Shown here piece after piece: positions 1-64,000 of a stretch of DNA of 64,000 bases. A model generated the notes under the pieces. It had not been told where the DNA came from. It saw only the letters and a list, made by a program, of their open reading frames with translations, and did not search any database. Source of the DNA: Apoderus coryli (taxonomy: Eukaryota; Arthropoda; Insecta; Coleoptera; Attelabidae); assembly GCA_911728435.2 (NCBI GenBank), contig OU452213.1, positions 4,567,834 through 4,631,833 of the forward strand, read 5' to 3'. The position numbers were made by a program, and so were the translations under genes. Each line of letters begins with the position of its first letter. Position 1 is the stretch's first letter.

Positions 1-145
1 TGTTTTCTTGAACCTTGGTTTTCAATTTAATTACTTTTTTTTTTTTGGGGTATCAGGTTCGAATTTTGAAATGAAGATTCCTTATTTCATTTTTGTAAAC
101 AATTGGTTTAATTTGTCATTTATTTTTTTCCCTTTTCAATTCTAC

Positions 146-190
146 CATTCGACGTTTCGACAATGGTTATTGTCTTCTTCACGGATCATA
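146..190 (-). ncRNA. Degenerate hammerhead-ribozyme-like motif
   Basis: On the minus strand the order is GTGAAGA (core CUGANGA with the first C changed), one extra A, a 6-bp stem II (GACAAT/ATTGTC, loop AACC), then GAAAC and GTC. This is the layout of the minimal hammerheads found elsewhere in the window. Stem I does not pair well and the first core base is wrong, so it is probably an inactive relic. Confidence 0.4.
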
Positions 191-229
191 TTATATTGAT
201 TTCTAAAATATTTTGTCCTCAGCCCTTAA

Positions 230-290
230 ACATCGTGTTGAATTTTCGTTTTAGTAACAGTAAGAACAAAACGAAAATTCAACACGATGT
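230..290. repeat. Perfect 23-bp inverted repeat (hairpin)
   Basis: Positions 230-252 and 268-290 are exact reverse complements separated by 15 bases, so either strand's transcript would fold into one tight stem. It lies 40 bases from the degenerate hammerhead-like motif. It could be a minimal foldback element. No flanking gene is visible. Confidence 0.7.
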
Positions 291-430
291 AATATTCCTC
301 CCGCATTCCACAATACGGCGTGATTTCATTATTAATAAACGGTTATTAATTTTCTTATATTTAAATTCGCAGTCTAATAAAATACCTCTTAAAGTTTCAA
401 AAGATCGATAATTATAATTATGGTATTCGC

Positions 431-616
431 TCAGTTATTCGAAATCATTTCCAAAGTAGGGACTTTATTTTCCTTATAAAAATTATGAATTGTTCTTCGA
501 ATACATTCCTTTGAGGCATCGTCAATATTTTTAAATTTTTGATTTTTCCGTTTTCTTTTAACAGAGTGATCTACAACAACCCCTTTTCTAATAACGCCCC
601 TCAATACCATTCTCAT
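431..616 (-). pseudogene. N-terminal fragment of a DDE transposase (helix-turn-helix part)
   Basis: The minus-strand frame reads about 60 residues of a basic helical segment (KRKRKNQKF, then DASKECIRRTIHNFY, then PTLEMI). It resembles the DNA-binding start of insect IS630/Tc1-like transposases of the kind seen in pieces at 11293-12276. No catalytic part follows. Assignment is by resemblance only. Confidence 0.35.
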
Positions 617-1003
617 AACCTCTATTTATTGCAACCAACCCGATTTCGCCACAATTATGAAGGGAAGAAACCACTGACAAGGGCTTGCACGCTATGCAAC
701 GGTTGGTTCTTAAATAGACATGTAAATTATTTCGACGGCAGTGTTTCCTCCTTTAAACGGGAACTAGGAGAGCATTTAAGCTCAGTCCATTTGTAGATGT
801 TTTTCTGTATCATTGCTGTTGATGACGGTTCTAATCGTTCACGTGTATTTAATTTAATTTATAATTAATTTATACCATTGCCATATATTTGTTTTTGTAT
901 TTTTGTGTTTTTTTGATATTTCTGGATAATTTATGCATAATATGTTTTGTCTTGTAATTGGGCGTAAGCCTGTTAGACATAATAAAGATTATTATTATTA
1001 TTA
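600..1003 (+). pseudogene. 3' end of a 5'-truncated CR1-like LINE
   Basis: Codons up to the TAG at 794-796 read like the C-terminus of a CR1-type reverse transcriptase (PTRFRHNYEGKKPL, later SFKRELGEHL). A short 3' UTR follows, with AATAAA at 980 and a terminal (ATT)n run at 985-1003. Microsatellite tails of this kind mark the 3' end of many LINEs. The reverse transcriptase core is absent, so this is a dead-on-arrival copy. Confidence 0.65.
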
Positions 1004-1499
1004 ACTAGATTAATAGTAGAAACAGGAATCTAAGTTAATTCAAACATTTTTTTTATAATAAATGTATTCGTCACTTCATTATTTTCAGACCTTAACTGAT
1101 GATAAATATTTTTGCTCATATAAATATTGATGCTTAAACTCCCCAACGTGTTCCGCTCGTGTCGTATACCATCATAACGTATCGCGTGGCCGTGTTGCTG
1201 CATACACTGTCACTGTATACAGTGACAGAAAAAATGTCATCCACTTGAGGTGTGATTAAAAATTATTATGTAATTTGATAGATCTTCTCACATTTTATTA
1301 ATCTAAGAAAAACTATTGAACAGATCATGGTTACAATATTCTGCCACCGTGTTTTACTGTCGGACACAAATTTTCTTCGTAAATTCCACATTAAGTCGGC
1401 GCAATACCATATGATTATATTTAGATTAATCTAGAAAATAACACGTTGCCAAAAATTATTTGTTTCATTCATGTTATATTTATATGCAAACTCTAATCA
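1004..1499. other. AT-rich spacer with one short palindrome
   Basis: No coding signal is visible on either strand. The only structure noted is a perfect 22-bp palindrome at 1207-1228 (CTGTCACTG, TATA, CAGTGACAG). Confidence 0.6.
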
Positions 1500-2345
1500 T
1501 TAACCTAATAGTTTTGCCAGTCCATGTAGTTACTTTTCTTATAAGGCGGATTCCTTTAACAAGCATGATTTATTATACGTCTTATATACGAGCGAGAAAT
1601 GTATCAAAAAAACGCTGAATTCGATGCCCATTTCTAATGTAAAAAGGCATGGGAACGGATAGCCCCGGTAGAATCGTGAAATTTATATATTATACAAGAA
1701 TTTATATTTTATTTCAAAATGCCACTTGCATAATTGTCATACAGCAAATTTTAGCTCTTTAGTTCCTTGGTTGTCAGATTTATTTTGTCCTAGTATATAA
1801 AATATGTAATATCTTTATATGGGAGAATGTTTTCGTAAAAGTAGATTTGAAACTAAAGTTTTCGTGAAAGAAAATTGAAAATAAAGATTGGCTAATTTAA
1901 GTTTGTCTTTAATTAACTTGTCTTGGGTATGTAAATTGAATTTGGATTGATTGATTTTGGTATTTTACGTCAATAATGATAGATTGAATAAAGTGTGGCA
2001 ACCGCGATTTTCGCAATTTTTCTAGGTTGTTGTCACATTTTGAATGAATTGCATGGAATGACAACAACAACAACAACGAAATTATTTTAGCAAAGGTAAA
2101 ATAAAATAAACTTGGGGAAATTAAGATTATATTTAATTAACCATCTGGGGGTGTGTCGGATCTAAATAGGTTTCAGTTTAATTAAGCTATTGCGCGAATA
2201 ATAAGTACGAGCTGTAGGATAGAGATAATTTGAAAGACATTCCGGCAGCCTTGCATTGTAAGTTGGTATGTTGTTTAAGCGAGTAGATTCCATAAGAATA
2301 ACATACACATCTGTTCTCTTTTCTACTGACTTTACTTTAATGAAA
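1500..2345 (+). repeat. Dispersed repeat, copy 1 (modules A then B)
   Basis: Module A (about 1510-1750, holding GGCATGGGAACGGATAG at about 1648) and module B (about 1996-2345, holding ACTTGGGGAAATTAA and GCGAGTAGATTCC) both recur as reverse complements at 16370-16610 and 17140-17470. No open frame or terminal motif identifies the family. The module order differs between copies (see findings). Confidence 0.65.
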
Positions 2346-2934
2346 AATGTTACGATTTGGGAACTATTTTAAAAATGTTTCCCCTAAAAGTAGCATACCG
2401 CCTATTCTCAATATTTAACTGTATGTTAAAACACATGGCATATTTTACACTTGTTTTGATTGTCAGAAATCCTTGCCCAACTTTATCCTGTTTTCGTTCA
2501 AGATTAGAGTGAATAAGGGCTTACATAATTTATATTTCTTGACATTAACTTTGGATATACTATACCATCTATTTCTTCTAGTGTAGTCTCAATATAATAG
2601 GATTTTCGTTCCATGTATTTCTAATTTTTTTGCCTTAAATCTTCTAAGTTATGGGTTGGCGTTTTATACACTTTATTTTGTTTCGAACAGTCCTTAAAAT
2701 CAACCACTTTACTTGGAATTTTCATATCATTCGAATGATTTTTTGATAGAAATGTACCCGTGTTACTCTTATTACCGAACACATCTGCGACCGATTTAGC
2801 AGCATTTAGTAATAAGCAATGTTTTTCAGATATAAGCTGTAAGATTATTATTAATTTTTTATATATATATATATAAATTTGTGTGTCATCTGCAAAAAAG
2901 TGCTGCTAACAATTTTTGACTTAAGGTTTTGGGG
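2346..2934. other. AT-rich DNA without recognised features
   Basis: No gene is seen on either strand. A short (TA)n run lies at about 2861-2875. Confidence 0.5.
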
Positions 2935-3360
2935 CTGTCAGTAAAAACTTCAAATATTTGTCAAACCCCATTGAAATGGTGAGAGAATTTGTTTACTTGG
3001 GGATAACTTTCTCTGCTTCATCCCTTTTTCCGGAGGCAGCTGCGGTTATGTCCACAAAGGCAACTCAAGCTACGGGACTAATGGCGAATTCTCGACTAAC
3101 ATCGTGGAAAGCCAGAATGCAATTATATCACTCTCACTCACTGATTTTGAGCATATTAATGAATTGCGCGGTAGTATGGGGTCTTAGATACCCTGATGTA
3201 ATCGAGCGGGTGCAAGTTCAGTTTTTTAAGCGATTGCTCCTACTACCTAAAACAACCCCAAACTATTTAATTCGAATTGAGACAGGCACTGTAAAGCTTT
3301 CAGTTTTGCTATTCCAGCTAGCACTGAATTGGTTATTAAGTATCTTGGATAGGGCCTAGT
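2935..3360 (+). pseudogene. LINE reverse transcriptase fragment (after the YADD region)
   Basis: The frame ending at the TAG at 3357-3359 gives a typical post-catalytic stretch of a non-LTR reverse transcriptase: VREFVYLGITF, then ATGLMANSRLTSWKARM, a conserved Trp segment, and ERVQVQFFKRLLLLP. The N-terminal endonuclease and catalytic palm are missing, so this is a truncated copy. The clade was not determined. Confidence 0.7.
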
Positions 3361-3635
3361 AGTATGCATTTTTTTGTTATTTTCTTTCTCGTATTTTATA
3401 TAAAACAATTCACTATTAATTTTCAGGGTAATAGCACGATATGTAATAGTATAATATATGAATCGCATAATACCTATTTTATATGCATTGGTTAGTGTTT
3501 GGTGGTTATGGTTATAGTTGTTATTGATTATATTTATAATAGATATTTTTATTTTTCTTCTTCTAAATTTGTAAAAAATTTCATAAGCAAATAAATTGAA
3601 TTCAATTGAGTTAAGTTGGAAATTGAGACACGTAC

Positions 3636-3830
3636 TTACAAATAAAATAAAGGTCCCAAAATTGAGCCCTCAGTAACTCCCTTTAAAATAGTGGCGATAG
3701 TTGAAAATATATTGTTATATGTAACTGCCTGTTTTCGATCCTGTAAATAATTATGCAAAATGTCTGAAGCGCCGGGAATCTCCAAGTTTACCATCACTTG
3801 GGCAACATAATAATAATACATGAATAATTT
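3636..3830 (-). pseudogene. LINE reverse transcriptase fragment (GxxxGSILGPL motif)
   Basis: The minus-strand frame shows LHNYLQDRKQAV followed about 20 residues later by GVTEGSILGPLFYL. This is the conserved RT motif (usually GVPQGSILGPLLF) with PQ changed to TE. Nothing of the catalytic YADD box remains. Upstream residues are not recognisable. Confidence 0.65.
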
Positions 3831-3849
3831 ATATATTTCCTGCATAATA

Positions 3850-4830
3850 TGTTATACCTATCTCCAGCTGTTTTCGAAATATTTAAAATTTTATGTCAAA
3901 AATGACGTTTTCAGAATAAAGAATTATAACAATTTTTTATTAAATAGAAGCTTTAATAATTTAATTTGTTAGAATATCCTAGGAGATATAGACCTACGTA
4001 TATTTTTCTCGTAAATATTAAGACAGGGTATTTTAAAAAAAGGGTAAAAAATCAAATTGAAAAAAGTGTCAAAATTCAAAATTTTTAAATGGCAATCACC
4101 CATTTTATATATTGTTTATTTTTTTACATCAAAAATAAGGGCAAGTTTATGAAAGTAAGTATGTTTTTAACGACACACACTGGGTCAGTTATTAAACTCG
4201 TTACGATTTTTTTTTACGATTAAGTGCACCAGAGTCGTCATAGCACGAGTATAGGTATCTTTAAATAAATGTTTTTCTAATTTTGTAAGATTTAGTTAGA
4301 AATAAGTGTAAACACCACACTTAAGTAGGTATACAATTAGATTACATAGAAATAAGTGTTCATCAAACAAAGACAATATAAGTAGGTATACAACGGCTGT
4401 CCACTTATAAAATATTTATAATTACCCCCTTATCACATTCCAAAAATAGAAAAACACTCGATATTTACGTATCTTTACGTACCTACTCGTTAAGATGATC
4501 ATATTTAAAATTAAATTAATAATTATTTTTATCATAAATATTATTCAAGATTATGTATATTTATTTTATTCATTCAGATTTACCATTTCAAACGTGTTAT
4601 GAAGGTCATATTTTCATCAGTACCAGTATCAACCTTAACAATTATTATTACATAAATGAAATTAGTATAATTGTAAACTTTGATCCTTAAATATTTTTTT
4701 TTGCACGACAGATTTTCTTAGTAAAAGCTGTCGCAAACACTTTGCTGCTGGCCAATTTATGTATTTCTAGGTAGGTGGTTTTTATTAGTAACATATCATT
4801 AATTAAAATGTACTTAAATCACAGGAATAT
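3850..4830. other. AT-rich DNA with a decayed ribozyme-like relic
   Basis: No gene is visible. At about 4568-4635 the minus strand reads CTGATGA, then a segment ending ACACGTTTG. This resembles the hammerhead at 58835-58877 but the GAAA box and stem II are lost. Confidence 0.4.
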
Positions 4831-4849
4831 ACAGGGTTGTTCATATACA

Positions 4850-4955
4850 ATGCTCAAAGGTTTGTACATCAACCCCAATTTTTAACCACTCCTCTGAAGC
4901 ATCAATTCGTTGTTGTTTTTGGTCGACTGTCAGCTCACGCGGCACCTACTTTGCA
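4850..4955 (-). pseudogene. Mariner transposase fragment
   Basis: The minus-strand frame reads about 30 residues including WVPRELTVDQKQQRID, the widely conserved linker between the paired helix-turn-helix and the catalytic domain of mariner transposases. Nothing else of the element is recognisable next to it. It lies where the AT-rich family repeat begins. Confidence 0.6.
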
Positions 4956-4979
4956 CAGAGCAAAGAACAAAAAACAAAA

Positions 4980-7200
4980 AATATCAACTTTATTAATCTG
5001 TATTAAAATAATGTAAAATTACTAACCTTTTATAATTCTGGATCTCTGCTTCTCACTCACGATTTACTTAAAAGAAAATCAATAATTAAAGGACTCTTCT
5101 GTTCACCAACATATCGAAAAGTTTATTTGAAATAAAACACATGATCTGGGCTTTTCAAATCAACTAAATTTAATAATTATAACTAATAAAGACAATGAAT
5201 AACAAACAAAGAAATAAATATGTAAAAATAAAAAGAATAAAACAATTAAAAGAATGAAAATCAAAAGAAAATCTTAGTCATTACTTTACAACTTAAAATA
5301 GGTAGATTAATATAATTACGAATAATAATAAAGGACTTTATTTCAGTACAGTGGCAGATGTCACTGTTCTGTTCAGCTAACCCTCAAAATATAACATAAT
5401 GTTACAAACAAAAAATGTGCTACCAAAGTACAATCATTACAATATTTTTTTGAAACATACAATAATAATAACATACAATTATAAAATAGACAATAAAAAA
5501 CTAGGTACAACTCAAAGCTCATTAATCCAATCAAAAAAGCCTAAAATAAATGAACGTATCTAACTCAAATTTGGTTTACAAATTAGCATGTTATGTAATT
5601 TAATTCTAAATATATTTTTTGGTAATGTTCTTAAATCATATGAGAGTTCATTCATGTATTTCGTTATAATGTAGGAGAAAAATCGTTTACACATTTCCGT
5701 AGAGTGAACAGGAGTCCAATTGCCTGAGGAGCCTCATCAAGAGGGAATGACAGATACATCTGTGTATCGTTAGTGTAGTAATGCTGTTGGCATGATATAA
5801 AAGCAGATGGAAAATTTGAGGTGTACAAAGTGAATAAGAGCGGACCCAGTATCGATCCCTGTGGAACTCCCTTACTAACCTTTAAAAAAGAAGACAATTT
5901 ACTTATATTAATTCCCATACGAAACTTTTAATTACAATTGAAAACTGAATATAATTTAACTGTAATCTGTATTAAAACTGATTTGCAAAACAAAGAGGCC
6001 TTCAATTAAAAAGAATCAACAAAAACTTACGGAAGCTTTACTATTAAGAAACTTTAGATAAAATTGACTACTTCAGAATGAAGTTGAAATGGACTTAATC
6101 TTTATACTGGTATAATTTAAAACAAAAACTGGAAAATAATTCTTCAACTGTGTTACATCAAAAAACAAATTAAAATAATTAATTAACTTTATACAATTGA
6201 TACCTCTAGACCATACCAAAGCTAAAACGAATCTAATTTGGAAAGTCCGATTGCATTTCCAAATAGCTTCATAAAAATGAGAAGTAGGTACTATAGACTG
6301 AACATAGGCAATAAGAAAAAGGCATTTTAAAATACACCCCTATAAAATACAACTACAGGGTGAATAGATTCAGAAATAAAATACATTTTTCTGTCGACTG
6401 TAATAATAAGTTATTCCTAATTATATTTCAACTTAATGCCGATATTCCTTTCACTGTAGATCCGAACACATTCTACTCTCATATAGTAAAACTACAATAA
6501 GGGTAACTCTAATGAAAGGGTTTTACCTGCAATAAAAAAGAACCGCCCAAGAATCAGCTCATTCTGATTCAAATTTGTAGGTAATATCGGACCTTGCTGA
6601 ATCTTACAACTAATTTGTTAATTTAAACAATTTAAAGAGGTGTCTTGACAATGACTGTCCTGTAACTACAACATCTGGTTATCCTTTCCACTATATGCAT
6701 TTATATTTTCAAAATCCATAAAACAAACATAATATTTTCGACTAAAAGGGTCTCCTTTTTTAGGTACTAATTCTTTTATCACATTGGAAAAGGCACCAGA
6801 GATAATAAGTTTATTATTTACAGATGTTGTATAATATTTACAATAATATTGTAAAATTCTTGGAAGATAAAGAACTTAAAACTTTGAGTAACATTTGGTA
6901 ACAATCTATTTAAAATAATATTCACGAAGTATTAGATATCCCGCACCTTGTTGAATCTTAACTAATTTATTAATTTAAAGGTTTTGAAGGTGTCTCGACA
7001 ATGACCGTCCTGTAACTACATAATTCATTCTTCTAACGAAACATAGCCATCTGTTTCTAGTCCACTTTATCTTCGCAGTGTTTATTGCTTTTCGAAAAAC
7101 TAATACCAATAAACTATAGGATAAAAACAGACCTTTTGCTAGGTACTAGATTTTGGGCCCCTAATTTAGAAATAATTTATTACAAGATTAGAACATGAGA
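4980..7200. repeat. Copy 1 of an AT-rich dispersed repeat family (family R)
   Basis: The stretch shares long similar segments with 41620-44640, 52683-54585 and 21871-22322. Examples are the 'ttataattctggatc' to 'aataaatatgta' block at 5030-5230, the CTGTCGACTGTAATAA block near 6391, and two GACAATGACnGTCCTGTAAC blocks near 6648 and 6998. Those two blocks suggest an internal duplication. No conserved open frame is seen. A LINE fragment sits inside at 5664-5918. Confidence 0.6.
5664..5918 (-). pseudogene. LINE reverse transcriptase fragment
   Basis: The minus strand reads VSKGVPQGSILGPLLFTLYTS, then YTNDTQMYLSF, which is the altered catalytic box (usually YADDTQ). The second Asp is kept but the first is Asn, so the enzyme would be inactive even if complete. 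Sequence on both sides belongs to the AT-rich repeat. Confidence 0.75.
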
Positions 7201-8079
7201 AAACGTCTAGTTTGGGCCACGCTGTACACAAAAACTATAAAAACTAACTCATACTCAATTAAATTGGCATAAGTGTTCTAAATGTATGCTAAATTTGACA
7301 GCTGCTGACTAAAAGACTTTTAATTAATAAAAAATAAGAAGCTAAATCTAGGCCACTGTACGTTTGCTCAATGGGGAAATTTTTGTTTGTTTATCCTGAT
7401 AATCTAGTTAATTTTGCATATTATACAGTGGCATGACAGTGAATTAAACATATTGTGTTTGTGCCATTCAGTACCATGACAAACACTTGATCACATTAAT
7501 GGATTTTCCATGATAAATCAGGATTTCCAACGTTTGTTCGTATTTCTCCACATTCCAACAACAACTACCGATATGGTAATTTAAATAATTCACGATTAGC
7601 AAATGTGACAACATTGTGTGTATCCAATTATTATTCTGTCACATTCGTTTCTCTCTCAAGCAGCATCTAATAAAACAAGTCGGTGTCCTTCAACTTTTGC
7701 TAAGAAAATTCAAATTAATAGCACTAACATCAAAAATCAATATTACCTTAATGTAAATGTGCGAGTGATACACGAAATATATAATATGCAACTCATTTTT
7801 TATTATTCACAACCTGTATTTCAATTGTTTTTTATGATTCTACGCTGGTACCTACACAACTAATTAATATCAATTTATTTTAATTTTTGCATATTTTACA
7901 AAGACAAAGAAATGCTATTTTCGCTTCTGGAGATAATTTATTCTCTAGCGATCTGAGCTAACGCTGAATTGAAACACGGGACCATCGAATATTAACTATA
8001 GACAAGAAGATCCACTTGACGCTGAAAACGGCATCGACTCGTCGCATTCCCAGCTCGTTTCTGGTCATTGAAAATCACT
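7201..8079. other. AT-rich DNA without recognised genes
   Basis: The one open frame here (7618-7863, +) starts with no plausible context, shows no domain and has the composition of random AT-rich DNA. The 3' flank of the mariner begins near 8040. Confidence 0.5.
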
Positions 8080-9085
8080 TTATTGTTTTTGAAAATATTC
8101 CCCATGAAGATCTATACACTTTTGCATGCGTTTGAACCAATTGTCGAAGCACTTTTGCCACTCTGATTGAGGTATCTCCAAAACATGCATTCTGAATGCA
8201 ACAACCGCTTCTTCAGGTGTCGAAAAACGTTGACCTCCACCAAGGCAGGACTATACGGCGGATGACTCATCAAATCGATGTTTTGGGCGCTCAAAAATGC
8301 AGTTGTTTGAGCCGATGTGTGAGAGCTCGCATTGTCGTGGTGAAGAGTGATCCGTCTTCGGCGGTTGGTTTTCCTGGTTTCTTGGAAGACAACTGGCAAA
8401 CAAATGGTTGTGTACCACCTGAATTGACTGTTCTGCGTTGTTCTAGTGGTACGGTTGCGACATGTCCAGTTTTTCCGGAAAAACAGGCGACCATTTGCTT
8501 GGAAGTGCTTCGTGCGCGAATAACTTTTGTTGGATTTGGCTCATCTTGAAACACCCATACAGTCGACTACTGTTTACTTTCGGTCTCATACGCGTAAATC
8601 CACGATTCATCACCTGTCACGATGCCATAGACGTGTTTCGAAGCACCGCGATCGTATTTTTTGAGCATTTCTTTCGACCAATCGACACGAGTCTTTTTTT
8701 GAGCGATTGACAAATTGTGTGCGATCCAACGCGAACAAATTTTTTTGACAGTCAAATGTTTATGCAATATTGAATGTATGCTAGTCCCACTAATGCCTAA
8801 GGTTGTCGCAATCTCTTGATAGGTCACATGACGATCTTGCAATATCAGTTCGCGCACAGCATCAATGGTTTTCGGAACAACAACTGATTTTGGACGACCT
8901 TCACAAAATTCGTCTTCGAGTGAACTACGGCCACGATTGAATTCACCATACCATCGATAAACACTGGTCCTTGATAGAGCTTCATCGCCAAAAATTTAAG
9001 TAAGTTCATCCATGTACTGATGCTGAGTTAATCCACGTCGAAATTTGTTAAATATAATCGAACGAAAATGTTCACGAAAATGTAA
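8080..9085 (-). pseudogene. Dead mariner transposase
   Basis: Reading from about 9085 to the TAA at 8080, the frame shows an N-terminal helix-turn-helix (RSIIFNKFRRGLTQHQYMDEL), VYRWYGEFNRGRSSLEDE, GRPKSVV, TGDESWIY (first catalytic Asp), HHDNASSH (second Asp), PPYSPAL and a C-terminal DLHGEYFQKQ. Breaks: a stop after DEL near 8995, a stop after ETESKQ near 8567, and a frameshift near 8400. The third catalytic region, normally DLAPND, reads ALVEVN, so the last Asp is lost. TIRs were not resolved. It directly abuts a LINE fragment at about 9090, which suggests insertion into or beside that LINE. Confidence 0.9.
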
Positions 9086-9089
9086 AATC

Positions 9090-10040
9090 AAGCAACACCA
9101 AGACACTCACTCGACCAAGGGCGTATGCACGAATTAAATTGTCGGTAAGGTTCATAAGTGAAGTTGCGGTGCCATAACCAGCTCGGAACACCGACTGATG
9201 TACAGGAATAAGCTCAACTGATCGGAAATACATATCAATTTGCCGGTAGACTAATTTCTCCAATACCTTGGAGAGGACCGGCAATAAACTTATGGGTTGT
9301 AGATCGGTAAAAGAGGCGGGGTCGGCAACATTTGGAAGGGGGATGACAAGAGCGTTCTTCCATGCTCTAGAAAAATGGCCTCTTTCTAAGCAATAATTCA
9401 AGATGTGGCAAACATACCGATCGATAACAGCTAAACACAATTTCAACATACGTAAGGATAATCCATCTGCACCAGCTGCACCGGAATTAACCCGGTTCAC
9501 AGCATCCACAACATCTGAAACATCAACCATACTCCAGTTGAACTCAACTCCAAGAAACAACCTGTGAGAATTGTAAGTGTTAATGGTGGGCAGACAAATA
9601 TTATTACTATTCTGAAAAACAGACGCAAAGTATTTGTTTATATCACCGACATGTGATAGTTGGGCAGGTAGGACTCGGGTTTTGGATATCTGAATACCGA
9701 GATTTTTACGTGAAAAATAGACTTATCTGATACGTCGTACAGCGACTCCAAGTCTGCGGACTTTTCCCTACGTAGAGAGGCCTTAGCGAAATTTCGCAAC
9801 TCTCTATATCGTTCTCATGTCGGAGGACATCTAATTCTTTTAGAATCTATATTATTATGTGTATAAGATACTATACTATAACTATAAGCGCGGCGAATTG
9901 CTTTGTTCCCACGTACATTAGACGTGTCGACACGATGAGGACTAACTGTTCCTTTTTCAACTGTGACGGGACCAAGTGAGAGATCCAGTCGAGTTGAAGA
10001 GCGTCAATAGTGTACAGGGTGTCCCAAATTCGATGAGTTT
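9090..10040 (-). pseudogene. Non-LTR retrotransposon fragment (end of endonuclease region plus start of RT)
   Basis: The minus strand reads, from high to low coordinates, a decayed region (SLGPVTVEKGTVSPHRVD near 9960), then an open stretch from 9560 with VNRVNSGAAGADGLSLRML, AWKNALVIPLPN, LQPISLLPVLSKVLEKLVYRQI and SVFRAGYGTATSLMNL. These are RT motifs 0-2 of a Jockey/R1-like LINE. The frame stops near the mariner, and the catalytic YADD box is missing. Several frames are needed to read it. Confidence 0.8.
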
Positions 10041-10059
10041 GCAGGTTATCCATCTTGTT

Positions 10060-11160
10060 AGTTCTATTTTTTATTTACTTTATGTTATTATTAATGTTTA
10101 GCGTTATTATTGTTATTAGAGTGAAGATAAATTTCAATTGCACCTTGGAACTAAGCACGTTACAAATCAAAAGTTAACCAGTATTTAAAAAAAGCCAAAA
10201 GGAGAGTGATCAGTTCGTTAGATGACGTTCTTAGAGAATAGTCAGTCGAATATAGAAAAAGCTGTTATTGTACTGAACGGATTAAATTCAATTAGTTGCA
10301 TTATTATCGGGTTTTATTTTAATGTAAGTACTGTTATTATCCTTACAATATCGAAGAACTAATAATTGGAGTCCATACAGATGCTTTGAATGTGATCGGA
10401 GAGGAAAAACTATAAACCATGTTTCCAAAAATGCACTAATTGCTTGGCCAAGGAATTAGAATTTAAAATCACTAAAGAATCCATGATGTATCCGTAATGA
10501 TTTAGTGAGAGAGTTACGTGTATATTCGATGAATAATGAATTCTAAATATAAACTGAAATTTTCACATTAACCTACAAAACGTTCTCTTTTGGCGTCTTC
10601 CATGTCTCGTTTATAAATGGCTTTCATATTTTCAATTCTGATTTTATAACGTAAACATGTGTAATTTCTGCTATGTACGGAGAATGGCCGATGCTAAAAA
10701 TAGCAACAATTTAAATACCTACTGACCAGCCATATAACATGTATACCTATAGTGGAAACGAAATAAAATGACATAAACACCAATAAAACAAGAAACAGAT
10801 AGAGAGCTATCATCTATCTTTGTTCCAAGGTATAGTTTTTTTAATGTTAGCTGAAAATGAGGCTTCTATTTCATATGTCAATAGCATGTTGTTGTTGAGC
10901 GTTCACTTAATGAGCGTACCTGCATATTTGTAAAACACCCAGAGAAGAACGATGGACACACAAATCCAACAAGTTAGATAACATATGGGTGATCAAGTAG
11001 TTGCTTAATCAAAATGAGAATTTTAAACGTGCCATATTATGCACTTTGGGTGTATTACCATTTTTAATATCCCGGGCTAAATTTTATTATCATTCATCAC
11101 ATCTTGGATTGTGGTAGTTGTTGAGAGATATATTTACTTCCAGTGTCGTAGTTTTATAGT
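10060..11160. other. AT-rich DNA, no gene seen
   Basis: Both strands were read for conserved protein blocks, splice-bounded exons and repeats; none was convincing. 'acagggtgtcccaaat' at 10015-10030 is one of the window's many recurring repeat ends. Confidence 0.5.
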
Positions 11161-11162
11161 AA

Positions 11163-12276
11163 TATATTAGGTCATTCAACAAGTCCGTACAGAACATAGA
11201 TGGAGTTACTATAATTTTTTTCATATGATTTTTATTTAGTACTAACCTTCATACGATACGAGTATAAATTTCACAGCAATCAGACTTTTGATTTGTTAGT
11301 TATAGCATTTTCTGTGAAGCAACACTCCATATCTTCAAGAGGTAAACGCGTCATCATACTTCATGCAGGTGGCAAAAATAGATTTGTTCGGAATGCGTTG
11401 TTATTATCTGCTAAAAATATAAACGAATCCTCTGCAGATTATCATGAAGATATGACTGCTCAATTATTAGAACAATGGATGACTGAACAACTACTGCCAA
11501 ACATTCCAAATAATCCTATTATTTATATGAAAAAAGTAGTCCATGTTGTAGTGGAGTGTTCGCTTAAGGAACTCTGAATCAAAGAAGTCTCTTCCACAAA
11601 ATATCTTTAATAATACTAGATTAGTTTAATAGCCATACATGTTTCGTCAGCACAGTCGCAAACAATGAGTACAGAAGAGCTTATACCTTAGTTGTGTTTA
11701 TAGGTTGATCATAATAATCAGATGATATCTTATTAATTTTATAAATTCAAATTTGTGTTTTTATATTTTATTAAATTTTTATATATATTGTCAAAGTCTG
11801 TAACAGATTGTAGAGAAAAAACAAATCTATTTTACGAATTTTTATAAAGGATGTTGTTAAAGTACTCACCATTTTATGGAAAAAAGGGGTTTTTTGAAAT
11901 GATTAATTGCATTCTAACAATTGTAATGATGGTGGTTTTCTTCTTAAAGATATTTTGTGGAAGAGACTTGTTTGATTCAGAGTTCCTTAATCCTATTATT
12001 GTTATGGACAACGCATTTTATCATTCCAGATTGTCCATTAAAATTCCTAATGATAATACGAAAAAACAAGATTTTATTAATTTTATGACAGAGAAACAAT
12101 TAACTATTCCTGAAACAAAATCGACAAAGAGAGAATTACTTCATACTATAACATCATTTAATTTCAAAAAAGAATATGCAATAGACCAAATTTGCCTACC
12201 TCCAGGACATACTGTTCTCAGTTTGCCACCGTACCACTGTATTTTCAATCCGATCGAGATGATTTGGGGGTCATAA
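11163..12276 (+). pseudogene. IS630/Tc1-like transposase, interrupted by a second insertion
   Basis: A terminal sequence TTAGGTCATTCAACAAG at 11169 (shared with ends at 29644 and 37262) precedes a catalytic domain. Its blocks are GGKNRFVRNALLL, SSADYHEDMTAQLLEQW, LLPNIPNNPII, then after an insertion at 11524-11987 VMDNAFYHSRL (catalytic Asp), LPPGHTVLSLPPYHCIFNPIEMIWG (the Glu of the DDE triad in NPIE). The first catalytic Asp and the DNA-binding domain are missing. The frame continues across the insertion when the 13-bp duplication is counted once. Confidence 0.8.
11524..11987. mobile_element. 464-bp foldback insertion with 13-bp target duplication
   Basis: TAATCCTATTATT occurs at 11511-11523 and 11988-12000, and the transposase frame is contiguous if everything between is removed. 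Arms 11566-11610 and 11944-11987 are near-perfect reverse complements. One arm touches the duplication, while a 42-base tail separates the other arm from its copy. No coding capacity is visible. The same asymmetric layout is seen in the hammerhead cassette at 39023-39530. Confidence 0.75.
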
Positions 12277-12436
12277 ATCCCGATTACAAAAAAATTAATC
12301 AAACACAAAATAAAGGTATATATAAATTTGCTTTGATTCTCGCTAAAATAATGATATGCCCATGCCTTCAAACTCATTTATGTATGCCCCCGAATTTGTT
12401 TTTTTTGAGAATTTCAACTGACGATATATCTACGAT

Positions 12437-14600
12437 ACCTTCTTCTTCTTGTTCAAGTGCCGTGTCCTCCCAGAACATTGGCGATCAGTCGCATGATCTT
12501 CACTTTGTCCACTGCAGACCTAAACAGTGTCGTAGTGCTTACTCCATACCACTGACGAAGATTCCTGAGCGACGATGTTCTTCGGCGACCAGGACCACGC
12601 TTTCCCTCTATTTTTCCTTGAATGACTATATGAAGCAATTCATATTTCGGCTTTCTCATTACGTGGGCAAAGTACTCCAGCTTTTTTCTTTTTATGGTAT
12701 TAAGCACCTCTCTTTCTTTATTCATACGCTGTAGAACCACTTCATTCGTCACTCTGTCCACCCATGATATCTTCAGCATTCTTCGGTAAGCCCACATTTC
12801 GAAAGCCTCAATCCTCCTACACATTGCCTCAGTGAGGGTCCATGCTTCCATCCCATAGAACAATATGCTGAAGACATAGCAACGCAATATGCGTATTCTT
12901 AGGGGAATTCTTAGAGCTCTGTTGGTTAACACTTTCTGCATGTTCTTAAATGATGTTCTCGCTTGCTCTATTCTGCTTTTGATTTCTTGAGTTAGATCCC
13001 ATTCTTCATTCACCCAGCAGCCTAGATATTTGTATTTTTGTACTCTTTCCACTATTTCTCCATTTATGCTAATATCTGTAAAGTTGTCAGCTATATTTTT
13101 GTTTTTGCTGACAACCATCCATTTGGTCTTCTTTATATTTAATCGTAGACCCATTTGTTGGCTGCGGTCTGTTACCGCTGATAACAGTGTCTGTAGATCA
13201 TCTTTATCTGTTGCTAGTAGGACTGTGTCGTCCGCATATCTTAGATTGTTGATGACCACTCCATTAACAATTATACCCTCTGTTCTGTCTCGACGGCTTC
13301 TCTGAAAAATTTTTCTGCATATAAGTTAAACAGAAGGGGGGAGAGCACACAGCCTTGTCTAACTCCTCTCATAATGGGCACTTCTTCAGATGTCTGGCCG
13401 TTAATTCTAATGTCAGCTGTCTGATTCCAGTACAAGTTGGCTATTATCCGAACGTCCCGTCCGTCCAGACCTATATCGTTCAGTATAGCAATTAATTTAT
13501 CGTGTTGAACAGTGTCGAATGCCTTCTCGTAGTCTACGAAACAGGCATATACATCTACGTTTACGTCCCGGCATCGTTGTAAGAGAACCTGGACGCTAAA
13601 CAGCGCCTCCCTTGTACCGAAACCGCTTTTAAAACCAAACTGAGACCTGCCAATGTTTTCCTCACACTTGCTGTATATTCTGGAATGAACGATTTTCAGC
13701 AACAACTTTAATACATGGCTCATTAAACTGATTGTTCTGTAATCTTTACAGTATTTACAATTAGCCTTCTTTGGTATAGCAACGAAGGTTGACTTGAGCC
13801 AGTCTTTAGGGATTACTCCGGTCTTGTATATGCAGTTGAGCAAGCTTAATAGAAGTGTAAGAGTCCTCTCTTCCTTCAACGTTTTTAAAACCTCTATTTG
13901 TATTCCATCTGGTCCTGGTGCTTTCCCATTTTTTGCACCCGATATAGCGTGTATGAGTTCCGCCTTGGTGATATCCATTCCGTCATCCAGGGTAATATTA
14001 TACGAAAAACTCCTACCATCCACAAAGAGATTTTCAATATATTTTTTCCATTCCTGTAGTTGTTCTTCTGTGCTACTAAGAAATTGCTGTCGCTCATTTA
14101 TGAGAGTGCTGTTGTTGTTCTTTTGGTATTTCCAGTTATCTGTTTGATTCTTTTGTGCACATTAAAAGAGTCATGTTTAGCTTCTAGCTGCTCTATTTCA
14201 TTGCACTGTCCGGTTAACCACTCTTCTTTCGCTTGTCTAATCTTAGCCCTAACTTCTTTTTGCACTACTTTGTATCTGGCAAGATCTTTATTTTTATATG
14301 ATCTACGGTGGTCCATTAATTTCAGGATGTCATCGGTGATCCAAGCTTTATTTTTGGTTCTGTTGCTTTTCAGCTGAGCTTGACTAACTTCTACTACGGA
14401 TGTTTTAATCTGTCTCCACGTGGTTTCAATATTATCTTAATTTATTGTTAGGTTAATACTACCCAATCTTGAGTTCAATTCCGCTTGGACTTCTGTTCTC
14501 ACTGCTGGCTCTAAAAGCTTTCTCGTGTCTATATACTGTAGGGCCTGATGTTTTTTGTGCTTCTTCAGTTTCATTTTTAATGTAGCGATACCTGCAAAAC
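12437..14600 (-). pseudogene. RTE-clade LINE (5'-truncated, frameshifted)
   Basis: From about 14580 down, the minus strand reads the linker (HRRSYKNKDLARYK, VRAKIRQAKEEWL), RT motifs (NGKAPGPDGIQIEVLK, YRTISLMSHVLKLLLKI, FGFKSGFGTREALF, CFVDYEKAFDTVQH, RGVRQGCVLSPLLFNLYAE), the catalytic LRYADDTVLLA and a long C-terminal domain ending GGHGT-stop at 12453. At least three frames are needed, with shifts near 14097, 13894-14023 and 13265. The short 3' UTR ends in a (GAA)n run (TTC repeats at 12440-12452), as expected for RTE elements. The N-terminal endonuclease is missing. Confidence 0.9.
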
Positions 14601-14711
14601 CTTTATTGATGGCATTACCTGTCTGACTTTTTATTTATAATCGTTTGGGAACTAATCGGTAAAATGTTTCAGAGTGCCAGGTACACTTTTTAGTTATACG
14701 TAGATATATTA

Positions 14712-15981
14712 GCTTTATTCGGGTTTGGAAATTAGAACCGTTCTAGGACAGTTCTCAGACTGTTTGAGAACAGCGCCGAACTGGTTGCGCCTTGGATAAA
14801 ATTCTCGGACCGTTCTATTACTGTTCAAAATTGTGAAAAACCCGAACGCTTCATCTTCATCTATACCAAACATAAATGCAACAATGCACAAACAATAAAA
14901 TAATATCGTGGATGGTCTTGACTTCTACTTGATGAAAATTCATTTTAAAGTTTTTGAAGAAAACAAGAAATGTTTTTAAATAATTTTACAAAATATGGTA
15001 CATCTGGCTTCTTCAGATAGCCACTGTGTTAGTGAAACAATTGTTATGTGTTTAATAAATTTTCACAAAATTATTTGAAAACATTGTTTTCTTCAAAAAG
15101 TTTAATAAAATAAGAGCCAAACATTTATTGTACCTTTGGTAATTTGGGTAGTATGTATGGTTGTAGTAATTAAAACACTGTTTAACGGTATGTACAAAAC
15201 TGAATATTTATTAAAAATGGAAAAGAGTGTGTTTGAGAGTTAGGTTGTTAAAATCTGTAGAGAGAGTTTTGGCACGAGAAAGATGTTGACGGTTTTGATG
15301 TTGAAGACTTGACTGGGGTAAAATTATAGAAAAAGCATCTCTGTGAAGAGAGTACCACATCTCGTCGGTACGTGGCTTTAACAATAACCACTGCTTTTTC
15401 TAGGTACGGACTAGGGATTTCTTTTGTTCCCGAAAATGAAAAACATTAAAAAGAAAGTAGAAATATTCGTGCCAGATGTTTGAACATTTGGTGCAATTTA
15501 GAAAATATTATTTTTACAAAGAAATAACTAAATTTAAAAATACATATATACAGTGTGGCACAATAAAAAGGTTGCCACAGTATCTACAGAATAAAATACA
15601 ATATATACAGTGTGGCGCAAGAATAATTGTCGCCACATACCTATTCATTTTCTTTTTGTTTTATTTGGATTTTTCATTTTCATTCAAAAGGGGCAGTGAA
15701 CATAAGTTAACAAAGCACTCAAAACATAAATAACACGTTTATTGATATGCGCGTGTGTAGCATATAATCTAAAAACAGTCAGAGATCAGTTCTTTCCCAA
15801 CAGCAGTGATCGATTCTGACAGTTCTAGAACCGTTCTCAGACTTTTTTATTTCAAACCCGAACAGCAAACTGCTGGTTCTAGAACCGTTCTAAATTAGTT
15901 CAAGAAAACTCGAATATGTAAATTTGAACTACGCACACTCCTGACAGTTCTAAAACAGTTCTGTACGAACCCGAATAAAGC
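14712..15981. mobile_element. Non-autonomous TIR element, TA-flanked
   Basis: The ends GCTTTATTCGGGTT (14712) and AACCCGAATAAAGC (15981) are inverted repeats flanked by TA at 14710 and 15982, fitting a Tc1/mariner-type insertion. Subterminal GTTCTAGAACCGTTCT-like motifs recur at both ends (about 14727, 15824, 15879). Inside are a foldback pair (about 14952-15000 with 15060-15108) and two short GTGTGGC...GCCACA hairpins at 15553-15583 and 15609-15638. No transposase is encoded. Confidence 0.7.
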
Positions 15982-16369
15982 TATTGTTGCCAAATATTTA
16001 AGTGTACCAAATTCTGAACAATATACAGGGCAAATATTTTCAAGAGGCATGGGGGATGGAAGTCGGCAACTGTTGATGACAGATTGTTAAGGAATAAAAC
16101 GAATCCGTACTCATATCGAAGACTTATAAGAAATTATTAATGTGAAATACGACCCAAGTACCGTAGTTTATGAAATCGCTGTAATCTTTATATATGAAGA
16201 TATTTTAGAAAGCCTGACCATATTGATATGGCCGCATACATATTATGGATATTGGAATAATATAAATATATAGTAAATAGTGATACCATAACAACTTGTA
16301 GTGTTATTAATAGTAACATTACTTGATTTGGATTCCAGTTATTGGTGGGACGTGTTTGTGCTTGAAAAT

Positions 16370-17470
16370 ATGTAATACAATTTTACGAGTGGTATAGTTT
16401 ATCCAAAGTAAATTTAACATATATAAATTTAACGTTTCTACCGGGCCTATCCGTTCCCATGCCCCTTTACATTATGAAAGGGCATCGAATGCAGCTTTTT
16501 TTGATACATTTCTCCCTCGTATATAAGACGTATAATAAATCATGTTTGTCAAAGGAAGCCGCTTTATAAGAAAAGTAACTACAGGTACTGGCAAAAAAAT
16601 TTATCATTTTAAAATTTTATTTTTATTATTATTTATTGCCTTATTTCCACCTTGTTGTGCCCCACCTCTTTTAGACGTCACGAGCCGCCATTGTGTATAA
16701 TACATAAATTCAACAATAGCAATGTCACGTCGTAGCTCCTATTACACCTAAAACTACCTATTGAATAACTAATTATTTACAATTAAAATTAGCGTAGAAA
16801 GCATATTATCGTGATAAAATCTAATTGAAGTATTTTATTTCTGTATCTATTTTCAAATTCTTCTTCAGGAAATAATGTTTCAACTTCCAGGAAGCCGCAA
16901 ATAATATTCTATGTTAAATTTACTGCAGCATAATTTTTATAATATTACTTAGATAACCGCGAATAGGTTTAATTTTACTTAATGATTATGTTTATATTTG
17001 ATTCCTTGAAAGTTATAGGATATACTTGTTAATTTATATATTTTATAATATAGTATTAATGATTATCTAGTTGATTTCTAGAATTTCATTTATGTAATAA
17101 GAATCTTCCAGAATTTTAGTTTAGCTATAATAAAACGTAAATTCATTCGAAAAGAAAACAGATTTGTGTGTTATTCTTATGGAATCTACTCGCTTACACA
17201 ACGTACCAACTTCGCTATTATTAGTATCGCTATCCTACACCTCGTACTCATTATTCGCACCACAAAGTAATCAATCCGAAATCTATTTACACCCGACACA
17301 CGCGCAGATACTTAATGAAACCCAAAATTAATTTCCCCAAGTTTACTTTATTTTATTTTTCCTAAAATAATTTAGTTGTTGAAAAATTCCATATTATTTA
17401 TATTTCATTCAACTCAATCAAAATCTGGCAACAATCAGGACAAGATGAGAAATCGCGGATGCCACACGTT
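16370..17470 (-). repeat. Dispersed repeat, copy 2 (modules B then A on the minus strand)
   Basis: The reverse complement of 17140-17470 matches 1996-2345 (module B), and that of 16370-16610 matches 1510-1750 (module A), at roughly 75-85% by eye. Read 5' to 3' on the minus strand, B precedes A, which is the opposite of copy 1. The 530 bases between them have no counterpart in copy 1. Confidence 0.65.
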
Positions 17471-17751
17471 ATCTGAAAATTTTCACCATAAACATATTCT
17501 AGCACATTTTCCTCAACAAATCCACACATTACACAATATATTTACACATCGAACATTATTATTATTATAATATAACAACTATTAAAACATTATTTTATCT
17601 AAAAAAAATCCAAATTTATACTTATTTTTATTTTACTACTATTCACATGAACTAAATCTGGCAGAATTGTGTTAAAATGACACAAGTTGACACATTTGGC
17701 ATTCGAATATTGATTTTTTACCGTCCTCACCATCTACGTTCCGGCGGTTGC

Positions 17752-18340
17752 ATTTAATAATAATAATAATAATAATAATTCCGTTTATTTGCAAAAAGAA
17801 AAATATAGAAAACAATACAAAATTTTATAATTTATACAATATTTAGTCTTAAACTTATTTGCAAAAAGGGTTCGGAGGCAGATAATCTGGTATTTAATCC
17901 TAACCCAAAGGTATACGAATAGAAGAAAAAAAAAACATACATAAATAAAAAGAACTAATTCTGGCAGTAGCACAACCTGTCTACAAAAAAAATCCTTCAT
18001 TATAATTAAGTAAACGAAATAATATAGATATTAATACTTAGTGTAGGTTAGCAAATGAGAAGAGTTGTTATATAATTCAGTTTCAATACAAGTGAAACAA
18101 AAAATTTCTGTATGCTACTCTAAATGCATTTAATTTTAAAAATTTTAAATGAGAGGGCAATCCATTATACAATGCGTAGACATTATAAGAAAAACATCTC
18201 ATAAACAAAGAAGTACGATGTGGAGGAGGTGAAATCATCCCGCGGAACCTCAAGCCCAGAGTACGAACATCCGATCGAAACTTAATTAAAACTTAATTTA
18301 AAGACCATTTAAAAAACCAACCATGGCATACCTGTTATCC
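17752..18340 (-). pseudogene. 3' end of a LINE (minus strand)
   Basis: A (TAA)n run at 17758-17779 forms the (TTA)n tail of a minus-strand LINE. The UTR follows, and at 18100-18290 there is a decayed C-terminal frame resembling the end of CR1-like reverse transcriptases (YSGLEVPRDDF, then SFKIFKIKC). No catalytic part is present. Confidence 0.5.
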
Positions 18341-18510
18341 AATTGTGTTAACGTTTACTCTAGTAATCGTAAAGTTGTAAGTTCAAAACAGGGAATGGCA
18401 TTTTTTTTGTTATAATTGAAAACTGGATCATTGAACTTTTTTAACTGAAATTGTAGCCCTTCTGGACATCTTGTTACTCGAACGGATACATTTAATTTGA
18501 CGCGGATGCT

Positions 18511-18983
18511 AGAAATGTCAACTTTCTGTCACTAATAGAGATGCAAGGAATGTATCGATATGCTCTTTCTTTCATTATTAGAGATGCAAGAAATATATCG
18601 ATATATTCCATTCGATCTCAATTTCTTTTGAAGGTTCGACTATTGTCTCGAGGATTGCAACTGTTTTTGTTGTTTTGTTGTTATTTTTAGTAAAATACAA
18701 ATAGTAAATTTTAAAGAAGTAGTCCATTCTTAAGTGGAGTGAATGTATGGTAAATAGGAAATAAAACGTCAAACTCCACGAAATCAATTTAATACATCAC
18801 ACTTAATGTGTTATGTTGACAAAACAACAAAAACAGTTGCAATCCTCGAGACAATAGTTGAACCTTAAAAAGAAATTGAGATCGAATGGAATATATCGAT
18901 ATATTTCTTGCATCTCTAATAATGAAAGAAAGAGCATATCGATACATTCCTTGCATCTCTATTAGTGACAGAAAGTTAAAATT
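18511..18983. mobile_element. Foldback element with about 170-bp inverted arms
   Basis: Positions about 18511-18680 and 18817-18983 are almost exact reverse complements, with a spacer of about 135 bases. Each arm holds two tandem variants of AGAGATGCAAGnAATnTATCGATAT. The arms begin ACTTTCTGTCACTAATAGAG. No target duplication was convincing and nothing is encoded. Confidence 0.8.
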
Positions 18984-19319
18984 TTATTTCCTATTTACAA
19001 CAAATAGTAAAGTTGTTTTCTTGGAAACTTTCAGAAATAAGGGTTGTTGTTGGAACTGGCATATCTTTTTTTGTTCAGTTCTGGTGGAATTTTGCGTATC
19101 TAAAAAATGGTCTAAATGCCAGTAATTTCTGACATACTGTGCGACAAACGAATCTCTAACAGCGAAAGAAATTCGGACAAAAAAATACGATATTGCCAAA
19201 GACTACTACGAAAAATAATGATGAAGTTGTTAAGTTGTTTTATAATGTTTTTGATTTTCATAAGCACGTTTTATTTTTGGTTTTTATTTTTGGTGTGCAA
19301 TCTTTAGTTCATATTTAAA

Positions 19320-19689
19320 ATAAAATAAATAAAATACTTCTTGGGTGTTATAGTTCAATAACAGTAGGTGCTTTTACTAAACACGTGAAGAACTTCTCAT
19401 TAATTTTAATTTTTTAGTAACATAAATGTTTATTATTTATTATGAAACTTTTACAACGCACGCCTCTGAAAATTTTATGAATGAAATCAGCCATGTTTTA
19501 TTACACCTGCGTTCCCCTTATCGACGCTGCGCTGTTGCAGATCCGTTTGCCACACAGTATGTGTATCTATCTGTGTGATCGATAACAATAACCGCTTACC
19601 ATATTTTAACCAAATTTTGTACAAGAATACTCGGTGCTGATTATCTTTTAGAAGACATCGAAATTTAAATACTTAATTCATACTTCTTA
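19320..19689. other. AT-rich DNA, nothing recognised
   Basis: No coding, repeat or RNA signal could be supported here. Confidence 0.4.
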
Positions 19690-20270
19690 AACTCATCCGA
19701 AATATTGAATAATTTTTCATTCGTTTAATAGAGTATAACCTAAAGCATCAACCATAAAAAATTAGATCACATTGGCGTTCGAAAAGTGTGTAAAAAGGGT
19801 TAAAAACTTTTAAGAAACATATTTCCTAAACATAGCAGAAATATTGACTATTTATTATAGTTTTTTGATAGAATCTAACTGTACCTATGTATCATCAAAA
19901 ACTTGCTTACATAGGCGGTCGGGAAAAGGCGTAAAAATAGAAAAATATATTATGCTTATTCGAAATATGGAATAATTTTTCATTGTGATAGAATATAACA
20001 TACACAATGTACATTCGAGTTCACACATGGTGTAAAAAGGGGTCAAAAATTACAAACATACCAGAAAAATTGGCTAATTAAGTATAATATATAGTTTTGA
20101 TATAAGATAACCTACAAAATTCAGCATAAAAAGCTTATTTACATAGGCGTTCATAAATAGTACATAAAGGATCAAATAAATTAGACTGTAAAAATTATAT
20201 TTAGCCTCTTAGGTAGTTGAGTTGGTGTTAAAAATACACGACAAAAAATGTATGTACCATAAGCGTCCGT
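19690..20270. repeat. Decayed tandem array, unit about 110-145 bp
   Basis: A block of the form 'cataggcgttcg...gtaaaaagggtcaaaaa' recurs at about 19770, 19912, 20020 and 20148. Each block is preceded by 'gaaatattgaataatttttcat' or 'tgatagaatataacct' variants. Units differ by many substitutions and indels, so this is an old local satellite rather than a recent duplication. Confidence 0.55.
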
Positions 20271-21170
20271 GAGAAAAAAAATATATTTTATTTCGACATA
20301 CAGCTTGTCACCAAGGGTCACGAGAAAGGTAAATGACAAAAGGACATAAAAATATTACTTTTACACTTAAATATGGAGAAGTCATAACATCCTGACTACT
20401 CTTGTCCCTGTCATCCGTTTTTCGCGATACCATGCAAAATCATTGATTTACCACCAGTTAATTTGTTGCTGTGTATTTTAACAATTTCTAAGTATAACTA
20501 TATCAATTATTATAACGTACCTAAAATTGTGACATTATTACGTGCGGATACGTAATATTGCTGTAGACTGACACGAATTGGTATTTCGTACAAACAAGGT
20601 CGTCTGTAATTTCATGTAATGGGCAGTTTTCCTCCAATTTATTTTCTACAACTACTATATAATATACAGTGTGTTGCATTTAAGTTGAACACACCCTCAT
20701 GTTTTGCTATTGCAGGAATTTATATTTGTTTTTTTGCACAGTCGTACAGGTTGACGATTCCTATTTTCAAACAGGTCCATTTCTCGAATTTTGCTTTGCG
20801 TTCGAAATTTCGGAAAAAGTTATTAGAAAAATTTGAAAATAATAAAACTTTGAGTCTATACAGTGTGTTTCAAATAGATGCGGTAATACTTAAGAGGGAC
20901 TGTAAGTTAATTTTTTATTACCTTGAACCACAAATTTATTTAAGTATTTTCAAGCATTTAATAATATTAATATTTACCTATTTTCCTTAGAAAGTTACAA
21001 AAAAAGAAAATTACAATATACATAATACAAAATAAATATTAGAAATAAATGTGTATTAGCTATAAATACACATAATGAATTGATAATTATTATTATTGAC
21101 TCATGGATATCTAAAATACATGAGGTATATATAAAATTTATATAACAAATAGAAAAAGAAAAAGTAGATA
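20271..21170. other. AT-rich DNA with solo repeat ends
   Basis: 'acagtgtgttgcatttaa' at 20666 and 'acagtgtgtttcaaat' at 20859 look like ends of short repeats. The 123-codon open frame at 20619-20990 spans both and shows no domain, so it is not called as a gene. Confidence 0.5.
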
Positions 21171-21383
21171 TTATTTTTTATGTCAAAAACAGAATAAATA
21201 TTTAAAAAATGAAAATGAAAATAATTCTAAAAAATGGAAAAAACATTTTTTTTGAAAACAAATACATAATTTCATCATTATTTTTTATGTCAAAAACAGA
21301 ATAAATATTTAAACAATGAAAATGAAAATAATTCTAAAAAATGGAAACAACATTTTTTTTGAAAACAAATACATAATTTCATC
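21171..21383. repeat. Tandem duplication, two units of 107 bp
   Basis: Unit 21171-21277 is repeated at 21278-21383 with only a few substitutions (for example aaaaaatgaaaatg against aaacaatgaaaatg). The high identity implies a recent event. Confidence 0.85.
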
Positions 21384-21870
21384 TTTAAGGAATTCAATTG
21401 AGTTTAATAATAGTGGAGTATTTTCCGTCATTCTTAGTTTATTTATAATAATCTTTATTTAGCATATATGCTATTTTACATTGATGTATAAACAAAAAAA
21501 AAAATCATTACATTTGTAAAAAATAAAATAAAAAACACAATTACAAAACAGAACATAAAATAATTATAAACACAAATGACAAAATAACAGTCTACTGATT
21601 CCCCTTTAGAGACAAAGTCAGTTTTCTTTAAAAAGCAGCAATGATAGTGCAGTCCTTCACAGACACGTCCAATTTGTTATACCTTACAAGGCCTTTATGT
21701 TCTTTCAGAGCATTTTTGGTTTTTTGTTGTAACTCTAATCTTATTTCTCGTTCTTGTGTTGTAGTCATGAACATCCGATTCGGAAACAGCTTGAAAAGTT
21801 TATGCCCTCCAACAACAAAGTGTTTTTTTTTTTAGCCAATTTACTGCCTAACCTCAAATTTGCCCACCCC
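21384..21870. other. AT-rich DNA, no gene seen
   Basis: A short open frame at 21641-21835 has no recognisable domain and ends in a T-run, so it is not called. Nothing else stands out. Confidence 0.4.
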
Positions 21871-22322
21871 TTATGTAACCATTTTGAATTAGCAGGTGTT
21901 ATTTACATTCAGAAAGAATACTAGTTTTATAGCTCAACCCAAATGAACCCCTATATGATATTCAAATTCTTACTGGTTCGATTCAAGCTTTACGACCGGT
22001 AAAAGTCCGACATTTAATTTATATGAAGGTATTTCGATAATGTTTTGTAAGTGACCACCCTGTAACTAAAACATCTGGTTATGCTTTCTAATATATGCAT
22101 TTATATTTTCGACTAGCAAAAGGTCCTTTTCTAGGTATCAATTCTTTTATCACATAGCAAAAAGGCACGCAAGATAATATTTATTATTTCCAGATGTTGT
22201 ATAATATTTACAAAAATATTCGACTTCCAGACACGTTAGGTAGAAAACTATAAAACTAAGAGAAAATATCCTAACCTACCCAAATATATATACAGGGTAA
22301 GACAAAGGTATATTCTATTGCC
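21871..22322 (+). repeat. Short internally deleted copy of family R
   Basis: Its start (TGTAACCATTTTGAATTAGC) matches 52683 onward and its end (AGATGTTGTATAATATTTAC to ACAGGGTAAGACAAAGGTA) matches 54460-54585. It therefore joins the two ends of the 1.9-kb copy and lacks the middle. GGTTCGATTCA at 21977 resembles an RNA polymerase III B box, and TAGCTCAACCC 40 bases earlier weakly resembles an A box. Confidence 0.6.
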
Positions 22323-22651
22323 AGTGTGTTTTTGTTTGTTACAGTTATATGTATGTTCGATTTGAGATGTCTGTCTACTATAATACCTAGATATCTTGCA
22401 GTTTACCTTCTCTCTATATTCCATGAAAAATTACTTTGTGGGCTAAAGACAGTTGCATTATTTGTGGGAACTGTATCTACTATGTTTGTAAACCTAACGT
22501 AGATGGTTTTTTCCAAGTTAATCGTGAATAGAATAGAAAGAATAAAATATCAGAAGACCCGAGAGGAAATTTTTAAATCAACCCTTGGCGAACAATCCTT
22601 GAATTGTCGATGACTGAACTTTGACTAACTGGTTCTGTTTTTCTTTTTCAG

Positions 22652-22932
22652 TATTTTCCATGTATACCAGTGTATGCGGCTCGGAAAAAGAGATCCATCT
22701 GCAAGCACATGGTGAGGACTCATCGAACACCATTTCCTTAACACCACCATCTAGTCCAGAAACAACCATCGATAATAAGACTAATACAACCGTCTGTAAG
22801 TTGAGGATAACGGCACCGAAAACACACGTAGTCAATTTGCAGTTCATAGAAGATGGGTTAATGCAGCATCTTTTGACGAAGAACAGTATTAATGGTACAG
22901 AGTCAAAGAATGGTTCATGTGTCATGACAATA
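22652..22932 (+). CDS. LDLa/PPxY gene, exon with first half of CUB-like region
   Basis: The exon is bounded by a polypyrimidine tract ending 'ttttcag' and the donor 'gtaagt'. It encodes VCGSEKEIHLQAHGE, a Pro/Ser/Thr-rich insert, then CKLRITAP and VNLQFIEDGLMQHLL, typical CUB strands with paired Cys. The first codon is completed by an upstream exon that was not found. N-glycosylation sequons (NTT, NGT) fit an extracellular location. Confidence 0.75.
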
Positions 22933-25900
22933 GTAAGTTGAGGTGTACACCCAATTATTCCTAATGCACTGCCACCAGAGAATTGGGACTAATGGGTCAC
23001 GCTTGGGTTTTTAGTTTTGTGATTGTAACGTTGTATTTTTATTGTAAGTTGAAAAAAGAGTCACTCTCCACGATTCAATGACGCATTAAATATAAAATTA
23101 AAAAACATCATGTTATTATAACTCAATAATTAGCTCTCTTGTGTAATAATTACGTTACTGATGATGGGAACAGGTATCCCGAAACATGTCTAACTAACAA
23201 TTTATGGTATTGATGCCTTATTAAAGTATCGTTTAATCGTGGAGAGTGACTCTTTTTTCAACTTACAATATACTGAACTCCACTCATAGTAATGGACTAT
23301 TTCCTAAAAATGTTGTATTTTTAATTTCAGTTTCTACCTGACAACATGAAAACACCATTTTGGAAGGGTGATCCCTGCCTTTCAGAAACACTGCCCGAAG
23401 TGGACTTGTTGATAAATGATTTCAAAATTTTCTGGCATCCACCAGAAAATGTGGAACAAACAAGGGGGCGAAAGATCGTTTTAACTGCAGTCGGATCAGG
23501 TACTACTTAAATTCAATTTTTAAAACTTTTTGCTTAGGAGAGCAGTTTCCTCAACAATGACTCTCGTGTTTTAGGTTCAGTTTGTAAAGAGCCATTCCAA
23601 CACACATGTATGCGCATTGGTCGCATACCCATGCTGTGCATCTCCGACCATTTGCTGTGTGATGGTCAACTGAACTGCCCAAAATCGTCCACCAACAGTG
23701 ATGAGGATCCGAAATTGTGCAAAATGGCTCGCAATGCGTGGGAGAACTTTGTGGTAGAGTTGTACAAAAAGTACAGACCACCAGTGCAGGATGGTCCATT
23801 TCGGTTGAATACTAATGATTCGAATGCAGCTGTAAAATGGCAGGACTGGCAACTTGTTCGGAAACATACAAGTAAGATTTTCAGACTATTTCAACCTCAT
23901 TGTTAAAATATACATGTCCTGTAATTTGGGATTTTTCAACAGAGACACCAAAACAAACTATATGTTTAGACAACAGCATAGTGTATTTCTCGTTCGTAAA
24001 TAAATAAATAAATAAAATATATATTTGTCAAAAAATTAAAAATAATTTGTCAACAAACAAAACATATAAAACATAAGAATAATAATTAATACACACAGGT
24101 ACATCGTCAAATAAATCAATTAAGATACTTAAAGTAAATTAATTAAGTAAATATTCTACAGTTCAATATATATACATACGAGTATATATACAAAACACAC
24201 AATACAAACTACTATCCAGTGTGTGAATCGCTCAAAAATTAATGCACATTAAAAAAGTCACCTACTGTATAAAAAGCTTTTTCTAACAAATACGTTTTTA
24301 TGGAATCGATGAAGGGATGATAGCAATTTGATTTCCATTGGCAGATGGTTGTGCATTTTTTTTCATTGTATAGGATCGAGCTTTTTATTAATGCGAGGAT
24401 GGGGCTGGCAGATAAAGATCATGTTCGGCGTTTCTAAGCAGATAGTTATGGAATGGTCTTTCAGAGAGCACACAATCTGCTAAGATTTGAAGTCATTTCC
24501 GAAAAATAGAGTACGCTGAAGTAAACACGGGTTCAGGGCATTCATAAAAAAAAAGGAACAACAATGGACTTAAGTTAGAACTTTGAGGTACACCTGACGT
24601 GGCCGAGTAAAAACAAGATTTTAAAACCGTTGTAAAAGTCATATTACTTCCGATCATGCAAGTATGAGTTGCATTAAGATATTAGGTCGGCAGGAAAACC
24701 ATCATGGATATGCAGTTTACTCAGTAATATGTCTTGGTCTATCTAGCCTATCGAAGACTTTGGTGAAATCTGTATCGATTACATCCAGTTGACCGCAGTG
24801 AACAAAAGTTACAGAGATACAGTGGGTAATAACTGACAGATGGGTGACAGTGGGCCGGCCACACATAAAACCATGCTGGTTAGGCGAAATCTGACAACGT
24901 ACAGCTGTATAAATCCAATCATATAAAATTGATTATTGCTCCAAATTAATTGAAAAAATTGCACAATAGAGAAGTTGGACGGTAATTATTAACATAAGAC
25001 TTTTCGCTGGATTTAAAGACAAAGCTAATATATTTATGGCCACTAAGGGTTTCGTAATCCATTACATGCCCTGATGAAACGTAGATGGCTAGATGTTCCG
25101 TTGTCATTCTGATATCTATAAAGGACACTGCCAGCTCACTCGATCTTGCTCCATCCTACTTTTTCCACCTGCAATCGAAGGTCTTTAAACACACCCTCAA
25201 ACCATTGTCACAGCAATTGCAGGACTACCACCTAATGGCAACCTTCGGAAATCGATTAATTAATTTTGTTTATTTATTTCAGCAATAGTTTACGAAGATA
25301 AGCAGAATGCAACAGAGACTATTTCCAGCATGTTGAATAAGTACGGTCCATGGGGTTATTTGATGTTAGGGCTGCTCATTTGCGGTACGGTATTATTCTT
25401 CTGTGGTTTGTGGGAATGCTGTTGTCGCCGGCCAAAACAAGATGTGGAAGCAGTGCCTGATGGTACACCTCAACCAGAAACTGTGTTTGTGATGGAGTGC
25501 GACGGTGGTAGCAGAACTAATGGGTAAATAATAGTTGCTTAGACATTGAGTAGAACTACCATTAAATAGAAAATCGTATATATTTATTAAATTACGAAAA
25601 TCCGCAACGGGCAAATGCCCGATTTGAGACCTAACAAGCTACAACTATCCAAATCAACAGCATAAAAATTTAAAGCTTTTTCGATATTATTATATAATAT
25701 ACAATTTAAATATTATTCTCCGATTATCGGCAGAGGATCTCTACTATAAAAGGCTAAAGACACACTAGGTAGTTTGTTTCAAATTATTAAAATCAAAATT
25801 AAGCTTACGTAAGATATTCCAACAGGTTTAATATTAGCCATAGACCCCGTGTCAACTTTCATCCATACTTCTTTTTGATTTATTAATACGTTTGCTACCC

Positions 25901-27895
25901 ATGACTCGCATTGTACGCCACACCCCATTAATTATTCCATTTCAGTGATCCTACCGACTGCGCCATGTATTATATTATATTATATTATATTATATTATAT
26001 TATATTATATTATATTATATTATATTATATTATATTATATTATATTATATTATATTATATTATATTATATTATATTATATTATATTATATTATATTATAT
26101 TATATTATATTATATTATATTATATTATATTATATTATATTATATTATATTATATTATATTATATTATATTATATTATATTATATTATATTATATTATAT
26201 TATATTATATTATATTATATTATATAGAACAGTGGAGGTTATGATTGAAACATCTTCGTGTGTAGTCGAATAACAAGTGAGCGGATTTTCATCACACCAT
26301 AAATGGTTATTATGAAAATTTCTTATTGCAATTCTTCATCAGTAAAAAAAAATGAATAGTTTATGGCTATAACTTAGGTTTGGAATACGATAGAGACTTT
26401 CGGCTTATGTAATTTTCTTTCTTATTTTAGGTTTACTTAAACCAAGATAAAAATGTTATCATCGCATTTACATATTTCATAAAAAGGTCTAAATCAGTTA
26501 TTTCTATATTCAATGAGACCTAGCGGACAGTTGGTAAAAAATAATGAAGGTTGGTTTTGCCTTCATTATAACCTAACTTTTTTTCTTGTGACTTTTATTC
26601 CATTTGTGTCAAAAATATGATAAAATAAAGTTTTCTACATAAAAAAGGCATACTTGTTTCTGCTCGGAAAACTTAAAAGTTTTCGAGTTTGAAAATTTTG
26701 TCAATAACTTGGCAACAACCTGATTCTTTAACAAAACCAAAAGCAACACAAACATTTTCAACTTAGCCCAATATAATATTTCAATAGGTAACGTTCTGTA
26801 TCTAGTAATCACTTAGGAATAATTTTAGTCAAACTATAAATTAATTTTTATCTAACATGTTATAAACAATTTTGGTACAACGTAGACGAAGGACCTCTGA
26901 CCTATCGATTTGTTTATTATCGGTAATATAGCATTCAGGCTTTGTCTGGTATTGTAAATAAATATGACTAGCTATCTGGGTGGCCCAAATTATATTATAG
27001 CCTCGTGTCGTAATATACCGGGTATTCCATTAAGGGTGAACAGGTAGCATATCTCAGGAATACTAGCGGTGCCCCAAAAAACAATTATGATTTGAAATGT
27101 TTTTTTCTTCATCAGCAAGGCTTCAGTTCTTAAACAAAAATTAAATTGATAAAGTCGGTTAAGCCAAACCGAAGTTATAGACATTATCATAGGTGAAATT
27201 TCGTCCTTCTCTGCTGCCTTTATTTCACGCCGCACAGTAAAAAGTGATACACCAAAAATATGCAGAATCTTAGTAGCATTACTGTGGCAATATTGTTTTT
27301 TAACTTATATTGCGAAATTTTCAATAAAAATTCATTTTTCGCATTACTGTATCTATTACGACCCCTAGCGGTATAGTTAGGAACTAAAAAACTATTTCCA
27401 GCGATTTCCCATGGTCAATTTCCCTAAAAGAGTTTTTTCCCCATTGTCCTATGACTATTATTTCCTGAGATATGCTACCTGTCTTAATATTACTAAGGAA
27501 GGAATTTGGTAGTGAGGAAAGTTTGTCATAATTATTCTGCATTTCGCAAAAGAATTTATGGGATTTATTATTTCAGGACCTATTCTCCACCACAATACGA
27601 CGACCTGGACCTGCCACCATCGTATACAACCCTATTTCCTGCCATAATTAGAACGACAAATCAAAACAATCAAAGGGATTGTACAGCAGAAGTGGACAAC
27701 AAACCGTCAACCTCTAGTCAAAATGATGAGTCTCAAACATCTAGTAATAGTCATATAAATAATAATAATAGTAACGATTTAGTTGCTCAAAGTGATAGTA
27801 ACGTTAATGAAATTGAAACAAGTTCAGTCTCAAATGGAGATGAGAGTGAAATTAGAGACAATGTTAGGATTTTTACTATAACTGAAAATCGATAA
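22652..27895 (+). CDS. Single-pass membrane protein with CUB-like region, LDL-receptor class A module and PPxY tail (gene span)
   Basis: Five exons join in phase: 22652-22932, 23331-23499, 23575-23871, 25283-25523 and 27577-27895. The product (about 430 residues seen; 5' start not found) has a Cys-containing beta-rich ectodomain of CUB type, one six-Cys LDLa repeat, a transmembrane segment followed by a CCCRR basic stop-transfer, and a Ser/Asn-rich cytoplasmic tail. The tail opens with two PPxY motifs (PPQY, PPSY), the ligand type for WW domains of Nedd4-family ubiquitin ligases. By architecture (known for LDLRAD3/LDLRAD4-type proteins) a trafficking or receptor-turnover adaptor is plausible, but that is inference. 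Introns hold a hammerhead-bearing repeat, a LINE, a (TTATA)n tract and a TIR element. Confidence 0.8.
23035..23272 (+). mobile_element. Short inverted-repeat element in LDLa gene intron 1, carrying a hammerhead
   Basis: Positions about 23040-23076 and 23235-23272 are reverse complements (ATTGTAAGTTGAAAA... against ...TTTTCAACTTACAAT). The element fills most of a 398-base intron. Between the arms lies the hammerhead motif at 23153-23193. It is probably a Penelope-derived or other non-autonomous element. Confidence 0.7.
23153..23193 (+). ncRNA. Minimal hammerhead ribozyme motif, sense in host intron
   Basis: In order: stem I strand GTTA, core CTGATGA (23157-23163), one extra T, stem II GGGA/TCCC with a 7-nt loop, core GAAA (23180-23183), a minimal palindromic stem III ACATGT, cleavage triplet GTC (predicted cut after 23189), and stem I strand TAAC pairing perfectly with GTTA. 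An extra base between A9 and stem II is tolerated in some natural hammerheads. The very short stem III fits the 'minimalist' type reported for Penelope-like elements, which may act as dimers. Confidence 0.6.
23331..23499 (+). CDS. LDLa/PPxY gene, exon with second half of CUB-like region
   Basis: The acceptor is 'ttaatttcag' and the donor 'gtacta'. The exon encodes FLPDNMKTPFWKGDPCL and GRKIVLTAVGSG, which resemble the end of a CUB fold. The phase is 0 in and 1 out and matches both neighbours. Confidence 0.75.
23575..23871 (+). CDS. LDLa/PPxY gene, LDL-receptor class A exon
   Basis: The exon is bounded by 'gttttag' and 'gtaaga'. It encodes six cysteines in LDLa order (VCKEP, HTCM, MLCIS, LLCDGQLNCP, SDEDPKLC), with the acidic calcium-cage residues of the CDGxxNC and SDE motifs present. 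About 50 residues of juxtamembrane linker follow, rich in Trp, Asn and charged residues (KYRPPVQDGP, WQDWQLVRKH). Confidence 0.85.
24340..25025 (-). pseudogene. LINE reverse transcriptase remnant in LDLa gene intron 3
   Basis: The minus strand reads VNNYRPTSLLCNFFN near 24975, then SPNQHGFMCGRPTVTHLSVI, then LDVIDTDFTKVFDR near 24760. These are RT motifs 1-3, with DVIYTDFxKAFD as the usual form. The residues lie in shifted frames with stops between them. The YADD region is absent. Confidence 0.7.
25283..25523 (+). CDS. LDLa/PPxY gene, transmembrane exon
   Basis: The acceptor is 'tttatttcag' and the donor 'gtaaat'. It encodes a hydrophobic span WGYLMLGLLICGTVLFFCGL followed by ECCCRRPK, so the C-terminus faces the cytoplasm and the Cys cluster may be palmitoylated (inference). 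The phase continues from the LDLa exon. Confidence 0.85.
25967..26225. repeat. Pentanucleotide microsatellite (TTATA)n
   Basis: About 258 uninterrupted bases with period 5, roughly 51 copies, lie in the last intron of the LDLa gene. The two open frames here are repeat translation artefacts. Perfect uniformity suggests a young or collapsed tract. Confidence 0.97.
26226..27000. other. Intronic AT-rich DNA, nothing recognised
   Basis: This is part of the last intron of the LDLa gene. Apart from a degenerate ribozyme-like stretch near 26320, no feature is supported. Confidence 0.5.
27005..27490. mobile_element. Inverted-repeat element in the last intron of the LDLa gene
   Basis: AGGTAGCATATCTCAGGAAT (from 27042) and its counterpart 'atttcctgagatatgctacct' (ending 27480) are inverted repeats near the ends of a stretch of about 480 bases. 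The left edge is close to an 'ataccgggt' end. No transposase is encoded. Confidence 0.65.
27577..27895 (+). CDS. LDLa/PPxY gene, terminal cytoplasmic exon
   Basis: The acceptor is 'tatttcag'. It encodes TYSPPQYDDLDLPPSYTTL, with two PPxY motifs nine residues apart, then a low-complexity Ser/Asn/Glu tail ending ITENR and a TAA within 27893-27895. The acidic, disordered tail and paired PPxY fit a WW-domain recruitment platform. Confidence 0.8.
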
Positions 27896-28483
27896 GTTTG
27901 GTTAGGCAAATCGGTTCAAATGCGTAATAACTAATATTTAAATATTGAGAGTGACCGAGTTTTTTCAAGGAAAATTTTAAAACTTAGATTCTACTAATTC
28001 AATTAAACAAATTGCTTTCGAGATATTGAGTTGTTGTTTCGATTATTAAACACGATAACCAAACTTGGTAGAGAAGTGTCTGTTTTATCGGGATTTACGC
28101 ATATTTTGCCATATTTTTTGGATTTTCTTTTGATGTCTGTAATAATGTTAAGGATGGTTCAATTGTTATTGGTTTTTCCATGAAAGATCAAGTACAATAA
28201 TTTTGGCTAAGGGGTAAATTGTGTTGGTAATTACTGTAATAGGAATTTGCCTACAGCGCTTCTCTCTGTAATTGGTGAGACGGTCATTTATGGTGCTTTT
28301 TTTGTTATTTATAAATAGCTTTATAGTTGCTCGAAAATCACTTACGCGTTTTCTGCCTTTAGGATATCTATCTGTCCTGTTTTAACAATTTTTTTTTGAT
28401 TCATAGATTTTTGCCTGTAGTTTTTAATACTGCTAATTTTTCCTGCTATTGTTTGTATTAAATTTTGTCTACCAGGCTTTTTA
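27896..28483. other. 3' flank of the LDLa gene
   Basis: This presumably holds the 3' UTR. No canonical AATAAA with a clear cleavage context could be singled out, and no other gene is seen. Confidence 0.4.
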
Positions 28484-29643
28484 CAAGTCATTCAATAAGT
28501 TCTCGATTTTATTATTCAACATAGTTGCCTTCGAGGGCAATACAACGAGTACAGCGATTTTCCAACTTTTCGATACCACTTTTAGGGGAGCGACGGGTAA
28601 TGGCGATTACCTAAGGAAAAACACATTCTTAGGTAAATACAATTACTTTTTCTATTCTGTCTTTGCGAAAAATTTGACTTGCATGTATATCCCGCTCAGG
28701 CAAGTTCAATTACGCTCAATAACAACAAGTAATGAAAAATTAATCTGTACTGTTGAGAATATAAAAAGATACTGTTCTTTCTACTTAGAAATGTTAAATA
28801 ATCATAAATCAAGTTATTCTATTACTTTGTTTCGATTAAATATTGAAATTTAAGGCTTGCAAAAATCGCAGAACTATCTATGTGGTCAATCTGCGCCTGT
28901 GCAGCTGGTATGGGTCCATTGCCAATATGTAGAACATCTGTACCAAAGCTCATTCTTCCCAAATTCACTGCAAATATGCTACTACTGACTGGCGAAAATG
29001 AACATCGGTGGCACGCTCGTAATGGCCCCAACTTGTTTGTGTTCTTTGGGTCCAATAATTCGCGCTGGTTTATGGCATGTTGTAATGCCCGTCTCATCCA
29101 TGTTGAAAGTTTCTCCAAATTTTTAAAAAATCTGTCCACTTCTATTTTGTTAACAGCCGTCACTCTATTTACAGAGGTTGCTTCAGGTTTTCTGAAACTT
29201 AATTCAGGATTCCTGGCCATAAACCCATATAACTAATCTTTTCCCGCTAATTAACTGTTTCTGTTGAATGCATTCGGAATTTTGTTGATTTCGGCATATT
29301 CAAACGAAGCTAAACGTGATTGAAAAGGTGTTAGCCCATAAAAGATTTGCGATAGTGTAAGCAGTTGTTCCTTAATTTCTGCTTCCTGTTCTTTTCTGAA
29401 AACAGTCTTTCTTCTCATGCTTGGCGTGTAATAACCTTTCCTTAAACGGTCTCGTAAACTACTATAAGGAACAGAATATCTTCTACAAGCATCTCTAATT
29501 TGGCTCCCATCCATCGTAATTCACTTTTTTCCATTTTATTTTTCAATAACAAAAGTTGCTTCATACAGATTGCTGTCAAATTTATACACGTATCCTTTGA
29601 AGGTTAGTACTAAATAAAAATCATATGGCTTTTTTGAATGACC
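28484..29643 (-). pseudogene. TA-flanked transposon remnant with pogo-like and mariner-like parts
   Basis: The ends CAAGTCATTCAATAAG (28484) and CTTTTTTGAATGACC (29643) are inverted repeats flanked by TA. The minus strand from 29514 encodes a psq-type helix-turn-helix (IRDACRRYSVPYSSLRDRLRKG), then NPELSFRKPEATSVNRV and VDRFF, typical of pogo/Tigger transposases, then a decayed catalytic part. The last 100 bases (28494-28590) instead read LENRCTRCIALEGNYVE-stop, the C-terminus of a mariner. The region is therefore a composite or nested insertion. Confidence 0.65.
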
Positions 29644-30085
29644 TAATATACTCATCATATTTTGCTCTAGTTAATGTCTCAGATTTTCTGGACGTAATTT
29701 CACCTGGAGTAGATTTTTCTGGACATTCCCCAGAGAGAAGAAGTCGCTATAATTTGAACCCCCCCGTAACTAAAAGTGTTAAAACATACAAAGCTAATAG
29801 TTAAATGTAAATGATCTAGGTACATAAAATTGAAGACAGATTTGATATCAATCCTTTTTTTTTCGTAGAAAACTTAAATGGTGATTTTTTTAGGACTAGT
29901 TTTCAGGATATGTTAGATGATCCTCCGGTAACCAGAACATACTTGTTAATAACTTTGACTATAAACTAACCATCTCCTTATTGAATTCTGTGGATTTTTT
30001 ATAAAATATTAAGTTTAATTATGGCGAAGGGGGAGATAGTGGGGAGTAATCACTGTGTTACGATTTTGCGTGCTTATTTCTACAG

Positions 30086-31262
30086 GGTGTTTCTATATTC
30101 GACCGACAACACTCTACCACAAATAGCTTTCGCTAGGGACATATACCCTTAAAGGGCTTAATTGCCTAGATCAGGGTGTCAGAGGTTCAAATTTAAAATT
30201 GAAAATTTGCCATAATTCAAAAACTCCTCCAAGTAAAGGGTGAGTATGTATACTGTATAATTCATTTAAAAAGTTCCTACTTTCACTTTTGTTTAGAGGC
30301 AAATTCCTGCAAAATGGGGGGACAGAAAGTTTCACAACACCCTATAGCATGCCACTGGCTATTGTCCTAAAAAGATTAGTACGAAATTTACGATTACTGT
30401 ACAGGGTATATCAAAAATAACATTTGATTTCCTTGTTTTTTTTAATGTTATTATTTTAATAGTAGCTATGAAATTACCCACTTTGAGAAAAAAAATTATT
30501 AGTGTTTTTTGCACAATTGGTGTAATAAATCACGGTTTTGAAAATATTTTCATAAAATTAAAAAAAAAAAAATCAAAATCATTAAAAATGTTATTTTTGA
30601 TATACCCTGTATAGTAATCGTAAATTTGGCATTTGAAATTGTAGTTTTGACACAAGCAGACGTTTTTATAAACAATGACTTTTTCTTCTAAATCGACAAA
30701 TAAAAAGGTTTTCCTCTTCCAAACTCTATCCGTGTGTTGTATTTACTCCAGTGGCGTAGAAAATAGGGGGTTAAAATTGGTCACTAACCCCTATAGCACA
30801 CCACTGGTTGATTTTTTAAATATCGGTCATGGAATTTAAAATAAAAAATATTCGTAGGCGTTTTTGAATCATGGCAAATTTTCGAAATTTATGTAATGCA
30901 AAACCGTTTACTTTAGACCCATAAAAAGTCATTACATTTTTAAGCAAAAATGAACAAGGAATTTAAAAAAAATAAATTTATTCCAGTGGCGTAAAAAATA
31001 GGGGATAAAAAGTGTCACCAACCCCTATAGCATACTACTGGTTAATTTTTAAAATTATAGTTTATGTCAAAATATGACACATATCGGTCACTAAATTTGA
31101 AAAAAAAAATTGTTAAGGAATTTTTGAATAATTTTCGATTATAAATTTGAACGTTTGACAACCTGTATCTACCCCTTTAGGGCTATGTCCCTATATCAAA
31201 ATACATGAATTAGCGAGAGCTTTCTGTGGTAGAGCTTTGGCGGTCCAATATAGAAACACATA
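30086..31262. mobile_element. 1.2-kb TIR element built of repeated mini-palindromes
   Basis: The ends GTGTTTCTATATT (about 30087) and AATATAGAAACAC (to 31259) are inverted. Matching stretches of about 50 bp (CTCTACCACA, AGCTnTCGCTA) lie just inside. Inside, units of about 230 bp carry a mini-palindrome running from CCAGTGGCGTAnAAAATAGGGG to CCCCTATAGCAnACnACTGG, seen at 30752-30807 and 30985-31040 and in weaker form at 30300-30360. No transposase is present. Confidence 0.65.
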
Positions 31263-31824
31263 TTATGGCAGTTCAATTGCTCAAGAATTAAACGTAACTC
31301 ACGCGTTTTCTGATGTTCATATTTTATTCCGAAGTTTTTTTATAGTTTCTTTCGCTTTTTATAATTTTTCTTGTAAAAAAATTCTTTTTTGCAAAGTCCT
31401 TATTTCTACTGTTTTTGTATCATCAAATATGCTCTGCTGAATGTCTCATATCAAACTGGAAAGTCCCTAGAAAGGAGAGGTCGCTATAATTTCTACCCAT
31501 GCGTAACTAAAAATTAAATCAGTCCTTGATAAAACCTACAAAACTAATAGTTAAATATAGATGATCTCATTGAAATCAGAAACCAACGCACATTCATGGG
31601 GAAGCAGCATTTTAGGACAGGGATTTGATATCAATGTTGCTTGGAGATCCTCGACTCCAAAGCAAAAGTCTCCCTCTTTTTCGGAGAAAAGTTAAATGGT
31701 GATTTTTTTTAGGAATAGTTTTCAGAATATGTTAGACGATCTTTCGTTGATGGTACCAGAAATGTTTAGTACCTACTTACTACTACAAGTTTCCTGAAAA
31801 CAAAGATAATTGTAGGTATTGCTA

Positions 31825-32140
31825 TAATGAATATCCACATGTGTTTTAGGAGTACCATACACAGTATCCTGAGAAGATCACAGGAATTCTGGAGGACGGA
31901 ATATTTGGGTCTACTTCTATAGAAGGAAACCTTACTGTGAACCTTTATTTGGACCTTTAAAAAATTTAATAAATCACCCAGACCGATGAAACCTTATTCT
32001 GGAAAAAGACAATTCCATTACCAATAAGATGGAGCTCCTCCTCATTATGCTCATCGTATTCGGCAATGACTGGATAAAATGTTGCCTCGGAGATGAATTG
32101 GAAGGAGGATGTCCAAGAGTGGCCACCAAGTGTGTGTGGT
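31825..32140 (+). pseudogene. DDE transposase fragment
   Basis: Reading + strand frames gives ITGILEDGIFGSTSIEGNLTVNLYLDLLKNLI, followed in another frame by pieces resembling the Gln-Asp-Gly-Ala-Pro-His-Tyr block (GAPPHYAHRIRQ) and a WPPS stretch. This is the order seen in DDE_3-type (Tc1/mariner-like) transposases of insects. Frameshifts and stops make it non-functional. Confidence 0.5.
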
Positions 32141-34629
32141 CACTAGAGACAATGTTTTCTCGGGCGGAAGAAATCCCGCTTTATGCAGCAGTATGAGAAA
32201 AAATACCCGTTCTCAAGAGACACTCCGAAAAAGTCCCCTTCTTTAAAATTTCGAGAATTTGAGTTAGAGCTCTTTTGAAAATTTTGAGAAATTGTTTTAG
32301 GATAGTCCAAAGATGCATAGAAAAATTTTCAACATCAAAAATTGAACATCTGACATAGCCCCAAACGTTGCTAAAAAAAACATGACTTTCTGCTCACCCT
32401 GTATAAGTGGATAAAGAAAAGAAATATTCCGGTCGAGCCCTGTACGTGCTCTTAAGAACCTCCCAAATACCGCAACTCGATATCTCTTTCCATTCCGGAA
32501 ATATCGAGGTTTGAGTTTAGATACAATTTTCCATGTTGCAAATAAAAAGAACACTAAAAACGAACAAGTTTCAAAAATACAATTTAAGGCAAATTTTTGA
32601 TTGCGCGTAAATTTATTTTCATAGTGAATTTTGTAAAAAAAATAAATAAAAACATAATAAAAAAACACCTGTATTGTTTGGTAATGAACAATTAATACTT
32701 TTCAATTTGAAATGACAAATAATTTTATAGTTTTAAAACAGAATAGGTTATTAGGTATACTGTTTAACTCATTGTGATATTTTGACTGATAAAAGTTAAT
32801 AGTTTGTTAAGTAATTTAAGAGTACCTATTCAATACTAAATACCTAATAGTAATAGTGTTTATTTAGTTTATCATTTATGTATAATAATTATTATAATTG
32901 TTGTTCTTTTGTAGTTTTTCCGTTTATACCTATGTAATTAATATTTATTTTATAATGATGACAATTTTTTGTAATAAAAATTTATTTACAGTTCACAATA
33001 TCGTTTTATGCTTGAAATAATAATGGCGTAATGCAAATAAATTATTATATCACCTCTAAACAATGTTTATTAAGTTTAAAAAACTATATGCAACATCATC
33101 AATCCATATAAAATTAAAATACAAAAAAAAAGCCAGAAAGCTTAGGTGAAAATAGGCAAAACGCTAGCTTAACTTAGGATTTCTCGTGAAAGTTTGGAAT
33201 ATGCAATCAAAATCCCATATTCTCTGTCAAAGTTAGACAGTTCAGAATTTTAACTGCCACTAGATTGCATTTTTTATTAAGTTCAAACAAGAAATCACTG
33301 CGTGATTTCCCAGTCGTTTTGTGGTAGTTTTATCTATGACAAAAGTCAGGGTTATAAAAAAAAATTCAAAAATCTATATATCTCCTAAAAATATTGAAGA
33401 TAAATAGAAACATTTTTGAGTTACCCCGTAGATCACCTCTACGAGCTTATAGTTACACGCTAAAGAAATCATGAATTCAAATCTAAATCAAAAGATTATT
33501 CAAAATATTACTTTTTTGACCTTAAAAAAAATAAACAAATACATTTTTGACTCACCCCGTATATAAATTTAAAGTGTATGCTAAAAATTTCTAAACATTT
33601 AAAATTTATTCGATTGCAATCTAGAAATTTTGTTAAATGTCGGCTAATTAATGTTTTTTTTTTGCATCACCCTGTACATGCTACTTATTAATTAATGTTG
33701 TTATAATCTGATAAATACTTGATTTAAATAATAAATCCACTTGTCAAATTCAATAACCCTATAAAATTTTATGCTAAATACCTACTATAAATATATTAGA
33801 TAGGTATTTTAAATCTGCTAATCTAAAAATAGCTGCCTATAATATGATTATCTTCATAGGTGACGTTATTTTTTAGAACTACCACATCTCTCTATTTGCA
33901 AATCGTTGGTGTTAACTTAACGTTAACGTTAATAGCGGCGGACGTTATTTTTTAGGACTACCATATCTCTCTATTATGGTTCGTTGGTTTGTCATAATTT
34001 GGTAGTATTTTTTTCTAACGTTGGTGTCACTTATTTTAGTTTAGTTGACATTTCTAGTTCACGTCATAATTTGGTTTTGGTAAGATGTTTTTCTAACACG
34101 ACAGACTTGCTTGTGTCATTTTTTTGCAGATTTTCGACGACAAAGACAGTACTATCAGATTAATATATCATATAAAGGGTGTCCCAAATTTAACCCAAGA
34201 TTTGAATTTGCCGCCATTTATGCAATATTTAGACAAGGATGACTTTTGTGGAATAAAAAACCTGTTAAATTGTTAAAAGTTTATTGCTTTTTCATTACAT
34301 GTTTTTGAATATGACAATTTTCTGTTTTAATACTTATTCTATTCCAAATCCAGATTGTCTGTTTTTGGTAATTTAAGTGAGATGATGACGGCCACTAAAC
34401 AAATTAAATCAAAGTAAGTAATATATGCAACAAATACAAGGGTTTTAATATTCAAGGGCACGGTTTAAAATACCAAAAATTACGAGTTTTCGTAAAGAGA
34501 CAAACGGACGGATATAAAGCGAACAAGTCAAAAGTTATATCACAGGAACAGTTACCGAAGTTTATTTTACTGAAGCAGATTATATCTGGTTGATAACTAA
34601 AGGTAAAGGTAATTGGTAATTTTAAAGTA
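32141..34629. other. Long AT-rich stretch with no supported gene
   Basis: No exon, transposase or RNA gene could be supported. 'caccccgtatata' at 33553, 'caccctgtacatg' at 33668 and 'aagggtgtcccaaat' near 34177 are recurring repeat ends. The terminal exon(s) of the transporter gene should lie downstream of 35125 on the minus strand, possibly here, but none was recognised. Confidence 0.5.
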
Positions 34630-35110
34630 AAAAGTTGACTATAAATATGAACACTCCATCCATTTCAAGACATCTTGCACCAGACGACTATGCCATAAGC
34701 AATTGAAGAATATATAACAGCATAATACACTGATATTAGTGCTTGTAAGTTCATGAAGGTTTTTAGGGACTGTGAAATTTATACACAGCTTGCCACAAAG
34801 CGCATCCACGTGCGGCATCCAGCTGAGCTCCGAATCCACCAAAACACCCAATAACCGAGATGATCCCGATAGGCTGACCATCAAAACTTATGTGCAACTC
34901 CGCTCCTGGGAATCTGTGAAATTAATAATTAGGCTGTTCTTCTGACCCCCTGGAACTCGTTCAATGTAACATTAATTTTGTGCTTTAGTACTTCAGGGTG
35001 TCTATCCGACAGTAAAATAGTTCTATCATCAGCATTTATTTCTGAGAAGATTATTCACGTAGAGCAAAATAGCAGAGGACCAAGTATACTTCCTTGAGGC
35101 GTTACTGGAT
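34630..35110 (-). pseudogene. Non-LTR retrotransposon RT fragment
   Basis: The minus strand reads VTPQGSILGPLLF near 35090, NADDRTILLSDRHPEVLKHKIN near 35010, then LLGVLVDSELSWMPHVDALCGKL from about 34860. These are RT motifs B, C (ADDR, altered from ADDT) and the thumb region. Frameshifts break it. It sits just past transporter exon 35125-35252, in the following intron. Confidence 0.75.
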
Positions 35111-35124
35111 CAATGTTTACTTAC

Positions 35125-35252
35125 GTATCAGTATTCCGGATATAGAGAAAAAGGGTCCTTCACAACCAGATTCTAGAAGAATTGGATATATCATATTTGC
35201 CCCTGATGTGCACAGTCTAGCTATTAGCAAGGTCATCGACATGGCTGTTCCT
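35125..35252 (-). CDS. SV2-like transporter exon (helix 11)
   Basis: The acceptor is 'acttacag' and the donor 'gtaagt'. It encodes GTAMSMTLLIARLCTSGANMIYPILLESGCEGPFFSISGIL, the conserved GTAM....RL...GANM..P.L...GC segment. It ends in phase 1, so at least one more exon must follow at lower coordinates. Confidence 0.85.
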
Positions 35253-38200
35253 CTGTAAGTCAAATGAACAAGAAACATTATTATATGAACTACACACATA
35301 TTAGATCATTCAATAAGACACATTGATAGCGTTACCACAGTATAATAAATAATACAGTATTCTGACTTTCCACTAGCGAGCCGTCCTGCGCATATCGTCG
35401 CGCATGCCGCCATTATGGGTTAAAACGTCACAATAATCGCATTGACGTAGATAGATACTGTTCACTCCTGTGTTCAATATATAGTTCATTGTCGGCGTGT
35501 ACGATATAAATAAATATTGTGTTTGTAATCTAATTCTGTGTTTTTGGTATAGTGTTCGTGAGAATTAAAAGGATTTTATTTTTATTAACGTATCTTATGA
35601 TTAATACAATGAACAATCAGGGAGGACATGTGTGTGCTGCAAAATGTTGTCCCAATAAGCGGTACACTTGCTCTAAACATTTTTTTCGCTTCCCCACAGA
35701 TCCTGTTAGGTGAGTAATAAGTAAAAATAAAGATAATTTTACGTTTATAACAACTATTTGTATAACCGTAAAATTTATATTACGAAATGGCAGTATCTAA
35801 TATGTTTTTAACCTAAATGAAAGTAAAACATAAACACAAGTTGTCTCGTGGCGAGATAGCATGATAACGCAATCAGCTAGGGGTTATATTATTGACAATA
35901 TATATATGGCCCTTGTTTGACTAAAATTGCTGAGAACAGGATTCAGTTGATGCAGAATTCAGGCACACGGCTTGTATGTGGAATTCGTAGGGGTGAAAGA
36001 GGCTAGCACCTTACCTTAGAGTTGTAGGGAAAATAGCCATCATTATTGCTATTATGATATCATAAGCAATACTACAAAATGCTAGATTGATAGTTGCCAG
36101 TGTCACTGTTACTGTGGTATTTGGAGCAATGTATAGCAACGCCTCAGCTAAACTAGCTGCGAGCGTAAGGACAACTGAAATAAAAAAACTAAAATTATTA
36201 AATTTTGCCATAAAACTCCTCTGCGTCGCGTCGTCAGTTTGATAATTTTAAGTAAGTTTCTTGGATAAATACAATATTATTAGTGAGTCGCATCATGGTT
36301 TTCGAAAAGGATTTTCCGTAAATATAATAAATGAAAAATAATTTAATGGCAAAGCGGACTAAAATGCTGGTTTTACCTGCACAAGGAATTTTGTTTAATT
36401 TAGCAGGGCTCCAGTCTAATTCAATAGAACCAGACCGAGGCATGGGTCGACAGATACTGACGAATTCGTTTCGCTCTTGTTATGAGCTCGTCAGAGTACC
36501 ATAGTCGTTGCCCATCTACAAATATCGGCCTGCATTTAAGCACAATAGGATTCACAACAGTAGACACATGTAAACACGTATCATCTACATGTACATAGTA
36601 ATGCATATCCTATACCATGCAGGCCGATATTTGTAGATGGGCAACGACTATGGTACTCTGACGAGCTCATAACAAGAGCGAAATGAATTCGTCAGTATCT
36701 GTCGACCCATGCCTCGGTCTGGTTCTATTGAATTTGACTGGGGCCCTACTAAATTAAACAAAATTCCTTGTGTAGGTTAAACCAGCATTTTAGTCCGCTT
36801 TGCCATTAAATTATTTTTCATTGTATATTATATTTTTGCAAGTATAGATAACTGTGATTGTTTTGTATGTTAGTGTTTAGAACTTAGTTAAGTTATGACA
36901 ATTGTCTATACTATGTATATAGGAAATTGAGACAATAAAGAATTACATTACATTACATTACATTAAATTGCCAAATACCAACCGAAAAGCGGCTTACGTC
37001 CACAACAGTTGATCAGGGAACCAGCTACAGCGTACCCAACTATTTCCACTGAGGCTTGTATCATAGAATTTGAGTATACTGAAAAGTTGTTCTCGAGATT
37101 CTGAAAAAGGCAACATCACTATTAATCGTGAGGAGCGGCTCGTGCCCTAGTCTACGGAGGGGCTAATTTTGTTTGAAGGTTAGTACTAAATAAAAATCAT
37201 ATTGAAAAAATTCTAGTAACGCCATCTATATGTCATCATACGGTCTTATTGAATGACCTAATAGGTTAATTTTGTTGTAGTAACTAGTCGATTCAGTCTG
37301 TAGGTACCCGCGGGAAGCGAAACGACACTTTCAGTGATATTAGGTAAGTATCAGTTAGAAATTCCGTCAATTCTACGGCAATTTATTTGCAAATAATACA
37401 TTCCCGCATCATATTTGTTAACTGCAATCACCAGCTATCATTTAGCACAAAAAAAAAATATATAAAAACAGTCAAAAACCACACAAAAACTGTTTTTTAA
37501 ACACAAATAAAACAAAAACTTATATTGCAACACCGCTCCTGTTATAGCTATGTTGCCATATGTATATGATATATTATTATAAGGACTACGAACTGGGTCC
37601 TAATCCTAGCAGTGCTGCCAATGGCTATGATCTAAATTATGCGCACCGTCGGCGTCGTCCGTAATTATGCGATTCAATCCAACATTGTGCGATTTCTGAA
37701 AAAGTCTCTAAAATAACTAAAAAGATTTATGAAAAAGGTTCTAAAATAACAAAAAAAAATAACAAGAAATCTATCATATAAATTGTTCAATTCCATAGGT
37801 AGGGCCACAGTCTTCTTTAGAAAAACCATGATCAAGTGTATTTGGCAACGTTGAGTTCCAGTTCATTTGTTTGTGTTTACATTATTACATTGTAACACGC
37901 TGTCTAATAAAATCACTGCTTAATTAAAACAGTTTTTTTTATAAAACTGATAAAGTAAAGTGATTTGTTTGGACTCTTTAACCGGTGGGATACCTATAGC
38001 ACAGCATAATAAGTACAGCATTCCAAGTCCACGTTGGCACATTGAACTAAATAATTTCAAACTGTGACGTAGTCAGTCAGGTCCTGACTAAAAATAATTA
38101 TAGTTTTCGGTTTCTAACCACAGTACTGTATTTTTATTTTTGTAAAAATATTTAAGTACATAATAATATCGCTGTTAATTTCAGCAGTGCTTCCTAACTT

Positions 38201-41200
38201 AATCTAAATTTAACTTATATTTTAGCTTAAACCTATCTGAAAATTGTTTTACATCGCTGGCCACATTAAGTAGGTAGCTTATGTTTACAAATTAATGTTG
38301 AGTGTTTAGTGGCGTAATGACAGTTTTATGAGGAATATTCACATCATACACAGATCCCCGGAACTTCTAGTTCTAGTATGGCTTAAATAATTAATCCCAC
38401 AAAATCCGATACGATTTTTAAAGAATTGTCCATTTTATTTTGAACGACAATAATACATTCCCAAAAATATAATAATATACACTTACTACATTGCATATCA
38501 TAGTGTGACCATCTAATGTAGTAGTATTCTTCGTTTGAAATATTTCTAACATCGTACACAAATCACTTTCACTTCCATTATGTTGCACCTTGTAATCGTG
38601 TATTGACTGGAATATCTGTGGCAACCATAGTCGGACAACATCATTACTTAAAGATCAATATAAATATACTTAGTAGGAAATGTAACACCACTGCACCGGA
38701 CTACCGTTCAAAATAAACCTAACTTTCATTAAAGTACATCTTACCTAAACCTGACAGTTTTTTAAATATTTTAATTTTTATAAAAATATAGACATAATTT
38801 CAATGACAAAATTCACACCTATTCGTTTGTTCTTTTTAAGCCAGTCTAGGCTGATAAATAACCTACTCATCACTTGTTACGCCACATATAAAAAACTCCC
38901 AAAACTAAATGTCCAATAATATAAGTTCAATGAACGTAAAGTTTAATTCTAAATAACTTGTTTATTTCAAACGGAACACCCGGTATATGAGGTCAAAATT
39001 AGATGAACAAATTAATTATCTGGAATGGGCTTGTTTAACAAAACAAGACTTATATTCCGAGAGTTTGTCTGTCAACCACTATACTTTCACTAGACGGCCG
39101 GTTCGTCGATCCACGACTCATCAGTGGTGATCGGTCAGTAGTTGACAGCCAAACTCTCGTAAATAATGAAGTATATACAGAGATGTGAAAGGTCCTTTTA
39201 CATCTCTGTATCGTGTGGGGTATATACTTCATTATTTACGAGAGTTTGGCTGTCAACTACTGACCGATCCCCACTGATGAGTCGTGGAGCGACGAAACGG
39301 CCGTCTGCTGAAAGTATAGTGGTTGACAGACAAACTCTCGGAATATAAGTCTTGTTTTGTTAAACAAGCCCATTCCAAATATAGGCGGTCCCGCTTAAGG
39401 GAGTATCGGCGCGTCTATGTGTTGGTAGTTGCTTTATGGGGTCAGTGACCTCCCAGGCAGCCGATATAGGAACTGTTGTTCACTCGGCGTACTACCAACG
39501 AAAACTAGATGTCGCCAAACACATCCTTTTAATTAATTATCTGTCAAATATTATAATACTTTCCTATGGGTAACTCTTGACGTTTTCGTGGAAAATGCAC
39601 ATATTCATAATATTAGGCGAATTTTTAATTGAATCTCTACATGCACATTTGAATCCTTTTCTTAAGTCCTTCCAACCGTACTTATTCCAGTGGCGTAAAA
39701 AACGGTGAGAAAAACACCCACTACCTCTTCAAAATCTTCCCCAGATATGAATTTCGGAAGATTGCGAAATAGACTCTATGTCAATTTGATTAGAACTACT
39801 AAGATTCTTTCTGTGAAATTTCAAAGCAATTATGTGGAAAGACGAGTCATAATTTACAGCAGCCGGCTTTGTAATTTTATTGTTTTCAACGACATACATA
39901 AAGTTTTGTAACATTTTTGGTTTATATTTGATCGATGAGTCGATGAGTATAACCTTTGCTTTGGCGTTTTGCTAACGATGTTAGCATCCACGTCGAGATT
40001 ATAAATAAGTGGTTTAGTGAAGTTGTAGGTAATTATTAACGCCAGTGGCGAACTTAATAAAAATTATTGACAAAAAAAATGTACACCACTGACTGTAATT
40101 TCGATATTATCTTGAGATAAATCAACTAAAACTACTACTTTTTTAACTCATGTATTTTTTTTATATGTTGCTTGGTTTACTAGATAAAATTTTATTAATT
40201 AAAAACGCTTTCGAAACTGGATCACCCGGTATGTAAGTTTTTATTTAAAACCGAAAACCTTTACGTACCATAAATGCATCGCAGGTTCTACCAAACAGAC
40301 TAGAATTAATGATGACAAATATGTCTTTTGAAACAAAGGCGATATCTGTTTCCAACCAGTTCGAATATAGTTGACAAACGACTGCTCATCTTCGGCATTT
40401 ACTTCAAAATTTTCTTTTTCCTCAACCAACTTAAGAACCTGGAAACATTTAAAAATTTATTAAATTCATGTTAGAATCATATTGAAATGGCTGTAGTGAA
40501 TTTCCTTGTGAAGTACCTACTTAATTTGTGTGATTCCCCGTCCATGTCCCGATTTGTGGTTGCTGGATTAACGTGAGGTTCCTTGCCTCTCACGCTTCGC
40601 GATGCTTCATTAACGTGAATTCCGTTGTTTTTCGCGTTTCGTGCTTATCGATTTTCTTTCAAAACTCTTAAGACGAGTATTTAGCGCAGATATATAAAGT
40701 GTTATCTACTTACGGGATATGAACTTCCAGGCTTTCCGGTATTCATACTATATATTTTCCGAAAAATTTCCAAAGCCTTCTCATTTTGTCCAGCACTCAT
40801 TAAAAATTTGGGTGACTCCGGAAGGAAATAAAACACAACCGTACTTATTAGAGGTACCACACTGGAAACCAATATCATTAGGTTCCATTGCCTAAATTCT
40901 AAAATAAATTAGATACAAATCAAAACCTCGTAATTGGGTTACGAATAAAGTTACATTCTAGAATGAATTGCGACCTTTGTGTTTTCGAGGCAGGTCGAGA
41001 GCTCGCCTCGCAACTCTTTGTCGAATGACGGTTTATTGTCCAAGTAGGACTGAATGCAATGGTATAAAAAAGACACACCACCTAAGGACGAGTATCTATT
41101 TTATAATTAAAATTACAATTCTTAAGCACATCCCTTCATTTAATAAAATTCTGGTATGGCTACTAGATCGGTTTTTGCCTCCAAACTTATTCCACCCCAG

Positions 41201-44200
41201 ACGATTATCTCCAGATCTGGATACTCCTTGTACAGCAGCAGCGGCGAAGTATCGATCATTGGGACGTCTATACACACCACCCGGCCATCACAACCAGTGA
41301 GACGAAATCTTGATTTGTCTGTAAAAAGTACTGGTCTCCATGGCCGAAGTTCCCATCCCAAATGAACACGAACAAAGTTTAACCGCATAGTTTTACGATG
41401 TCGAGTTAAAGCAGGTTTTCGTCACGGTCTTCTTGGTTTTAAATCTGGTCAGAAATCATTATCTGATGCGCCATTCTCAGTGTATTTTGAAAGTCTTTTG
41501 CTGTCTCAGTCCAAGTGAATCTCGAATGCTATTTAAATTGTACACGGGTGCGATTACAAGCTTTCCGAGCGGCTTGTACCTCCAGGCTTTAATGAACCGA
41601 ATATCAAACTTTACTATTCTGCATTAAAATAAAACTAACTGACCTTTATGACCGTGGATCTAACTAACTAACTTAACACTCTTTATTGATTGAAAGAAAA
41701 CACCGCAGAAAACACTTTATAGATGACCCTTTTGTTTACTAAGATATCTAAAACTTTTACCAACTAGAAGTTTTACTTCAAATAAAACACAAGATTTGGG
41801 GCTTATCAATTGGGGCTTATCAAAACAATTAATTTAATTATAAATAATAAAAATGAATAATAATAAAAGAAATAAATATGTATAAATTAAAAAAGAATAT
41901 AACATTAAATGAAAATCAAGAAAGAAACTCTTATTATGTGAAACTGTACAACTTGAAATAGGTAACTTAATATAATATCGAATAATTATATTGATTTCCG
42001 CACAAAACTTTCATTATAATTGTAATATTGTAATAAAACGGACGGGCAATGGAATTTACTGTTGTCCGGCCCTGTGGTTATGGCTGAGTTTTATGGTTTA
42101 TATTAGTTTGGGAATTTTATTTAAGTAGATTGTATACAAATGTTCTAAACTCAGTCATAAAATGTAAGGGTATATTTTCTATTTATCTTATCTTCCATTG
42201 ATATGCGTTTTACAACATCTACAAGTAATACAAGTATTATTTTTGTCTAAAGGAATTGTAGGTACCAAAAAAAACAACAATTTTTTCTTATTCGAAGAAT
42301 GACAAATTGGAAATACCGGGTCTAAACACTCAAAACCATCGATAGATCTTCATGCAAATTAAATGTCGAGCATTTTTTATTATATACAAAAAGCTATTTG
42401 GAAAGCGTCACGGTTTCCCATATCAAAATAATATATATAATGAGCACATAAAAAATTATGGGTTTTTGTCCAGTCGCGAAATCCAAACTTAAGAATCTTT
42501 ATTAAAGTCGACATAGGGGAAAGGTGTACGAGTTGATCCCCTTAAGGGAAAATAATTATATAATTAAAAGTATCCATCATACCCAAGTCGGCCAAATATG
42601 TGCTATTAGCAAATTCATTTGTCTTACTATTTTCATGTTCAAAACATCGACTTTAGTAATGTTTCATAATTTTATTTCAATTTTTTAACAAGCTTAATAA
42701 AGGATCATCTTGGACACCGGGGTCTCCAAGATGATCCCTATAGTATGGACAAGATGATCCATAGGATCATCTTATCTAAACTACTAAGAAATCACTAGAT
42801 TTCAGTAGAGAATTCAAAAAATAAAATCAAAAAATCTTCATTTATTTATTTTATGTATGTGAATAAAAAAAAATACTTTATAATTATCTCCGTTTTTTTT
42901 CCTGGAGTAACTGTGCACAAATCACAGGTGAACTCTTCGTCATCGCTTTCTATCCCGGCACAAGCCTCATGACCTTATTTTTTACAAACAGTACATTGTA
43001 TCCAGCCTTCTCCTTTATTACCTTTGGAATAAGTTTCGGTACAGAATAAGCATTCTGTGTCGTCTTCTGACGAAGTTGACTCTTCAACATATGCGATCTT
43101 TTTTTTATTTGAAATTCCTTTCCCAATTCCCTTTTCAAGATGATCATCTGTTACATCAACAGAAGAATCATCTTGCCCCAAATACAATTATGTTCTATTT
43201 TGTTCTGTAACTTAACCTATAAGCTTTGTACTTTTATTCTGCCGACTAAAATACTTAATTGACTACTATTACAAGCCAACAATACAATAAAATTTGCACT
43301 TAAGGTTTTGCAAGGTAACCTACCGTGTTTTAAAATCAGCGTCCGCATAGATCAACAACACATATTTTTTATTTTCTTACATAAAATTATGCGTGTTGAA
43401 TGTGCAGCTACTACACATCGACTAAATGCGTTCTGGTGTTGGCAAATACATATTACGGAAGAAATCCATTAGATGGCATATGTAGTTTATCCAAAATTGA
43501 AAAGGATCATCTTACCTCAACGAATCATCTCGTACACCTTTCCCCTACAAATAAAAATGTATCTTATTTTGTAATGTTCTCACCCTGTAAATGTATTTGG
43601 CTATATATTGTAAAATGCTTTTTTTTTCAACTTTTTACTTCTTCAGCCTTATTCTAAGCTTCCTTAGCAACTTCTGTAAGTCGCGCTTTAACATCTATTA
43701 GCTTTAACCTTACTTTCTTTAACTTTGGCTTGCTTTTTTACTACTTTTTACTTTCTTTAAACTTCTTTCAGAGGATAGAAACTTAGGTCTGCTATATCTA
43801 TTTCCGAAGTTAAAACAAATTAACATATTTAGTTTAACTTTATACAATTTTGAAAACACTTCTTTACTCGATCAAGGCTAGAACCATTCTGATCTCAAAG
43901 TCCTTTTTCCTGTCCAGAATTGCCTCATAAAAGTTACATTAGGTAATACAAAATGAAAATAAACCAATCAGAAAAAAAAGCATTTTACAATATATACCCA
44001 AATACATTTACAGGGTGAGAACATTACAAAATAAGATACATTTTTATTTGTATGTCGACTTTAATAAAGATTCTTAAGTTTGGATTTCGCGACTGGACAA
44101 AAACCCATAATTTTTTAAGTGCCCATTATATATATTATTTTGATATGGGAAACCGTGACGCTTTCCAAATAGCTTTTTGTATATAATAAAAAATGTTCGA

Positions 44201-47200
44201 CATTTAATTTGCATGAAGATCTATCGATGGTTTTGAATGTATATAACACCCGCTAATTACAAAAGGTTACAATCTGACAATTAAATATAAATATAAAACT
44301 GCAATAAGGGTAAAATATGATCTCGTAACTCCAATAAAAGACTTTCACTCAGCTAGAAAAAAAAACCGCCCAAGATTCATAACCCCATTATGATTCAAAA
44401 ATTGGGAGGCAATAAAAAGCCTTGTAGTTAATATCGCACTTCGTCGAATATTACAACTAATTCCTTAATTTATAAGTGTATCGACAATGTTAAGGAAGGC
44501 AGCCCTATAACGAAAATAATTCCTTCCTTGAACAAAGAAACAACACAGCAACACATGGTTGTATTTCACTATCTCTGCATTTATATTTCTAAAACCCATC
44601 AAAATAAACATGCATTTTAGGATTTTAGGAGCCTTAGGTAGTAAGTTTTATTACTTTTGAGGACTACCAGAGAACAACTAAGGGAGAGAATATAAAGTCT
44701 GGTGGGCGCGGCTAGTTTGCGCACCTGATTCGCGCAGAGGGATTTGATGACGTACTGAGTTTAGACAGAGGCGCCACACGCAATTTAGTCTAGTTAAGTG
44801 TTGCAAGCGAACGGATATTCAGTGGCAGCGTTAATTTGAGATTTTCGATTGCAAATGAGATATTGTGTGATTGCGATATTTACATTCTTATCGTTTTTCC
44901 GTTAACATAAATAAAGCTAAGTGTGGCGTAGTGTGTTCAGCGAAAGGCTGTGCGAACAAGAGTTAATAATAATAATAATAATGATCTTTATTTCAAATTT
45001 ATGTCAGTACATAAAGTGAAATCACGTCAAAATAAGTACTACAACTACACTAATATCAAAAGAAAAAGAAAAGTACACACCCAAGGAAAATATTATGCAG
45101 TTTGACATTGTATTCAAATATTCAGATAAACAATATGGTTCTAAATGTAGTAAATATGTTTTGATTTCTCTTTTATATATTTTAGACACTTTAATGTTTT
45201 TTATCCTAGGCGGTAAATTATTGTATAATTTTATGCACATATCAGGTGCATTATTATCAAAAACGTTTAAACGATGTATTGGATATGTTCCGTCAACTGT
45301 TCTTGTGTTATATTCGTGAATTTCAGATGGGTTATCAAATTTATCTCTATTATTACTAAAGAATACTAAGCATTCGTAAATATATAACGCAGTTACAGTC
45401 ATTAGTTTTTCTGACCGGAATACCCCTCTACACGATTGTAAATAAGACATATTATTTATTATTCTAATACATCGTTTTTGAACCACAAACATATTTTGCA
45501 CATTACTGTCTCTACCCCAAAAAACAATGTCATATTTTAAACGAGACTCAAAGTTTGCATGGTATAAAATTTTTAATATTTCTTTATTCAGATACCGAGC
45601 TACAACTCTTAAAGCATAACACACAGAATTCAATTTATTTGTTAGAGAATTTATATGATTCGCCCAGTCTAAAAATTCATTAATTAAAACTCCCAAAAAT
45701 TTCGTTTGTGAACCAAGCGCTATTTCAGTATCTGAATCAAGTTTCACTTCATTTGGCTTTGCAAGTTTATTTTGTTTTGTTCTGAATAATATGGCATTAG
45801 TCTTTTCTGAATTAATTATTAATTTGTTTGCCGTACACCATTGCGCGAGATTAACATAAAAACTTCTTAGGTCAAACAGCAGTTGGTCTATATTCTGACC
45901 TCCTATGAGAGCATTTGTGTCATCAGCATAATTCACCAATGCTATATTTTGTCTTTGATTAATATAATGTATGTCGTTAAAATAGATTAGAAAAAGAATT
46001 GGTCCGAGAATACTTCCCTGTGCAACACCGAAATTATTTATTTTCATCTCCGAACAAGCTGTTTTTCCATCCTTTGCTACTTTCACCATTTGATATCTGT
46101 TAGTCAGATACGATTCTATCCACTTTAAAGAGTTTCCGCGCACATCGTATAAGTCTAGTTTCTTAAGCAATAAAGATCTGTCTAGGCTATCATAAGCTTT
46201 AGACAAATCTATAAATAAACCTATTGAAATGTCGGATTTTTCAAAATTTCTCAAAATATTATTCAAAAACTCAAAAATAGCAGTTTTCGTGGATTTTCCC
46301 TTCAAGTAACCATGTTGCTGCGGATGAAGCAAATTACAGTCAGTTATAACTGTAACTTATCGTTTTTCACGTTTCCAAAAGATCAAGCAAGGTAAGTTTT
46401 GTTTCGATTAACTTATTGTATTGTATTTTTATAGTTATGTGGTATATTGTCTTATTTTTGAAATGGAATTTCTCCTGTAACCTTATATTATGCGTAGTTG
46501 TATGTTATGGTATAATACCCAGTGTTTTATGTTCTATAGAGCTGAAATTTGGATGGTTGATTCGGACCGTGAAGATCTTGAAGCTAGTAAAAATTTGAGT
46601 AGCTACAGATTGTGTGCTGCGCATTTTAAAGACAGGATTAAGTAATTTTGGTGCATTAATGATGCCAGATCCTGATTTTGTTTTATATACATCCCGTTTG
46701 GAAGTTATATTTCAAACTAATTTTGAAAATGTGTGTACCTACACAAACAAATATTTTGAAAAAACTTATTTGCCTTAGTAAAGATATTGCATATGTACAC
46801 CCATGTTCAGAATTTCCTACACTTATATCGTAAGTTTGTATTTCAGAATAAGGTTATTTTATACGCTAAAAATTAGTGTACCAACAAAAAACCTTAAGTA
46901 CCGACCTGCATTATTATTTCAACAAAATTTAAATACGACCCTGTTTTCTACTCTTTCAACATGGCGGCCACAGGCTGACTGAGATCAAAGGCGGCAAGAC
47001 AGAGATTATATTCTCTCCCTTAGTTGTTCTCTGGTACTACCCCACGTAATATTATTACGAAATATACCAGTGGCGTGTATTGTTGTATTTTGTTACACAA
47101 CTACAAACTGGCATACCGTTGCCCGGTGACGCTCGCTAAGCCTGCCGCGACATAAAACCTAAATGTGAATCTTTTCATAATCACTTTGTTTTTTGTACTT

Positions 47201-48943
47201 GCTGTGGAATATTAAATTTACAAAGAATAAATGAGCATAATCACCTTTATTTGTTTAACAAATCACTAAAATAAAATCCAAAAGTGTTCCTTTATTTTTT
47301 TTTTGAGTAGTAGTTTTTGTATGGCCATTACGCAGCCCAGATCTCAACTCAATTGAGCATATATTGGGATGAATTAAATATATACGTTGGTGGTCGTCTC
47401 ATCAAGCCGACAACTTTAGCAGAGTTCAGGTTAGCATTAAATGAAGATTGTGAAGCTACTGCTCAAGAAAAATTATCAATCGCATTGATTCAATGCCATG
47501 AAGACCTCAGACTCACATGGCAATGATGAAGAAGCAACCAACCTACCGATTTGTAGGACTTTTTTAATTTATCGATTTCATAAAATAAATCGTTTAAAAT
47601 GCATAATCCTCTTTAGCGACTAAATGGTTCACCTAGGTAGCAAAATTATGTTTTCCCCAGTGAAATGTATGCCTTTAACTAACTATAATTTACTTACCAA
47701 TGTAATTAAACAAAGTGACCCGAAATTTAAGTGGGAGAAAATACGATGACAGCACCGGCATTGCGAGATTTGTTAATGATAGTGTAAGCCCTACGGCCAT
47801 TTGCATACGCCCTCTGTATTTCATACTGTGAAACTCTTGCAGATATGCCATCAAAGCGATGTACAATCCACCAGTTCTACGAAATTTGGAACACGTTAGC
47901 ATATTATGCGAATACAATTCAAGTAAGATTGGTATTTTTGTTAACAATGGTTAGAATGCAAATTCGATAGAGTAAAGTCTTTAAGTTTTATATTGCCGAA
48001 TCGTTGCTGCGTGGTAAATTGTAAAAGAAATCACGCGAAAGGTGTGTTAGTTGTGTGTGTTTTTCTATTTCTCAAATCTGATAATTCACCACAGAAACCC
48101 TTTACCTAGTGCTTCTGGTGTAGTGTGTAAACAATATTTTGTTGCAGATGTACATAGAAGAAAGAAAAGAGAAGAAGAACTAACAGAATCAGATCAAATT
48201 CGTTTCCAACAAGGTATTGAGAAAAGTACATTTGAAATTTTGGAACATCCTATGTCTTACACTGACAAATCCAAGGCAATTGAGCATAAATATTAAAGGC
48301 CTTCAACGCGAAATATCAGCAATTTTAACTCACCTCTCTGTCACGCACGTTCCTTTTATAAATTAGATTGAGAGTAACTGAGAAATTAACCTGTTTAATG
48401 TTTCAGAGTTAATGATAATTTTGGCGGTTTTTCCGTTCCTTTTATAAAAATATGCAACTAACGTGAGCTGTAGGTGATCATATCACATCAGCCCATCTGA
48501 TCTGACTTTTTACAACGGTACTTACATTATCCCGCCTATAAATTTGAAAACAACCAAATATGTAAAAGTTTGTGTAAAACTTGTAGCGATATAAACAAAT
48601 AGTTCCACAAGCAACGCCCAAAAAATCATTTGTTTTCTTCCAACAGTGTCCATGAGCACACCCCATGGCGGACCACCAAGGATCATGCCTAAAAAAATCC
48701 TTGTGTGTTTCACTTTCACAAAATAGGAAAACATTCTTCCTTACCAATATAGAGGACTGCGTTAATTAAGCCTTTGTCATTCATAGTAAGATTCAAGTCA
48801 CACTCAGCGGCAGGTAGAATATACGACATGACCATATTGTCGAAATGTAACGCGAACATTGATGTGGTAATGCCCAGTGCGACAAGTAGCATGTTAAATT
48901 TGCCATAACCGGTTGCTGTTACTGCCGTTTCAAAGTTTGCTAC
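35125..48943 (-). CDS. SV2/SVOP-like major facilitator transporter (gene span)
   Basis: Eight exons join in phase on the minus strand: 48745-48943, 48526-48688, 47698-47876, 40714-40898, 40269-40438, 38487-38646, [gap], 36015-36174 and 35125-35252. The product is a 12-helix-type transporter of the synaptic-vesicle glycoprotein 2 family. It carries TGYGKFN before helix 1, the cytoplasmic loop 2-3 signature WGVLMDTVGRK, FLPESPKFL, a long lumenal loop and RLWLPQI. In insects such proteins are often multi-copy and their substrates are mostly unknown. The start exon, the last exon and one exon between 36174 and 38487 (length must be 1 mod 3) were not found. The introns host two hammerhead cassettes, THAP elements, a pogo, Tc1 pieces and a LINE. 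Confidence 0.85.
35305..35345 (+). repeat. Transposon end of the TAGGTCATTCAA family (left)
   Basis: TTAGATCATTCAATAAGAC followed by 'attgatagcgttaccacag' matches the inverted end at 37215-37262. A transporter exon lies between the two ends, so they are not simply one intact element. Confidence 0.5.
35597..35709 (+). pseudogene. THAP zinc-finger exon (first exon only)
   Basis: ATG at 35597 opens 37 codons with a C-x4-C pair (VCAAKCC), NKRYTCSKHFFRFPTDPVR and a donor 'gtgagt' that splits an Arg codon. This is the start of a THAP domain (C2CH zinc finger; FxFP motif). The intron position and phase equal those of the THAP exon ending at 46391. No second exon with the CxxH half was found nearby. 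It lies antisense in a transporter intron and probably derives from a DNA transposon. Confidence 0.6.
36015..36174 (-). CDS. SV2-like transporter exon (helices 9-10)
   Basis: The acceptor is 'ttatttcag' and the donor 'gtaagg'. It encodes VVLTLAASLAEALLYIAPNTTVTVTL, then FCSIAYDIIIAIMMAIFPTTLR. The 'FPTTLRGTAM' junction formed with the next exon is a family hallmark. It needs one base from the preceding exon, so an exon between here and 38487 is missing. Confidence 0.85.
36442..36515 (-). ncRNA. Hammerhead ribozyme, minus strand, core intact
   Basis: Minus strand: outer stem I ATGGG/CCCAT, inner stem I GGTACT/AGTATC (one G-U), core CTGACGA (36488-36494), stem II GCTC/GAGC with 7-nt loop, core GAAA (36469-36472), perfect palindromic stem III ACGAATTCGT, cleavage triplet GTC (predicted cut after the base opposite 36459). 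Every invariant core base is present. It is in the sense orientation of the host transporter intron. Confidence 0.9.
36637..36710 (+). ncRNA. Hammerhead ribozyme, plus strand
   Basis: Plus strand: stem I ATGGG...GGTACT with AGTATC...CCCAT, core CTGACGA (36658-36664), stem II GCTC/GAGC (36665-36679, loop ATAACAA), core GAAA (36680-36683), stem III ATGAATTCGT with one G-U where the other arm has a Watson-Crick pair, cleavage triplet GTC (36691-36693). All invariant bases are present. Confidence 0.88.
36931..36966 (+). repeat. AATAAAG followed by (ATTAC)n
   Basis: A polyadenylation-like AATAAAG at 36934 is followed by four to five ATTAC units. This is typical of the 3' end of a retroposed transcript and may mark the 3' end of the element carrying hammerhead cassette 1. 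Confidence 0.6.
37170..37264 (-). repeat. Transposon end of the TAGGTCATTCAA family (right)
   Basis: The minus strand reads TAGGTCATTCAATAAGACCG and continues to TTTTTATTTAGTACTAACC, the same terminal about 100 bases as at 11169-11260 and 29560-29644. It is a solo end with no transposase attached. Confidence 0.65.
37265..38480. other. Transporter intron DNA; missing exon not found
   Basis: The transporter phase gap requires an exon between 36174 and 38487. The minus strand was read for a hydrophobic segment followed by a small GRK-type loop and none was convincing. The sequence is AT-rich with no other supported feature. Confidence 0.4.
38487..38646 (-). CDS. SV2-like transporter exon (lumenal loop)
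   Basis: The acceptor is 'tctttaag' and the donor 'gtaagt'. It encodes NDVVRLWLPQIFQSIHDYK, the RLW(L/F)PQI block that follows helix 7, then a hydrophilic, Cys-containing loop (SDLCTMLEIF, MICNV). It ends in phase 0, which does not fit the next recognised exon at 36174. Confidence 0.82.
39069..39148 (-). ncRNA. Hammerhead ribozyme with mutated core, minus strand
   Basis: Minus strand: distal stem I of 12 bp, proximal CACCA/TAGTG, core CTGATGA (39118-39124), stem II GTCG/CGAC (loop TGGAT), then GAAC where GAAA is required, CGGCC and triplet GTC. The A-to-C change removes A15.1, which should pair with U16.1, so cleavage should be lost or very weak. This arm is in the sense orientation of the transporter intron. 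Confidence 0.8.
39250..39329 (+). ncRNA. Hammerhead ribozyme, plus strand, core intact
   Basis: Plus strand: distal stem I CTGTCAACTACT/AGTGGTTGACAG (12 bp with one G-U), core CTGATGA (39274-39280), stem II GTCG/CGAC (39281-39293, loop TGGAG), core GAAA (39294-39297), minimal palindromic stem III ACGGCCGT, triplet GTC (39303-39305; predicted cut after 39305). Proximal stem I (CCCCA/TGCTG) has mismatches, while the other arm keeps CACCA, so cleavage may be weakened. Confidence 0.88.
40269..40438 (-). CDS. SV2-like transporter exon (central loop to helix 7)
   Basis: The acceptor is 'tttccag' and the donor 'gtacgt'. It encodes an acidic loop (VEEKENFEVNAEDEQSF), then GWKQISPLFQKTYLSSLILVCLVEPAMHL. 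This is the membrane re-entry after the central loop. It is 170 bases long and ends in phase 2, matching the next exon. Confidence 0.85.
40714..40898 (-). CDS. SV2-like transporter exon (helix 6 and FLPESPKFL)
   Basis: The acceptor is 'attttag' and the donor 'gtaagt'. It encodes FRQWNLMILVSSVVPLISTVVFYFLPESPKFLMSAGQNEKALEIFRKIY, with the helix 6 end and the hallmark PESP(K/R)FL motif of SV2/sugar-transporter-like MFS proteins, followed by the central cytoplasmic loop. Confidence 0.9.
40975..41620 (-). pseudogene. Tc1-like transposase remnant
   Basis: The minus strand reads, in one frame, RLNFVRVHLGWELRPWRPVLFTDKSRFRLTGCDGRVV, then LEIIVWGGISLEAKTDLVAIP. This is the first catalytic Asp (FTD, usually FTDESRF) and the WGGIS block of Tc1 elements. 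Towards 41620 are decayed helix-turn-helix pieces (IRDSLGLRQQ), and towards 40975 a VIRQRVARRALDL-like C-terminal piece. The middle catalytic Asp block was not found. It is intronic to the transporter. Confidence 0.75.
41621..42515 (+). repeat. Family R copy (plus-oriented part)
   Basis: The blocks at 41740-42000 match 5100-5330 and 52980-53250. From 42335 on (CCATCGATAGATCTTCATGC), the sequence is the reverse complement of 44240-44070. It is interrupted by the pogo element at 42516. Confidence 0.6.
42335..44250. repeat. Large inverted repeat of family R (arms about 290 bp)
   Basis: 42335-42515 plus 43546-43640 is the reverse complement of 43965-44250, so two family R ends lie tail-to-tail. 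The left arm is split by the pogo element. The outer end at 44266, read on the minus strand, starts TGTAACCTTTTGTAATTAGC, the family's terminal sequence. Confidence 0.75.
42516..43545 (-). mobile_element. Pogo/Tigger-like element, 1030 bp, TA target
   Basis: The terminal inverted repeats GGGGAAAGGTGTACGAG (42516) and CTCGTACACCTTTCCCC (43545) are flanked by TA, and the inverted paralogue at 44043 shows the uninterrupted site. Its only coding remnant (minus, 43187-42900) is the Cys/His finger found at the C-terminus of insect pogo-type transposases: ECLFCTETYSKGNKGEGWIQCTVCKK, a stop where Trp is usual, then GHEACAGI and EFTCDLC. The catalytic domain is deleted, so it is non-autonomous. Confidence 0.85.
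44267..44660 (+). repeat. Further family R sequence
   Basis: Blocks such as 'cgtcgaatattacaactaatt' and 'tatcgacaatg' near 44453-44490 match 6595 and 6955. No gene is seen. Confidence 0.5.
44918..46391 (+). pseudogene. THAP exon 1, split by a LINE insertion
   Basis: Left part (to 44965) reads VVCSAKGCANKS with the C-x4-C pair. After the LINE (44966-46341) and counting AGTTA once, the frame resumes as YNCNLSFFTFPKDQAR, with the F-x-FP motif of THAP fingers. The donor 'gtaagt' at 46392 splits an Arg codon, as in the exon ending at 35709. There is no ATG in the expected place upstream. The insertion certainly inactivates the exon. Confidence 0.75.
44966..46341 (-). pseudogene. 5'-truncated CR1/Jockey-group LINE inserted in the THAP exon
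   Basis: One open minus-strand frame of about 430 codons (46332-45022) holds RT motifs QHGYLKGKSTKTAIFEFLN, LFIDLSKAYDSLDRSLL, GVAQGSILGPILFLIYFND, the catalytic VNYADDTNAL and a C-terminal domain. It ends in a (TTA)n tail. AGTTA flanks both sides (44961-44965; 46342-46346). The long intact frame implies a young insertion. The endonuclease and early RT are missing through 5' truncation. Confidence 0.92.
46540..46645 (+). pseudogene. THAP exon 2
   Basis: The acceptor is 'gttctatag' and the phase matches exon 1. It encodes AEIWMVDSDREDLEASKNLSS, then YRLCAAHFKDRIK and a TAA. The invariant Trp and the CxxH pair (CAAH) complete the C2CH zinc site. The stop comes right after HF, before the usual AVPTIF box, so the domain is truncated or the reading frame decayed. 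Confidence 0.75.
47300..47530 (+). pseudogene. Tc1-like transposase C-terminus
   Basis: The frame to the TGA at 47524 reads YWDELNIYVGGRLIKPTTLAEFRLALNEDCEATAQEKL. In a neighbouring frame, just upstream, PDLNSIEHIL holds the DDE-terminal Glu. One frameshift separates them. The rest of the element is missing. Confidence 0.7.
47698..47876 (-). CDS. SV2-like transporter exon (helices 4-5)
   Basis: The acceptor is 'atttcgtag' and the donor 'gtaagt'. It encodes TGGLYIALMAYLQEFHSMKYRGRMQMAVGL, then hydrophobic residues ending FRVTLFNYI. The conserved 'YLQEF....RGR' cytoplasmic motif between helices 4 and 5 is present. Confidence 0.85.
47985..48296 (+). pseudogene. THAP-like relic (third copy, tentative)
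   Basis: PNRCCVVNCKRNHAKG gives a C-x4-C pair and a basic run. Then follow VCVFLFLKSD (weak FxFP-like) and, in another frame, VVCKQYFVADVHRRKKREEEL and a charged stretch to the TAA at 48294. The CxxH half reads CKQY, so the His is lost. The resemblance to the other two THAP exons is suggestive only. Confidence 0.35.
48526..48688 (-). CDS. SV2-like transporter exon (helices 2-3, MFS signature)
   Basis: The acceptor is 'ttttttag' and the donor 'gtaagt'. It encodes GMILGGPPWGVLMDTVGRKQMI, carrying the MFS loop 2-3 signature (G-x3-D-x2-GR-[KR]), then two hydrophobic segments ending FKFIGGI. The phases match both neighbours. Confidence 0.88.
48745..48943 (-). CDS. SV2-like transporter exon (helix 1 region)
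   Basis: The acceptor is 'ccttcag' and the donor 'gtaagg'. It encodes VANFETAVTATGYGKFNMLLVALG, then a hydrophobic span and LPAAECDLNLTMNDKGLINAVLYIG. The TGYGKFN motif and the 'AECDL...KG.INA' block are typical of the family before and after helix 1. Confidence 0.85.
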
Positions 48944-49045
48944 CTGAAGGCTTAAATCATCTGAGCAAAAAATATCAGAGAAGTTAAATACGTACGACTG
49001 AGACTGCTTAGAACTAATCGATACCGGAGTTACCCAACAACACTT

Positions 49046-49120
49046 GGGAGATGTACGTTCCCTGAAAGAAGTTGATAAAGCTATTCGACAACTTAGAAAC
49101 AACAAAGCGATAGAGCATTA
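49046..49120 (+). pseudogene. Short LINE RT fragment
   Basis: It reads DVRSLKEVDKAIRQLRNNKAIEH-stop, matching RT motif 0 (EVxxAIxxLKNxKAxGxD). It sits 100 bases upstream of the first recognised transporter exon. Confidence 0.55.
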
Positions 49121-49263
49121 ATTCATTTTATTTAAGTTTTTTAAAATTTGTCCCCAACTTTATGGCACGCCATTTCAATCATCGTAACTGGACACTTTCA
49201 AAACTGATTTTGTAGCTTCTGGGATAACAACCCCTGTAAGTACCTCAAAACTTAACCCAATTA

Positions 49264-51415
49264 CTTTATGTTCAGTTCACTGTCGTTGTTGGGAACACGA
49301 GGGTTGTACAAAAGCGTAACTTCTGGAAGGCGGATTATGTATCAATAAATGATTATTTGTCCCGCAGTTTGCAAGATACTGATGACATCGAAATATGTCT
49401 CGGAGCTATTCAAGAGGCTATCCAGAAGTACGTACCAGTCTGCCCCCGCAGGGTAAACACGCAGAAGCCGTGGATCAACGGAAATATTTTCGGAGAAATA
49501 CAAAGGAAGAGGAGACTCTGGCACAAGTACAGACGGTTGAGAACGGACGCGAGCTATTTGTTATATAGGCAGCAAAACAATAAACTAAAGACAATGATAT
49601 CGGAGGCTAGATGTCGGTATGAAAGTGAAATGGCGGCGAGTAGCAATAAGAAACAATAACTGGGCCAATTGACATAGCCAATGCATTCGCTAACCAGTTC
49701 AGTAGTGTTTTTACCGACGACTCGAGGGACAATTTACCTGTATTACCCCAGTCTACCAGAAACAGGCAGTCATTAACAACCGTTAATTTTATAACCGCCG
49801 ATATAAAGGAGGCAGTAGCGGGTTTGAAGCAAGACTCGAGTCCTGGCCCGGACGAAATTCCTCCGATGTTTCTTCAGAGATGCATTGAATCATTATTACG
49901 ACCATTGGCCACGTCAATGCAAAAATGCATCAACATGGGCACTCTACCGGAGGAATGGTTGTCTGCTGTCGTGATACCTATATTTAAAAAGGGTGACAAG
50001 TTCGCTGCAGAAAATTATCGACCTAGTTTGACCTGCGCACTTTGTAAATGCATGGAGAAAGTCATTACCAGAAATATGACTTCATTTCTAGTTGAATCAA
50101 ATATTATTCCCAATGAACAACATGGGTTTGTGCCCAAGAGGTCGGTGGAGTCGAATCTTCTGGAGTGCCTCAATGTGTGGACCAGCCATAATGATGTTGG
50201 TCAGCCTACGGATGTGTTGTATCTGGATTTTGAGAAAGCATTCGACAGAGTGCCATTTGCTCGTTTGTTGCTGAAATTGGAGCATTACGGCGTGCGGGGG
50301 GCACTCCTGAGATAGATTGAGATGTTTCTTACAAAAAGAATTTTCCAGGTTAGAGCGAATGGTGCATTATCCGCTAAATTGCCGGTCTTGAGTGGTGTCC
50401 CGCAGGGGTCTGTACTGGGGCCATTGCTTTTTCTGGCATATATATCAGACTTAACAAGAACCATCACGTCAAACATGAGCTTCTTTGCTGATGACACCAA
50501 ATTGTTTTGTAACCCACTGCGAGACGATAATGAGTTCCAGATCGACATTGATGGGGTAGTGTCTTGGTCGACGGTTTGGTGGATGAACTTGAATTTGGAG
50601 AAGTGCCAGGTACTACACATCGGAGCTAATAATCCTAGGACTCCATATTTCATCAATGGAAATGCCGTTAAATCTGTAAATCAGCAGAAGGATCTTGGTG
50701 TCATAGTAACAGCGGATTTGAAGTGGGAGGCCCATATTTCCGCCACAGTGAAGAAAGCTAATAGACTGATGTGGTATCTGATACAGAAGGCTTTCAAATC
50801 GAGATCAAACTCTCTAATATTGCAATTGTATAAATTGTATGTCAGACCACTATTGGAATATGCCAACAGCGTTTGGTCCCCCTACTTCATTAAGGACATA
50901 GAGGCATTGGAAAGGGTTCAGAGGAGATTCACTAAGCTACCTCATGCACTTAGCCATATACCATATGAGGAGCGATTGAGGCTTTTAAATTTGACATGTC
51001 TTTATGATCGACGACAACGAGGCGATCTAATTCAAACATACAAGATACTTAGTGGCTACTACTCGGTGGATCTCGATGTATTTCATCCTGCTAGAAATCC
51101 TAATCTGCGTGGCAATAGTAAGAAACTTGACAAGGAGAGATGTGCTAGACTTCCTCGGAAGAATTTTATAACAAACAGAGTTGTATATGCATGGAATTCA
51201 TTACCTGAAGAGGTGATAATGGCGCAAACGGTTGACAGCTTTAAGAACAGGCTGGACAATTTCATGGAGGACCATGGCGATCAGTTGGTCCACTACTCGC
51301 TATAGAAGATTAGTGAGGATGACATCAATATTTCAAAAACCTCAAATTAGGAACTGAGCAACAGTTTCATCGGTTTTACCGTTTACTGTTTTACGACTAA
51401 TAATAATAATAATTC
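49264..51415 (+). pseudogene. CR1-like LINE, nearly complete RT, one stop
   Basis: It begins in the linker (RNFWKADYVSINDYL) and contains KPWINGNIFGEIQRKRRLW, then SSPGPDEIPPMFLQ, GFVPKRSVESNLLE, LYLDFEKAFDRVPF, SGVPQGSVLGPLLFLAYISDL, the catalytic FFADDTKLF and a full C-terminal domain (SLPEEVIMAQTVDSFKNRLD). A short UTR and a (TAA)n tail follow at 51401-51414. Defects are a frame break near 49658 and a TAG at 50312 (between FEKAFD and VPQG). The endonuclease is missing. Confidence 0.92.
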
Positions 51416-51884
51416 ATTTATAAGGGTGATTTTTGATCGCTACCAAGATTTTATTAGGACTTTTAATGGTTTTTGGATATTTGCGCAGGCTCCTAATTTT
51501 TTCTAATTAACCTAGCCTAGAATTTAAATTCTACAAAGTGTTCAAAAAGTTGTTTGTATTCAAATTAGAATTTCTTCTTTCAAATAATTGAATAGAACGT
51601 AACATTAAGTCACTACTCACACTTGCTTTTTGGAACTTCAACTTCTACATTATCAAAACCTTTGCACGTTGTTTGGTTTTTCATTATAGAACCAATTAGA
51701 AGTTGCTGCTGCTTAAGAAGCAGATGATGATATTCTAAATTTGGATGGCAACAGTTATAATTTGAATAACAGGTAATTACCTAGTGGTTTAAGATAGCAT
51801 TATCAGGCATGTTAAATAGTATAGTGTACTGAGAATTGTTCTATAAGCTTTGTTTTTCTTAAAAGATTTAATAAATAAATATAC

Positions 51885-52075
51885 AGGGTGTGCGGAAATG
51901 ACGTGTACAACGAGGTAAAAATTAGATGCACAAAGTAATTATCTGTCAAATATTATAATACTTTCCTATGAATAACTCTTGACGTTTTCGTGGAAAATTC
52001 ATAATATTGGGCGAATTTTTAATTGAATCTCTTAGTTTCATGTAGACCACCCTGTATTTGATGAAGCAAAAATTA
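51885..52075 (+). repeat. Partial copy of the 38.7-kb repeat (empty-site paralogue)
   Basis: The stretch from GTAATTATCTGTCAAATATT through CTCTTGACGTTTTCGTGGAAA to TTTTTAATTGAATCTC matches 39531-39640, and the bases before it match 38995-39022 without interruption. It therefore shows the state before cassette 2 inserted. Confidence 0.8.
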
Positions 52076-52344
52076 AAGTTTTCCTATAGATATGTCGATA
52101 TATCTTTAATTTTGTATGGAAGAGGCACACATATTAGGTAATAATAAGAAGAATTTTCAAAATTACAATATTTATCAAGTCAGCCATGAGAATTTGAGAA
52201 AACAGAATACATTTTATTAAATTTGAGATTTACTCTCAAATAATCTGTTGAAAATTCTTACCTAAGAGTTGGGAATTTTTCATAAAACAGTTTTTTATCT
52301 GTGACATTTCATTTAATTCAATTAATCAAAACTGCGAACCTATT

Positions 52345-52560
52345 CCAAAGGAGAAAGAATAGACATGATTTTTCTAGGAGAATGGTCCAAAAACGCTTTA
52401 CTGGCATCGCGGGTTTACGCTCAAAGGCTCCCGGCCAAAAAAGCGGTCTGCGAGAGACTGTTAAGGCAGTTTAACGAAAGATACCACCCAAACACAGTGC
52501 AACTGCATCAAGAACTTTTTAATACTGATTTTAAATCATGTTGAATTTTGTACAAGGGCA
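52345..52560 (+). pseudogene. DUF4817-like helix-turn-helix fragment of a transposon protein
   Basis: The frame from about 52345 reads IPKERIDMIFLGEWSKNALLASRVYAQRLP, then CERLLRQFNERYHPNTVQ to a TGA near 52544. Helices of the kind 'Y..EE..D.IF.YGE...NA..A...Y.QRFP' are common at the start of insect transposon proteins. No catalytic part follows. Confidence 0.6.
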
Positions 52561-52682
52561 GGAACAAAATTATCGAAAATTAAAACTTTTTTACTAGAGC
52601 AGATGAAGGAGCAAATAAACGAAGCGTTTAGAAGCGTTACACCAGGATAAAGTTGTTGAAGGATTTAAAAAAAGGATCAAAT

Positions 52683-54585
52683 TGTAACCATTTTGAAATT
52701 AGCGGGTATTATGTACATTCAGTAAGAATACTAATTTTATAGCTCAAACCAAATGAATCCCAATATGCTATTCAAATTGTTACGGTTCGATTCAAGTTTT
52801 ACGAGCGGTTTTAAATAAAGAAGAACAAACAAAGAATATCAACTTGAATAATAACAGAATCAAATTATTAAATGAAAGAAACAAACAACTAAAATAAGCT
52901 TTATTAATCTGTATTAAAGTTATGCAAAATTACTCACCTTTATAATTCTGGATCACTTTGTATTTAAAAGAAAATATTTAATTGGTCGACGCTTCTGTCA
53001 ATAATTTATCGAAAACTTTATTAGAAATAAAACGCAAAGGTCTGGGCTAAAAACACTTAATTTAATAATTAAAACTAATAAAGAAAATTAATAACAACAA
53101 AGAAATAAATATGTATAAATTAAAAAAAAAAGAATAAAACAATTAAGCGATAATGAAAATTTAGAAGAAAATCTTAGTTAGTACTTGTACAACTTAAAAA
53201 TAGGAAAATTAATATAATCACGAATAATATTAATTCCTATACGAAACTTTAATCACAATTGAAAACTGAATTTATTTCAATTACTAAAAGAAATAACGTT
53301 AAACTTTATAAAAAAGAACTGATTAAAACAAAAAGGCCTTCAATTAAAAGATTTAACAAAACATACGGAACTTTATACAATTCACTACTTCAGAATAAAA
53401 TGAAATGGACTTAATCTTTAAACAAAAACTAGAAAATAATTCTTAACTGAAAATCTACTAAGTCCAAAAACAAATTAAAATATTTAATTTAACTTTATAT
53501 AATTAAATGAGGGAATTAATAATACTCTGTCTCCTCCACTAAACTTCAATATATATTTTCATAAATCTGGTCGTACTCTAATTATCATTGGGGTTCTTAC
53601 AACATACATGTTTCGGTCATATATATGGCCATCCTCAGTGTTATACAAACGTTACATTGTCATACAATTTTGAAGCTGTAATAAATTGGTATTGTTAACA
53701 TTATATAATTTTCTTATTATTCGTGACTTACTTTACTGAAATAAAATAAAAAAATTTTTCTTTAAAAAATCCTACATTCTTAAAACTAACTCAACTAAAA
53801 GAACATATAATTAGAAAAACACATCTTGACTGAACTAAGGCTAGAACGGATCTAATCTTAAAACCCTATTGCCTTTCCAAAATTCCTCATAAAAATCACA
53901 TAGTAGGTACTACAGAATGAAAACAGCCAATCAGAAAAAAGGCATATACCCCAATACAGGTACATCTACAGGGTGAGAAGATTCACAAACTAAGATACAT
54001 TTTTATTTGTATGTCGACTTTAATAAAGGTTCTTGATACTTAGGTATCTTATGTTGGAGTTCGTTCAAAAGATTAACCAGTCACTACCATTTGTAAAGCA
54101 AGAAACAATACGATTTTATAATGTCTTCTCAAACTCCCGAATCAGCAACTGGACAAAAACCCATTGTTTTTTTATGCGCCCATTATATATATTATTTGAT
54201 ATGGAAAACCGTGACACCCTCCAACTAGCTTTTGTATATAATAATAAGAGTTCGACAAGATGTTTTGATGGATCAAAAGTGAGACCACTCAATAATTGAA
54301 ACATCTGGTTATCTTTTCTAATATATGCTTTTATCTTTGGGCTCACTCATAAACATAAACTCTATATTCTCGATAAGTTTAAAAAAGTCGTTCTTTTAGG
54401 TACCTAACAGTTCCTTTAGGAATATTTGTAAAAAGCCCCAAGATAATATTTGTATTACTTGCAGATGTTGTATAATGTTGACGAAAGATTGTATTTGTAG
54501 ACAGATTGGTAGAAAACTATAAAACTATGAGACACATACAACCCAGACCCAAATACAGGGTAGGACAAAAGTAAATTCCATTGCC
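52683..54585 (+). repeat. Longest complete-looking copy of family R (1.9 kb)
   Basis: It runs from TGTAACCATTTTGAAATTAG to ACAGGGTAGGACAAAAGTAA, the two ends joined directly in the short copy at 21871-22322. It is AT-rich, without a conserved open frame. A hammerhead motif lies inside at 53598-53645 on the minus strand, in a stretch (about 53510-53700) not shared with the other copies, so it may be a nested insertion. Confidence 0.65.
53598..53645 (-). ncRNA. Minimal hammerhead ribozyme motif
   Basis: Minus strand: stem I TATAACA paired over 7 bp (one G-U) with TGTTGTA, core CTGAGGA, one extra T, stem II GG...CC extended by CATATATATG, core GAAA (53611-53614), minimal palindromic stem III ACATGT, triplet GTA. 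The perfect complementarity of stem I across the motif is strong evidence that this is not chance. Confidence 0.65.
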
Positions 54586-54719
54586 CGTGCGTCTTATTAC
54601 AAAATGTGCCTAGAGTCCAATCATTTGGAACATTTATTATAAAATTTATCAATATTTATGTGTATGTTGTTATTTAATTTAAGTTAAAAATGTATTTATT
54701 TAATATGTTATTGTGTTAA

Positions 54720-55105
54720 AATTCGCCTAATATTATTTTCCACGAAAACGTCAAAAGTTATCCATAGGAAAGTATTGTAGTATTTGATAGATAATTACTT
54801 TGTGCATCTAATTTTGGCCTCATATACCGGGTGTTGCATTTAAAATAAACAAGTTATTTAGAATTAAACTTCACGTTCATATCACTAATATTATTGTACA
54901 CTCTGTATTTAGTATTGGGTGATATTTGGCGTAACAAGTGATGCGTGGGTATATTTATCAGCCCAGACTGGCTTAAAAAGAACAAATGACTAGGTGTGAA
55001 TTTTTTCATTCAAATTATGTCTATATTTTTATAAATATTTAAAAAACTGTCAGGTTTAGGTGAGATGTACTTTATTGAAAGTTAGGTTTATTTTAAATGA
55101 AAAAT
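54720..55105 (-). repeat. Second copy of the 38.7-kb repeat, inverted
   Basis: Its reverse complement aligns with 38708-39022 and 39531-39600, including ACCTGACAGTTTTTTAAATA and the AATTATCTATCAAATAC site, with no cassette inserted. Confidence 0.8.
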
Positions 55106-55478
55106 ATAAAAACATATTCATATACATTTTATTTAAAAAAACAAAACTATGGTTCATTTCATATATTTGGGACACCCTGTATAGATGCACAATATTTTTA
55201 AAATATAGCCATAATTCATTTTTATCGAACCCATAAATAAAACTTTTAATGAAATAGTTTCCGTGTCTTATGACGTGAATAACCCTGTATACATGTCTCT
55301 GTATTTTATTTAATGTTTTCCGTTTATAAAAAATAAATACATCAGCGTTACATTTTCGAGACTATTTAATTAAATTTTCTATAATAAATAAATAAACATC
55401 TATAAAATACATAACCAATTAAATTCTAAGTAAATTTAAGGTTGTAAAACGATAATAAAATTTTATTCACTATACCCA

Positions 55479-55503
55479 TATAAATAAACAATAACCAATC
55501 AGT
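55479..55503 (+). promoter_or_regulatory. Candidate TATA box and initiator of the small secreted protein gene
   Basis: TATAAATA at 55479-55486 is followed by the arthropod initiator TCAGT at 55499-55503, 50 bases before the ATG at 55554. The spacing (22 bases from TATA start to the initiator A) is shorter than usual, so one of the two may be incidental. Confidence 0.4.
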
Positions 55504-55553
55504 AGTAAAATATTTTCTACTAACAATCCTAGAAATACCTCAAGCGATTCAAA

Positions 55554-55632
55554 ATGAGAAACTCAACTACCATATTAATTACTGTGTTTGCTTTATTTGT
55601 TGCGATAAACTATGTTCAGGCTGCACCAGCAG
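55554..55632 (+). CDS. Small secreted protein, exon 1 (signal peptide)
   Basis: ATG at 55554 is the first in its leader. The exon ends GCACCAGCAG before donor 'gtacgt', in phase 1, just after the predicted cleavage site. Signal-peptide exons of this kind are common in secreted insect peptides. Confidence 0.75.
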
Positions 55633-57543
55633 GTACGTAAATACTCATACATCGGACATCTTCTATCATGGACAAGATATCTCGTCTCCAAAAGACTGCA
55701 CAGGGTGTCCAGATTTCGTTGTAATTGCAGAGTAGCTCCGTTATTGTAAAAGTTAGCGGGATGTCGTTTTCGCAACATGTTATGCTACTTTTTTGTGAAC
55801 CTCACGAGGTGGATCCGAAAAATCACTTTTCGGATCCACCTCCTATCTCGGGAACTATAAGAGATATTTTTCTTCTCAGTTTTGACCCATAATTGATCAA
55901 ATTATTTTGTAAGCGTGCAAACTTTCTCTTGATCATTGGTTGTATATCAAGATACATTTCATTAAATTTTCTGCATGTTCTTTCTATAATTTTCCTACAT
56001 TGGCCATGAATAATAAACAGGTTCATTAAAACTTCATTCGAGTAACCGTTTTCTTCCACTTTACTTATTTTTTACTTATTTGCATTAAGAAACAACAAAC
56101 GTTTCATTACTTTTGTGGTAAATGTCAAAATAATATAATTACATAATTATTTAATGACAAATTTATAGCTATTTAGTAAAACTTAATAAAAATAAATAAA
56201 AACCATATTATATTTCAAATAAAATAAATTTTAAGTAGGCTTGTGTCTTATTGAAAACAATTAATGTCAAATAACAGATTATTGATACTGTCATTTACTA
56301 ATGTATTTGTCAAATGATAATTATTGTCAGCTTAACAGTTTATTACGGAACTGAAATTTTGAAAAATTTGATATGTTGCAATGCTTTATTCAATGTAATA
56401 ATGATGCTAATGCTGCATCTGAAACATATTTGGAAGGTTAAAAGAAAACCTTATTAATTATGGATCATTTACACAACCAAGACCTAAAACTTATAATTGC
56501 GCAAACATTAAAACCAAATTGACTCACCCTGTATACATAAATATACTCAAAACAACGACGCGACACGCACGCCCCCGATCCGCGACGGTCTCGGACTGAA
56601 ACACGACGAATTGTCCCTAATGGGCACGTGCACCACAGCAAAGTGTATTTCTCGTTCGTAACAAACGTTGTGTGTTGTATGCTTATATACCAGGTACGCT
56701 CAAAATATTTTGATCATTTTCAGACAAATTTAAATCTTGACTAACTAAAATTAATTTTAAAAGCATTTTTTTATTATACGGGGTGTTGTACATAATCTTT
56801 TCGGTCGATTGAATCCAAAAATATAAGTATTTATGTACAGTTTTATGTAACTTATAAAGCTTGAACTCTACTGATATAAACTGTGTCCGAGATAAGAATG
56901 AGATAGCAATGGAATCTTGGAAACGGTGGGAGTTTCAATGTCGGTTAAATTAGAGTAAAGTTCTACAATTTAAATACCTTTTAAATGGTGTTTCCAAAAT
57001 TAAACTTTAGCCGTTTTCGAGAATTTTTGAAAAAACGAATTTTTGCGATTTTAGTTTTTATTTATTTCTGCCATTATATTAACAGATATATTTTTAGCTG
57101 TTATTTAAGTTTATTCAAGAAAAATCGCCATAACTAGTTCATAATTATCGAAAAGAGTAAAAAAATAAATTATAAAATATTTGTGGAATAATTAGATTGG
57201 GGCTCTGCCAGTTACAATAAATAAATAACATCCCCTGTATAGGTAAAGCCAGTACTTTGTCCGATATGCAACAAAATTATTTATATATGAATCACAAATG
57301 TTGTTTTTGACAGATGACGTTGCCAAACCCCCTCGGAACATTTTAAAACAATTGAGAGATTTCCTACACAACATTGCTCAGCAAACCAAACAAACTGGAA
57401 CGAAGACCCTAAATCTTGCCAAGAAAGGTCTAGTTAAATCTGCCTGCGTAATTTACCAAAAAATGGGAGTTTCAAAATCCCAAAAGATGGAAGAAATATG
57501 TAACAAAATAAATCAACCTACTAGCACAAATGCTAACTCCTAA
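55554..57543 (+). CDS. Small secreted protein of unknown function (two exons, gene span)
   Basis: Exons 55554-55632 and 57314-57543 join in phase and encode 102 residues. The first 23 form a clear signal peptide (MRNSTT, hydrophobic core ILITVFALFVAI, then NYVQA-APA). The mature part is about 79 residues, basic and helical-looking (ILKQLRDFLHNIAQQTK, LNLAKKGLVKSACVIYQKMG), with only two cysteines and an Asn/Thr-rich end. No known family was recognised. Size and composition would suit a haemolymph, salivary or defence peptide, but that is a guess. The intron carries transposon debris. Confidence 0.7.
55806..55842. repeat. Perfect 15-bp inverted repeat
   Basis: AGGTGGATCCGAAAA and TTTTCGGATCCACCT flank about 5 bases. 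It sits at the edge of the transposon fragment that follows. Confidence 0.7.
55823..56059 (-). pseudogene. DUF4817-like transposon protein fragment
   Basis: The minus strand reads VEENGYSNEVLMNLFIIHGQCRKIIERTCRKFNEMYLDIQPMIKRKFARLQNNL, the helix-turn-helix found at the N-terminus of certain insect transposon proteins. It lies in the intron of the small secreted protein gene. No downstream catalytic domain was found. Confidence 0.6.
56060..57313. other. Intron DNA of the small secreted protein gene
   Basis: Apart from repeat ends ('caccctgtata' at 56525; 'tacggggtgttgtacat' at 56778) nothing is recognised. Confidence 0.5.
57314..57543 (+). CDS. Small secreted protein, exon 2 (mature peptide)
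   Basis: The acceptor is 'ttttgacag'; the exon starts DDVAKPPRN and ends TNANS-TAA. The two Cys (SACVIY, EEICNK) could form one disulfide. No repeat or transmembrane segment is seen. Confidence 0.75.
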
Positions 57544-58190
57544 TTATGTAAAAAGAATTAATATATAACAGATAATAACTAAACTACTTTGTTTTCATTG
57601 CCATTACTACCTTCACCAAACGCCTTCATTCCGTTAGAAGTCCTGTAAATTCATCACGAGTAAGATGTTTCCCGTGGTCATTTTGTACCCAGAGATATAG
57701 AGGAGGTAGAATGAGCTTAACAGATTGCGCAAACTGCTAATATGGTAGGCCGCCATGTTCCACCATTGACAGTGGTGTATCGTCTTCAGGGTGCAAATTA
57801 AATAAGAAAAAAAGTTTATTTAATTTTTTTTACGAATCATGACTTCCTATTTTCAATAGATATGCATTTTGTTTTATTTAAAATAAAACAATTATTGATT
57901 ATTATATATATTTAATAATATATTATTTTATTAAAGCTCGTCGCAAGGGAGGTAATCAACTAGCGGTCCTTATACCGATATATCAATGGATTGTTATGCT
58001 GAACGAGATTTTTAAACACGTGGGAAAGTGAAAAATGTCAAGAACCTAACCAAACTTATTTTATATTATTTTTTGTTTTCAGTTAATTTTTTTTTTGAGG
58101 TGTTCGGTTTTAATAAAAAATTCCTTTACAAAACTTTTCTAGATAAAAACAATATCCATGTTTATTTTCGTCAAATAAATTAAATTAAAA
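57544..58190. other. AT-rich intergenic DNA
   Basis: This is the 3' flank of the small secreted protein gene. No canonical AATAAA lies close to the stop, and no other feature is supported. Confidence 0.4.
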
Positions 58191-58192
58191 GA

Positions 58193-58232
58193 CAACGACG
58201 TTTCGTTACTAATTAGTAACTTCTTCAGGTTG
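58193..58232 (-). ncRNA. Minimal hammerhead ribozyme motif
   Basis: Minus strand: stem I CAAC/GTTG, core CTGAAGA (58222-58228), one extra A, perfect 5-bp stem II GTTAC/GTAAC (loop TAATTA), core GAAA (58201-58204), then CGTC, a two-pair stem III with cleavage triplet GTC. Both helices are fully complementary. As with the other minimal motifs, stem III alone is too short, so dimer action would be expected. Confidence 0.6.
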
Positions 58233-58455
58233 AACACGAATTCCAACACGTCAATTTCAAAAATAACAAACAATAAGAAAAATAAACTGAAAAAAATTAG
58301 AATTACGGTTCACGAATAATAAAAATAAATAAATATATTATTTTTTGTGATCACAAAGAAAAAATAAAAATTATCATTTACGTTTAGTCTAGTGTTTTGT
58401 TAAGTTTCCCTAAAAAATAAATCCTATTATTTATTGCACTGGTTTGTTTTCATAT

Positions 58456-58710
58456 TGTAACGTTTTTCTGAGTTCGTTGTGTGAAATAATAATGCACTTT
58501 ATTTAAAACTAATTTATTTACACTTAATAACGAAACACTCAAACAAACTAATAACATTAATGCACTAAAATTACTGTATTTATTTTTACTATTTATTTTC
58601 ACTACTCTTCACTTCATGACTGATTGTCTGTCCCTGTTATACGTTGGGTATTTATATGGTGTTTCTTCTTTCTCGAACGCTTCCAGTAAATAGTCGTTTG
58701 TTCTACAACA
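58456..58710 (-). mobile_element. Solo or 3' LTR, about 255 bp
   Basis: The minus strand starts TGTTGTAGAACAAACG and ends AACGTTACA (TG...CA). It contains ATATAAATACCC followed about 35 bases later by an ATCAGT initiator, then AAATAAA signals. A short stretch before it (GTCCGCGCGCCAGAA) may be the tail of the internal region. No target duplication or polyprotein is seen. The family was not determined. Confidence 0.6.
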
Positions 58711-58834
58711 TTCTGGCGCGCGGACGTCCATACCAGATCTATACTGTAAGCGAGGCACATTCTACCAAATTAACATATATTTATAAATGAAAGGCGTCTA
58801 CTCCACAAAACACGTTATATATACGTTCGAACTA

Positions 58835-58877
58835 GCCAAACGTGTTTCGGAACTTTTACTGTTCCATCTTCAGTGGC
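58835..58877 (-). ncRNA. Minimal hammerhead ribozyme motif
   Basis: Minus strand: stem I GCCA/TGGC, core CTGAAGA (58867-58873), one extra T, perfect 5-bp stem II GGAAC/GTTCC (loop AGTAAAA), core GAAA (58845-58848), a tiny stem III (AC-AC-GT) and triplet GTT. Stem I closes exactly at the expected place. Confidence 0.6.
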
Positions 58878-59084
58878 ATTACAACTTTGAAATGTGGTCT
58901 TACTAAACCTACATAATGTTCCTGCATTATAAATTGAAATTTGGGTACAGTTTGGGCATAAAATTCTGTGACTCACCCTGTACATTCTAATATATTATGA
59001 AAGAAAATTAATATTTAAAAATACGTGCATGTTCAGCGTTCGCAATAGAATTGTTGCTAATTAATTATTAACAATATATTACAG

Positions 59085-59276
59085 CAAATTACTAATCTAC
59101 TCAATGCGGAATCTGAAACTATATCGTTAATGTTATATTATCACTCACGCTTTGATATGGGTGTACTAACAGATATATTGGAAAATGGATATTTCCATTC
59201 AATTCATTTTTTGGTTAACAGAAAACTGCATTGGACCGAAAGATTGTTTTGGATTATTTGTATTCCAATTTCTGTG
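59085..59276 (+). CDS. Pickpocket-like channel exon (N-terminus, helix 1 start)
   Basis: The acceptor is 'atattacag' and the donor 'gtaagt'. It encodes 64 codons ending NGYFHSIHFLVNRKLHWTERLFWIICIPISV. The 'S.H...(Y/F)....(R).(W/H).ER.FW(I/L)I' block is diagnostic for this family. The gene start could be the internal ATG (LMLYYHSRFDMG region) or lie in an upstream exon. Confidence 0.8.
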
Positions 59277-62200
59277 GTAAGTCCCCATAAAGGTTAGGTT
59301 AAGTTAATATCGTATAGCCAAAGCCACATTGGTAGGATGGTGAATCTCATCTGCTCACTCAGGTGCTCCTGTCACAGTCTGAAGAAAAACTTGATCTTTT
59401 TTTTTGTTTTGGCAAATCTCAATGGACACCAATGGTTTACTTCGCCGAAGTTGGACAGAAGACCCCATTCTTTCCTGTTGCGTAAAAATGTATAACTTTT
59501 GCTTTTTTCCACTCTTTCAAATATCAACCAATCAAATTGTCTATTCCTGGCGTCCGTCGTACCGCTTTTGTGGAAAAATATAAATCAGCAAATTTAGTCT
59601 ATCTTGTAGATACAATGTTGATGTTAGAGTGATGAACGTTTATAAATTATTAATAAGCGAAAAATACTTAGTTCGGCTGGATGCAATATTTTTATTACCA
59701 TATATCGGGTATGAAAGTTTGGTTGTTCTGTAAGCTAAACTTCTTACTTGAAACGTCGACCAAGTAAATGTTTTTACGTGGTCGACGTTTCACGATGGTG
59801 GACAGGATAGTTGAGGAAGAGCGAGAAAGATAACTGGGTTGAAGCTTTCAAGCTGGAGAAGCTTCGGTCACAAAAGTGTATTGATGTAGGTTTCGAACAT
59901 AAATAAACTCATTTTCCTAAAAAAAGACTTGTAGTTTTCTTGTATTTCAAACTATATAGTTTTTACTCTTATTTTGGACATGTAGAATTTTGAATTCACC
60001 ATTAAAACTATGGCGTTCTTCCAACAGATGTTTGGCATAAGTGGGATTTCCTTTTTCTTCTTTGTTGAATGAGTCATGATGTTCCTTAAGTCGTATTTTA
60101 AAGCTTCGTCCCATTTGTCTTATATACAGGGTTACTTGTAAGTAGACCTGAATATTTTAGGACGTGATAGCAGGCGTCATAAGAAGCCAATTTGACTATG
60201 TAGTGCCCTATTCCAAAGTGGACCCTTTTCAAGCTATTCGAATTTTTAAGATTTTTTGGGAAAGTGTCACCTTGAAGTCGAGTATTTATAATATTTTTTT
60301 AATTTAATCTCGTTTTGAAGATTTTTTGGTAGTTTTTTGTTCAACTTAATTAACAGTAAAATTTAAAGTACCAGAAATCTGGTAATATTAGCGACACTTT
60401 TATTTAAATCGACCGTTTGTCAAAAATATTTCAGTAACATTTTTTGTGCAGATTATTTAACATCTACAAGTTTTTAGCTATCCAAAAAAATAAAATAGTT
60501 GGCTTATCTGTGTATGATCTTTTGGTAAATTCGATAGCAAAGCACTGAAGTAGTCAAATGCCGATTAACACTATTTCAATGTTTACCACTGTGGTGATTT
60601 AAAGCGAAACAAATTCCACTGTGTTTTTATGTGTGTATAATAAATTTTGTGAGAATTATTTAAAACGTTTCATCTCCCGCCATTTTTACCGCCGGTCAAA
60701 GAGTCCAAACAAATCACTTTGTTTTATTAACAAACATTTTATCCGGTATTTTTGTAACTTACACAAGGCTGTGATAGTGTAATGTAGAAAATAAAAATGA
60801 AAATTGCTGTTATATAATGAACACACCTCGTATCATATTTAGATTGCCTGCATTATTTACAGTAATGTTATATTTGCAGGTTGGTGCTTGTTATATAATT
60901 CTTACATCGACAGTTGCCTATAATAACCAGGAAGCTCGAATCAAAATTGATACGAATTACTTAGACTTTAATACACGATTACCAGCTATTTTCTTGTGTG
61001 AACACAGGGAAATTGGTACAAAACTGCACAACGAAGCTAGAATAAGGTATTTTATTTTTCTTATCTTACATTGCGAGCCAATAATTTAGGTCACTTTTGA
61101 AAAAAATAGTATATTGTATTTCTAGGCGGTAAAGTGTAATTTTTTCAGGCTGAAAGAAAAATTGACACTTCTTGAAGCCTGAAAAAATCACTTTACCGCC
61201 ATGGTTTACACATTATATTTCTGCCGGCACCGTACAATTGTGGGTAATGCAAAAAAAGAAAAGAAAATAAAAACATTAAACGTTCTAAATAATAATAATA
61301 ATAATATTTATTGCCCAACAGAATAATCCCTCTACAGAGCAATATAACATATATATACATAAAAAAATATAAAACTCTAATAATTAATAGAAATTACAAA
61401 TGTCAAACAAAAAACAACTCACTGCTAGATAACGCTTTCTTGTAATGTGACTAATGATTTAACAAAGTTCGCAAGAAAAAAAGCTCACAATTCAAAGGCA
61501 GCCTGAGTATTATTATTAACTATATAAACTATAACTAATTAAACAAACTTAATCTGTACTGTTTGTTATATTTATGTTAAAAATGGGACTTTGAATTGTA
61601 CAATAAGTACGTGATTTATTAAGATATCGTCTTATTATCCACATGATCTATCATCATAATTGTGAGTTCAATACTTCTACAAGCACCGGCCACTCCTATA
61701 ATCAATACTACCTAAAATTATAATTTTGAAGAGTAAAATTATTATATAATGACAATTTGTCATTAAATGTATTTCATCCGGTGCAGTTTCAAGGAATTTT
61801 TCAATATCCCGTTGGTCAAAAATTTGTTACTTTTAGCAATGTGGCCAACAGATTTCTTCTTTACAAGGGCAGTCACTTTTGTGAAATTTCTAATGTTTAC
61901 GTTATTTTTAACAGTTTATACTGAAGTTAATATTTGGTTCTTGATTTTTCCGGCAGCAAACTCATCGAAACTTCGTTCGCTTTCTCATGAATTTCAGGCA
62001 GGGTACAATAGTCAATTTCCTCATCACTACGATCAATCAGATATTCCATGATTATTATATTGGGTCTGCCAGATAACTTTTTTTTTTTTGAAAATGCTAT
62101 AAAAGAAAAACAGCTGAATATTTTCTCAAATTTATTTTTTTATTTGAAAGTACAATCCTTCCGGTTAATAATGACAAATAATTTCATTCAAATGGCTGTC

Positions 62201-63899
62201 TCGGCTGGCCATGCAGTAGCCTACACGATCGGTCCAATTTTTAAGCACATTATCGATTGTGTGCAGCTGTATTTCACCAATGGCTTCACGAATATTGTCC
62301 TTTAAAGCGTCAATTGTCTCTGGCTTGTCGGCGTAACACTTATCTTTGACGGCACCCCACAAATAATAGTCCAACGGTGTCAAATCGCAGCTCCGAGGTG
62401 GCCAAACGACATCAGCTCTGCGGCTGATAATGGGATCTTCAAAAACAGGGCGCAAAACATCGCATTCGGCTGTGTGGCACGTAGCGCCGTTCTGTTGAAA
62501 CCAAATGTTGCCAATATCCTCCTCTTCAATTTTTGTGAACAAAAATTCGTTCAACATGGCCCGATAACGATCGCCATTGACTGTAACGGCCACTCCTTGC
62601 TCATTTTCGAAGAAAAATGGCCCAATTATGCCTCCGGACCAAAATCCGCACCAAACAGTGACTCGTTTTGGGTGCATCGGCTTTTCAATGTATGCGTGCG
62701 GGTTTTCTGTGCCCCAAATGCGACAATTTTGCTTGTTTTCATACCCGCCAAGATCAAAATGAGCTTCATCTGAAAAGATGATTTTTTGGCAAAATCGGCA
62801 TCTTCTGTAAGTCGATCGCAGGCCCACTGAGCAAAGCGAAAACGCATTGGATGGTCAGTTGGCTTCAACTTCTAAACCAATTAGACTTTGTATGGCGTCA
62901 TACCAAGGTCTTTATGCAAAATTCGTCTCAATGATGTCTCCGAAATGTTCAATTGTTGAGACCGACGGTGAATTGTTGTTGATGGCGCTTCACGCACACT
63001 TTCTGCCACAGCAGCAATATTCTCGGGTGTACGCACTGTTTTTGGCTTTTCACGCTTTGGTTTATCGATGAGGATGCCAGTTTCTTTCACTTTTTTCACG
63101 AGATAACGAACATACGGAGTTGACGGTGCTTCTCTTCTTCCAAAATCCGTACGCAATTTTCATTACCATGATTTTCAAAGTAATGTCGCAATATTTCCCA
63201 GCGTTGTTCAAGCGTATACACAACCATATTCGTTCAGCGGAAGGATAAAACTAATTATCTGTCAAATCAGACATGAGCTAAGTGTTACCCTTCACGAAAT
63301 AAGCACTAGTTGAAAAAAAAACGTTAGATGGCGGACCCGATATAAATGATAAATCAAATTCAAATTGAATATTTTACGACGCGCTCGATTTTTGACAACC
63401 ATTGTCACATTGGTATGTCATCATTGTTAATACTTAGCTTTTATTATTGTGCCGCCATCTATTACAAATAGTTAAAGATAATTTTCTTGCCTAGCCATTT
63501 TTGAGTGTTTTGTAGTGCTAGCCTTAGAAATGCATACTTTCTCGTCCCTATAGAAGCAGTAAAATGCAATTTTTCTTCAAAACGATCAACGCGAGGTGCT
63601 TAATATCAGAATATAAATTATTTATTTTTTATATTATGTTGAAAAGAAGGTGATGTTAAACTTGGATGGTTAAAAAATTAAATCAATTGGTATATTTAAG
63701 ATTTGGTGATGATTTCGACAATAAAAATCCAAATGATCACGTTGCATTTCTGCGATCTAATGTATTTTTCGTGCCGTTTGAAACAGGGATTGCATATAGC
63801 CGATGCTATCAAGCATTCCTTGATGGAAATCCATCCAATGATGATGCGTGTTCTGTATCTCTGAATTTGACTGGAGACTATTCGTGGTGGATGGAAAAA
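59085..63899 (+). CDS. Pickpocket-type DEG/ENaC sodium channel (gene span, incomplete)
   Basis: Exons 59085-59276, 60880-61046 and 63701-63899 join in phase (0, then 2) and give the N-terminus to the early extracellular domain of a degenerin/epithelial sodium channel. The signature is a short cytoplasmic start with NGYFHSIHFLVNRKLHWTERLFWII before helix 1, then YLDFNTRLPAIFLC (usual FPAVTIC) after it. The remaining extracellular Cys-rich domain and second membrane helix lie beyond the window, and a 5' exon may be missing. Insect members serve in chemo-, mechano- and water sensing. Introns hold a Penelope remnant and a mariner. Confidence 0.8.
59750..59791. repeat. Inverted repeat of a GAAACGTCGACC module
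   Basis: GAAACGTCGACC(A)AGTAAA at 59750-59768 and its reverse complement at 59773-59791 (one mismatch) flank 4 bases. GAAACGTC is the GAAA plus stem III plus cleavage-triplet part of the hammerhead at 58193. The module lies just 3' of the Penelope endonuclease remnant, where a terminal repeat is expected. Confidence 0.6.
59947..60129 (-). pseudogene. Penelope-like element GIY-YIG endonuclease remnant
   Basis: The minus strand from 60129 reads LYIRQMGRSFKIRLKEHHDSF, then PTYAKHLLEERHSF and FKILHVQNKSKN to a TGA at 59947. This matches the second half of the GIY-YIG domain at the C-terminus of Penelope-like retroelements (Y.GQTGRSF..R..EH; S.YA.HLLE..H). The G of GQT is replaced (RQM), and the GIY-YIG motif itself and the RT are missing. 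It lies in intron 1 of the channel gene. Confidence 0.75.
60880..61046 (+). CDS. Pickpocket-like channel exon (helix 1 end, LPAIFLC)
   Basis: The acceptor is 'tatttgcag' and the donor 'gtattt' (weak). It encodes VGACYIILTSTVAYNNQEARIKI, then YLDFNTRLPAIFLCEHREIG. The Pro-Ala-(I/V)-x-x-Cys motif follows helix 1 in all DEG/ENaC channels. Length and phase agree with the preceding exon. Confidence 0.82.
61125..61200. repeat. 76-bp hairpin with 27-bp perfect arms
   Basis: GGCGGTAAAGTG...TTTTTTCAGGCT (61125-61151) is complementary to 61174-61200 over a 22-base loop. It lies 80 bases after a channel exon donor. A very small foldback element is likely; a hairpin RNA is possible. Confidence 0.75.
61290..61660 (-). 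pseudogene. LINE 3' end (tail and UTR)
   Basis: (AAT)n at 61291-61307 followed by 'atttattgcccaacagaataatccc' has the look of the (ATT)n tail and 3' UTR of a minus-strand LINE, as at 17752 and 44966. No coding part is visible, so the copy is very short. Confidence 0.5.
62060..63340 (-). mobile_element. Complete but inactive mariner-type transposon (1281 bp)
   Basis: The TIRs TTGGGTCTGCCAGATAAC (62060) and GTTAGATGGCGGACCCGA (63340) are flanked by TA on both sides. The element fills part of intron 2 of the channel gene. Confidence 0.9.
62165..63229 (-). pseudogene. Mariner-type transposase, frameshifted, second catalytic Asp lost
   Basis: From about 63229 the minus strand reads VVYTLEQRWEILRHYFENHGNENCV, (shift) FGRREAPSTPYVRYLVKKVKETG, PSTTIHRRSQQLNISETSLRRILHKDLG, (shift) FRFAQWACDRL, then a long open frame. 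That frame has IIFSDEAHFDLGG (first Asp), WFQQNGATCHTA (Asn where the second catalytic Asp is normal) and SCDLTPLDYYLWG (third Asp, 39 residues later). It ends at a stop within 62165-62170. Two frameshifts and the Asp-to-Asn change make it inactive. The linker length differs from classical mariner (34). Confidence 0.9.
63701..63899 (+). CDS. Pickpocket-like channel exon (extracellular finger region)
   Basis: The acceptor is 'tatatttaag' (weak) and the donor 'gtaagt'. It encodes FGDDFDNKNPNDHVAFLRSNVFFVPF, then YSRCYQAFLDG and DDACSVSLNLTGDYSWWMEK. The FG.D...DHVAF start and the paired Cys suit the finger domain, and the phase fits. The sequence itself is not diagnostic. Confidence 0.6.
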
Positions 63900-64000
63900 G
63901 TAAGTTATAGTAGCACCAACCCTTAATTTTCATGCTAAATGACTGTAATTGTATATAGTTGAATATAACTTTTAAGACGCATGTCACCCTGTACAATACT

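Follow-up and report, generated by a model that had tools for sequence, protein, structure and literature searches.

Within the analysed window, a stretch of 64,000 nucleotides of the Apoderus coryli genome (contig OU452213.1), positions 39023-39530 hold an insertion of 508 bp that interrupts a dispersed repeat. The insertion is bounded by two exact copies of the 13-bp target-site duplication AATTAATTATCTG (39010-39022 and 39531-39543), for which a chance of about 6e-8 per site pair was calculated from the base composition. The left (38707-39022, +) and right (39531-39638, +) parts of the interrupted repeat align with two paralogues that read straight through the junction, namely 54718-55097 on the reverse strand (86% identity to the left flank and 81% to the right) and 51912-52032 on the forward strand (91% and 89%, respectively). 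The target word occurs once in each aligned paralogue, with two letter differences in the former and one in the latter. An ORF scan of the element revealed no frame over 60 aa, the longest having 60 aa. A preliminary description of this DNA, made from its letters, had proposed a non-coding insertion of 508 bp with exact outer boundaries and a 13-bp duplication, which splits a dispersed repeat with uninterrupted copies elsewhere; all these points were borne out, including the homology of the flanking repeat across the junction, on which that description had made its reading depend.

Two inverted arms (39023-39178 and 39220-39376; 5 mismatches over 157 positions) are joined through an 18-bp hairpin (39175-39211), at which two cDNAs appear to meet head-to-head. 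The first arm, a short cDNA, is sense on the reverse strand and borders the left duplication with its 3' end (site A), i.e. the left end of the element is the A end read on the reverse strand. On the forward strand, 39193-39530 represents one full family unit (the tandem period of 331 plus 7 repeated letters) and ends at site B (ATCCTTTT); the 154-nt 'tail' (39377-39530, +) is the part of this unit that lies between sites A (39376) and B (39530). We had first taken these 154 nucleotides for a 3' tail, a view overturned by the genome copies described below. The arm-hairpin-arm-tail layout of the preliminary description stands with respect to the inverted arms, the hairpin and the 154 nucleotides, but its second hammerhead is broken and its 'tail' is the remainder of the 331-bp unit. 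Inverted termini at both ends, as in foldback or TIR-type DNA transposons, were not observed (the first 25 letters agree with the last 25, when these are reversed, at 12 of 25 positions), the outer ends of the insertion being A and B. The 3' ends, ...CCATTCC and ...ATCCTTTT, are neither A-rich nor composed of simple repeats, as would be expected for LINEs and SINEs, and with no frame over 60 aa the element has no ORF with the reverse transcriptase and GIY-YIG domains that mark Penelope-like elements. No ordered pair of Pol III boxes was found in 39023-39530, and a tRNA scan of the whole window and a tandem-repeat scan of 38000-41000 detected nothing.

Every core letter of the type I hammerhead is present in the forward arm on comparison with the Rfam model. 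The motif extends over 39236-39343 (+), with outer stem I strands of 26 nt and a core at 39274-39305, and its predicted cut at 39305/39306 agrees with the position proposed in the preliminary description. In the hammerhead of the first arm (39074-39124, -), the cut of which would fall at 39093/39092, GAAC stands in place of the required GAAA, so that one of the two arms is intact in this copy. Helix III in this family consists of a C-G pair and a GGCC tetraloop after GAAA. The two motifs scored 25.6 and 19.5 bits with the Rfam hammerhead model, against a gathering score of 48.5, and no match at gathering level was obtained in an Rfam scan of the whole window. Furthermore, when folding energies were calculated without tertiary contacts, enforcing the hammerhead came at a cost of 6-11 kcal/mol relative to the free ensemble in each of the four arms that the two hammerhead elements of the window contain. 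These low scores and the predicted cost of folding would count against ribozyme activity. As expected of a retrozyme with a conserved type I core, 71 of the 78 family units have an intact core; across its 12 positions the minor-letter frequency averages 0.010, compared with 0.011-0.034 in six other regions of the 78 units, and it is therefore hardly more conserved than the adjacent sequence. All five arm mismatches of the reported copy lie inside the ribozyme (39270-39308; p 0.012), which we left as chance; in the same interval both arms differ from the family majority.

A search of the source assembly (428 Mb, 129 contigs) with the 508 bp gave 195 matches, 40 of the 1340 candidates being scored, and 40 loci grouped from the matches listed were fetched with their flanks (L011 duplicated L010 and was dropped). 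Many copies match positions 171-508 alone and repeat every 331 bp, and it is this spacing that defines the family unit and identifies 39193-39530 as one unit with seven letters more. At least one head-to-tail join of 331-bp units, a size within the range of about 170-400 bp known for tandem retrozyme units, was found in 36 of the 40 loci, the exceptions being the reported copy, L006, L007 and L008. The 'inverted retrozyme' that the preliminary description had put forward as a mobile unit of its own, unlike the tandem form, is not supported in view of these joins; a mobile, non-coding, retrotransposed hammerhead element with target duplication is retained, and the 508 bp as its unit is not. Low GC content and long duplications are likewise features of the 331-bp family, which is non-autonomous, non-coding and of retrozyme type.

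Head-to-head inversions were present in 32 of the 40 loci, a sample ranked by likeness to the reported copy and thus favouring inversions. At 28 of these 32 loci, one outer end is A (approximately 184; raw 182-193) and the other is B (raw 338), in unit coordinates that place the hammerhead cut at 113, so that site A lies 71 nt and site B 225 nt past the cut. None of the 32 has A/A or B/B ends; four (L009, L015, L023 and L034) have another end on at least one side. Exact duplications of 9-14 bp flank 25 of the 28 A/B loci (all but L019, L039 and L043), and from them positions of 181-189 for A and 337-345 for B are derived. Pairing the two flanks of the same locus gave duplications of at least 11 bp in 24 of 28 cases, and pairing mismatched flanks as a control gave them in 2 of 756; for duplications of at least 8 bp the figures were 25 of 28 and 57 of 756. 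The remaining eight loci (L024, L028, L031, L032, L033, L035, L036 and L044) are of single orientation; L033 and L035 have duplications, and a candidate in L031 lay inside the element and was not counted. An inverted unit of fixed build, as previously supposed, is not supported, since the inner junction of the inversion changes between loci; different boundaries in other copies, named beforehand as an argument against that reading, were found at the inner boundary and not at the two outer ones.

As the first 40 loci had been ranked by likeness to the reported copy, a second sample was taken with the tail alone as the query (47 matches, 40 of 1478 candidates scored), and ten places outside the first set were read. 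Five of the ten are A/B head-to-head loci with duplications of 11-13 bp (L081, L082, L083, L088 and L089), L090 is a single piece that ends at B and is flanked by a 14-bp duplication, and L084-L087 are single pieces or have ends that could not be assigned. No A/A or B/B insert was seen among these ten loci, in a search that favours B ends and under-samples A/A inserts. With respect to the target, the A+T content is 86% in the duplications and 70% in the flanks. Reading inward, position -3 holds A at 21 of 25 sites from one side (p 4.5e-7) and at 20 of 25 from the mirror side (p 4.1e-6), the position having been picked after viewing the first side. The same kind of site is therefore met on both strands, as expected if one enzyme cuts both.

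A second head-to-head hammerhead element is located at 36318-36835, with two intact cores, which start at 36494 (-) and 36658 (+). It has no significant similarity to the first element by BLAST (best E 0.49), its Rfam scores are also below the gathering level, and no target duplication was found around it. One exact A-box-like word occurs on each of its strands, an observation of which no use was made. The adjoining 36836-36965 was first taken as a LINE-derived tail; it is flank, since the other listed copies, all of which lack it, end at query position 518. The search with 36318-36965 gave 137 matches (40 of 1485 candidates scored), and 22 of about 40 loci were read. Tandem copies of this family are spaced 489 bp apart, and cores were intact in 33 of 40 motifs within four substitutions. 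Nine of the 22 loci have exact duplications of 8-15 bp (L046, L054, L055, L056, L064, L070, L072, L073 and L075), although those of L046 and L064 measure just 8 and 9 bp, a length also seen in 57 of 756 mismatched flank pairs of the first family. All nine are head-to-head and have one end at 85-89 and the other at 116-126, which leaves a 'tail' of approximately 30 nt. The other 13 loci, the window element included, have no exact duplication; in the raw alignment four of them look A/B, two have like ends (L051 and L053), six have other ends and one is single. The word ATCCTTTTA at the B end is common to both hammerhead families (P 0.0018, noticed before it was tested). A 92-nt relative (about 70%) of the second-family arm downstream of the ribozyme, itself without ribozyme, is present at 57190-57282.

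Autonomous Penelope elements of the same genome were sought with the GIY-YIG profile (PF01541), which gave 150 scored matches of 1260 candidates, all above the cut-off. Among those scored, neighbours within 5 kb are head-to-head with their endonuclease ends outward in 18 of 18 cases. L080, the single Penelope element read end to end (the others being counted by their endonuclease matches), contains two head-to-head frames (774 and 718 aa), both of which encode RVT_1 and GIY-YIG domains, in arms that are 99.2% alike, and is flanked by a 13-bp duplication. Its outer ends follow the hammerhead cut at distances of 50 and 83 nt, so that a tail of 33 nt is present on one side only. Each arm has a hammerhead motif with a helix III made of a C-G pair and a palindromic tetraloop (GCGC), as in the first family, and helix III, which the minimal hammerhead of Penelope-like elements lacks, can consequently not separate the 331-bp family from Penelope in the Apoderus genome. 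The insertion signature of Penelope elements, i.e. inverted head-to-head copies, a tail on one side and a duplication, is found in the hammerhead insertions, with L080 as an example within the genome. ATCCTTTTA was also seen downstream of GIY-YIG matches, on their strand, at L076:2655 and L077:2985, and a hammerhead-like core at position 2262 of L077; judging from these words, L076 and L077 might possibly belong to a helper family for the hammerhead units.

Motifs of the pattern CTGANGATGG...CCGAAACAYGT, taken for a putative minimal Penelope-type hammerhead, occur in the window at 23158 (+), 53638 (-) and 58873 (-) and in none of 100 shuffles, a comparison of three with zero that is not blind, the pattern having been composed after the motifs were seen. 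The motif at 53638 belongs to a 299-bp insertion (53506-53804, -) with a 9-bp duplication (TAATTATAT on the reverse strand) and empty-site paralogues at about 43812-43938 and 5976-6278; TAATTAT is common to its duplication and that of the first element (P 0.003 against the window background). The motif at 23158 is situated in a 231-bp stretch (23040-23270) with inverted ends of 50 nt (90%), around which no convincing duplication was found. Hammerhead-like cores without recognisable element boundaries were seen at 58845-58873 and 58201-58228 (-). A hammerhead descriptor, likewise composed after the motifs had been seen and hence not blind, gave 7 matches in the window against 0.02 per shuffle, of which a match at 4620 is not claimed.

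In addition, the window includes three RVT_1 frames, LINE-like by eye, at 45025-46356 (-), 49650-51302 (+) and 12456-14161 (-), the first of which has insect proteins as the named relatives among the matches listed. PDB sequence searches with two reverse transcriptases returned nothing. A transposase-like frame at 8115-8995 (-) matches DDE_3 at 8115-8540 and, just below the cut-off, a helix-turn-helix at 8570-8995, and another at 62168-62854 (-) is mariner-like by eye and has no Pfam match. Inverted arms of 166 nt, 98% alike and with no hammerhead match, form a foldback of another kind at 18513-18984. Patterns of two hammerheads and a LINE-like 3' end were found at 0, 0 and 0 places in viral contigs; the pattern search of genome contigs gave three bacterial records, which is near chance by a rough estimate.

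Animal non-LTR retrozymes have been described as non-coding units of 170-400 bp with type I hammerheads, tandem copies, a GC content under 50% and duplications of more than 4 bp (Cervera and de la Pena 2020, PMC7229834), and the 331-bp family is like them in unit size, hammerhead type, tandem copies, low GC and duplications. Head-to-head inversions with two fixed outer ends, on the other hand, are a feature of the 331-bp family and not of the animal retrozymes as described there, and the word 'inverted' is absent from the main text of that paper. Penelope elements are named there as a strong candidate mobiliser of animal retrozymes, on the basis of shared hammerheads, tandem copies and co-occurrence. 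The reported layout has a precedent in the Penelope families of Adineta vaga, in which inverted pLTRs, one with an optional 31-bp tail, an empty site and, in several copies, duplications of 8-10 bp have been reported (PMC3846280), with self-priming favoured by the authors. In vitro, the protein of Poseidon, a hammerhead-carrying Penelope element of Anolis, is able to cut both strands of its target and to extend them; it uses two internal start sites that account for the 'tail', and its targets are A/T-rich (PMC11167929). These elements and the 331-bp family are thus alike in the head-to-head arrangement, the one-sided tail and the A/T-rich targets; unlike them, the hammerhead families have no ORF, and their tails measure about 150 nt in the first family and 30 in the second. 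Furthermore, one strand appears to start at A and the other at B in the 331-bp family, in contrast to the Anolis protein, which showed no strand difference in its start site (PMC11167929).

Based on the A/B ends, the duplications, the symmetric target, the tandem units, the intact ribozymes, the build of L080 and the 18 endonuclease pairs, we think it rather likely that the insertion is a copy of a retrozyme-type family that was inserted by Penelope-type proteins, i.e. a GIY-YIG endonuclease with a reverse transcriptase. The mirror-image layout is best read as a product of insertion, and is probably the mark of a Penelope-type enzyme copying RNA into both cut strands. The unit RNA would be transcribed and then cut by its own hammerhead, and the Penelope protein would nick an A/T-rich target in both of its strands, at symmetric positions that are for the most part separated by 11-14 bp. 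Reverse transcription would be primed within the RNA by each of the nicked strands, by one of them at site A and by its partner at site B. The cDNAs may stop anywhere, after covering between part of a turn and about three turns of a circular or tandem RNA template, and joining of the two free cDNA heads would then produce an inverted, head-to-head insert whose two 3' ends face outward and which is flanked by a target duplication. For the reported copy, this would imply an A cDNA of about 170 nt and a B cDNA with the length of one full unit. We infer the enzyme, the form of the RNA (its transcription, circles and cleavage) and the order of the steps; the ends, duplications, target symmetry and tandem units are observed.

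The inverted arrangement might also arise by snap-back, in which a single cDNA folds at a palindrome and copies itself into an inverted arm. This was the mechanism that we first assumed, it accords with the 18-bp hairpin at the head junction of the reported copy, and the rotifer study reads junction palindromes in the same way (PMC3846280). Equal head positions are predicted by it, and the unit positions of the heads do differ by no more than 10 nt at 4 of 28 loci (1.8 expected if independent) and by no more than 40 nt at 10 (6.9 expected); however, they are more than 10 nt apart at 24 and more than 40 nt apart at 18, and since near-equal positions are confined to few loci, the junction hairpin of the reported copy is the less common case. 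Nor does snap-back explain why the outer end of the copied arm is fixed at A. The ends and junctions of the genome copies overturned this assumption, and we now consider it quite unlikely. An inverted element of 508 bp that is heritable and moves as such, the reading of the preliminary description, would accord with L006, L007 and L008, the inserts of which measure 496-528 bp and have their heads near the same place. Nevertheless, these three loci come from a list ranked by likeness to the reported copy, the junctions vary elsewhere, and the full-length RNA is predicted to fold into a hairpin of -352 kcal/mol that would hide the ribozyme; we find this reading scarcely credible.

Alternatively, a LINE protein might insert the RNA, with the second target strand priming internally. 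In LINE-1 twin priming, both target strands prime on one RNA, which results in an inversion, and the second priming point varies. The 331-bp family shares the inversion but has a fixed second priming site, a symmetric target and no poly-A or simple-repeat 3' end, and its layout is shared with GIY-YIG elements; the sequence next to the second element that resembles a LINE 3' end is the flank mentioned above. The duplications of 11-14 bp are LINE-like, reverse transcriptases of LINE type are present in the window, and 15-bp duplications have been noted for anemone retrozymes (PMC4918200); on balance, we regard insertion by a LINE protein as unlikely. The copies might, finally, be inverted pLTR pairs left by a deleted autonomous Penelope family with a similar hammerhead, given that the ends, the layout and the short helix III are all as in L080. 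This appears very improbable in view of the head-to-tail 331-bp joins in 36 of 40 loci, which leave no coding space, and of neighbouring pieces that are at most 27 nt apart, except for one far piece in L039.

Insertion of retrozyme-type units by Penelope-type proteins thus remains the reading that we prefer. The 331-bp family adds a new member to the retrozymes, but the novelty lies in the integration signature by which this family and the second one are tied to Penelope elements, and in the pattern of one A and one B end; no title or opening abstract that we found reports inverted retrozymes or obligatory two-site priming, which does not establish their absence from print. As a more general proposal, to which we give an even chance, Penelope-type integration would be a two-primer, two-site reaction at a symmetric cut, with obligatory priming at A on one strand and at B on the other, and animal retrozymes would be satellites that depend on it and have retained nothing but the ribozyme and the two start sites. 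If this is true, a head-to-head inversion with a one-sided tail would be its normal product. For Penelope integration, the many junctions favour two-strand priming, at RNA sites of which there are two and which are fixed, rather than self-priming. The two hammerhead families, which show no sequence similarity to each other, have the same end structure as an autonomous Penelope element of that genome, and the finding bears on which machinery mobilises animal retrozymes.
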